A stretch of DNA of 33,035 nucleotides. Source: a virus. This document shows positions 1-33,035 of this stretch, piece by piece; the stretch's first letter is position 1; the number at the start of each line of letters is the position of its first letter. Both the position numbers and the translations under genes were made by a program. The notes under the pieces were generated by a model. The model was given only the letters and a program-made list of their open reading frames with translations. It was not told where the DNA came from and did no database searches. The stretch lies in IMG/VR virus record IMGVR_UViG_3300018083_000088, positions 1 to 33,035 of that record. One strand, given 5' to 3'.

Positions 1-39
1 GGGGGGGGGGGGGGGGGGGGGGGGGGTGTGGAGGTTTGT
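1..39. other. Poly-G contig end
   Basis: Twenty-six consecutive G are followed by a short stretch that contains one GA (31-32) and one TC (39-40), unlike everything that follows for 4.8 kb. A long G run at an extreme contig end is typical of two-colour Illumina dark cycles or an assembly edge. G-rich DNA is common further in, so a real G tract is possible. I would not interpret it biologically. Confidence 0.7.
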
Positions 40-50
40 CTGGTTGTGGG

Positions 51-85
51 GTGCCGGCAAATAATAGCGTTGCCGGCAAATAATA
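51..85 (+). repeat. Tandem pair of TTGCCGGCAA-palindrome repeats, left end
   Basis: Two copies of (T/G)TGCCGGCAAATAATA start at 51 and 70, a 19-bp period. The core TTGCCGGCAA is a 10-bp palindrome. The ATAATA flank gives each copy a direction. The same unit occurs inverted at 4054-4069 and 4747-4762, near the other end of the GA/TC-free segment, so the pair may be part of an inverted-repeat boundary or a protein-binding array. Confidence 0.7.
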
Positions 86-161
86 CGGTTGCCGGTTGTG
101 GGCAAAAAAATACCCCACCTAACCGTTGCCGGTTGGGTGGGGTGGGTGGTGGGTGGGTTGG

Positions 162-650
162 TTAGCCTACGCAACCCCAACCTTGCGGGGTGGGGTAGGT
201 GGGGTTGTTGCTACCACCTATTGCATAACCTATTTGCCAACCGGCAAGGTTGCCACTACGCATAATAGCGTTGTAGGCTATGCGTTGCGCTATAGCGTAT
301 TGCAATTGTGCCAACGTTGGCGCGGCAACCCATAAGCTATGTTTGCCGGTTGCGGTAAACCTTGCCGCTATGTAACCACCACCAACATACGGTTGGCGTA
401 TTACCGTATAACCGGCAATACAACCTACCATATGCGTATAACCACCCAACGTTGGGTTGGGTGGGGTGGGTAGGTTGGGGTGGGTTGCATTGTAAGCGCG
501 CCATTGCGTAGGGGTGGGGTAGGTTAGCGCAAGGTTATGCGTTGCCATAACCCTACCCGTTGCATAGGCAAGTTTGCGTTGGGTTGCGGTTAACTTGCCG
601 GTTGCGGTTGGGTTGTTGGTTTGCCATATAATGCTTTGGTTTGTGTACAT
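162..650 (-). CDS. Acid-free hypothetical protein (162 aa)
   Basis: Unrecognised protein. The ATG at 650 is chosen over an upstream TTG at 791 because AAAAGGG lies 8 nt before it, the pattern seen at its neighbours. It has no Asp or Glu; it is rich in Ala, Thr, Tyr, Asn and Pro. The middle part (about residues 70-140, around GKHSLWVAAPTLAQLQ) looks like a folded domain, while the ends are Pro/Asn-rich. No signal peptide or clear membrane helix is seen. It is the last gene of the leftward cluster, separated from the next gene by the hairpin module at 698-797. Reading frames are longer by chance here because TGA is absent, so coding status rests on the ribosome site and gene layout, not on length. 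Confidence 0.55.
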   Translation of the reverse strand: MYTNQSIIWQTNNPTATGKLTATQRKLAYATGRVMATHNLALTYPTPTQWRAYNATHPNLPTPPNPTLGGYTHMVGCIAGYTVIRQPYVGGGYIAARFTATGKHSLWVAAPTLAQLQYAIAQRIAYNAIMRSGNLAGWQIGYAIGGSNNPTYPTPQGWGCVG

Positions 651-697
651 TGTTGTTACCCTTTTAAGGTAGGTAGGTGGTGGTGGGTAGGCTATAC

Positions 698-797
698 AAC
701 CGTATGTTGCATAATAAGCAACCCCACCCAACCAACCCCTAACCTTGCGGTTGGGGTGGGTGGGTGGGGTGGGGTTGCCTATATAAAACAACGGTTA
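698..797 (-). repeat. Repeated intergenic module A (27-bp repeat plus G/C-rich hairpin)
   Basis: It begins with a 27-bp sequence (698-724) that is identical at 1279-1305. A large hairpin follows: arms 718-729 and 767-778 pair perfectly over 12 bp, with an inner stem around loop 745-748. It ends with GGTTGCCTATATA and AACAACGGTTA, as module B does. Its place between two same-strand genes suggests a terminator plus promoter or an RNA-processing spacer; that is inference. Confidence 0.65.
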
Positions 798-816
798 GGG
801 GTGGGGTAGGTAGGGG

Positions 817-1224
817 TTAGGGGTTGGGGTAGGTAATAACAACCGCTTGTTTGTTGGTTGGTACACTTGCCGCGTTTTGCAAGGTGTAAATAGCTTGCAA
901 TAAGTGTTGGGTTAATTGCGCTTGCGCTTGCGGGGTTAAACCGCTTTGCAAGGTTAATGGGTATAACTGCAACAAAATTGCGCTTGCGTAGTTAGCGTTG
1001 GTTTGCGCTTGCGTATTGTTGCCGGTTGCCGCGCGTTTTAGGTTGGCGTTGCTAGGTTTAACCAACGTGTAGGTTGCGTTGGCTAACCGTTGCGCTTGCG
1101 CTTGCGCTTTGGCTTGTTGCGCTTTGGCGTAGTTAGCATACGCGCCATATACCCCTTGCGGTTGGTTTGCGCTTGCGGGTTGGGTTGTGGCAACGGTTGG
1201 TTGGGTGGTGGTTTTGCTTTGCAT
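817..1224 (-). CDS. Acid-free Ala/Gln-rich hypothetical protein (135 aa)
   Basis: Unrecognised. The ATG at 1224 is preceded by AAAAAGGGG with 9 nt spacing, a GA-free version of a Shine-Dalgarno site. The protein has no Asp or Glu. It opens with a Thr/Gln/Pro-rich stretch (1-30), then a predicted helical Ala/Gln/Lys segment (about 30-50, AQAQAQ repeats), and a second helical part (about 75-118) with leucines and Gln where acidic residues would be expected in a coiled coil. Only Lys, Arg and His are charged, so it must be basic. It lies between repeat modules A and B, which suggests its own transcript boundaries. It could be a small structural or DNA-binding protein; I see no family motif. Confidence 0.6.
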   Translation of the reverse strand: MQSKTTTQPTVATTQPASANQPQGVYGAYANYAKAQQAKAQAQAQRLANATYTLVKPSNANLKRAATGNNTQAQTNANYASAILLQLYPLTLQSGLTPQAQAQLTQHLLQAIYTLQNAASVPTNKQAVVITYPNP

Positions 1225-1278
1225 GGTATGTTACCCCTTTTTGGGTTGTTGTTGGCAACGGTTGTTGCCGGTTATATG

Positions 1279-1346
1279 CAACCGTATGTTGCATAATAAG
1301 CAACCTAACCGGCAAGGTTAGGTTGCCTATATATAACAACGGTTAT
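1279..1346 (-). repeat. Repeated intergenic module B (27-bp repeat plus perfect hairpin)
   Basis: It has the same 27-bp opening as module A (1279-1305) and the same end (GGTTGCCTATATA, AACAACGGTTA). The hairpin is a perfect 11-bp stem, 1300-1310 with 1316-1326, and a 5-nt loop. The hairpin arms differ from module A in sequence but not in position, which is the covariation-like pattern of a conserved structure. It separates the gene at 817-1224 from the genes upstream of it. Confidence 0.7.
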
Positions 1347-1555
1347 AAATACTTATGTAATGGGTGCAACGGTTGGTTGGGTTGGTGGTGGGTTGGTTTG
1401 CCAACCCCTAACATATACCCCGCACAACGCAACCCAACGTAATACCATTGCCGGTTGCACTTTGCATATGGCGCAAAGCTATAGCCAACATGGGGTTGCG
1501 CTTTGGTGGGTATAAATACGGGGTATAGTTTACTTTTTAGCTTTGGTTGGTACAT
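1343..1555 (-). CDS. Possible acid-free small protein (70 aa)
   Basis: Unrecognised. It overlaps the 3' end of the 243-aa gene by 26 bp and stops at the edge of module B, filling that gap exactly. AAAGG lies 9 nt before its ATG. The product is basic, has no Asp or Glu, and is rich in Tyr, Pro and Lys with two Cys (PYAKCNRQWYYVGLRCAGY). The fit to the gap and the ribosome site favour a real gene; the overlap and the lack of TGA stops in this DNA weaken the case. Confidence 0.42.
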   Translation of the reverse strand: MYQPKLKSKLYPVFIPTKAQPHVGYSFAPYAKCNRQWYYVGLRCAGYMLGVGKPTHHQPNQPLHPLHKYL

Positions 1556-2261
1556 GTTGCTTAACCTTTATGGGTGGTGGGGTTGGGTGGGTTGCTAGGT
1601 ATGCTTGCGGCAAGGTGGGTTGCTTAACCTTGCGCTTTGGTATGCTTGCGTAGGTTATAGCTGTTTTGCTAGGTTGTTGCTTTGGCTTGTTACTTGCCGG
1701 TTGGGTGGTATTTTGCGCTTTGGCTTGTTTGGGTTGCTTTGGTTGCTTAACCTTGCGCGGTTTACTTATGGCTTGTATTGCAAGCGCAAGGTTGTTAACC
1801 GGCAATACCCAAAATTGTTGCATACCATTGTTGGTTAAACTTGCATTAACCGTTAACGGGGTGGGGTTGGTTTTACTTTTGGGTATGTAACATACGGCAA
1901 CCCCAACCCCGTTAATTTGCTGTATGCTTTGCAAATAGCCTATAGCGTTGGCGGTTGTTGTGTAATAGCGTGCAACCCCTACAAACCATTGTTGTTGCGT
2001 ATATGCCAACAATAGCTTTGCGTTGGGGTTAAGTTTTATAGGTTGCTTAACCCTTGCGCTTGCGGGTTGTGGGGTGGTTTTACCCACAACTTTTGGTGGT
2101 GGTAGGTTAGCGGCAACAACGGGGTTGCCGGTTTTTAACAACCGTAATGTGCGCGCTTTGTGGCGCGCAATTGCTTGGCGGTTTTTACTACGCACAACCT
2201 TGCGCTTTGCATTAGGCTGTGGTGGTGGGTAGGTAGGTGGGGTGGGTGGGTTGGTTGCCAT
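1530..2261 (-). CDS. Acid-free, very basic Pro/Lys-rich protein (243 aa)
   Basis: Unrecognised. The ATG at 2261 has AGGGG 7 nt upstream, a site that lies within the stop codon of the preceding gene (10-bp gap), so the two are probably co-transcribed and coupled. Layout: Pro-rich start (1-18), a Lys/Arg-rich patch (about 19-45, KRKVVRSKNRQAIARHKAR), a folded-looking core (about 80-170, LLLAYTQQQWFVGVARYY through FWVLPVNNLALAIQ), then a long tail of KQPK and KVKQP repeats. It has no Asp or Glu in 243 residues. The net charge is strongly positive, so DNA or RNA binding is the simplest guess, not shown by any motif. It is the largest gene of the GA/TC-free segment. Confidence 0.65.
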   Translation of the reverse strand: MATNPPTPPTYPPPQPNAKRKVVRSKNRQAIARHKARTLRLLKTGNPVVAANLPPPKVVGKTTPQPASARVKQPIKLNPNAKLLLAYTQQQWFVGVARYYTTTANAIGYLQSIQQINGVGVAVCYIPKSKTNPTPLTVNASLTNNGMQQFWVLPVNNLALAIQAISKPRKVKQPKQPKQAKAQNTTQPASNKPKQQPSKTAITYASIPKRKVKQPTLPQAYLATHPTPPPIKVKQHVPTKAKK

Positions 2262-2271
2262 TACCCTACCC

Positions 2272-2478
2272 CTACCTAACTACCTTAACAACTTTGCTAG
2301 GTGCAACGCGTAGGGTTGTAGTTAACCCATTTGCATATTGCACAACAACGGTTAAGTAACCGTTGTTGTTGGCTTGTACTGTAGCAAAGTTTTGGTTAGC
2401 TTTGCCGGTTATATGGTTAACGGTTTTTACTATAACCGTTGCACCAAGCGCAATTTGTTGTGTGCTTTGTAGTTGCAT
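2272..2478 (-). CDS. Acid-free small beta-barrel-like protein (68 aa)
   Basis: First gene of the leftward cluster. AAAAGGGG lies 8 nt before the ATG. The pattern ALGATVIVKTVNHITGK, a Gly turn, GYLTVVVQYANG and LRVAPSKVVKV looks like the alternating strands of a small KOW/SH3-like beta barrel, a fold common in proteins that bind nucleic acid or ribosomes. Positions that are usually acidic in such domains (the residue after the first Gly, the turn NNNGY) are Ala or Asn here. No exact family is recognised. The ordered hydrophobic alternation makes this the most convincing protein of the segment. Confidence 0.7.
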   Translation of the reverse strand: MQLQSTQQIALGATVIVKTVNHITGKANQNFATVQANNNGYLTVVVQYANGLTTTLRVAPSKVVKVVR

Positions 2479-2504
2479 TGTTATAACCCCTTTTATAGGT
2501 TGCA

Positions 2505-2554
2505 GTTAACCGGCAACCCCACCCCGCGTTGGGGTGGGTAGGTTGCCGGTTAAC
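2505..2554. other. Long hairpin before the leftward gene cluster
   Basis: A near-perfect inverted repeat: 2505-2518 pairs with 2541-2554 (14 bp), and 2519-2525 with 2531-2537 (7 bp). It has a 5-nt loop and a 3-nt bulge at 2538-2540. It sits just upstream of the ribosome site of the 68-aa gene on the - strand, so it could be a 5' leader structure or the terminator of an upstream transcript. There is no U-tract. Confidence 0.7.
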
Positions 2555-3792
2555 CTTAACTTATAACGGTTGGTTGGTTGGTTGGTTGGTTAGCGGGGTG
2601 GGTTAATGGCGCGGTTTTATGGGGTATTTTACTTTATTTGCATACCCCTTGCCGGTTAACCCACCCTACGCTTTATAGCTTATTAAAATACAGTTTTTAT
2701 GGTAACTTGCCGTTAACGTTTACCCCTTGCATACCCCTTGCACTTATGCTTGCAACAACCCCGCAAGGTTGTTGTAAACAACTATAGTTTACCTACCAAC
2801 CGTTGCCGGTTGGTGGGCTATTTTTAGCCTACCATTACCACCCCTGTACGCATATGCTTATGCGCTATGCTTTGGTTGCCATTACAGGTTATGCGCTAAC
2901 TACGCGCGGTTTTAGCTTTGGTATAGTTACCACCCCACCCCTTGCGGGTTGGGTTGCACAATAGCGGGGTTAATATAGTTGTTGTATATGGCGCGTTGCT
3001 ATAGTGGCACAAAACATGGGTGCGCTTACGGGGTGGGGTATTTGTAACCCTAACCCCGCAACCGGCAACCCCTACTAAAATGCTAACTTATGCGTTGCGT
3101 TGGCAACATACTTTTAACCACAACCTATTGTATTAGGTTTTAACCAACCGTTGTTGGTATTGCGCTTTGGTTGGCTTACCGTTTATAGCCTAGCAACCCA
3201 CCCATATATGCACCCATATATGGGTTGTGCGGGTTGCCGTTGCTAGGTTGGTATTAGGGGTGGTATAACCCACCCACCACCTACCCACCACCCCACCCTT
3301 GCGGGGTGGTGGGTATAACGGCAAGGTTTACAAGCTAATTGCAAAGTTGTGTACTTTTGGCTTGTTACGTTTATTGCTGTATGTACTTGTTAACGTGCGT
3401 TGGTTGGTGGGTTGTTACCCCACCACCCCACTACGCGCATATGGTAGCTAACTTTTACCTTTTACGCGTAGGCTATGTAAAGCGGGTTGTAAACCGGCAA
3501 CAACGCTATAGCATTTAAGCATTGTTGCCAACCCCATGTTGGTAAGTGCAACCCGTTGCGTACTATGCAATGGGTTGCAACCCGTGTAGCTTGCGGGGTG
3601 GGTGGTGGGTGGGTGGGTTGCGCTTGCAACCCCTACCCCACCACCCAACCCCTTACTTAATGTGCAATACTACTATGCATAGCCTAGCATAGCTTGTGGG
3701 GTATGTAAAATTGCAATATAGGTAAAATGCAATAGCGTTGGGGTGGGTTGTTGGGGTGGGTTGCGGCAACCCATTGCCGGTTGCAGTTGTGC

Positions 3793-3816
3793 GGGGTGGG
3801 GTGGGGTGGGGTGGGG
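3793..3816 (+). other. (GGGGT)n G-quadruplex run
   Basis: Five GGGG blocks are separated by single T residues. Four G runs with 1-nt loops are the textbook condition for a very stable parallel G-quadruplex. Looser runs of the same kind occur at 453-490, 750-778 and 799-832. All of these are G-rich on the + strand, the template for leftward transcription. Confidence 0.75.
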
Positions 3817-4053
3817 TTGCATACGCGCGCGCATATATACGCGCGTAGGGTGGGTGGGTAACATGCTTTGTGGCGCGCGTAGGGGTGGGTAGGTGGGGTT
3901 TTAAGGGGTATTTTAGTACTACCCTACTATAAAAATAGCAAAACGCACCTACCCACCCCTACGCGCTTTGTAGGGGTGGTTTACATAACAGGTTAACATA
4001 AAGCGCATAAAACGTTTTAATGGCGCGCGTTGCGGCAACCCAACCGGCAAAAC

Positions 4054-4069
4054 TATTATTTGCCGGCAA
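4054..4069 (-). repeat. Inverted copy of the TTGCCGGCAA repeat
   Basis: TATTATTTGCCGGCAA is the exact reverse complement of the unit at 70-85. The palindrome extends to 14 bp here (4058-4071). See also 4747-4762. Confidence 0.7.
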
Positions 4070-4143
4070 ATTTTAAGGGGTTGTAAGGGGTTGCGGGGTT
4101 GCGTGTAGTGCTATGCGTTGCCGGTTGCCAAAGCGGGGTATAC

Positions 4144-4166
4144 GGTAATGTAAGGTAATAAGGTAA
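4144..4166 (+). repeat. Three GGTAAT iteron-like repeats in AT-rich DNA
   Basis: GGTAAT occurs three times within 23 nt, at the start of a roughly 200-nt A/T-rich stretch (about 4140-4340) that contrasts with the GC-rich DNA to its left. Direct repeats beside AT-rich DNA resemble a replication origin, but no DnaA box could be identified, and the common DnaA box TTATCCACA contains TC, which is excluded here. Confidence 0.35.
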
Positions 4167-4296
4167 TACAACTAATAAAAAAACGTGTATTATAAAAATA
4201 CCCATTTTACTGTATAGGGTAATTGCAACCCTAATACTTTGCTGTACAATACATTGTTGTTTACAATTTGCATTTATGTTAGTTTAGGCTAACTAG

Positions 4297-4782
4297 GCAA
4301 TTTTTGTTGCTTTAGCTTATTGTACAGTATGTTGCATACGCAACGCTATGTTGCATAACATACGCTATGTTGCGCTTTGTGGGTTGGGTTGCCGGTTGCC
4401 GCAACCCCGTTTTTACCCCACCCCGTAACAAAAATTGCGGGGTAATGGCGCGGCAAGGGGTATGCAATTTTTGTTGCGTAATAATAAATGCAACTTGTTT
4501 TTACTTTACACTTATTGTAATTGCCAGTGTAATAATAAAGGTAACTACGGCAATAGGGTTGTAGCAATACCCCATGCTAGTTTATACCTTGCAATGGCAA
4601 TTTGCCGCTTAACCGCAAATAAGGTGGGTACACGGGGTTTTACCATTATTGTAAAGTACCCGCTTTGGGGTGTTTTTTATGTTAAGCTAAAAGTACGCAA
4701 CAAAAATTGCCAACCGCTTTGTGCAACCGGCAACCCCTTACAACCCCATTATTTGCCGGCAAATTGCCGCAATTTTTGTTAC
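4297..4782. repeat. Five copies of a 14-bp repeat GCAATTTTTGTTRC
   Basis: Copies on the + strand are at 4297-4310, 4464-4477 and 4769-4782. Copies on the - strand are at 4425-4438 and 4697-4710. They therefore form inverted pairs (4425/4464 and 4697/4769). Each has a T5/A5 tract in a conserved frame. Such an array is typical of iterons, centromere-like parS arrays or repressor operators. A ParB-like protein is encoded about 1.1 kb to the right, an attractive but unproven partner. Confidence 0.65.
4747..4762 (-). repeat. Second inverted copy of the TTGCCGGCAA repeat
   Basis: Fifteen of 16 bases match the reverse complement of the unit at 70-85, with a 14-bp palindrome at 4751-4764. It lies 60 nt inside the right edge of the GA/TC-free segment, as the copies at 51 and 70 lie just inside the left edge. 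Confidence 0.65.
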
Positions 4783-4838
4783 ATGTTTTTTTGCCGGTTG
4801 GCGCGCGGGGTGGTGGGGTTGTCGGTTAGGTACTTTTG

Positions 4839-4862
4839 GCATATACGCATATGCGTATATGC
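4839..4862. repeat. Perfect 24-bp palindrome at the composition boundary
   Basis: GCATATACGCAT is followed directly by its reverse complement, with no spacer. It lies 16 nt after the first TC (4822) and 12 nt before the first GA (4874), exactly where the composition changes. Possible roles are a dimeric-protein site, a cruciform, a resolution site, or a palindrome-mediated junction made in nature or during amplification. Confidence 0.85.
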
Positions 4863-5176
4863 GCGGGGGGGCGGATCCACCCCATCCCCGATATTTGCAT
4901 CTACCACCCAAATTGATAAGGGAATGAAAGGGATAGTTTGCCCTTAGCATTGTAAAATTTTTTTTTTTTCGAATTATGTAAAGTAAAACTGTCCGTAAAA
5001 ACACCCATTTTTGACCCTTTTACGGAAAATATTTCGCGACGTTAGTCAAGGCTAACTTTTTTGGCTTTTGTTTACATAAAAAACCGTCCAAAAACGCTCA
5101 AAAAGTCCTCAAAAACAGATAAAAACAGATAAAAACGTCTTAAAACATCTTAAAACATCATAATATGTTAAAATTG
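4863..5176. promoter_or_regulatory. AT-rich junction region with curved DNA
   Basis: No gene is seen. GA/TC is present again. Contents in order: a GGATCC; a 12-T run (4958-4969); an inverted repeat of 9 bp, 4992-5000 with 5018-5026; GTTAGTCAAGGCTAAC (5041-5056) followed by six T, which could be a weak + strand terminator; and eight A-tracts starting at 5078, 5090, 5100, 5111, 5121, 5131, 5142 and 5152. The mean spacing is close to 10.6 bp, one helical turn, so the DNA should be intrinsically bent. An origin, packaging or promoter role is inference. Confidence 0.6.
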
Positions 5177-5350
5177 ACCATTTGCGCCATTTTATTTACG
5201 CGCCACAAGCTACGCAAACGCGCCACTTAACCCAAACTACCTAAACAACCTACAACGCGCCCACAGCGCGTTAATTTACGGCTGGCAAGGGGCAAAGCTG
5301 GCATTGTAGCTTTGCCCCTTGCACGCGTAAGCCTAAACCCTAGCTTTCTT
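5177..5350. other. Second GA/TC-free stretch (174 nt)
   Basis: Between GA at 5176-5177 and TC at 5350-5351 there is no GA or TC. Words such as ACGCGCC, TTGCGCC and GCAAGGGG are those of the left segment. It covers the intergenic DNA beyond the end of the leftward phage operon and stops within a few codons of the last gene's end. Confidence 0.9.
5285..5322 (-). terminator. Hairpin ending the leftward phage operon
   Basis: A perfect 15-bp inverted repeat, 5285-5299 with 5308-5322, with an 8-nt loop. It lies 18 nt beyond the stop codon of the last leftward gene. There is no long U-tract on the - strand, so termination may be Rho-assisted or the hairpin may protect the 3' end. Confidence 0.7.
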
Positions 5351-5669
5351 CGTCTACTTCCTCACCCAACAGTGATGAAGACTGTGGGGCCGGAGCCGTT
5401 TTCCCAAAATTCTTTCTGATTTGTGCCCTCTTCCTTTCCTGCTCTTCCACACTCACCACTCTTTTCTTCCTTATTGTGATTTGGTTATCGGGGAGTGTAA
5501 AGAACTTCCCTCCCCCCTTCCCTTCATGATATGCCACCAATCCAATCCGCTCAAACTTCCTAATCATAATAGGATCATCTGTATATACATCCCATTCTCC
5601 TGGCTTATCGCGCGACATAGATATATGAGTCTCACGCTCTTCCAACGTTAAATCTGTAAGTTTAATCAT
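5340..5669 (-). CDS. Conserved-type hypothetical protein with YTDDP motif (109 aa)
   Basis: No function recognised. The ATG at 5669 is preferred to one at 5747: GGGGGTG lies just before it and the ATG overlaps the upstream stop as ATGA, the pattern of this operon. The core (LTLEERETHISMSRDKPGEWDVYTDDPIMIRKFERIG, about residues 6-40) resembles small uncharacterised phage and plasmid proteins with an E-R-E-T and W-x-VYT-x-D-P-x-M pattern, perhaps a small alpha/beta or winged-helix-like domain. The tail is basic (ITIRKKR) then acidic. It is the last gene of the leftward operon. Confidence 0.75.
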   Translation of the reverse strand: MIKLTDLTLEERETHISMSRDKPGEWDVYTDDPIMIRKFERIGLVAYHEGKGGGKFFTLPDNQITIRKKRVVSVEEQERKRAQIRKNFGKTAPAPQSSSLLGEEVDEES

Positions 5670-5848
5670 ATCACCCCCAAGATCATCATCAACATCCATA
5701 ACAATCCCAAAAACATAATCATCCACAATATCATCCTCACCCACCAATCCAAATACTGCATCTCATCCAAACATATACTTCCCCCCAAAGCAATCAAAAA
5801 CACAGAAACAATCAAAATGGATTCCTTCATGATGTGATCCCATCCCAT
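5666..5848 (-). CDS. Small two-helix membrane protein (60 aa)
   Basis: The start ATG at 5848 shares its A with the stop of the ParB-like gene (TGATG), and its own stop overlaps the next ATG, so it fits the coupled operon exactly. An internal ATG at 5830 is an alternative. It has two hydrophobic segments: about residues 10-28 (SILIVSVFLIALGGSICL) and 40-60 (ILWMIMFLGLLWMLMMILGV). Two membrane spans in a very small phage protein fit a holin or another lysis or membrane accessory protein; a lysin is encoded 1.5 kb upstream in the same operon. Function is inferred from size and topology only. Confidence 0.6.
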   Translation of the reverse strand: MGWDHIMKESILIVSVFLIALGGSICLDEMQYLDWWVRMILWMIMFLGLLWMLMMILGVI

Positions 5849-6495
5849 CACCGTTCCACATCCCACACCCTGTGGAGCTGACTTCCCCCTACAATGGCTT
5901 CCTCCAGTAGATCGCTGGGGATCTCTTCTGTGAGGGCAGCTCTTACAGAAAATGAATTTCCAACTAAGATCAACCATAGAAGAGTCTGACGAAGAAACTC
6001 CTCATCTCCCTTCCTATCACAATACTTCACCACTCGTTCCGCTGTGTCTAGGATGTTGGGGGATCTACCATTCTCAACAAGATCCCCAACTGCATCATCT
6101 CCTAGCAGCTCCACCAATCTTGTAATCCTCTTCCTCAAACTCTCTGGAAATCCAACTGTAGAAAGGGGAAGTCCATGACTTACGGCATCCAACCATTGTG
6201 CCGGAGTAAGACTCATAGATTCCGCGTTGAGGACAACCCAAAGAGCTGGGGCATCTAATACTAATTCTTTATGAATTGCTACGGGAATCTCCTTCAATCC
6301 CAATAACTTCGCACAGGCTAGTCTACGATGTCCATCCGCGAGAACGCGATTCCAAGTCAGAGCTAATGGTTCCAAGATGCCGTGTTGCTGGATAGATATC
6401 ATCAATCCTGATAATGAATTACGATTCACTCTTCGTGCCGGATTGAAGTTGGCTACTGTAATCTGCGTAGGATTCAGGGTAGTGAATTCTGGCAT
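5848..6495 (-). CDS. ParB-like nuclease-domain protein (215 aa)
   Basis: The N-terminal part (about 10-75) matches the ParB/sulfiredoxin fold: a first segment with L-x-x-S-I-x-x-x-G-I-L-x-P-L, then ADGHRRLACAKLLG (53-66), the signature GxRR loop that binds nucleotide (CTP in true ParB), and a strand IPVAI. The rest is helical and unassigned; I see no clear helix-turn-helix. In phages such proteins act in DNA partition, as transcription regulators or as DNA nickases. The repeat array at 4297-4782 would be a candidate binding site, by proximity only. The start is well placed, 9 nt after the preceding stop at 6505. Confidence 0.8.
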   Translation of the reverse strand: MPEFTTLNPTQITVANFNPARRVNRNSLSGLMISIQQHGILEPLALTWNRVLADGHRRLACAKLLGLKEIPVAIHKELVLDAPALWVVLNAESMSLTPAQWLDAVSHGLPLSTVGFPESLRKRITRLVELLGDDAVGDLVENGRSPNILDTAERVVKYCDRKGDEEFLRQTLLWLILVGNSFSVRAALTEEIPSDLLEEAIVGGSQLHRVWDVER

Positions 6496-6504
6496 GATGT
6501 TCCT

Positions 6505-6762
6505 TTACTTCCTTTCTTCTTCTACTACATCTACGTTTACATCTAAGATCTCATTTATCATCTTCAACATCTCATCCATCCCTTCCTCAATCATCTCCCT
6601 CACAATCCCTCTAAGATGATTCATCTTCGCATTTCCCACCTCAAATTCAGATCTATAGATAATATCATCTATGATCTCTTTCTTCTTACCCTTCCCAATC
6701 TCTATCTTCATAATCTTCCCTTCCTCATCTTTCTTCACAATAGATACAATCATAGCTCCCAT
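6505..6762 (-). CDS. Hypothetical charged helical protein (85 aa)
   Basis: Unrecognised. GAGGAAG lies at good distance from the ATG. The first 30 residues are Lys/Glu-rich strands (IVSIVKKDEEGKIMKIEIGKGKKKEI); residues 45-75 form a probable amphipathic helix rich in Met, Glu and Ile. It ends 9 nt before the ParB-like gene. Confidence 0.65.
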   Translation of the reverse strand: MGAMIVSIVKKDEEGKIMKIEIGKGKKKEIIDDIIYRSEFEVGNAKMNHLRGIVREMIEEGMDEMLKMINEILDVNVDVVEEERK

Positions 6763-6780
6763 GTCACATCTTCCTCTATC

Positions 6781-6873
6781 TTACGTGATTAAATCGTATA
6801 CAGATTTCTTCTTCTTGACTGGTGGGCCGTAGTCATCTTCGTCTTTATCTTCATAGTTCCTAGTTCCTGTCAT
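6781..6873 (-). CDS. Micro-protein with GPPxKKKKSVYDLI tail (30 aa)
   Basis: A short frame between two predicted genes, overlapping the end of the upstream one by 14 bp. Its product is acidic at first (YEDKDEDDYG) and ends GPPVKKKKSVYDLIT. The same tail, GPPLRRKKKKSVYDLIEES, ends the 75-aa membrane protein at 7173-7400. Repetition of a specific 14-residue motif in frame, directly before another operon gene, is the reason to believe this is translated. There is no strong ribosome site; translation may depend on coupling. Function unknown. Confidence 0.55.
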   Translation of the reverse strand: MTGTRNYEDKDEDDYGPPVKKKKSVYDLIT

Positions 6874-7186
6874 TACCCATCCGAAGTAATTTAACTTCCC
6901 GCTCCAGTTCCAATATTTCCTTCACGGATAACTGATCACGTATATTCTTCCCTGTTGCGAGCTCAATTCTCTTCACGAAATCAGCATTACCAAGTCCTTC
7001 TACAATAATCTCATGTGCATCTATCACTTCCCTATCACCTGGTGTTATATCTGGATCTTTCCTCATCCATGCCATCAACATCAACAAACTTCCCTCAAAG
7101 ATTAACATCATCTCAAACCAATCCCTCGCCATCCCACCAAATCTAAATTGTTGCATCATCTCCTCCATCATATTAGCTCTCCTCAA
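6860..7186 (-). CDS. Hypothetical helical protein (108 aa)
   Basis: Unrecognised. It overlaps the upstream gene by 14 bp. Residues 1-45 are Met-rich and moderately hydrophobic (WFEMMLIFEGSLLMLMAWM), possibly a membrane-associated helix. The second half is a charged helical region ending in a likely coiled coil (SVKEILELEREVKLLRM). Its place between a single-span membrane protein and the micro-protein suggests a membrane or lysis-related group, without proof. Confidence 0.65.
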   Translation of the reverse strand: MRRANMMEEMMQQFRFGGMARDWFEMMLIFEGSLLMLMAWMRKDPDITPGDREVIDAHEIIVEGLGNADFVKRIELATGKNIRDQLSVKEILELEREVKLLRMGNDRN

Positions 7187-7400
7187 TCAAATCATATACG
7201 CTCTTCTTCTTCTTCCTTCTCAATGGTGGGCCGGACTCTTCCCTCTCCACCATCTTGTCATCTCCTTCCACATCCCATAGAGTAGGATCATATCTTCCCC
7301 TATGTACTTCCCACCAAAACAATCCAGTCATCAGTATCAACACCATAATCGTAAAAAACAACCACATCTCAACGTACCACTGAAGATAAGTCACTCTCAT
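7173..7400 (-). CDS. Single-span membrane protein with basic tail (75 aa)
   Basis: Residues 12-31 (LFFTIMVLILMTGLFWWEV) form one membrane segment near the N-terminus, followed by a polar, charged C-terminal half ending GPPLRRKKKKSVYDLIEES. It lies 2 nt downstream of the lysin gene, so a holin or spanin-like lysis partner is plausible. One N-terminal span with a long cytoplasmic tail is unusual for classic holins. Its C-terminal motif is shared with the 30-aa product at 6781-6873. Confidence 0.65.
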   Translation of the reverse strand: MRVTYLQWYVEMWLFFTIMVLILMTGLFWWEVHRGRYDPTLWDVEGDDKMVEREESGPPLRRKKKKSVYDLIEES

Positions 7401-7402
7401 GA

Positions 7403-9328
7403 TTATAACCTCAATCCTCGCTCGAAGAGGAAGGTTTGAGGATCTACTCTTCCCTTGCTCATAGGTGCTCCTTCCTTGTATGTTCCATCTCTTTCCATCA
7501 ATCTAATTTCTATATGTAGATGGACTCCTGTAGAATTACCTGTAGATCCTACCTTCCCGATTTGCTGACCAGCTTTCACTGAAACGCCTTCTAGCGCACC
7601 AGGCTCAGATAAGTGTGCATATAGAACATAACACATCATATCTGGAGCTCTATGTTCTACTCTCACGTAATTTCCATATCCCTCGTCGTAGTCGGAGAAA
7701 GCTACAATTCCGTCTGAGATTGAGAGTATGGAAGTTCCTTCCGCTTTTCCACCAAGATCAGTGCCGTCGTGACCTGGAAGTGAGAATCTTGCGTAGTCTT
7801 CAGGATTTTGATAGAAGTGTTGCGTGATGATGCTACCTTGTAGGGGATGAACCAACTTGGTACGAGATCCAGGATCAGGAGGGATAACGGGAGGCTGGAC
7901 AGGCGGTACTGGAAGATCGATTCCTTCAGAGATAGTCCATTCCCAATCAATCCATGTTGATGTATGGATTTTAGGGTTTCCGTGCTCACCCATTCCGATT
8001 CCCATTGCTTTGTCTGTAGGGTTGCCGTCATCCACCCATATATTGAATTCATTGAGCGAGGCCGACATCGGATAATCATAGTTGTAGTTCGTATTGATCT
8101 CATCGCGTTTTGAAAACACTGTAGTATGATCTGAGGGCCATGTAACAAGAAGTGGGATCTCGGCTACTTCACGCTTGTCGCGCGTGATTGTGCCTAAGAT
8201 GTGGTGATCTGGGCCAGCTAAGTCAGCCTCTTGCTCATTGAGATGGATTGCGTTGATGATCTTCCAATATCCCACTCCTTTCTTAGGTTTTACGAAATCG
8301 AAGCTACAACCACGAGCTATGAGGGTAGGATCTATTCTTCTATCCATAGGATCTTCCATTTCTATGAAGGGTGGATCGGTGGGGCGATCTGGGTCAGGAG
8401 GGGGCGTTGTGGGTGGGAGCTGAATATTTGTGGGAGCTTTATATCCTCGCTCTACTGCTTGCCGGAAGTCAGCCTTGATTTGATCTTTATCTGCAAAAGA
8501 CCACTGATCATCTCTATTACTTCTGTATAGACATAGACAATAGATTTTCTGATCTTCTACTGTGTGATTCCAGAAATCTATTTCCTCATATGCTTCTTGT
8601 ACCCATCCAGAGTTCCTATTCACCCAGGGTACGACTTGGTCAGTTTCTGTGATGTAGACTGGTAGATGGCGGAACTCGGAAGGGGTATTGACGAGGAAGT
8701 CAACGTAAGCTCTGAAGTTGTAATGTCTATTTTGGAAGGGAGGATCCATCATAGAGCCATCTGTGATGAGGATAGGTTCACTTCCGTGCGTGTAAGTGTG
8801 AAGGCAGATTGCATCACATCTTTTAATAGAGCGCAAGATGTCTATGTAGTAGACTACCCAATCACCAATTTGATTACCCTCGTAGATTGTGGTGGCATCC
8901 CATGGAGCTACGGGTGCGATGCAGATTTGCACATTGGGTGATTTGTTTTTAATCTGCGTGTAGCACAGATCAAAGCACTTCGCGTATTGTGTTGGATGTA
9001 TATCTTCCCCCTGTGGTCTTTCATTGCGGTGATTTGGCTCGTTGCCTACAATCGCAACTGTGATGCCAGGTGTTGCCGCTACGAAGTTCCCGCATCTACG
9101 GGCAAAGTCTTCGTAGTGCTGTGCTTGCGGGATTGTGCCGCCAGGATGATAGCCATTGTTCAGGCGGCACAGGATAGAGAAGCCCTTGCTCGTCCACTGA
9201 CTGTAGTCCCTGCCGGAATGATCATGGGGATCAGAACCTATAGCTTCGGTGATTAGGATCCATCCAGGCTTCCCTGCCATGAGTTCCGCACCATCTGCAT
9301 CGTGGATACCGTGTAGCCACTTGCTCAT
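7403..9328 (-). CDS. Two-domain cell-wall lysin: glycoside hydrolase plus M23 peptidase (641 aa)
   Basis: Residues 1-300 resemble a TIM-barrel glycoside hydrolase of clan A: NEP at 96-98 offers the acid/base Glu97, and ITETD (226-230) the nucleophile Glu228. A Pro-rich linker follows (about 303-325), then a middle domain (325-470, perhaps carbohydrate-binding), and a second Pro linker (472-487). Residues 495-630 are an M23 (LytM-type) zinc peptidase with all metal and catalytic residues visible: HxxxD at 520-524, His572 in YAHL, and HLH at 603-605. It would cut both glycan and peptide of the wall, as a virion-attached or free endolysin. No signal peptide. Its location in the leftward operon, with small membrane proteins just downstream, suggests a lysis cassette. 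Confidence 0.88.
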   Translation of the reverse strand: MSKWLHGIHDADGAELMAGKPGWILITEAIGSDPHDHSGRDYSQWTSKGFSILCRLNNGYHPGGTIPQAQHYEDFARRCGNFVAATPGITVAIVGNEPNHRNERPQGEDIHPTQYAKCFDLCYTQIKNKSPNVQICIAPVAPWDATTIYEGNQIGDWVVYYIDILRSIKRCDAICLHTYTHGSEPILITDGSMMDPPFQNRHYNFRAYVDFLVNTPSEFRHLPVYITETDQVVPWVNRNSGWVQEAYEEIDFWNHTVEDQKIYCLCLYRSNRDDQWSFADKDQIKADFRQAVERGYKAPTNIQLPPTTPPPDPDRPTDPPFIEMEDPMDRRIDPTLIARGCSFDFVKPKKGVGYWKIINAIHLNEQEADLAGPDHHILGTITRDKREVAEIPLLVTWPSDHTTVFSKRDEINTNYNYDYPMSASLNEFNIWVDDGNPTDKAMGIGMGEHGNPKIHTSTWIDWEWTISEGIDLPVPPVQPPVIPPDPGSRTKLVHPLQGSIITQHFYQNPEDYARFSLPGHDGTDLGGKAEGTSILSISDGIVAFSDYDEGYGNYVRVEHRAPDMMCYVLYAHLSEPGALEGVSVKAGQQIGKVGSTGNSTGVHLHIEIRLMERDGTYKEGAPMSKGRVDPQTFLFERGLRL

Positions 9329-9540
9329 ACTTTTACTTCCTTTCCCATCTTAGTCAGAACCTTGAGATAAATGCTCTCATCGGCTAGTAAGATCATCATA
9401 GTTTGTAATTCGCAACTTGCATGTCTACTGACGCCTAGATCTTCTAGGAGATAGCGGTAGAACTTCTTAAATTCTACGTCATCCATCTTGGATAGGATGT
9501 TCTTAATTTCTTGCGTTACCATATCTCCGTAGCTCCCCAT
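9325..9540 (-). CDS. Hypothetical helical protein (71 aa)
   Basis: Unrecognised. It overlaps the methyltransferase-like gene by 25 bp and the lysin start by 4 bp (ATGA). An internal ATG at 9522 would shorten the first overlap. It is all-helical in appearance (VTQEIKNILSKMDDVEFKKFYRYLLEDLG), without membrane segments. Confidence 0.65.
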   Translation of the reverse strand: MGSYGDMVTQEIKNILSKMDDVEFKKFYRYLLEDLGVSRHASCELQTMMILLADESIYLKVLTKMGKEVKV

Positions 9541-10373
9541 AGCATAAAGTAGATTGTTTTGGCAGACGGTGGATGCCCATGCTCATCTGGTACTATATTA
9601 GGTGATTTTAGGATATCTACCTCTTTCCAGCGATTTCCCGCCAGCCCATATCCCATACGATTCATTTTCCAGATAAGATTGGGGGCTTCATCTTCCTCGC
9701 TGTTGTCATCTATGTGGAAGGCTTCTAGATAATGATGGATAACGGCATCACTATCTCCAGGTTGGGAAAGATCCGGAAAACTGTATTCCCAGGGAAGAGA
9801 TAGGAGAAGAACACCTCTGGGGGAGAGGGCTCTTCGTAACTTAGTAACAGTAAGGAGCATTCTATCAAGTCTAGCAGAAGGGATTATTTTGGAAGGCTCG
9901 TCTCGTAAGCAAAGAGCTAGAGTAGAGATAGACAAGATAAGATCAAATTTACCCGCCTCTAAATTTGCTTCAGTAAGTCCCTTATGGATAATCCCCTCAT
10001 TGGCATTTCCCTTTTCTGGCGTTAGGCAGATATGGGGGAAGACGTAGCTTTTAGTTCTTCCTCTTTGTACATCTTCTAACTTGTTTTGCCAAGATGGGAT
10101 GTATTTCGGTAAGACATTACCTATTTCTAAGATTCTCCCTTCTGAGGGAGAGGATTCACTTCGTTGGCGATTGTATAGATGTAAAGCGACCGGGATTTCC
10201 ACAGCTCTAGCTCCGTAGCTGATATCTTCATGTGTAGGTTTGAAGTAGGGGAATATCCTATTCCCCACCTCAAACAATCCAAGAGTTTGTTTATTCTTCA
10301 CTGGCTCGTAGAAGATCGATGGTAATTCCTCGTCCGGCGTTTCTTTCAGTTCCTGATACAGACTCATCTTCAT
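9516..10373 (-). CDS. Class I SAM methyltransferase-like protein (285 aa)
   Basis: Rossmann-type methyltransferase features: GRILEIGNV (79-87) as the SAM-binding first strand and turn, KFDLILSISTL as the fourth-strand motif, and LRRALSPRGVLLLSLPW as the fifth. There is no NPPY/DPPY motif, so a base-N methyltransferase is unlikely; small-molecule or glycan methylation is more in keeping. The motif I loop, EIGNVLP, lacks the usual second Gly, so activity is not certain. It overlaps the primase gene by 83 bp. AGGGAG fits the second ATG (10367) better than the first (10373). The glycosyltransferases in the virion operon could supply a glycan substrate; that is speculation. Confidence 0.65.
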   Translation of the reverse strand: MKMSLYQELKETPDEELPSIFYEPVKNKQTLGLFEVGNRIFPYFKPTHEDISYGARAVEIPVALHLYNRQRSESSPSEGRILEIGNVLPKYIPSWQNKLEDVQRGRTKSYVFPHICLTPEKGNANEGIIHKGLTEANLEAGKFDLILSISTLALCLRDEPSKIIPSARLDRMLLTVTKLRRALSPRGVLLLSLPWEYSFPDLSQPGDSDAVIHHYLEAFHIDDNSEEDEAPNLIWKMNRMGYGLAGNRWKEVDILKSPNIVPDEHGHPPSAKTIYFMLWGATEIW

Positions 10374-12939
10374 TATCTCCCTCTGAAATGATCATGTCTT
10401 GGGCGAATCTAAACTTCTTGGGTGAATTGTTTGTGGCTGGGATTACTTCCATCCCGTAGTTGCGGATGAGATTGGGTTCCAATGCTTGAATGTGTTTTCC
10501 CAGAGATTGACCGCTTTCCCACATCCACTGATAATGTAATTTCATGGCTATTTGCTGAAAGATGCCATTAAGTTCTCCGGCTGTATGCCATTTCGTAGCT
10601 TCCATTCCAGATGTACCTCTTCCCTGCCGTTCCCCCATTGCTCTATCTTCGCGTAGCCATATATCTAAGACAGCGATCATGGGGCTAGATTCATGTAGCA
10701 AGACCTTTTGTCTATTGGTCATCATCTCTAAGCCTTTTATCAACTGCTCGCCATCTATGACCCCTTCTTCCCCATTTGTCATCCCCCGTATTCGATTGCA
10801 GAATACGGTAAAATCTGCAAGTCTACTCTCTGTGGGGGCCGGAGCCGTTTTTACCTTGCGGAGCTCCTCTACAGTTTTGTTGAGCATCCCCATGATCCCC
10901 ATCCATATACCATCTATGTTATGTAGGATCTTATTTTGCATTGAGTATTCCGGAGTTGGCTTCTTGATGGCAGATAGCTCAATTGGTAAGAGCCGTGTGA
11001 AAAGGCTTTCCTCGGAGAAAGGTAAGGAAGTGGCGGTAAGAATGATGAAGCAATCTGGTAAGATACGTTGGATCTCGTTGGTTGTGTGCAATTTACGGAG
11101 TTCAATGTGGGTTCCTGTAGATATGCGATTGAGAAGGTCTACGAGCCAATAGCTCTTATTCTTTTCTAGGTTATCTAACACTATGAACTTATGCGCTCCC
11201 ATAGAAGCGCGAAGACTATCGGGCTTATCGGCAACCACACCGTTCACATTGGAGTGCGGGCCTTCAAGGATGTATAGGAATCTACGTGCTGCCGTTGTCT
11301 TGCCAGCCCCAGGATCAGCAATGATAGTAAGAAGAGGGCGGGTAGGCATGATATCTGGAAAGAAGGTAGCTAGGAACCAGGCTTTTATGAGTTCTCGCTG
11401 TTGTGATGGTGATACACCTGTAGACCCGATACCAAAACTTAAATCGTTTACTAAAAAACTCCAGGGGTTTAATCCCTTAATCCCTTTATCCCTTGCTTGA
11501 TCTAGATCTATATGCAAGCTACTATCTCTATTGCGGAAGATTATATCCTCTTCCCCGTTAAGATGTTTGTTGCCCCATACATCTCTGTGATTATCTTCCC
11601 CGCTAAGTACGTAATTATAAGATGTACCTAAATTGATGTAGAGCTTCTCCCCATTCCAATAGCTGCGATTGTACGCTCGTATCTTGTGGGCATTCTCCCT
11701 TGAGCTATGATAGATACCTCTGGCAGTAGATGTGCCAAAGCTATCAGCAGTATTGAGACCGAAGGTATTGTAGAGGATGGTATCCCAATAGCTATCTTCC
11801 ATACTGTGCAAATGGTGACTGGTCTTGTCTAACCAGAAGAGCTTTTCTGTGGCTGTATCTACGACAATCCTACCCTTTTCTCGCAAGTAGGATACGACGG
11901 CACTCGCAGCACTCCTGCTCTTGAGATAAGTAACGCCTTTTCCTAAGCGTATCCTATCTAGCAATACCATGATGGGAGTTATATTTTGCTTCGCTATTGC
12001 TTCAGCTAACCTACGGATAATAGTACCAGGAAGTCTATCGGTAAGAGCTTGCAAGCCTAGTATCTGACCACCGTCACGGTGCTTTTCATAGGTATCTCTT
12101 ACACATTGGAGCTGATTGGTAAGATCACCCCCTGCTGCCGTGTTCAGCCTTTCTATGACGCCCATAGCGTCTTCCTCATCCCATCCGGCTGTAGCCAGCC
12201 AGCCGGATAGAAAAAGAGCTAAATCGTGACGTTGGCCTTCAATCCAGAATCCAGCTAGGGTCTGGATTATGATTTCAGTGGGATCTTCATAGCCAGATAA
12301 ACAGGACGCGAATTCCTCTAGCGTGCAGAGCTTGTCTAATACTTCCGTAGGCTCTAAACTTGTACCTTCTTCCCACTTGGTATACGGCAGAACAAACATA
12401 CTGCGATTCTTGGTAACTGGATGCAGACCTAGCGGAACTTTGACTAGATTGCCAAGTGGATTACTATCTGTGAGCTTGTCTTGTTTGGGGAAGATTTCTA
12501 TGTGTGGGTCACCGCTGATTCCAGCTCCTACAGCCTCTCTCATTTCGCTGGCTAACGCTCTTACGTTTTCTGCAGGAGCTGGTTTATTGAAAAATACCCA
12601 TAGATGATAGCCCTTGTTGCCGGAGAATTCTATAGCATGTGGGATACTTTGTAGGAGATTAGATAGCTTTAGGGTTAGATCTCTGGCTTTCCCCAGATCA
12701 CTACTATCTACATCAAAGCACATCCAGAATACTGTGTTGTCTGGCCGTAGCGTGTATGCACCTATGACTACTTCTCCCAGAAGATGTTGCTCTACTACTC
12801 TCTCTTTGGGAATCTCCATCATGGGGGAGTAGACCGTCTCCTCTTTGCCGTTGCTGTTTGTACGTTTTCCCCCTATTGCATAGTAATTATTCCCAGTGAA
12901 AAATCGCTTGAGAATTGTACTGGAAAGACCTGCCATCAC
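10291..12939 (-). CDS. PrimPol-helicase, AEP primase fused to AAA+ ATPase (882 aa)
   Basis: N-terminal archaeo-eukaryotic primase domain of the TOTE/PrimPol type (about 10-240): HLLGEVVIGAYTL, the metal-binding FDVDS, SGNKGYHLWVFF, and IEIFPKQ followed by GNLVKVPLG. A middle region (240-520) is partly helical. The C-terminal superfamily 3/AAA-type ATPase has Walker A DPGAGKT near 545, FIVLDNLEKN as Walker B, and an ATSLPF sensor followed by an arginine-rich FTRLLP. The protein would prime and unwind at the phage fork. It overlaps the polymerase stop by 4 bp, a tight replication pair. Its 3' end is overlapped by the methyltransferase gene. Confidence 0.85.
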   Translation of the reverse strand: MMAGLSSTILKRFFTGNNYYAIGGKRTNSNGKEETVYSPMMEIPKERVVEQHLLGEVVIGAYTLRPDNTVFWMCFDVDSSDLGKARDLTLKLSNLLQSIPHAIEFSGNKGYHLWVFFNKPAPAENVRALASEMREAVGAGISGDPHIEIFPKQDKLTDSNPLGNLVKVPLGLHPVTKNRSMFVLPYTKWEEGTSLEPTEVLDKLCTLEEFASCLSGYEDPTEIIIQTLAGFWIEGQRHDLALFLSGWLATAGWDEEDAMGVIERLNTAAGGDLTNQLQCVRDTYEKHRDGGQILGLQALTDRLPGTIIRRLAEAIAKQNITPIMVLLDRIRLGKGVTYLKSRSAASAVVSYLREKGRIVVDTATEKLFWLDKTSHHLHSMEDSYWDTILYNTFGLNTADSFGTSTARGIYHSSRENAHKIRAYNRSYWNGEKLYINLGTSYNYVLSGEDNHRDVWGNKHLNGEEDIIFRNRDSSLHIDLDQARDKGIKGLNPWSFLVNDLSFGIGSTGVSPSQQRELIKAWFLATFFPDIMPTRPLLTIIADPGAGKTTAARRFLYILEGPHSNVNGVVADKPDSLRASMGAHKFIVLDNLEKNKSYWLVDLLNRISTGTHIELRKLHTTNEIQRILPDCFIILTATSLPFSEESLFTRLLPIELSAIKKPTPEYSMQNKILHNIDGIWMGIMGMLNKTVEELRKVKTAPAPTESRLADFTVFCNRIRGMTNGEEGVIDGEQLIKGLEMMTNRQKVLLHESSPMIAVLDIWLREDRAMGERQGRGTSGMEATKWHTAGELNGIFQQIAMKLHYQWMWESGQSLGKHIQALEPNLIRNYGMEVIPATNNSPKKFRFAQDMIISEGDNEDESVSGTERNAGRGITIDLLRASEE

Positions 12940-14969
12940 GCCACCTCAAGGATCTGATGTGAAATGATCTCCTGCGTGTAGGATTTCCAATCAATACTTG
13001 CTACGTCAAAGGTTTCCTTGATCTTCTTTAGTGTGCCATAGCTCTTGCCAATTTTAGCTTCTGCATTAAAAGGCAATCCAAAGACATCTTCCACTTCCAT
13101 TACGCGCAGGAGAACCGGAACAGCTTGTTCTACGCATTCATCCCTGATTTCAAATATAGCTTCATCATGGACAATGCTGAGAACGCCGCCCCATCCTTGA
13201 GTAGATACCACTTTGTCAGCTCTTACAATAGCTAATGACATGATCCCCGCTGCTCCTCCCTGAATTTGTGCGTTCGCTCCCTTGTACATTTTCAAGGGAT
13301 CGTCTTCCTTCCAAATTCTACCATCCCAATATCTTATGTATCCTTGTTTCGTACCTTTCTTGATTACCTCATTGAGCCAGGGCTGGATTCTGGGGAACGT
13401 TTTCCAGTATTGCTGAGCAATTCGTTGAGCTTCTTCGGGGGTCTTGTTGAGCTTATATTGTAGAGAACCTGTGGTCATGCCGTAGATAAGTCCAAAACCA
13501 ATGGCTTTTGACCATTCGCGATGTAGATCATTCTCTTCCGGCCCACAGTCACCCCATACACTAAGAGCTACGCGCATGTGGATATCTTCGCGGTTTTTAA
13601 GAGCCAGCATCATCACTGGCTCTTGTGCCAAGATACCGAACATTCTCATTTCTTGTTGTCTATGATCAATAGAAACCAGGGAGAATCCAGGCTTTGAAAT
13701 AATAGCTTGCCTGAGATTATATTCGCCCTGACGGACACCTCCTCCGCTAAAGACTCCAGTGTCTTCTCTAGCTCTATGCGATGACGGAATATTTTGAAGG
13801 TTAGGACGAGACGAGGAAAGTCTTCCAGTTCTAGTTCCTGTGATATTGAAGGTTCCGTGGATAATATGATCGTCATCAGCTAGCTCCTTGTATTCGTCTA
13901 AAAAACCTATGAGCTTGGCGCATTCCCGCATTTCCAAGATAAGCCCACCGAGAGGATGTGAGCCCTTTTCCATGAGAATAAAACTACTAGTCCTATACTT
14001 GTTGTATTTGTTGACGTGCGCCATTCTGGATCTATCGACTCCATCAGGATCCGCGAATGGGTTCTCAGGCTTTGCAATCCCCATATCCTCATATATGGCC
14101 TTTGATAGTTGTGGCCCGCTTCGCCAATTGAATACTTTGCCACAAGCTTCATATAAATCCCTTTCTAAGGATTCCAAATTGCTGGATAGAATTTTCTTTG
14201 CATCACGCATGAAAGTAGTATCTAAAGCTAAACCACGACGTTCCATCTTCTGCAGAACTTTTAGATACCTCATCTGTAGAGCTAAGATCCCGTTTAACTT
14301 CCATCTTTCCATTTGAGGAAGGAGAACTTGGGATAATTGTTCTGTGACTATGCAATCATTCACACAGTATTCAGCGAGATTGTTTAACGTCCAATGCCAG
14401 GGCATGAGTTTGGATTCACCTTTATTGAGCTCTACATGACCTCTCTTACTGCTAGTGTTTAGGAAATGTTGCTCTGCACTTTCCATGCCCTTCTTTAAGC
14501 GGGAATCAAATAAATGTATGAGAACGGTTGTGTCTAACACTTTGCATGGAAGTTCCCACAACAGAAGATCAAGAAAATGAGCATCAAACTTAAGATTGTG
14601 ACCTATGAGGGTAGTGTTTGGATCATTCGCCATATAGAAGACAGCAGCTTTAGCTTCGGCAACCAAGTCTTCATCTGGGACGGCTGTGGGCCGTTTCTTT
14701 TCGGTGATTACGTATTCGAAGACCTTGCTTCCAACACTACTACGACTGTAGTCACGTTTTCCCAGCCACATCTTTTTCCTAACTGGTGTGCCGTAGGCTA
14801 TGTTTTCATACGTACAAGTAGGAAAATAACCTGCAATATCTAGTGCTGGACAGTAGATTCCCACACCTATGATCATGTCTTTATACCAACTGAGGCCAGT
14901 TGTTTCTGTGTCGATGACTAGAGTATGACCTTTGCAGGAGCGGATTTGCTCTAGCGTTAGGAATTCCAT
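12936..14969 (-). CDS. polA: DNA polymerase I family A with 3'-5' exonuclease (677 aa)
   Basis: Phage replicative polymerase. The exonuclease domain (1-200) has DTETTGL (20-26), LIGHNLKFDAHFL and NDCIVTEQL. The polymerase domain has motif A SIDHRQQEMRMFG, motif B with EWSKAIGFGLIYG (the catalytic Lys and Tyr of the O helix) and motif C SIVHDEAIFEI. There is no 5'-3' exonuclease domain, and the length matches T7-like polymerases. It is coupled to the genes on both sides by 1- and 4-bp overlaps. All catalytic acids that I can place are intact. Confidence 0.95.
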   Translation of the reverse strand: MEFLTLEQIRSCKGHTLVIDTETTGLSWYKDMIIGVGIYCPALDIAGYFPTCTYENIAYGTPVRKKMWLGKRDYSRSSVGSKVFEYVITEKKRPTAVPDEDLVAEAKAAVFYMANDPNTTLIGHNLKFDAHFLDLLLWELPCKVLDTTVLIHLFDSRLKKGMESAEQHFLNTSSKRGHVELNKGESKLMPWHWTLNNLAEYCVNDCIVTEQLSQVLLPQMERWKLNGILALQMRYLKVLQKMERRGLALDTTFMRDAKKILSSNLESLERDLYEACGKVFNWRSGPQLSKAIYEDMGIAKPENPFADPDGVDRSRMAHVNKYNKYRTSSFILMEKGSHPLGGLILEMRECAKLIGFLDEYKELADDDHIIHGTFNITGTRTGRLSSSRPNLQNIPSSHRAREDTGVFSGGGVRQGEYNLRQAIISKPGFSLVSIDHRQQEMRMFGILAQEPVMMLALKNREDIHMRVALSVWGDCGPEENDLHREWSKAIGFGLIYGMTTGSLQYKLNKTPEEAQRIAQQYWKTFPRIQPWLNEVIKKGTKQGYIRYWDGRIWKEDDPLKMYKGANAQIQGGAAGIMSLAIVRADKVVSTQGWGGVLSIVHDEAIFEIRDECVEQAVPVLLRVMEVEDVFGLPFNAEAKIGKSYGTLKKIKETFDVASIDWKSYTQEIISHQILEVA

Positions 14970-15241
14970 TAGTTCCTCCTGTCTCCCATGTTAAGATAAG
15001 TGTTTTCCTCTAAAATATAACCTACATCTTCAACCGTTATATCTGTATCTATTTGCCTCATCAGAGATAGATGGAAAGCTGCAAGAATGAAAGAGTTACC
15101 AACTTCTACCTGATCCACAGGTAGAAGTTGGGTTGTGCGATTCCATCGCAGGATAAAGAGAACTTCCTTGATAGTAGCCTCTAAATGTTCCCCTGAAAAT
15201 GTCCTGGTCTCAAATAGGAACTTCAGGTCTTTGACGTTCAT
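14969..15241 (-). CDS. Hypothetical protein (90 aa)
   Basis: Unrecognised. It overlaps ThyX by 4 bp (ATGA) and shares one base with the polymerase start. Helical, with a central nonpolar stretch (SFILAAFHLSLM) too short and polar for a sure membrane span. Its place between ThyX and the polymerase suggests a replication role only by association. Confidence 0.7.
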   Translation of the reverse strand: MNVKDLKFLFETRTFSGEHLEATIKEVLFILRWNRTTQLLPVDQVEVGNSFILAAFHLSLMRQIDTDITVEDVGYILEENTYLNMGDRRN

Positions 15242-16053
15242 TTGTCTACCTTACGTGATTTGTAGACACGATTATCTTCGACAGCCCATTCAAAAGTGCA
15301 TTGTCCCTCAACTCTCTCCCATCCTTGATATAGACATTTGTGGGGAAGATTGTTGATGCCTGGGCCGGACTTTTCGCAACTAATTTTGATATGAGGTTCT
15401 AGCCATTCACATTTTTCTAGCAAAGCTATCTTCATTAGTCTCATGATCTCTACCATCTCTGGGAAGAACATTTGACAAGCTCTGTAGCTATATAAGGCTA
15501 GAAATTCACTTAAAGGATAGGAACATATGATATACGTCTCGACAGCGGTGGGAGTTATAGATCTTACGTCTTGTATAGGGATTCCCATATCAGCAAGCAT
15601 CTTATAGGCTTTTCTGGCTGTATTGATAGCGTGAAGCCAGATTTGCGCTGCTGCTCCATTGGAAGCTATCTCCACTGGCATACGAACGTTGAAGTTACCC
15701 ATATCTGCGTATCTTTGGGATTGTTGAGCGAAGGAAGCTTTACGAGTTCTGACTAGCTGATGAGTAAGAGATCTTGTAACTCCGCTGCATTCAAAGGAGA
15801 CCGTCATCCACTCTAGGGCTTGATTAAGTCCTCCCTTAAACATATCATCAACTACGATCTCGTCTATATCATCATCTTCTATGATATTGCCCTTTACGGC
15901 AACAGAAGCTTTCGTCATAAGTTTGTAGAAATCTTGCTTATCAGGCCAATTGAGAAGCTTAACCTTAAGATTTTCATAGCCTATGTCATTCCTGCCAGTT
16001 TGATCGGGAGCTATGTTATCTTGACCAGAATTTCTGGTGGAAAAGGTTGTCAT
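15238..16053 (-). CDS. thyX: Flavin-dependent thymidylate synthase-like protein, RTR variant (271 aa)
   Basis: ThyX family: SLTHQLVRTRKASFAQQSQRY (97-115) is the signature region, and the C-terminal part (helices around LSEFLALYSYRACQMFFPEM) fits the fold. ThyX uses FAD, NADPH and methylene-tetrahydrofolate to methylate dUMP to dTMP. The signature RHRx7S reads R102-T103-R104-x7-S112, so the His is replaced by Thr. The rest of the motif, QQSQRY, is intact. The family is usually 210-270 aa, so it is full length. The change could tune substrate or cofactor use, for example towards a hydroxymethyl or other modified pyrimidine, which is inference. It sits in a run of nucleotide-metabolism genes. 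Confidence 0.87.
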   Translation of the reverse strand: MTTFSTRNSGQDNIAPDQTGRNDIGYENLKVKLLNWPDKQDFYKLMTKASVAVKGNIIEDDDIDEIVVDDMFKGGLNQALEWMTVSFECSGVTRSLTHQLVRTRKASFAQQSQRYADMGNFNVRMPVEIASNGAAAQIWLHAINTARKAYKMLADMGIPIQDVRSITPTAVETYIICSYPLSEFLALYSYRACQMFFPEMVEIMRLMKIALLEKCEWLEPHIKISCEKSGPGINNLPHKCLYQGWERVEGQCTFEWAVEDNRVYKSRKVDK

Positions 16054-16054
16054 A

Positions 16055-16432
16055 TTACTTCCCCTTAAAATTATTATCGTCTAGGACGAAGATGGAGATA
16101 ACTGCTTGATTAATGATGTCCAAGAGCTTATCACGGATTTGCTCCTTATACTGTTTGCCGTAGTCATCGTTCTCGAAGATCATATACTTGAGGCGGAAGG
16201 CATCTCCAACTAGCGTTGTGACTGTGCCAATAAGACCAAAGACGGTGAAGGCATCTTTGTACATCTTATTTCGATCTAGGAAGATATCTTTGGCTTCTAC
16301 GACCACTCTATCATATTGCTCAGAGCGAGATGGTTGCTGGACAATCCTCAGATCATGTCCAGCTATAGTGCCGAAGGTTGCGCTAGAGCTAAATCTGTAT
16401 TCATCCTTTAGTTCACTATCTCTATCTGGCAT
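16055..16432 (-). CDS. DUF1599-like nucleotide-modification-associated protein (125 aa)
   Basis: The start is uncertain: ATG at 16432 overlaps the upstream stop by 11 bp; ATGs at 16465 and 16579 are possible but overlap more and have weak ribosome sites. The segment AKDIFLDRNKMYKDAFTVFGLIGTV, then DAFRLKYM and IRDKLLDIINQAVISIFVL, resembles the DUF1599 family (nucleotide modification associated domain), which often accompanies phage genes for altered bases. The match is by pattern only. It lies directly beside ThyX and the MazG-HAD fusion. Confidence 0.55.
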   Translation of the reverse strand: MPDRDSELKDEYRFSSSATFGTIAGHDLRIVQQPSRSEQYDRVVVEAKDIFLDRNKMYKDAFTVFGLIGTVTTLVGDAFRLKYMIFENDDYGKQYKEQIRDKLLDIINQAVISIFVLDDNNFKGK

Positions 16433-17411
16433 GTGTTTTATCTTCTTTCGTTTCTTCGATGGCATTTGAGATTTTCCAGAACTGTGTTTCTTCCTCGATG
16501 AGATGAGTTGTTCTTGAGGGGACAAAGAGATGCTGATTGTACGGTTGAGGATAGATGAATACGGGAATGTTGCTCCCATTGTATCTCCTTATCAAGAGGG
16601 GATCATCTTCTATCGCTACTACATGATTCTGTACAGCTAGATCACTGGCTACTAGAACACGATCATCATAACCAAAGTGTAGCTCATCTACGGTGATATC
16701 GTTATCTCGTAACCAGATCCATGTATCTCCCCAGATGCGTTTGTAGGTAGAATAGGGACGAGCTGTATAGACGATGATGTACCAACCAGATGATCGTAGA
16801 GTATTGATCGCCATCTTGGTGTTGGTATATATTGGAAGAAGACTGTAGCCTCCATCTTTCTCGAAAGCTACTTTAGCACGATTGTATAACTTGAAATCCC
16901 AACCGTTGTTGATATCAAGATGTAAACCTATATCTTCCTCTTTGATAGTGAGGATATCTTTCCAATCGTTATCGGCAATCCACTCCATAAAGCCTCTGCG
17001 GAAATCAGCAATTACGCCATCTAAATCAAGCATAATGATGTTAGCCTGTTGGATGGCAGGTCTTGTTTCCTGAAACATAAGCTGATTAAGGATATCACCT
17101 TTTTTATACATGACTTCCAGCATATCTAAAGGTGAGAATCCTATAAGTTGCCACATACTGAAGATGTATTTCGTGATATCAGCTAGTTCCTCCTGTATGT
17201 TGGGGCCGAAGCTCTCAAGTGAAGCATCAAGTGAAGATATGCGATGAGTCTTCCAGTTAGTTTGATCTAGAAGCTCACTGAGCTCGCTGTGTGCGCCCAG
17301 AATGTAGTTGATGAGCCATTCTGAGTTCGTGCGCTTTTGCTGATTGCGGATCAGAGTATTGTAGGATTCCTGCTGATCCCAAATTTCATACAACTCTCGC
17401 TGACGTTTCAT
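16422..17411 (-). CDS. MazG-like pyrophosphatase fused to HAD-type 5'-nucleotidase (329 aa)
   Basis: The start is ATG at 17411: it overlaps the upstream stop as ATGA and has GGGAGG before it; the longer frame to 17477 is not needed. The N-terminal all-alpha NTP-pyrophosphatase half (1-115) has E43, E46 and EELADI (74-79), the metal-binding pattern of MazG/dUTPase-2 proteins. The C-terminal HAD half (125-300) has DLDGV (129-133), VYTAR and a late DDPLL; it resembles deoxyribonucleotidases. One protein could take a dNTP to dNMP and then to the nucleoside, or remove an unwanted nucleotide during base modification. The reading frame is continuous, so the fusion is real in this assembly. Confidence 0.75.
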   Translation of the reverse strand: MKRQRELYEIWDQQESYNTLIRNQQKRTNSEWLINYILGAHSELSELLDQTNWKTHRISSLDASLESFGPNIQEELADITKYIFSMWQLIGFSPLDMLEVMYKKGDILNQLMFQETRPAIQQANIIMLDLDGVIADFRRGFMEWIADNDWKDILTIKEEDIGLHLDINNGWDFKLYNRAKVAFEKDGGYSLLPIYTNTKMAINTLRSSGWYIIVYTARPYSTYKRIWGDTWIWLRDNDITVDELHFGYDDRVLVASDLAVQNHVVAIEDDPLLIRRYNGSNIPVFIYPQPYNQHLFVPSRTTHLIEEETQFWKISNAIEETKEDKTHAR

Positions 17412-18229
17412 AGTCCTCCCAGAAACTCGGCAGTATCTCGCCGAGCTTGATGACTGAGATATCCAGGGGTGAAGCAAGCTACTCTACCGACGCTAAAGAG
17501 ATTGTCTTCTATACGCTCATCCCAGCTTAGAGGTGGAGTTTCTGGAAGGAGATCAGGTAATAGCTGGATCTTGCCTCCACCGTTTCCTCTCTCTTCTTCA
17601 TAGCTCATGATTCTACTTATATCTGATAGAGCAGCGTATTCAGTGAAGATCTTCCCAGGTACTACGGTCTGACGTACCCACGGAGCTAGATTTGCTCCGT
17701 TATATAAGACTACATGATTGTTGGCCGTACTCTGGTTGTGATAGATGGGAATCTTGGTGAAGTAGCCTTTTTCTGCATATCTCTGACGAAGAGATCTCGC
17801 TGGAAATGTGCAGATAACGGCTTCTCTTCTCTCTTTTAGAGCGTATACTTGCTCCCCCTCCAGGAATCCCACGTTACTTTTGCGGGGAATCATACCCCAT
17901 AGAGTGACGAGAAGATCATCTAACATATATAGATATTCATTGACGTATTGAAGCTTGCCGTTCTGGAATCTCCGATGTGCGCTAGTTTCTACTAGGCAAT
18001 CCCATTGGTTCAGAGAATATCCATCACATGTACCTAACAACGCACTCATCACAATTTGCGGTTGCCAGGGGATAGGGGATTCATACATGAAAACAGCACC
18101 TATAGGAACTGACATATCCGTATAGAGAACTTCTATCTCGCTGGGATCATAATCAGCGTCAAGGCATCCCCAATAACTGTAGATTGCACTAAGACCACCA
18201 CCGATGATGCTGATCTTGGCCTCATTCAT
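17408..18229 (-). CDS. FAD/NAD(P)-binding oxidoreductase-like protein (273 aa)
   Basis: It begins with a dinucleotide-binding turn, ISIIGGGLSAIYSYWGC, the GxGxxA/G type of FAD or NAD(P) proteins. There is little else I can assign: a Pro-rich turn SPIPWQPQ, several Tyr/Trp-rich segments, and VGRVACFTPGYLSHQARRDTAEFL near the end, in the place where FAD proteins have GDxxxxxxxxxxGxxSG. That region may be the second FAD contact. It overlaps both neighbours by 4 bp. In this gene group it could reduce flavin for ThyX or act in base modification; neither is shown. Confidence 0.6.
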   Translation of the reverse strand: MNEAKISIIGGGLSAIYSYWGCLDADYDPSEIEVLYTDMSVPIGAVFMYESPIPWQPQIVMSALLGTCDGYSLNQWDCLVETSAHRRFQNGKLQYVNEYLYMLDDLLVTLWGMIPRKSNVGFLEGEQVYALKERREAVICTFPARSLRQRYAEKGYFTKIPIYHNQSTANNHVVLYNGANLAPWVRQTVVPGKIFTEYAALSDISRIMSYEEERGNGGGKIQLLPDLLPETPPLSWDERIEDNLFSVGRVACFTPGYLSHQARRDTAEFLGGL

Positions 18230-18615
18230 TTCCTATGTAGCTCCCTTCCAAACTGCATCTTTGCCATATCAGCAGCATCTCGGATATGGGTGGCATCTAC
18301 TTTGGTGCGCTCTATCAACCCTTTCCATTGACCAGGATTCATGCTCACTACGTTGAAGCCAGCTATCTTATAGAATCTCTCTAACGTATCGTAGATCCTA
18401 GATTGATCTTTGTTGGGATGTACTGTTTGGGCCGGAGGGATTTCTATTACAATGGTAGAAGGTTTGGTCATAGTAGCTAGAGACATGATAAAGATCTCAG
18501 AATCAAAACAAGCTGCATTGCAGACCATTCCCCACATGAAATTCCCACCTGCTAGATAGCTGATCCCAGTGGTCTCTCCAGGATCAAAAGCTAGAATTCT
18601 AGATGAAGATATCAT
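18226..18615 (-). CDS. RuvC-like Holliday junction resolvase (129 aa)
   Basis: RNase H-fold nuclease. ILAFDPGETTGISY (7-20) carries the first catalytic Asp11 and the GxTG turn. TIVIEIPP (54-61) carries Glu58. THIRDAADMAKMQ has Asp113 and Asp116 as the third acidic site. Such phage resolvases cut branched DNA before packaging. The ribosome site AAGGAAT lies just after the terminator hairpin at 18633-18660. It overlaps the next gene as ATGA. Confidence 0.8.
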   Translation of the reverse strand: MISSSRILAFDPGETTGISYLAGGNFMWGMVCNAACFDSEIFIMSLATMTKPSTIVIEIPPAQTVHPNKDQSRIYDTLERFYKIAGFNVVSMNPGQWKGLIERTKVDATHIRDAADMAKMQFGRELHRK

Positions 18616-18632
18616 ATTGATTCCTTAAATAA

Positions 18633-18660
18633 ATAGGGAGGGTATTTCTACCCTCCCTAT
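18633..18660 (-). terminator. Intrinsic terminator after the SSB-like gene
   Basis: A perfect 12-bp stem (18633-18644 with 18649-18660) has a 4-nt loop and is followed on the - strand by TTTATTT. It lies in the 54-nt gap between the SSB-like gene and the resolvase gene. It would partly separate the first recombination genes from the rest of the leftward operon. Confidence 0.85.
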
Positions 18661-18669
18661 CAGTAGTGG

Positions 18670-19182
18670 TTAGAACTTCGTATCTTCCGTCATCTCGTCG
18701 GGGATGGTTGCGGTAGAATCATCTTCCTCTTCCCAAGAGGAAAGATCACCGCCATCAAAGCCATTGCTAGGCTCATCATCTTCCGTGCTAAGATTGAAGA
18801 CATTGTTGATGGTGTCTACATCCTTCTTAGCTTGTCCTGCCGTTAAGCATTGCACGATGATGTTCTTGGTCTTACCTTGATAGGTATCCTTGCCAATCTT
18901 CGCCCAGAAATACTTGCCCTTGAGGGAGCGAGAATTAAGGGAACCAGATGACGGAGCTCCTACTGCATCAAGGAACTGACCAACCATGACGCGTGATTTT
19001 GTCGTCATAGTTAAGGTGTGCCAGATAATCGTACCGCTATCACGACCCATATCGTCGAGGATTTGGCAAGTGAGATTGACATAAGGATTTCCAGCCGCAC
19101 TTGTGCGATCCTCAGTCTCGGTGACGCGGGCCATGTAGATACCGTCTTCTAAAAGTCCAACTCGTTCTAATGGAATGTTCAT
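18670..19182 (-). CDS. DUF669/SSB-like single-strand DNA-binding protein (170 aa)
   Basis: An OB-fold-like N-terminal domain (1-125: GLLEDGIYMARVTETEDRTSAAGNPYVNLTCQIL, then IIWHTLTM and GKYFWAKIG), followed by a long acidic tail ending in a Phe, as in single-strand binding proteins. The layout and the neighbouring Sak4-like ATPase fit the DUF669 phage family. It would coat single-stranded DNA and recruit recombination proteins through its tail. It overlaps the ATPase gene by 4 bp. Confidence 0.8.
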   Translation of the reverse strand: MNIPLERVGLLEDGIYMARVTETEDRTSAAGNPYVNLTCQILDDMGRDSGTIIWHTLTMTTKSRVMVGQFLDAVGAPSSGSLNSRSLKGKYFWAKIGKDTYQGKTKNIIVQCLTAGQAKKDVDTINNVFNLSTEDDEPSNGFDGGDLSSWEEEDDSTATIPDEMTEDTKF

Positions 19183-19976
19183 GGTGCTACTCCCTTTTCT
19201 TGGTTGAGAACGCTCATCATTGCTTCGTAGGTGTTCGGTATTGGACGTGACAACTTCCCAGTCCTGTCTTTAGCTATGAAGCCAGGATTATCCCCAAATG
19301 CTATAACATGTTCAGCGGGTTTGTCTTTAGTTTGCTGACGTGTATAGCAATAGCCGACTTGCTCTATGATACGACGAACATCTGGGCCAGTCTTCTTACC
19401 TAAAAACATAGGTAGGATTTTGTCCTCAGCAAATTCCCGCTCCTTCGCACCTGCAACAAATACGATGTTGTAGGGGAGCTTGATGAACAAGCGTACTAGA
19501 GTTTGCATATCTCTAGCCAGCTTGCCGTAATCCCCTTGCGTAGGTTGATCATCGTAGATGCGTTGGGTTTGTGTGGTCTTGATGGAGTTTTCCAACACTA
19601 AGATCTGTAGCTCATTTAGGCTATCAATGACGATAGTCTTGAAGGGAGCTGTGTCAGGTTTGATACCTTTCACGATCTTGTAGAACTCTCTGACCTCATT
19701 TAGATCAGTGATGTTCTGTGCTGGATTCTTGGGATATCGCTTGATGTTACGTTTTAGCGGAAGCAGAGAACGCATACCATCTTCAAGATCAAGGAATAGC
19801 GGATCAGGAAATGTTCCGGCAAAATAAGTCTTGCCGCTACCAGAATCTCCATACACTAAGATCTTCCAGCCTTTGTCCAGAGCTGTGGTATCATCCCACG
19901 TCCCAAAGGCTACATCCTTGTTTTGTTGAGTTGAAGTTGGCGGCGCGATTCTCTCTGTGGAATCTGCATTAGCCAT
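19179..19976 (-). CDS. Sak4-like RecA-fold ATPase (265 aa)
   Basis: P-loop GDSGSGKT (43-50), DLEDG (63-67) and the Walker B strand FKTIVIDSLNE (112-122) place it in the AAA_24/Sak4 group of phage RecA-like annealing or strand-exchange ATPases. Size is typical. It has the usual partner, the SSB-like protein, directly downstream. AAGGAG lies before the ATG, and a 27-aa frame upstream ends in TAATG coupled to it. Confidence 0.85.
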   Translation of the reverse strand: MANADSTERIAPPTSTQQNKDVAFGTWDDTTALDKGWKILVYGDSGSGKTYFAGTFPDPLFLDLEDGMRSLLPLKRNIKRYPKNPAQNITDLNEVREFYKIVKGIKPDTAPFKTIVIDSLNELQILVLENSIKTTQTQRIYDDQPTQGDYGKLARDMQTLVRLFIKLPYNIVFVAGAKEREFAEDKILPMFLGKKTGPDVRRIIEQVGYCYTRQQTKDKPAEHVIAFGDNPGFIAKDRTGKLSRPIPNTYEAMMSVLNQEKGVAP

Positions 19977-20059
19977 TAGTTCATTCTCCTTAAATGTTTC
20001 ACGAAAGCGGGACTAACTTCATTGGCGCATTGTAGAGGCGGAGATCTCACATGGATCAT
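19976..20059 (-). CDS. Possible 27-aa leader or micro-protein
   Basis: A short frame from an ATG at 20059 preceded by AGGATGG at about 6 nt, ending in a TAA that shares its last A with the ATG of the ATPase gene (TAATG). This coupling is like that of the real operon genes. The product is basic and has no recognisable features. It may be a translated leader for the ATPase or a chance frame. Confidence 0.4.
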   Translation of the reverse strand: MIHVRSPPLQCANEVSPAFVKHLRRMN

Positions 20060-20063
20060 ATTT

Positions 20064-20465
20064 TTACCATCCTAAATTCAATACCTGAGTTGGATAGAAA
20101 CGGTAGAACTCGTAATCCTCCGGCACGACAGTACGATTGAACTTCGTTGCCTCTTTCTGGAAGAAAGCAACGGCAACCGAACTATCTGGAAATTTATTGG
20201 ATATGCAATAACCGATGAGCATATTAACGATGCCCGTACCCGTAGGTACGATGACGTCAAGATCTGGATCGTAATCTACCATAGCTTCCGCTATCTGCTG
20301 CGAAATTGATTCTACGTCGGTAGCAAATCCATCCGTGATAAACTCTATCTCTTTACAGTAAGGTTTAAGAGCAGAATATCTAAATCCAGGTTTCACGCAA
20401 AGAGCTCTGCGGAAAGTGGGGTTTTCTAATTTTACTACCTTTTCTGCCGTTCGTTGTTCATTCAT
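20064..20465 (-). CDS. Hypothetical alpha/beta protein (133 aa)
   Basis: Unrecognised. The ATG overlaps the helicase stop as ATGA. The pattern of strands (RRALCVKPGF, EIEFITDGF, LDVIVPTGTGIVNMLIGYCI, SSVAVAFFQKE) suggests a small Rossmann-like alpha/beta fold; VPTGTG might be a phosphate-binding turn, but this is weak. A helicase accessory role is a guess from position. Confidence 0.65.
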   Translation of the reverse strand: MNEQRTAEKVVKLENPTFRRALCVKPGFRYSALKPYCKEIEFITDGFATDVESISQQIAEAMVDYDPDLDVIVPTGTGIVNMLIGYCISNKFPDSSVAVAFFQKEATKFNRTVVPEDYEFYRFYPTQVLNLGW

Positions 20466-22150
20466 TTAAGTATATCCTTCAACATTCCCGTAGTCAAATT
20501 CTGTATCATCCCTACTCTATAGTCCAATAGGCTGTGTACTAGATGATCAATCGTGGGGCTACCATCTTGGTACACAGATCTAAGATGTACCACATTGGGA
20601 GACTGCGTTGTACCGATACGACGAAATCTATGTAAGCTCTGAAAATAGTTGGAATCATAGTTGCGTTCCGGATAGAAGGCTGTTCTTGCCGCAGTTAATG
20701 TGTGACCAAAACTTCCAGTTTGCATATTAAGTATGAGGACTTTCTCTGTGCCGGACTGGAACCGTCTAATCAAGTTTTCACGATCTTCAGTTTTTGTATC
20801 CCCGATAATCATACCGATTTGCTGCTTTACGATATCACCTAAAAACTCAGCGAGATAATAAGCTGTTCTTGTGAAGCTAGTCCATATAAGATATGGGCCT
20901 GGATAGTACTCCATGAGCTCCGGCAGAGCTTGCCATTTCCCGCTTTCATTGTCACCATCTAGCAACATAGGATTGCTGCTGAGCTGAATAAGACGCACAA
21001 CTTTGGATAAGTGATTCGTGACGGTGATGACTGTTTGGTTGCCGCTATCTTCATTTATGAGGGTTGTACGTAAGAACTGAGCCATTTCTTTATAGGCTTT
21101 TTCTTGTTTCTTGGTCATTGCTACATCTACTTCTGTGAAGAGCCATTCTGGTATATCAAGCACTTCACTTTGGGATCTGGCAAAGTATATATCTTGAAAG
21201 CGTTCTTTAATCTTAAGCTCTGCGTCTTTCTTGTTGGCAATCACTTGATTGCCCCAAGTCGTAGGATTCACCATGCAATACTCTTGCGCAAAACGCCAGT
21301 ACGATGAGTAAGCCTTTTCATTTAGGATATTAAATTGGCTCCATATATCATCGATCATGCGGTTGGCCGGAGCTCCGGTCAATTCCCATATTCTAGGGAT
21401 ATGTTTGGCTAACTTCTTCACACCTTTAGTACGTTGGGAATCTCTACTTTTGTAGAGGATGCTTTCATCTAATATCATCAAGTCAAACTTCTTGGCGGCA
21501 AGCGTAGGGACAATCCTAATGGCCGTCTCCGGATTGGTAATGACCCAAGTAATCTGAGCTGGGATCTTACCTATATCATCTAGTGTAGCTTTCTTGCCGT
21601 GATGTATTATGATATTGTAGTCATGTAGAGTAGATCCCCACTTCTCTATCTCGTTCTTCCACATATAGAGCAGGGATAGGGGAGCTATGACTAGGATTCT
21701 CTGGATACTAGGATAGAGCTGATTGGCTGCCGTGATGCTTGATATAGTCTTGCCGAGTCCCGGACTCAGGGATAGCATAGCTCTTGGTCTACGCATTAAG
21801 AACCCAACGGCATCACGTTGAAAATCAAAGAGGGGTAAGGTGGGAACTGTCTTAATGGGAGTTACGGTGGATACAGATTTGCGCCACGCATTGACGTCTG
21901 GAGCTAGAGATAGTTGACCTAGATTATCGCGAAGCCAGTAGAGAGCTTCCAGACTAGCGGCACAACGGTAGACGTTACCGAGGTTAAGATTAAAAATCTT
22001 AAACCACATGCTACCTTCAAGTAGTTTTAAGGAAGGAGTTTGTTTGGTGGGAATAAAGAAGAGAAAATCCTGCTTTGTTTCAGGCAGGAAGACTACTCTT
22101 CCTACATTTGGTGATGTAGTTGGAGCGAGAACTGGTTGCTTTTCTAGCAC
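20462..22150 (-). CDS. SNF2-type DEAD/H helicase (562 aa)
   Basis: First gene of the leftward phage operon; it starts with GTG. The RecA-like domain 1 has LFDFQRDAVGFL (Q-like motif), Walker A SPGLGKT (129-135), LVIAPLSLLYMWKNEIEKW (Ia), LMILDES (224-230, variant DExx) and LTGAPANR (III). Domain 2 has WTSFTRTAYYLAEFL, ILNMQTGSFGHTLTAAR (V) and SLHRFRRIGTTQ (VI, both Arg present). These phage SNF2 proteins are ATP-driven DNA translocases or helicases in replication and recombination. The 90 N-terminal residues are extra and unassigned. Confidence 0.88.
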   Translation of the reverse strand: MLEKQPVLAPTTSPNVGRVVFLPETKQDFLFFIPTKQTPSLKLLEGSMWFKIFNLNLGNVYRCAASLEALYWLRDNLGQLSLAPDVNAWRKSVSTVTPIKTVPTLPLFDFQRDAVGFLMRRPRAMLSLSPGLGKTISSITAANQLYPSIQRILVIAPLSLLYMWKNEIEKWGSTLHDYNIIIHHGKKATLDDIGKIPAQITWVITNPETAIRIVPTLAAKKFDLMILDESILYKSRDSQRTKGVKKLAKHIPRIWELTGAPANRMIDDIWSQFNILNEKAYSSYWRFAQEYCMVNPTTWGNQVIANKKDAELKIKERFQDIYFARSQSEVLDIPEWLFTEVDVAMTKKQEKAYKEMAQFLRTTLINEDSGNQTVITVTNHLSKVVRLIQLSSNPMLLDGDNESGKWQALPELMEYYPGPYLIWTSFTRTAYYLAEFLGDIVKQQIGMIIGDTKTEDRENLIRRFQSGTEKVLILNMQTGSFGHTLTAARTAFYPERNYDSNYFQSLHRFRRIGTTQSPNVVHLRSVYQDGSPTIDHLVHSLLDYRVGMIQNLTTGMLKDILK

Positions 22151-22195
22151 TTTTCTGAGCCTTTCTGGGCGTATTATTTAGTTGCAAGGGGTATA

Positions 22196-22206
22196 TTACA
22201 GTGTAA
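22196..22206. promoter_or_regulatory. TACAGTGTA operator-like dyad, copy 1
   Basis: TTACAGTGTAA is an 11-bp odd palindrome whose core TACAGTGTA recurs exactly at 22305-22313. One copy is near each end of the divergent promoter region, 108 bp apart, as expected for a repressor controlling both operons. Confidence 0.5.
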
Positions 22207-22303
22207 CACAGCTTGCACTACGGCGCAAATTGGCTTATATATAACGTATACCCCACTTTACTATATTTTGTGTAGCACAGCTTTACAAAGGCTATATTTT
22301 GTG

Positions 22304-22314
22304 GTACAGTGTAC
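22304..22314. promoter_or_regulatory. TACAGTGTA operator-like dyad, copy 2
   Basis: GTACAGTGTAC, the same core as at 22197-22205 with symmetric but different outer bases. Conservation of core plus preserved outer pairing supports a binding site for a dimer. A TGTACAGTATG word at 4321-4331 in the left segment is a looser match. Confidence 0.5.
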
Positions 22315-22354
22315 ATAACAGAATCTTTGCTAGATATAGGAAAGAAGTTAGACT

Positions 22355-22822
22355 ATGATTCCACAATCTGAATACATATCAGAGGGGACTGCAATCTTAG
22401 CTCTTCAAAGTCAGATGGGGAATGTAGGTCTTGCCGCTAAAGAGCTTGGGCTTTCCAGAGCCGAGCTCATGGATTATATGGTACGTCATCCCTCAGTTAT
22501 GGAAACCAAGACGCAAATCAAGGAATTCATAAAGGATGAAGCAGAAGATCTTCTAGTAGCAAAGATGAGGAATGACAATGCTCTCCTCATGTTCTTTCTG
22601 AAAACTCAAGCCCAAGATCGTGGATATAGCACTTCCAATAACTCTACCGTGAATAATCGAGTAGAGGTAAACGTAGATGCTCGATCATTGATTGCCGCTA
22701 TGCGGAGTGGGGCAAATCTCATCGATGTCACCCAAGATGAAGATGAAGATGAAGAAAGTGAATCTGAGGACGGCGGACTTTTCCCCATCCCAAAGCTTCT
22801 CGATCACCGAGATGGAAGCTGA
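22355..22822 (+). CDS. Terminase small subunit-like protein (155 aa)
   Basis: First gene of the rightward operon. GLAAKELGLSRAELMDYMVRHP (about 28-49) looks like a helix-turn-helix, and MFFLKTQAQDRGY (about 79-91) is the pattern of many phage small terminase subunits. The C-terminal end is strongly acidic (DEDEDEESESEDGG). It would bind the packaging site and hand DNA to the large subunit encoded directly downstream. AGGAAAG precedes the ATG. Confidence 0.78.
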   Translation: MIPQSEYISEGTAILALQSQMGNVGLAAKELGLSRAELMDYMVRHPSVMETKTQIKEFIKDEAEDLLVAKMRNDNALLMFFLKTQAQDRGYSTSNNSTVNNRVEVNVDARSLIAAMRSGANLIDVTQDEDEDEESESEDGGLFPIPKLLDHRDGS

Positions 22823-24374
22823 GGAACTGGGGAAGTGTTATCGTAGCCCTCAATATTTCATACAGAACTACTGCTACATCTACGATACTGTAGAAGCAGG
22901 ATGGGTTCCCTTCGAGCTATGGCCCGCTCAAGCTTCCGCTCTTGAAGTAATCCACAACAATCAACTATCGGTAGTTCTAAAGGCTCGCCAGATTGGTCTC
23001 ACATGGCTGGTCTTAGCATACGCCTTATGGTGTATGATCTTCAGGCCGATTGCATCTATATTGATTTTTTCTAAAAGAGATATAGATGCGATCTACCTGC
23101 TGTCTGAAGATCGTCTGCGAGGTATGTATGACAGACTTCCTGAGTGGCTTAAAAGCGGTCATGCTGTCAATACAGACAATGCTCACGAGTGGAGCATGGA
23201 AAACGAGAGTACAGCAAGATCTTTCCCCACTTCTGCCGGAGATTCTTATACTGCTACTCTGGCTATTGTGGATGAAGCAGATTTATCCCCAGATCTTAAC
23301 TCCTTGCTCCGTGCCGTAAAACCTACCATCGCAAATGGTGGGAAGATGGTTTTGCTTTCGCGAGCTGATAAAGATAAACCCGTTTCTGATTTCAAGAAAA
23401 TCTACATAGATGCAAAATCAGGGAAAACTCCGTGGGCGCACATCTTCCTACCCTGGTATGTACATCCTCGTAGAAGCGTAGAATGGTATGAGCGAGAGAA
23501 AACAGACATCGAAAGCAGAACAAATAGCTTAGATGATCTCTACGAGCAATACCCTTCTACGGATACAGAAGCTCTAAAACCACGCTCTCTAGACAAACGC
23601 ATCCCATATGAGTGGCTGGAAAATGTATATGTGGAGGAAGAAGGCGATGATCAGGTAGGTCTTACGGGTCTAACCGTCTTCACAAAGCCTCAAGATAAGC
23701 GGATGTACGTCATAGGATGTGATCCAGCAGAGGGAAATCCCAATAGTGATGAGTCTTCTATGACTGTTTTAGATCTTGATACGGGTGAAGAAGTGGCTGT
23801 GTTGGCCGGATTGCTACAACCGAACACTTTTGCAGACTACATTGAGAAGCTCGCAGGGTATTATAATGAAGCTTCGGTGCTGGTAGAGCGTAATAATCAC
23901 GGTCATGCGGTGCTGCTAAAGCTATTGGAAGATGGTTTTGAAGGCACTTTGAATGGATTTGACGGCCGTCCTGGGTGGCATAACACCACGAAAGGGAAGG
24001 CTTTGCTCTACACTCATTGCACGAAGGTCATACAAGAAAAGGATGTAATCATACATTCCTTTCTAACCTATCAGCAACTCGCTTCTATCGTCGGTAGCAC
24101 GCTAAAAGCTCCGGAGCATGAGCACGATGATAGGGCTGTGAGCTTCGCACTTGCTCAATGCGCTCGTTTGATTTTGATGGGCGGAGATGTGATGATGCTT
24201 TCTGCCGCTGTTCAAGGTCGAGGAGCTGCTGTAGAGCAATCTGCGAGAGAGCTAGAACCTGCTGCCGGAAGCATTACGCTTCGCGGTAGAGGTAGATCTT
24301 CCTATGTAAGAACTGTAAAAATCATGAGAACATCTACGAGAGCTGTAAATGAGAGCACAGGATCTTTGGCATAG
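22812..24374 (+). CDS. terL: Terminase large subunit (520 aa)
   Basis: Packaging motor. The start at 22812 overlaps the small subunit by 11 bp; a longer frame from 22692 would add 40 residues of frame-shadow type. The ATPase has VLKARQIGLTW (55-65, Walker A variant) and LAIVDEAD (150-157, Walker B with catalytic Glu). The nuclease has IGCDPAEG (Asp304), VLVERNNHG (Glu359) and HDDRAVSFALAQC (Asp439/440), the three acidic sites of the RNase H-like headful or cos cutting domain. All key residues are present. Confidence 0.93.
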   Translation: MEAEELGKCYRSPQYFIQNYCYIYDTVEAGWVPFELWPAQASALEVIHNNQLSVVLKARQIGLTWLVLAYALWCMIFRPIASILIFSKRDIDAIYLLSEDRLRGMYDRLPEWLKSGHAVNTDNAHEWSMENESTARSFPTSAGDSYTATLAIVDEADLSPDLNSLLRAVKPTIANGGKMVLLSRADKDKPVSDFKKIYIDAKSGKTPWAHIFLPWYVHPRRSVEWYEREKTDIESRTNSLDDLYEQYPSTDTEALKPRSLDKRIPYEWLENVYVEEEGDDQVGLTGLTVFTKPQDKRMYVIGCDPAEGNPNSDESSMTVLDLDTGEEVAVLAGLLQPNTFADYIEKLAGYYNEASVLVERNNHGHAVLLKLLEDGFEGTLNGFDGRPGWHNTTKGKALLYTHCTKVIQEKDVIIHSFLTYQQLASIVGSTLKAPEHEHDDRAVSFALAQCARLILMGGDVMMLSAAVQGRGAAVEQSARELEPAAGSITLRGRGRSSYVRTVKIMRTSTRAVNESTGSLA

Positions 24375-25860
24375 ATTTACAGAAATCTTTGATGACGTTT
24401 CTAGGGATCTAGGACGTAGTATTAGTCTTGTTTTCAGGCGAAGCAAGTCTATTTCGCGTACTCCTACCTACTCTTGGGGCCGTAGTGATTACAATTTTTG
24501 GACAAGAGCTTATTATTGTAAAGTAGTAGGTCTGGAAGTATCTGGACTTTTTATCCGGCCCATTGTCCATAAGATCCCAGCTTGGGTTCTAGGCAACCTT
24601 CCTACCTTTATTATGAAAGGTAAGACGTCTCAGAAGAGACTGGAAGACTGGTTTGCCGCACACCATGAGGATATACTTCGCGCTTTCGAGGGTAGTCTGA
24701 AGCACGGAGATGCCTTCTTCGTCATCAATAGTGATCTATCAATCACCCTTGTTCCTCCTGATACGGTAGATCCTATTGTTGACGAGAATGATTACGGCAA
24801 ACAAGTAGGATGGAGAATCAGGCAGGTCTTCCCACACCCCGATGACGGTAGCAGAAAGATGATTGTGACGGATGAATACTTCGTTGATCGTAGAATTCAT
24901 ACGGAAGAATTTTCAGATAATCGTGTTGTGCGTAGTGTCTTTCCTAATCTTATTGGCGTTATACCTGTCATCCACGTAGCTAATCATCCAGGGGAAGGCG
25001 AGCAGTTTGGGCATCCTGAAGCTGAAGCTCTCTTAGATTTGTTCCATCGCTACGGGCAAATCTTAGAGGCTTCGGTGGAAGGTAACATCTTGCAAGGACG
25101 CCCCACTCCCGTTATCTCCTTTCAGACGGTGCAAGATCTTAATGCTTTCTGGCGTCGGTACGGATCAAAGAGCGGAACTACTCTGCCGGACGGCACAACA
25201 TCCTCGAGCGAAAGCATCGCCATCGATATGTCAGATGTGCTGACACTATCAGGAGCTAACTTCTCTTACGAAAGTCCAGGAAGCTTCGCAACAGATGCCG
25301 TGACAATTTTGGGATTGCTCTTCTATCTCATTATCGAGCATCTAGAAGTTCCTGAGTTCGTGTTCGGTAATGCAATTGAGGGAAGTAAGGCATCAGCAGA
25401 AACGCAGATGCCAGTCTTCGAGGTCTTTATTACCGCGCGTCAGAAGGCTTGCACACCCTGGCTCCTAGAAACCGTTAAGGTATTTAGAGGATATGATTCA
25501 GTTGTAAATGTAGGAACTGAAAAAGACAGTCCTCTTTTACAGTGGAAGAAGCTAACGCAAAACGGCAGAATGGTGTTGGATACCGTGAAGTGGGCCTACA
25601 CGGAAGGATTGCTAGACGAGAAGACTTCCCTCCTCTTGTTGCCGTTAGAGATAGCCGATCCAGCAGGTGTTCTGAAGCAAGCTAAGAAAGATGCGGAAGT
25701 TCGAAAAGCTCAGGAACTGGTTAATGCTGAAAATCAACTCAAGATGCAAGTAGCGAATACACCTGCTCCAGAGCCTAAAGCTGGAACACCTAAAGCCCTT
25801 TCCCAAGCTAGGGAGATGGATGACTCGCTTAAAGAAGAAATAGAATCATTAGATATTTAA
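24349..25860 (+). CDS. Portal protein, SPP1 gp6/HK97-like (503 aa)
   Basis: It follows the terminase with a 26-bp overlap. The clip/wing pattern fits portals: LKHGDAFFVINSD and ITLVPPDTVDPIVDE, IPVIHVANHP, a long conserved helix ALLDLFHRYGQILEASVEGNILQGRPTPVI, and a late EFVFGNAIEGSKASAETQMPVF, the usual portal FGxxxxxSg-A region. The C-terminal tail is Lys/Glu/Pro-rich. It forms the dodecameric DNA gate of the head. Confidence 0.88.
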   Translation: MRAQDLWHRFTEIFDDVSRDLGRSISLVFRRSKSISRTPTYSWGRSDYNFWTRAYYCKVVGLEVSGLFIRPIVHKIPAWVLGNLPTFIMKGKTSQKRLEDWFAAHHEDILRAFEGSLKHGDAFFVINSDLSITLVPPDTVDPIVDENDYGKQVGWRIRQVFPHPDDGSRKMIVTDEYFVDRRIHTEEFSDNRVVRSVFPNLIGVIPVIHVANHPGEGEQFGHPEAEALLDLFHRYGQILEASVEGNILQGRPTPVISFQTVQDLNAFWRRYGSKSGTTLPDGTTSSSESIAIDMSDVLTLSGANFSYESPGSFATDAVTILGLLFYLIIEHLEVPEFVFGNAIEGSKASAETQMPVFEVFITARQKACTPWLLETVKVFRGYDSVVNVGTEKDSPLLQWKKLTQNGRMVLDTVKWAYTEGLLDEKTSLLLLPLEIADPAGVLKQAKKDAEVRKAQELVNAENQLKMQVANTPAPEPKAGTPKALSQAREMDDSLKEEIESLDI

Positions 25861-25870
25861 GGAGATAGCA

Positions 25871-26284
25871 ATGACAGTTTCTAAAGAGAATTACCGTTTG
25901 GAAAGTAGATTGGTGGATATCCAAAACAAGTTGGGTGAGATAGCCGCCAAGCTAGACGCTCATCTGAAGCCTGAGGAAGCGAAGGCTGTGAAGCTCCCGC
26001 CGAAAGAAAAGGCGTTGGAAGGGCCATCTTCTACGCCTTACACGATAAAGCCACAGCAGAATCCTGAGAGCACGATTACTCCGCCCGTTGTCTTGCCGGA
26101 AGGACAAACTGTTCCGCAAGCAATCGAGGAAGGGATGCAGGAACGTCAAGCGGCTGATACGATCCCCGCTCCCAAGACTCCGCAGGGTACGCTGGAGCCG
26201 GAGAAGCCAGGTGATCCTTTGAAGCCAGCAGCTCCAGCTCAGAGAGCTCCAGCTCCTAAGACGCCTGACGAGCCGATGCAGTAA
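25871..26284 (+). CDS. Pro/Glu-rich hypothetical virion-assembly protein (137 aa)
   Basis: Unrecognised. AAGGAG precedes the ATG. A helical start (RLESRLVDIQNKLGEIAAKLDAHL, 9-32), probably a coiled coil, is followed by about 100 residues of Pro, Glu, Lys and Ala with repeated APKTP and APAPK, predicted disordered. Its place between portal and protease suggests a minor scaffold or head-internal protein. Confidence 0.7.
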   Translation: MTVSKENYRLESRLVDIQNKLGEIAAKLDAHLKPEEAKAVKLPPKEKALEGPSSTPYTIKPQQNPESTITPPVVLPEGQTVPQAIEEGMQERQAADTIPAPKTPQGTLEPEKPGDPLKPAAPAQRAPAPKTPDEPMQ

Positions 26285-26297
26285 GAAAGAAGCTATT

Positions 26298-27419
26298 ATG
26301 ACAGAAGATATTCACGAACCATTCAGCGGTCAGTTCCACGATACTCTAATCATATCAGAGTTTCAAGGGAACTTTCCCGAGATCCCCATCTACAAAGATG
26401 TAGATCTTAAGGAACTCACGGGTGGGGAAGAGAAGCCAGTCTTCGTAACCTTACCAATTGGTAAGGCTGGAGCTGTATCAGGCAATCGTAAATTTTACGA
26501 TGAAGCCTTCATCCAGGAGCTGGAGAAGCAAGTCAAGCAAGATAAGCCCATAGGATTGATGGGGCATCTATCTTCTGATGAACGTTCTTTTGCCTTCCCT
26601 GCCGAAGCTGTGCATTGGATCGGTACGATGCGGGTGAATGAGTATCTTCTGGGAAAAGGCTATCTTCCCAACGGTGAAAGTCGCACTCGTCTTCAACGCT
26701 ACAAAGCTACCAACAAGAAGATAGCTACTTCAATCGATGCTAGGGGAGAGGGCATCTGGGACGAGCAGCGGCAAGCTCTCCGCATGTTGTCAGAAACTCT
26801 GAAGCTCAATCAAATCGACATCGCTCCTGCAGATCGTGCAGGTATTTCAGATCTTTCTGCTGTGCCGCTGCTCACGCAGGAGATGGCTCAGCAAAATGGA
26901 ATCATTGTTGTAAGACCTATAATCAAGGAGAAGAAAATGGAAAAGGATGAAGTAATCAAGGAACTGAAAAGTTCAGATGCTTCTGCTTTGCCGGAAGAAG
27001 TTCGCACGGCAATCATCCAAGAGTATGCAGCAGATATTAAGAAATCTCTTGGTCTTGACGGCGATATCGTAGAAGCCATCAAGAAGATGCGAGATCGTGA
27101 TACGCAACGAGAGCAAGATGCTGTCACGGCACACATCAAGGAAATCGCAACCACTGGCGATAAAGCTATCAAGTTGGAAGATATCCGCGAGATGGTGATT
27201 GATCTTGTGGAAGCTCGTCAGCCCAAGAATGTAGCAGAAGTAGATACCATCTACGCTGAGATCCTGGAGAAGGATTCAGTGAAGAAAGCTCTTCAGCGTT
27301 CTGTGCAGGAAACAATGGGGCCAAATCAAACAACTCCATTCCAGAAACAAACTTCGCAGAAGGTTGGAACAAATGGTATGAAGGGCAATTGGTTTGTTGT
27401 TCCGGAAGTCAAGGAATAA
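26298..27419 (+). CDS. Prohead protease-scaffold fusion (373 aa)
   Basis: The N-terminal half (45-190) resembles the HK97 U35 or S78-like maturation protease: GLMGHLSSDERSF with His90, HWIGTMRV, and IATSIDARGEG with Ser145 as the likely nucleophile. Residues 214-345 are charged helices typical of scaffold (EKDEVIKELKSS, EAIKKMRDRDTQREQDAV), and the end may be the delta-like or scaffold C-terminus. A perfect ribosome site and an in-frame ATG at 26937 would also give the scaffold alone. AAGAAAG lies before the start. Confidence 0.8.
   Translation: MTEDIHEPFSGQFHDTLIISEFQGNFPEIPIYKDVDLKELTGGEEKPVFVTLPIGKAGAVSGNRKFYDEAFIQELEKQVKQDKPIGLMGHLSSDERSFAFPAEAVHWIGTMRVNEYLLGKGYLPNGESRTRLQRYKATNKKIATSIDARGEGIWDEQRQALRMLSETLKLNQIDIAPADRAGISDLSAVPLLTQEMAQQNGIIVVRPIIKEKKMEKDEVIKELKSSDASALPEEVRTAIIQEYAADIKKSLGLDGDIVEAIKKMRDRDTQREQDAVTAHIKEIATTGDKAIKLEDIREMVIDLVEARQPKNVAEVDTIYAEILEKDSVKKALQRSVQETMGPNQTTPFQKQTSQKVGTNGMKGNWFVVPEVKE
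26937..27419 (+). CDS. Nested scaffold protein from an internal start (160 aa)
   Basis: AAGGAG (26925-26930) lies 6 nt before an in-frame ATG at the exact junction between the protease domain and the helical scaffold domain. This is the arrangement known for lambda C/Nu3 and similar phages, in which a free scaffold is made in excess of the protease fusion. The product begins MEKDEVIKELKSS and is almost wholly charged helix. Confidence 0.65.
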   Translation: MEKDEVIKELKSSDASALPEEVRTAIIQEYAADIKKSLGLDGDIVEAIKKMRDRDTQREQDAVTAHIKEIATTGDKAIKLEDIREMVIDLVEARQPKNVAEVDTIYAEILEKDSVKKALQRSVQETMGPNQTTPFQKQTSQKVGTNGMKGNWFVVPEVKE

Positions 27420-27430
27420 GGAGATAGATA

Positions 27431-27814
27431 ATGGCTAGTGGAGACAAGACTTACTTCGACAATGATGGGAACTCTGTAAATGTTACCCTCACCGCTGTAG
27501 TTGCGAAAGATAAGCTCGTTGTGGTGCAGGGATGGGTAGGAGTTGCAGCGTCAGATGGTGCAATCGGTGAAACTATTGCTATCACCTGCGATGATCGTGC
27601 CTATCAGTTCACCGTTCCGGCAGGGTTGGCCGTTGCGAAGGGTGCTATCGTGTATCTGACGTTAGCTACCGTGACGGGACATTATCCTGATGATGGTGCG
27701 TATGTTCTAGCTCCTGCTGCCGGAACCATTGCGCTCTTCAAAGCTATGGAAGCAAAAGATGCGAACAATGTAGTAGTCGGGAAGATGCTGGCTTCTAACG
27801 CTTTGGCTTCCTAG
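27431..27814 (+). CDS. DUF2190-like capsid decoration protein (127 aa)
   Basis: Pattern of a small beta-rich protein: FDNDGNSVNVTLTAVVAKDKLVVVQGWVGVA, QFTVPAGLAVAKGAIVYLT and VVVGKMLAS. Repeated short strands with conserved Gly and a 'kGd-vyv' type motif are typical of the DUF2190 family that stabilises the outer capsid. It is located directly before the capsid gene. AAGGAGATAGATA precedes the ATG. Confidence 0.8.
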   Translation: MASGDKTYFDNDGNSVNVTLTAVVAKDKLVVVQGWVGVAASDGAIGETIAITCDDRAYQFTVPAGLAVAKGAIVYLTLATVTGHYPDDGAYVLAPAAGTIALFKAMEAKDANNVVVGKMLASNALAS

Positions 27815-27854
27815 TTAATCTCAATTACTGAATCTTATTAAGAGGAGAGCGAAG

Positions 27855-28862
27855 ATGACAATAAAGTATTTGGGAGTTAGTGCGAATCCTGAACCGCCAT
27901 ATATGCAATTTGCGCCAGGATTTGATATGGCGAAGAGCTTGAAGGAAGTGCGAGTTGGTGGTCAATCCGTTCTAGAATTCATCGGGTCTGATGATTTTAG
28001 CTCTGATTGGTATACTCGCATTCGTTATGAAGTAGATGCTGGCCGTGTCCGTGTTCCCACGCTCTATGAGCCAATCTATGATATCATCACAGATGCTTCC
28101 CTGCCAGAAACCCAAACCATCAAGAATTGGGGGCCAGGAGGATTCGTCTTCGAAGAAGTCTTCGAAGGTGGTGAAGTCAAGTTCGGACATGTGGTTTCGG
28201 CACAGGCATCTGTATCACAGCGTCAGTTTGGTGTAGGTTTGGAATACACCAAGAAGCTGATGATGTTTAATCAGCTCTGGCAGATTGCTCGTATCGAGCG
28301 TGCAGTTGGTGAAGCTCACAACGCGCTTCTGAACCATCTGCATCTCTCACCAATCCTGACCTTTGCCTATGCTGCGGCAAATCAGACGGCTGCTGTGACA
28401 TCTGGTGTAACCACTACTGAAGATTGGTTCCTGACTCTGGAATCTGCAATTGTATCAGCAATGACAGATACAACCAATCCTCGCAATGGCCCATATGTCT
28501 TGCTGTGCCATCCTGCTCAGATGTTCATGGTTCAGCGTGCGCTTTCACGTGTTCCTCAGGAAGGATTTGCGCTAGATTCTAGTGCTTTGCAATCTATTTC
28601 TGCCGTGATCGCTTACACTGGCTGGACAGGGATTCGCGGTAAGAAAACCGTGACATATCCTGGCGTTACACTCGGCAAGGGCTATCTCATCAACACTGGC
28701 TTCAAGAGTGATGATTTCCTTAGCTTGGTGAAGCAACCGCTGGAATCGGCACAAGGTAATGCGGATATTAGCCGCTTCATTATGGATCAGATCGTGTGGG
28801 ATGTGTGGCTCGGGATCTATGCTAACGTTATCCGCTCGGTTGAAGAAATTACTTGGCCGTAG
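27855..28862 (+). CDS. Major capsid protein (335 aa)
   Basis: HK97-fold major capsid protein by position (after protease-scaffold and decoration protein, before connectors), by size and by pattern: VRVPTLYEPIYD, a long spine-like helix region FGVGLEYTKKLMMFNQLWQIARIERAVGEAHNALLNHL, LLCHPAQMFMVQRAL, and a late VWDVWLGIYANVIRSVEEITWP. AGAGGAGAG precedes the ATG. No N-terminal delta domain is seen, in keeping with separate scaffold. Confidence 0.87.
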   Translation: MTIKYLGVSANPEPPYMQFAPGFDMAKSLKEVRVGGQSVLEFIGSDDFSSDWYTRIRYEVDAGRVRVPTLYEPIYDIITDASLPETQTIKNWGPGGFVFEEVFEGGEVKFGHVVSAQASVSQRQFGVGLEYTKKLMMFNQLWQIARIERAVGEAHNALLNHLHLSPILTFAYAAANQTAAVTSGVTTTEDWFLTLESAIVSAMTDTTNPRNGPYVLLCHPAQMFMVQRALSRVPQEGFALDSSALQSISAVIAYTGWTGIRGKKTVTYPGVTLGKGYLINTGFKSDDFLSLVKQPLESAQGNADISRFIMDQIVWDVWLGIYANVIRSVEEITWP

Positions 28863-28876
28863 GAAGAGAGTAGCTC

Positions 28877-29263
28877 ATGGCTACACTTGTTGAGCAGCAA
28901 AGATTACGGATGGACTTAGGATTCCAACCAGATGATACTCTAAGTCTATCCGATGCCACGATAGATGCTATCTTTGTAGAAGCGGGAGAGAGGTATGAAG
29001 ATCCTGCTTCTACGCTGATCGCAACTCGCGTGATATCTTTGCGTAGATTGCTGATGCAAGCTGCGAATGAAGTAGATTACACGCAGAACAATACATCTGA
29101 AAAAGCATCTCAACGTTATGATCATCTAACTAAAGAATACGATAGATGGTTTAGATTGCTACGTGATGCTGAGGAGTTGGTTGCCGGAGGAGCTGTTCGT
29201 AGCGGCAAGCCGATGAGAGTCCCACCCAGAGTTCGTGAATATCCAGAGGGATTCGCATGGTAA
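28877..29263 (+). CDS. Head-tail connector-like protein (128 aa)
   Basis: A helical protein directly after the capsid gene. LSDATIDAIFVEAGERYEDPASTLIATRVISLRRLLMQAANEVDYTQ fits the helical bundle of head completion (HK97 gp6/SPP1 gp15-type) connectors. Sequence match to a named family is weak; position supports the call. It overlaps the next gene by 7 bp. Confidence 0.65.
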   Translation: MATLVEQQRLRMDLGFQPDDTLSLSDATIDAIFVEAGERYEDPASTLIATRVISLRRLLMQAANEVDYTQNNTSEKASQRYDHLTKEYDRWFRLLRDAEELVAGGAVRSGKPMRVPPRVREYPEGFAW

Positions 29264-29640
29264 CACTTCCTAGCTTTATCAGTGGAATCCTGAGGAGTGC
29301 GAGAGAGCGGGAATTAGTGGAGGATAATCGGGCGTCAGAAGCATGGCGCAGGATTAATCTTAAACCATATTCTGCAGTCTTCTCGACTCCTGCTGGGACT
29401 TTGCTGCCGTCACAGACCGTAAGATTGGAAAGTGATAACAGTTCATTGCTCTTGGGGAGTACGGCAGGGACAGCCCCAGTCAGAAGAGTTATTATCTACG
29501 GTATTATAAATCATATAACTTTACCTGATACAGATATGAAGGAAGGCTATACATTCATCTTCAGCAATGATGAATATCGCTGTACAGATATCATCGTAAC
29601 TTTGGGGGAAATCCAAGGAATCTGGGAGAGCTCTGGATGA
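29257..29640 (+). CDS. Head closure-like beta protein (127 aa)
   Basis: Mainly strands and turns (LKPYSAVFSTPAGTLLPSQTVRLES, VRRVIIYGIINHITLPDTD, YTFIFSNDEYRCTDIIVTLGEIQGIWE). Size, beta content and position after the first connector suggest the head-closure or stopper (SPP1 gp16-like) protein. No firm motif. Its stop overlaps the glycosyltransferase start as ATGA. Confidence 0.5.
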   Translation: MVTLPSFISGILRSARERELVEDNRASEAWRRINLKPYSAVFSTPAGTLLPSQTVRLESDNSSLLLGSTAGTAPVRRVIIYGIINHITLPDTDMKEGYTFIFSNDEYRCTDIIVTLGEIQGIWESSG

Positions 29641-30425
29641 GGAAAGCCTTCTGTACTTTTGGGGTTGGGCCGTATGCTGAAGTTTTAGATGTAGCACGTC
29701 CTACCTTTGAGAAGTATTGCGATCTTCACGGGTATCAATACTTTGAGCAATATCCCCGCATCATGGGTAAGTTAGAACGTCCTCCGGCATGGGGGAAAGT
29801 ATACATGATGATGGAATTGTTGGAAGATTACGATGTAGTCTTATGGATAGATTGTGATGTACTTATTTTGAAATTCGATATAGATATAGATGACTGTGTG
29901 CCGTTAGAAGATATCCAAGCAATTGTGAAGCATCAATCTGGTGAAGCGCAAATTCCCTCCACTGGCTTTTGGTATGCAAGACATGAGATGATACCATATC
30001 TAGAGAAGATATGGAGTATGGAGAAATTCATACATCATCAATGGTGGGAGCAGGGAGCTTTTCAGAATTTATTGGGATATGACCAAGATCTAGCTTATCT
30101 TCTCGCTCGTCCGAGGAGAGTACGGGAAACAGAGCTATATCATAAAACTTATATCCTAAGCGAAGAGTGGAATAGTGTAGACAATGAGAATCTAAATAGC
30201 GAAGCTAGAGTCATGCACTTCCCTTCGCATGATGCTCATTTAAGAGCTAATCTAATGCGAAAATGGTTAGCGCATGAAGAAGACAAATCCTCTGGAAAAT
30301 GTATGCAAGTTAAGAAGGATATGGATAATGATGAACAGCGAAACCCTGGGACAGATAATGGAATCGGAGAATTTGGATCTCGTGAAGCAGAAGATCCAGG
30401 ACAAGTACGGCTTCACGCCAACTGA
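29637..30425 (+). CDS. Glycosyltransferase, GT34-like A-fold (262 aa)
   Basis: Nucleotide-sugar transferase with the A-fold metal site DCD (72-74) in DYDVVLWIDCDVLI. Upstream, WGKVYMMMELLEDYD fits the GMA12/MNN10 pattern; downstream, PSTGFWYARH and WWEQGAFQNLL are typical acceptor-side motifs. The last 40 residues (from about 30300) run out of character and overlap the next gene's frame by about 98 bp. A transferase between head-closure and tail genes is unusual and suggests that a virion protein or the host surface is glycosylated. It is joined to the preceding gene by a 4-bp overlap, so it belongs to the operon. Confidence 0.75.
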   Translation: MRKAFCTFGVGPYAEVLDVARPTFEKYCDLHGYQYFEQYPRIMGKLERPPAWGKVYMMMELLEDYDVVLWIDCDVLILKFDIDIDDCVPLEDIQAIVKHQSGEAQIPSTGFWYARHEMIPYLEKIWSMEKFIHHQWWEQGAFQNLLGYDQDLAYLLARPRRVRETELYHKTYILSEEWNSVDNENLNSEARVMHFPSHDAHLRANLMRKWLAHEEDKSSGKCMQVKKDMDNDEQRNPGTDNGIGEFGSREAEDPGQVRLHAN

Positions 30426-30531
30426 TGAATACGTCGCTGATTTTATTGCGTTTGTTCAAGAAATAATTGCTGGAGAAGAAGATGAATCCAGTTTCGATGG
30501 AAGCGATGAACCTGACGTATCTGCAAAATGA
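30328..30531 (+). CDS. Small acidic hypothetical protein (67 aa)
   Basis: The start is ATG at 30328 with AGAAGG before it; a longer frame from 30274 lacks support. Helical (LDLVKQKIQDKYGFTPTDEYVADFIAFVQEIIAG) with an acidic end. It overlaps the glycosyltransferase at its start and the next gene at its end by 50 bp. Unrecognised. Confidence 0.6.
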   Translation: MMNSETLGQIMESENLDLVKQKIQDKYGFTPTDEYVADFIAFVQEIIAGEEDESSFDGSDEPDVSAK

Positions 30532-30946
30532 TGTTCCGCTTACGGCACAGGCATCAGGTGGAATCTTCGCCTATACAGCTTTGGGCCGTCAGGGAATTAT
30601 GCGAGATACACATCCTTCTTCATATGATGCGACAGGTTATGTAAAGCCCCTCATCGTATTGAAGGCAAGAGCTCCTGTCGCATTGCCTGACATCTTCGAC
30701 GAGAAGGAAAAGATCGTATCTCAAAGTCAGGTAGTTGAATTCTGGATGTATCAGTGGGTAGGATATGATATCATAGAGATCATGGGGAATCATCTTCACC
30801 GCCTATTGCAAGGTCATAAGTTTGACGGCTACTATCCTGTGATGTGGGATATGGTGACTGGCCCCATGATTGATGGGGGATCTCTGAAAGGTGCATCTGT
30901 AGTTAGACGGGATTATTACTTCAAGAATATCTTGGTTGCCGTATGA
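30482..30946 (+). CDS. Hypothetical connector or tail-terminator-like protein (154 aa)
   Basis: GGAG lies 6 nt before the ATG at 30482; the frame extends 15 nt upstream to a TTG that is less likely. Mixed strands and helices (IVLKARAPVALPDIF, QVVEFWMYQWVGYDIIEIMGNHLHRLLQGH, then VRRDYYFKNILVAV). The shape, with a helix ending in HLHRLLQ and a final strand YFKNILVA, resembles tail-terminator or neck proteins, and position agrees. It overlaps the next gene as ATGA. Confidence 0.55.
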   Translation: MNPVSMEAMNLTYLQNDVPLTAQASGGIFAYTALGRQGIMRDTHPSSYDATGYVKPLIVLKARAPVALPDIFDEKEKIVSQSQVVEFWMYQWVGYDIIEIMGNHLHRLLQGHKFDGYYPVMWDMVTGPMIDGGSLKGASVVRRDYYFKNILVAV

Positions 30947-32085
30947 TCATCAATTGGATTGGCTTCTATCAGCAATACGGTGGATATGGTAGGTTCTCTT
31001 CGCGCATGGTGAAAGCTCTTCAGAACTTTGGCGTTGAAGTTAAATCTATGACCATCGATGATCTGGATAGACCAGATTGGATGTTACGGCAACGAAATAT
31101 AGACTGGGATAATCTCACCATCACCTGCACACAGCCAAGAGGTGTGTTACGTGTTCCCGGAAGACACTGGCTATTTACGATGTGTGAAGGTGAATTACTT
31201 TCCAAGTATTGCATGGATATCATACATAAATCAGGTGTTGAGCGTGTTATTGTACCATGCGAGCATAATAGGAAGGTCTTTCTAGATAGCGGGTTGAAGA
31301 TCCCTATATCTGTTGTGCCGCTAGGTACAGATCCAGATGAGTTCCCATTTATCCAACGTGAGATAGGTGACCCCTACACGTTTCTGACTATTGCAGATAG
31401 AGGCAATCGTAAAGGTTGGATGGAGGTATTTGATGCCTTCTATCTAGCTTTCGGCGGCAAGACTAACGGCCAACAGAATGTAAGATTGATTATTAAAATG
31501 CTTCCCAAAGGTAATCCTCTTATAAATCTGGTCTTAGATAAAGGTATAGAATTAGATGCCAGAATCATATACGATACAAACAAATATGATGACATGGCAA
31601 ATCTTTATTCTCAAGCTGATTGTGTGGTGTTGCCGTCTCGGAGCGAGGGTTGGGGGATGCCTCATCGCGAAGCTGCGATGATGGGGATTCCGGTGATCAC
31701 GCAGAAGTATGCTGGCACGGATGACGGGCATACTGAGAAGTGGGCTATCGTTTTGCCGGATGGCCGTATGGAAAAGATTCCGAAGAACGGCAGAACGGGT
31801 GGAAGTGGAAATTGGATGATAGCTAATCCTAAGAGAATTGCAGAGGAGATGTTACATTGCTTCTTAGATCCTTGGAGTGCGAATATCTTAGGATCTAAAG
31901 CGTCTCTATGGCTTTCTACCAATCAAACTTGGATGACTAGTGCTGCCGGACTCATTGAATTGATAGCAGAGGAAGTAGGTGAGTATGGGTTTACGATGGA
32001 GCGTTCCTCTGGAAGACGCCTTCCGGACAATGGCGCGAACATATACGCAGACGGTAGCAACGACTGGCAATCGTATAGCCGCTAG
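30943..32085 (+). CDS. Group 1 glycosyltransferase, GT4-like B-fold (380 aa)
   Basis: N-terminal Rossmann half (IINWIGFYQQYGGYGRFSSRMVKAL with GGYG loop). C-terminal half has VPLGTDPDEFPF, FLTIADRGNRKGWMEVFDAF and the retaining-GT signature SRSEGWGMPHREAAMMG with Glu235 and Glu243 (EX7E). It uses a nucleotide sugar, UDP- or GDP-linked. It starts as ATGA on the previous gene and runs about 100 bp into the next one. It is the second glycosyltransferase in the neck-gene region and of a different fold from the first, so they probably act one after the other on one glycan. Confidence 0.85.
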   Translation: MIINWIGFYQQYGGYGRFSSRMVKALQNFGVEVKSMTIDDLDRPDWMLRQRNIDWDNLTITCTQPRGVLRVPGRHWLFTMCEGELLSKYCMDIIHKSGVERVIVPCEHNRKVFLDSGLKIPISVVPLGTDPDEFPFIQREIGDPYTFLTIADRGNRKGWMEVFDAFYLAFGGKTNGQQNVRLIIKMLPKGNPLINLVLDKGIELDARIIYDTNKYDDMANLYSQADCVVLPSRSEGWGMPHREAAMMGIPVITQKYAGTDDGHTEKWAIVLPDGRMEKIPKNGRTGGSGNWMIANPKRIAEEMLHCFLDPWSANILGSKASLWLSTNQTWMTSAAGLIELIAEEVGEYGFTMERSSGRRLPDNGANIYADGSNDWQSYSR

Positions 32086-32368
32086 TATGGCTCCAGAGAT
32101 AGAGCAATGGATGAAGGATAACGCTCCGTGGACGGACGATACAACGGATGCTCGTCAAGGTCTTAACGTCACGGTAGAGCGTGCTGAACGTGCCATTGGA
32201 GATCTTCGCATAGCCCACAGGGAAGATCTTGCATATCCTATATATTTAGAGCGGGATTATCAGGGTAGGTTTGAAATCATAAGACCTACGTTAGATCATT
32301 GGGGACCAAGATTTGCTAGATCTTTGCAGAACATTGCGAATTTGAAGCTCATTACTATTGTAGAATAA
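31985..32368 (+). CDS. HK97 gp10-like neck or tail-completion protein (127 aa)
   Basis: The ATG at 31985 has AGGTGAG before it; a GTG at 31979 is the alternative. ATTGNRIAASMAPEIEQWMKDNAPWTDDTTDARQGL, then a basic middle and WGPRFARSLQNIANLKLI fit the HK97 gp10/tail completion family, in which 'W-x-D-x-T-x-x-A-R-x-x-L' is the best conserved part. It overlaps the glycosyltransferase 3' end by about 100 bp, as if that gene had been inserted between neck genes. Confidence 0.75.
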   Translation: MGLRWSVPLEDAFRTMARTYTQTVATTGNRIAASMAPEIEQWMKDNAPWTDDTTDARQGLNVTVERAERAIGDLRIAHREDLAYPIYLERDYQGRFEIIRPTLDHWGPRFARSLQNIANLKLITIVE

Positions 32369-32381
32369 TCAGGAGAGAATC

Positions 32382-32963
32382 ATGCCTTTTGATCAGGGAA
32401 GTCCACAGTTTGGTATCAATGATGCTAAAATCGCAACTTGGGTTGCGCCAGTCGCAGCGGGGCCATCAACTTACACTCCAGTAGGTGGCTCAGATATTAT
32501 GTCCATTCAGATGGGACAAGTTACGATGGAACTTGTCACCGCTGTCCTGACCGGAGATGATCGTCAGACGGCTGTATCTGCTTCCGCTATTGGCGGTACA
32601 ATCCAGATGAGATGGGGTGGTTTGAATCTTACCACATTAGCTCTCCTCACAGGTACAACCATCGGTTCTATTTCTAGCGTCAAACAAGTACAGATTACGG
32701 GTGGCTTGAAGATGCCATATATCGGTATCATCATGAAAGCCCTATCATCTGAAGTTGGTGATACCTGGCTCTGGATTCCCAAAGCTAAGATCACTTCTGG
32801 CTTCACGCTGGCGCAGATGGAATACGGTGCTTTCACAATTCCGGAAGTTACCATGCAAATTGTAGATGATGCTTCTTACGGTGCTATCAATGTTGTAACG
32901 CATCCGACAGAAGTGCAGATCACCGCTTTCCCACCATTGCTGACAGCCCCTCCGCTGACTTAG
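32382..32963 (+). CDS. Major tail (tube) protein-like (193 aa)
   Basis: A beta-rich protein: ATWVAPVAAGPSTYTPVGGSDIMSIQMGQVTMELVTAVLTGDDRQTAVSASAIGGTIQMRWGGLNLTTLALLTG follows the tail-tube pattern (loop with GD-x-Q, strand GGTIQMRWGGL). It continues with FTIPEVTMQIV and a late THPTEVQI. Position after the gp10-like gene agrees. Its presence indicates a long-tailed phage (sipho- or myovirus form); no sheath gene is in the window. Confidence 0.78.
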   Translation: MPFDQGSPQFGINDAKIATWVAPVAAGPSTYTPVGGSDIMSIQMGQVTMELVTAVLTGDDRQTAVSASAIGGTIQMRWGGLNLTTLALLTGTTIGSISSVKQVQITGGLKMPYIGIIMKALSSEVGDTWLWIPKAKITSGFTLAQMEYGAFTIPEVTMQIVDDASYGAINVVTHPTEVQITAFPPLLTAPPLT

Positions 32964-32982
32964 GAATAGAGAATTGAAAATC

Positions 32983-33035
32983 ATGGACAGACTACCCGTC
33001 ACCAAAGGTTCAGAATGGCGTCGTAACCGTGAAGA
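32983..33035 (+). CDS. Start of a tail gene, cut by the window end
   Basis: It begins with ATG 19 nt after the tail-tube stop and reads MDRLPVTKGSEWRRNRE up to the end of the sequence. AGGAATAGAGAA precedes it. Too short to identify; tail-assembly chaperones commonly follow the tube gene. Confidence 0.5.
   Translation, partial: MDRLPVTKGSEWRRNRE

Follow-up and report, generated by a model that had tools for sequence, protein, structure and literature searches.

A phage zone without GA or TC, its acid-free proteins, and GA/TC as a probable DNA modification motif

T5-type phages keep the early region of their first-step-transfer DNA free of attackable sites, and the Mom modification of phage Mu follows a longer motif, not GA alone. 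On GA motifs, the key papers are said to be Kot 2020 and Olsen 2023. In its title, as cited in PMC11008142, the latter names dPreQ0 and a single GA motif for Queuovirinae phages. Phages gain protection for their DNA from DpdA-dependent marks, which stop EcoRI, BamHI and EcoRV from cutting at their GA-containing sites (PMC6884629). Here we describe a linear IMG/VR virus contig of 33,035 bp (the window; G000 in the family comparison), in which a dinucleotide scan of the whole window found zero GA and zero TC between positions 40 and 4821, with the remaining dinucleotides all present. GA occurs at position 31 and then at 4874, TC at position 39 and then at 4822, and the longest GA/TC-free run in the window measures 4,782-4,783 bp, followed by runs of 171 and 157 bp. 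Among 100 order-3 Markov simulations of the 26-kb core, the longest such run averaged 45 bp and never exceeded 77 bp. To our knowledge, this zone is the most extreme dinucleotide exclusion described in any coding region; literature searches brought up nothing relevant on GA-free regions or motif-free promoters, and the zone itself had no match in GenBank phages and no hit in Rfam. The features discussed below are collected in Table 1.

Table 1 Features of the 33,035-bp window and their positions
Feature	Position	Strand	Remark
GA/TC-free zone	40..4821		no GA/TC in 4,782 bp; counterparts in G001, G005, G006, G007
162-aa acid-free ORF (ATG start); 209 aa if TTG start	162..650 (162-791 with TTG)	-	alignment with homologues
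135-aa acid-free protein, best conserved zone gene	817..1224	-	zone orthologues in G001, G007, G005
70-aa ORF	1343..1555	-	no homologue found
243-aa acid-free protein, net charge +39	1530..2261	-	homologues in G007, G001
68-aa acid-free ORF	2272..2478	-	no confirmed homologue
Zone part without convincing genes, adjoining the sharp edge	2479..4821		similar part in G001, G007
Iteron-like TAAGGTA repeats (TACCTTA on the other strand), 8-bp spacing	4151..4165		
Promoter-like site TATACA-16-TATAAT toward zone genes	4189..4216	-	consensus match only
Sharp zone edge	4822..4898		motif common to G000, G001, G007
Second GA/TC-free segment, 171 bp	5176..5347		
Core for restriction-site statistics	7001..33035		GC-rich palindromes: without GA/TC purged, with GA/TC kept
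Conserved 273-aa protein adjoining ThyX	17408..18229	-	alignment; weak FAD-oxidoreductase-like model
GA/TC-free divergent promoter region upstream of terminase genes	22164..22321		shared with most relatives
Promoter-like sites in the terminase-side region	22282-22310; 22288-22260	+; -	

The GA/TC ban is equal in the coding and non-coding DNA of the zone, about half of which (some 2.3 kb) holds no convincing gene. An initial annotation had noticed it at positions 162 to 2478, the span of five ORFs; these do lie inside the ban, which is itself wider. At the sharp edge, the minus strand reads ATCGG(G)GATGGG, GGATC, then AAGTACCTAA. The other end of the zone faces the start of the contig, where the first 39 bases comprise a run of 26 G followed by the sole GA and TC before position 4822 and are probably a contig-end artefact of sequencing or assembly. 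Taken window by window, zone DNA folds more stably than its shuffles (mean z about -1 to -2.6, versus -0.7 and -0.9 in the core), an excess that possibly results from the restricted vocabulary.

The absence of GA and TC bars GAN codons (Asp, Glu), TCN serine and the codons CGA, GGA and AGA from any protein encoded in the zone. On recount, the products of all five minus-strand ORFs indeed contain 0 D and 0 E, with serine encoded solely by AGY, and they are basic, as the initial annotation had stated; net charges lie between +6 and +39 (in ORF order from 162-650 to 2272-2478: +15 for the 209-aa form, +8, +9, +39 and +6). The accompanying idea of a five-gene cluster stands for three members. Because the 162-, 135- and 243-aa ORFs have acid-free homologues in relatives, they are, judged by alignment, real genes; homologues of the 70- and 68-aa ORFs were not confirmed, and the 70-aa ORF may not be a gene at all. 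We also considered the 68-aa ORF as an acid-free version of a small zone-adjacent gene in G005, G006 and G007, and rejected this when hhalign gave no support. The longest and second-longest zone ORFs both exceed those of Markov nulls of equal GA/TC-free composition (P about 0.003 or less and P 0.007 or less, respectively). Lack of any predicted fold, together with codon-position statistics like those of non-coding DNA of equal composition, had been named beforehand as grounds for giving up the interpretation: ORF lengths above the null and homology show coding, and on the side of fold there is only a mostly helical model of the 135-aa product at modest confidence (pLDDT 64), which had no match in the PDB.

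The 135-aa product shares 49-58% identity with its counterparts in the zones of G001, G007 and G005. For the 243-aa product, tblastn returned G007 at 1.9e-22 and G001 at 3.6e-6, and a peptide-pattern search of viral contigs returned no relatives. The 162-aa family includes an acid-free homologue in the G005 zone as well as homologues bearing Asp and Glu just outside the zone in G001 and G005, which are the relatives of normal composition that the initial annotation had proposed to look for. Alignment columns where these outside homologues carry Asp or Glu are mostly filled in the zone proteins by G, N, T, Q, A, P or K, or left as gaps. The earlier proposal that a DNA-level rule forced the evolution of these proteins is thus borne out by acid-free homologues of three ORFs and by a ban that is also found in non-coding DNA, in promoter segments and in relatives.

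A terminase search of IMG/VR identified 21 close relatives at 76-88% identity, plus more distant ones, and no relative of the terminase was found in GTDB. Comparable zones, none holding more than three GA/TC, occur at the equivalent place in G001 (4,721 bp, unbroken), G007 (about 4.6 kb, three GA/TC), G005 (2.2 kb at the contig start, one GA/TC) and G006 (0.8 kb at the contig end, one GA/TC). G005 and G007 share one exception to the ban, the ribosome-binding site CCAAGAAAGGTTATAAC that precedes the 135-aa gene. One boundary of the zone is sharp and the other is gradual, passing into an array of small genes where GA/TC comes back over some 4 kb in G005, G006, G007 and G004, and faster in G001. 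The Asp plus Glu content of the products climbs together with GA/TC, in G007 from 0% in the zone to about 4%, 7% and 15%. Zone G+C is 48, 50, 52, 45 and 54% in five genomes, versus 45, 47, 46, 47 and 47% in the rest. Each virus has its own restricted vocabulary within its zone. In the zones of G000, G001, G005, G006 and G007, AGCAG/CTGCT occurs 0 times where 49 are expected and CCAAT/ATTGG 0 times where 42 are expected, both being normal in the cores; GGCC is also strongly depleted in these zones. The zone of G003 (positions 1-2500) does contain GA, almost only as GCNGA, with C at -2 in 59 of 65 copies and G at -3 in 54 of 65. Shortly before its zone edge, G007 carries a PAPS-reductase-family gene (phrog_424; L070:5604-6626).

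Outside the zone, palindromic sites are purged to an extreme degree (GGYRCC 0/155, RGCGCY 1/178, GKGCMC 1/179, ATGCAT 0/109), and the presence of GA/TC separates what is kept from what is purged. Among the 24 six-bp palindromes with four G/C in the core, all eight containing GA/TC have an O/E of at least 0.29 and all sixteen lacking it an O/E of at most 0.21. The corresponding AUC is 1.00, with 0.72 for the next best dinucleotide and 0.65 for the same test in 286 kb of distant relatives as a control; for AT-rich palindromes, GA/TC has no clear influence (AUC 0.57). Surviving copies of purged sites tell the same story at their edges, where GA/TC is created 234 times versus 139.3 expected (z 9.6). 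The enriched flanking base is the protective one, namely G before sites starting with A (1.95-fold) and T before sites starting with C (1.48-fold). Strongly purged sites reach 0.30, 1.44 and 2.80 times their expected number with 0, 1 and 2 protective edges, respectively, and 14 of the 21 surviving CCSGG copies read TCCSGGA. Edge enrichment is present separately in 10/10 family genomes; un-purged palindromes and control phages gave 1.05x and 0.99x. Palindromes starting with G or T, at whose edges no GA/TC can form, are purged more strictly (P 0.014). A GA overlapping the site edge counts most, and a flanking GA changes the outcome only about 1.3-fold. We take the separation of palindromes and the edge enrichment together to demonstrate, at the level of site statistics, that GA/TC protects restriction sites containing or touching it in this phage family. 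Since GGWCC (O/E 0.13) and GAGCCC (6/72) are purged despite one GA/TC each, a site may be protected only when both of its strands, or both of its half-sites, carry the mark. TGCGCA is purged from cores yet frequent in zones, with 31 copies in that of G001. More generally, TGCGCA, GTGCAC, GCGCGC, CGCG or CCSGG, depending on the genome, are abundant in the zones of G000, G001, G003, G005 and G007 and purged from their own cores.

GA/TC-free segments of about 140-180 bp are also found outside the zone in relatives, chiefly, among those whose contigs cover the locus, at the divergent promoter upstream of the terminase genes, which is free of both dinucleotides across 142-172 bp in most of them. 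Aligned relatives diverge widely in sequence here, yet agree in lacking GA/TC, and GA is back at the ribosome-binding site. The readable GA/TC copies in this promoter of G003 (GTCGGC, GGCTGA) obey the GCNGA rule too. The remaining intergenic gaps are mostly not GA/TC-free. Within the zone, the promoter-like site directed at the zone genes is a putative early promoter, and the neighbouring iteron-like repeats may mark a putative origin; in G001, G003, G006 and G007, the TAAGGTA heptamer is likewise clustered within the zone, a few hundred bp from its sharp edge.

We consider it likely that a DNA modification of the virion genome uses GA/TC as its motif, and that promoters, the putative origin and the genes read first are kept unmarked. 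In this model, GA, or its complement TC, would carry the mark, which would block restriction sites containing or touching the motif, leaving only GA/TC-free sites to be purged. The same mark would hinder promoter use and probably also impede host RNA polymerase in reading an incoming genome that is marked throughout. Such interference would have driven the motif entirely out of promoters, out of the putative origin with its iterons and out of the genes transcribed first. Each motif would reduce the expression of everything downstream, so that selection would be strongest near the early promoter and fade along the operon, and this polar cost would produce a one-sided GA/TC gradient. Later genes could be read from fresh, still-unmarked copies or by an adapted polymerase. 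The G003 rule, shared by zone and promoter, looks like a changed enzyme motif and fits, as would be expected, an altered specificity of the modifying enzyme. The abundance of TGCGCA and other core-purged sites in the zones counts against the model, in that an unprotected zone should lack them too. If marking is indeed involved, the start of transcription on an already modified phage template becomes testable. The modification motif of an uncultured phage may also be inferable from its sequence, by asking which dinucleotide rescues purged restriction sites, and the zone represents a natural experiment in proteins without Asp or Glu.

Other explanations can be given for a dinucleotide-free zone. 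Host nuclease or restriction systems might attack GA/TC in the DNA that enters first, with later DNA spared through early proteins and no modification involved, as in T5-like phages. The single sharp edge followed by a gradient into the small-gene array would suit such a history, as would the avoidance of the asymmetric words AGCAG/CTGCT and CCAAT/ATTGG in zones alone. However, we are aware of no nuclease that recognises just two bases in this way in double-stranded DNA, and the tolerance of TGCGCA in zones would be left unexplained. We regard this explanation as unlikely because it also fails to account for the GA/TC-free promoter region of about 150 bp upstream of the terminase and for the dose-dependent protection of core sites by GA/TC. 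A protein coat that binds GA/TC, shields restriction sites and is kept off promoters and early genes would yield sequence statistics identical to those of a covalent mark, and the zone does encode basic proteins. Protection is nevertheless sharply local, dropping from edge-overlapping to flanking GA, which is a better fit to a modified base, and we consider a coat quite improbable.

A cytosine deaminase that prefers TC could in principle have hypermutated a single-stranded or transcribed zone until no TC, and on the opposite strand no GA, was left. The two-base specificity for TC and the one-sided gradient are indeed reminiscent of deaminase tracts. Deamination should, however, have lowered the G+C content of the zone, which instead lies above that of the rest in four of five genomes, and we rejected the explanation on this ground. 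It also leaves the restriction-site protection unexplained, the zones avoid unrelated words as well, and G005 and G007 both retain GA at one and the same ribosome-binding site; the probability of this explanation is very low. An assembly artefact or low-complexity junk might be suspected from the 26 G at the contig start and from several contigs that break within the zone. This is refuted by zones at the equal genomic place in contigs from different metagenomes, by proteins conserved across zones and by the internal position of the zone in G001 and G007, and we give it practically no credence.

With GA/TC as a probable modification motif, the question arises of which enzyme would apply the mark. 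DpdA phages carry dpdA/TGT; in the 12 contigs of the present family, which are incomplete, the dpdA/TGT family (PF01702) gave no match at E<=1, whereas it was found in 14 of 14 control genomes. The modifying enzyme could be host-encoded or unrecognised. A candidate for part of a base-modification pathway is the conserved 273-aa protein beside ThyX, whose model (pLDDT 54) matches many structures equally well, the PaMx11 gp47 lyase (Z 8.4) being one of them; neither Foldseek nor VIA-align revealed a function from this low-confidence model. The window further encodes a replication primase of the TOTE conflict-system AEP family (10291-12939; PF22548, E 1.2e-27) and, among the structural genes, a glycosyltransferase (30943-32085) with homologues in contigs of ten relatives. 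Whether the family represents a new, non-DpdA, GA-specific modification that shields most of the genome, with a permanently mark-free compartment of promoters, origin and first-read genes whose proteome was rebuilt without acidic residues and a motif diverging between relatives (GA versus GA except GCNGA), is to us an evenly balanced matter.

Among known systems, Queuovirinae with dPreQ0 at GA (the Iggy lineage, CAjan and 9g) are similar in that GA is protective against restriction, as it is here by site statistics. EcoRI, BamHI and EcoRV sites, which contain GA and are blocked in DpdA phages, are tolerated in the present family. Mu-type adenine modification by Mom likewise sets phage DNA modification against restriction, and a search for mom across the 12 family contigs found it only in G006, where a Mom-like DNA modification gene lies between the divergent promoter and the terminase (L068:1514-2377). 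Thymidine-hypermodified phages (PaMx11, M6, ViI) may be compared through the 273-aa protein and its FAD-oxidoreductase-like model; no gene of the thymidine-hypermodification pathway was identified besides this candidate. T5-type first-step-transfer DNA lacks restriction sites, whereas the present zone lacks a dinucleotide; the comparison is one of gene order. CAjan, HTN2 and 9g have neither a kilobase-scale motif-free zone nor acid-free proteins, both of which are found in the present family. That CAjan and 9g, themselves carriers of such marks, have GA/TC-free runs of at most 81 and 69 bp counts against the model. In HTN2, a Pseudomonas phage with dpdA (L100/L101), intergenic GA is depleted (rho 0.52 versus 0.78 in random segments, with 0 of 500 as low), and less so in CAjan (0.83 versus 0.88) and 9g (0.80 versus 0.96). 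The intergenic GA depletion of HTN2 is a mild form of the behaviour seen in the present family.

Follow-up and report, generated by a model that had tools for sequence, protein, structure and literature searches.

A phage gene joining a dimeric-dUTPase-like NTP-pyrophosphatase domain to a deoxyribonucleotidase-like HAD domain, beside flavoprotein-like and ThyX-family genes

The 33,035-nucleotide viral DNA that we analyzed (IMG/VR record IMGVR_UViG_3300018083_000088, the window) encodes a 329-residue protein in which an N-terminal NTP-pyrophosphatase domain resembling dimeric dUTPases is followed by a HAD domain resembling 5'(3')-deoxyribonucleotidases. The fusion gene is real and conserved, and it is probably a variation on the already known phage nucleotide-pool hydrolases. 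With a probability of roughly 0.55, we propose that its product is a bifunctional nucleotide hydrolase, likely acting on a uracil- or thymine-type substrate, in a ThyX/flavoprotein module that shapes the pyrimidine dNTP pool. This module is the most interesting side of the fusion gene. The order of genes on the minus strand is RuvC-like, flavoprotein-like, fusion, small phrog_1485-like, ThyX, a small ORF, PolA-type polymerase and a primase-helicase-like ORF, with the following features:

18226..18615, minus strand: RuvC/Holliday-junction-resolvase-like gene upstream of the cassette (phrog_1770, 0.0012)
17408..18229, minus strand: flavoprotein-like gene with an N-terminal motif of Rossmann type (GGGLSA); stop codon overlapping the start of the fusion
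17415..17420, minus strand: GGGAGG, ribosome-binding-like, three bases 5' of the fusion ATG
16422..17411, minus strand: fusion gene, 329 aa, ATG at 17411, stop codon 16424..16422
17064..17393, minus strand: predicted N-terminal all-alpha NTP-pyrophosphatase domain, dUTPase_2-like, residues 7-116, with ExxE at 43-46 and ExxD at 75-78 (Pfam and AlphaFold2 helices)
16521..17048, minus strand: predicted HAD domain, 5'(3')-deoxyribonucleotidase-like, residues 122-297, with nucleophile D129, and D131 (Pfam NT5C, Foldseek, VIA-align)
16055..16432, minus strand: small neighbour gene, phrog_1485-like (6e-5), starting at internal Met 50 of a 174-aa ORF
15238..16053, minus strand: ThyX-family gene with RTR replacing RHR (Pfam Thy1, 4.3e-25)
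12936..14969, minus strand: downstream ORF, probable DNA polymerase I-type gene

The first-pass annotation of this DNA had described a single frame at 16422-17411, coordinates that are exact, leaving the minus strand unmentioned, and had read it as an NTP pyrophosphatase joined to a HAD nucleotidase. Indeed, at least 40 relatives (95% identity) share both domains. The EExxD motif it named is E74-E75-L-A-D78, with an ExxE (E43, E46) N-terminal to it, and the DxDGV motif is D129-L-D131-G-V133; the protein contains the further HAD motifs T216-A-R-P and E268-D-D. The start codon of the fusion and the stop codon of the upstream flavoprotein-like gene overlap as ATGA.

Early IMG/VR scans gave three relatives, and queries with the HAD half and with eight members gave many more (the best 80 of at least 130 in one scan). 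The fetched loci contain at least 71 ORFs with both domains, at least 43 of them distinct and at least 40 at 95% identity. Since both domains stand in one frame in at least 71 ORFs, and since 4 of the 10 relatives scanned pass the Pfam gathering scores of both dUTPase_2 and NT5C, the fusion is more than a chance association. The earlier suggestion to look for the same fusion in other phages succeeded in IMG/VR and not among isolates: in tblastn searches with four different members against 50,697 isolate-phage records, no match covered 80% of the query, and the matches listed cover the HAD half. One scan of genome contigs for host or prophage copies gave 68 pattern matches and no relative. A further 38 ORFs (33 distinct) are HAD-only relatives with no detectable N-terminal domain. 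A quick HAD-domain tree of 40 fusion and 33 HAD-only rows needs two changes between the states, and a single fusion event may be compatible with it. In the papers covered by our literature search, neither this fusion nor the flavoprotein-HAD gene pair is described.

The closest Pfam family to the N-terminal half of the window protein was dUTPase_2 (PF08761), with E 0.0023 and 18.7 bits, below the gathering score of 22.9. MazG-like followed with E 0.11 (13.2 bits versus a gathering score of 27), and no match to MazG (PF03819) was listed. Seven of 10 further relatives passed the dUTPase_2 gathering score and none the MazG cut-off, the one PF03819 match being in L140 (21 versus 22 bits). At E ≤ 0.1, Pfam matched dUTPase_2 in seven, NT5C in six and MazG-like in three of eight members. 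The earlier label 'MazG-like' therefore gave the right superfamily, although among named Pfam families dUTPase_2 comes closest, and the PDB profile search does not tell the two apart. In that search, the N-terminal-half profile matched a designed coiled coil (0.00039), then the pyrophosphatase 4qgp (0.00083), then the Leishmania dUTPase 2cje (0.0016). Since the MazG-type 4qgp ranks above the dUTPase and a coiled coil comes first, the families are not cleanly separable by sequence. The matches of a whole-protein profile of eight members were all weak (best 0.0031) and fell on dimeric dUTPases, MazG/DCTPP1-type pyrophosphatases and 5'(3')-deoxyribonucleotidases. An AlphaFold2 model from eight sequences (mean pLDDT 84.3, pTM 0.77; a four-row model with pLDDT 62.6 was set aside) shows four long helices and then the HAD domain. 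Because the HAD half filled the VIA-align list, the helical half was assigned from its sequence and predicted secondary structure. We conclude that the N-terminal half probably has a dimeric-dUTPase-like NTP-pyrophosphatase fold, nearest in Pfam to dUTPase_2.

The metal tetrad E43, E46, E75 and D78 is present in the window protein, and 33 of 40 relatives have acidic residues at all four positions. It is broken in seven (L108, L001, L110, L016, L114, L130 and L148), which suggests that some phages do without the first step or have it in a changed form. Invariant over 40 members are Q14, D78, K81, K104, D129, D131, R218, P219 and W233; W53 (39 members), E75 (37), E43 (35) and E46 (35) are nearly so, and position 18 is Asn in 25 and Thr in 13. 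The uracil site of the Campylobacter jejuni dUTPase is described as Gln14, Asn18 and Asn22, and that account reports the site as unconserved in two MazG-like relatives (PMC2954211). Q14 (40/40) and N18 (25/40) share the spacing of C. jejuni Gln14/Asn18, a correspondence mapped by spacing only and with the third Asn unmatched. In dimeric dUTPases, the motif-IV His is presented as responsible for uracil specificity, and S. aureus phage dUTPases are described as also devoid of it (PMC5608427). The motif-IV His-Phe couple is absent from our members, which have Lys81 (40/40) and Tyr82 (38/40). As a Lys takes the place of the uracil-specificity His throughout, the substrate may differ from plain dUTP.

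The DxDGV half had been called a nucleotidase, and NT5C, Foldseek and VIA-align agree on a 5'(3')-deoxyribonucleotidase-like HAD. The window protein matched NT5C (PF06941) with E 6.7e-5 and 23.3 bits, below the gathering score of 24.8, which 6 of 10 further relatives passed. The HAD catalytic residues D129, D131, T/S216 and D269 are intact in 39/40. The top PDB match of the predicted structure in Foldseek was human mitochondrial deoxyribonucleotidase 1q92 (3.9e-6), and VIA-align superposed the model on 1z4i with Z 16.5 (rmsd 2.8, 183 aligned). Of the top 14 VIA-align rows (Z 15.5-16.5), 12 are deoxyribonucleotidases or similar proteins and the other two are designed esterases; row 15 drops to 13.8. 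In the HAD-half profile search of PDB sequences, the hypothetical protein 1xpj (0.00084) came just ahead of deoxyribonucleotidase 2jao (0.0021).

The flavoprotein-like gene, for which a profile was iterated by E-value alone, is upstream of all 40 fusions, at about 210 bases or less in 38 and at 446 and 1180 bases in the others; the weakest match among these loci was L130 (1.3e-5). Of the 38 HAD-only ORFs, 37 (32/33 distinct) also have it upstream at a distance of 1.5 kb or less, the exception being L174. Among 80 loci fetched with PolA, the fusion-bearing L015 and L016 have the flavoprotein, and the other 78 are without both HAD and flavoprotein. The label rests on a GxG motif (68 of 79 distinct ORFs), on actinophage annotation and on matches of L016 and three actinophage members to phrog_8720; no Pfam family exceeded its cut-off in the members scanned. 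Direct BLAST of the window flavoprotein against the actinophage members was not significant (best 0.079), and the link between them runs via L004 (5e-8, 26-sequence set) and the iterated profile. L016 has two flavoprotein-like genes in tandem ahead of its fusion (5166-6071 and 6068-6838).

On the other side of the fusion, the start of the small neighbour gene was placed at Met 50 because its relatives begin there. Of the 40 fusion loci, 21 have a member of its family within 6 kb, and the PDB matches of the family were designed coiled coils. An assignment to DUF1599 (nucleotide modification associated domain 1) is not claimed, as one of eight members matched, with E 0.084. Further downstream the polymerase is, by its motifs, probably PolA, and the ORF after it is presumably primase-helicase-like, named in the same way. 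The DNA polymerase I-type gene of the window is 88, 87 and 47% identical to its relatives.

ThyX lies within 8 kb of 34 of the 40 fusions; of the six loci without it, five end within 5 kb downstream and L153 within 7.8 kb. Thy1 exceeded its cut-off in 17/17 fusion-bearing contigs searched, of which G007 and G009 carry the same fusion. One of the 17 (G016) encodes a trimeric dUTPase, adjoining its fusion, and the PurZ family PF00709 was found in none of these contigs, all of which are possibly fragments. L004 also has a separate MazG (PF03819, 38.7 bits). In the isolates SirHarley, LuckyLeo and phiRKBJ001, the flavoprotein-HAD pair and ThyX occur in one region. The presence of flavoprotein-like and thymidylate-synthase-like genes beside the fusion in relatives suggests that it is probably part of an unstudied DNA-building-block system.

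The RHR motif is described as highly conserved in ThyX and as contacting FAD, and distinctive ThyX motifs are already known (PMC6514825 and its reference 7). We compared 69 distinct ThyX-family ORFs from the fetched loci, 64 with HAD in the locus and five without. RHR was kept in 5/5 ORFs of the HAD-free loci, four of these five rows being alike, and in 3/64 ORFs of the HAD-bearing loci, or 3/45 after leaving out 19 doubtful rows (degenerate or tandem ThyX-like ORFs, or no letters at the motif). Among SirHarley, LuckyLeo and phiRKBJ001, the motif is RQR in two and RSR in one. The L135-L147 group has tandem overlapping or adjacent ThyX-like ORFs, neither with RHR (e.g. 15059-15931 and 15900-16643 in L140).

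The window has a further peculiarity, which the first-pass annotation had speculatively ascribed to altered DNA chemistry connected with the fusion: a run of 4783 bases (39-4822) contains no GA and no TC, the longest such run in 200 shuffles being 87 bases. The GA+TC density is 161 per kb in the fusion gene and 150 per kb in window 5348-33035. We checked 15 of the 17 fusion-bearing contigs whole (G009 and G016 were left out; contigs may be fragments). A GA/TC-free run of at least 595 bases occurs in five: the window (4783), G002 (4721), G004 (2348), G005 (599, at the contig end) and G013 (595). The region is at the equivalent place in G002, G004 (in pieces) and G005. G008 has a GA/TC-depleted start with a longest run of 226 bases, G001 ends where the region would fall (longest run 169 bases), and the other eight have no run over 107 bases. 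Because the exclusion is confined to 39-4822, a genome-wide base change cannot alone explain it, and because 8/15 fusion-bearing contigs are free of it, the fusion is not sufficient for it. We therefore reject the proposed causal link. Short GA/TC-free runs are also found outside the long region, at 5176-5347 (171 bases) and 22164-22321 (157 bases), with runs of 153-172 bases at similar places in G001, G002, G004 and G005. In the distant fusion-bearing phage G013, positions 2464-3395 (piece L214) form a 931-base GA/TC-depleted stretch with runs of 213, 123 and 595 bases and two interruptions.

With an NTP-pyrophosphatase fold in front of a nucleotidase HAD, the route from dNTP via dNMP to nucleoside that the first-pass annotation had drawn is plausible from sequence. 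Phage enzymes that drain nucleotides in a comparable way are described, namely the NT5C-like dTMP phosphatase of PBS1 (PMC12697855) and the Wayne fusion that turns dATP into adenine (PMC12884076). The N-terminal helical domain would convert a dNTP to dNMP and pyrophosphate, and the C-terminal HAD domain would strip the last phosphate, leaving the nucleoside; the fusion would thereby spell out the reaction order from triphosphate to monophosphate to nucleoside. We infer both activities, any channelling between them and the substrate, most likely a uracil- or thymine-type deoxynucleotide. The fusion would work together with the adjacent flavoprotein-like gene and the ThyX-family enzyme to shape the pool of pyrimidine dNTPs while the phage replicates. 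Taken as a whole, the first-pass annotation was right about the fusion, the domain types and a plausible route, its GA/TC link is not supported, and it missed the strand, the flavoprotein-like gene and ThyX.

For this pool-shaping reading we counted the single-frame fusion in at least 40 distinct relatives, the 4 of 10 relatives above both Pfam cut-offs, the intact HAD residues (39/40) and acidic tetrad (33/40), the Q14/N18 spacing, ThyX in 17/17 contigs and within 8 kb of 34/40 fusions, a trimeric dUTPase in only 1/17, the flavoprotein in 40/40 loci and the deoxyribonucleotidase structural matches. Against it we counted competition with ThyX for dUMP, Lys81, the loss of the tetrad in 7/40, Thr for N18 in 13/40, the PDB profile search that leaves MazG-type enzymes and dUTPases unseparated and the 33 HAD-only relatives. 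If ThyX needs plain dUMP, a pyrimidine nucleotidase next to it would defeat its own purpose unless it acts on another nucleotide (e.g. dTTP/dTMP) or the ThyX product is unusual. Since a dUMP-removing nucleotidase would compete with ThyX, we rank the pool-shaping module first and plain dUTP house-cleaning second. In such house-cleaning, which we consider unlikely, the N-terminal half would be the phage dUTPase, which guards the DNA against uracil and supplies dUMP to ThyX, and the HAD would trim surplus dNMPs or act on an unrelated phosphate ester. This would fit dUTPase_2 as the nearest Pfam family, ThyX in all 17 contigs searched and the missing trimeric dUTPase in 16 of them. However, ThyX needs dUMP, which a fused pyrimidine nucleotidase would squander, 7/40 have lost metal ligands, the motif-IV His is replaced by Lys in 40/40, and G016 has a trimeric dUTPase right beside its fusion.

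It is similarly doubtful that the phages replace or hypermodify a base, with the variant ThyX and the flavoprotein making a 5-substituted dUMP and the fusion destroying the competing dTTP or dUTP. The RHR His is rarely kept in cassette ThyX (3/45 rows with an RxR-type motif in the same context, 3/64 in all), the flavoprotein-like partner is constant (40/40), and phage precedents for nucleotide draining are described: the dU-phage PBS1 has an NT5C-like dTMP phosphatase (PMC12697855), and in the 2-aminoadenine Arthrobacter phage Wayne one protein with two fused steps takes dATP to adenine (PMC12884076). On the other hand, none of the 17 contigs has a PurZ homologue, the GA/TC bias is regional and not genome-wide, and the ThyX controls amount to five rows, four of them alike, in a family whose distinctive motifs were known before (PMC6514825, its reference 7). 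The papers listed by our literature search were silent on DNA modification in Troll4-type phages. More broadly, flavoprotein, HAD (alone or fused to the pyrophosphatase half) and RHR-less ThyX might together modify pyrimidine nucleotides in many phages, as a system so far unrecognised in which an altered dUMP/dTMP derivative is made and the competing canonical nucleotide is destroyed by the fusion; we put this forward as a speculative and rather improbable extension. If our reading of the genes as a module is right, the isolate pair annotated as 'oxidoreductase' and '5' nucleotidase', 'phosphatase' or 'nucleotide pyrophosphohydrolase' would be one functional unit tied to an atypical ThyX, and the flavoprotein/ThyX module would be testable in cultured actinophages, e.g. 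SirHarley and LuckyLeo. Finally, a T4 Pnkp-like nucleic-acid end phosphatase with a non-catalytic N-terminal helper is very improbable: the best PHROG of the fusion protein is phrog_415, annotated polynucleotide kinase (3.6e-8), the T4 Pnkp phosphatase aligns in VIA-align (Z 12.8) and the tetrad is broken in 7/40, but the alignment to deoxyribonucleotidases is better (Z up to 16.5), Pfam puts NT5C first for the window protein, and the protein has no kinase domain.

Among known systems, the dimeric dUTPases (PF08761; C. jejuni, trypanosomatids, S. aureus phages) share with the fusion the all-alpha fold by profile, ExxE...ExxD, the uracil-site Gln/Asn spacing and a WK motif. The fusion differs from them in Lys for the motif-IV His, a short domain without a recognised motif V, the fused HAD and the tetrad losses. 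The 5'(3')-deoxyribonucleotidases (NT5C, including the PBS1 dTMP phosphatase) have the same HAD motifs DxD, T and DD and are the top structural matches of the C-terminal half, whereas the fusion is about 15-18% identical to the solved enzymes and has the N-terminal pyrophosphatase and the flavoprotein-like partner gene. DmtZ-DutZ of phage Wayne offers an analogy, as a single phage protein that converts a canonical dNTP via dNMP into a dead-end product; unlike the fusion, it is described as built of unrelated NDT-like and Dut-like domains in phages with PurZ (PMC12884076), which was found in 0/17 of our contigs. MazZ of cyanophage S-2L is likewise an all-alpha NTP-PPase that acts on the nucleotide pool of a phage (PMC8342488), but is (d)GTP-specific and has no fused nucleotidase.

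The actinophages Gordonia LuckyLeo, Mycobacterium SirHarley, Streptomyces phiRKBJ001 and Nocardia P3.1 have the same flavoprotein-HAD pair, annotated as 'oxidoreductase' and 5'-nucleotidase, with ThyX (RQR or RSR) in the same replication region in the three checked; in contrast to the fusion, their HAD has no N-terminal domain, and their polymerase is DnaE-type by annotation. In Nocardia phage P3.1 (L011), the annotated CDS at 4966-5667 and the HAD match (ORF 4911-5633) are read in different frames. AUO78964 of Salinibacter phage M8CC-19 (L225 28207-29121, 304 aa), annotated as hypothetical, also joins two such domains, dGTP_diPhyd_N (PF18909, 96.7 bits) and then an NT5C-like HAD. Considered as a relative on a weak structural match, it was ruled out as a different fusion: its N-terminal family is another one, unmatched by the N-domain profile of our fusion, and the HAD profile matched it with 15.3 bits only. 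Elsewhere in the window, downstream of terminase and structural-type ORFs, lie two glycosyltransferase-like genes at 29637-30425 and 30943-32085 (GT34 under its cut-off; Glycos_transf_1, 46.8 bits).
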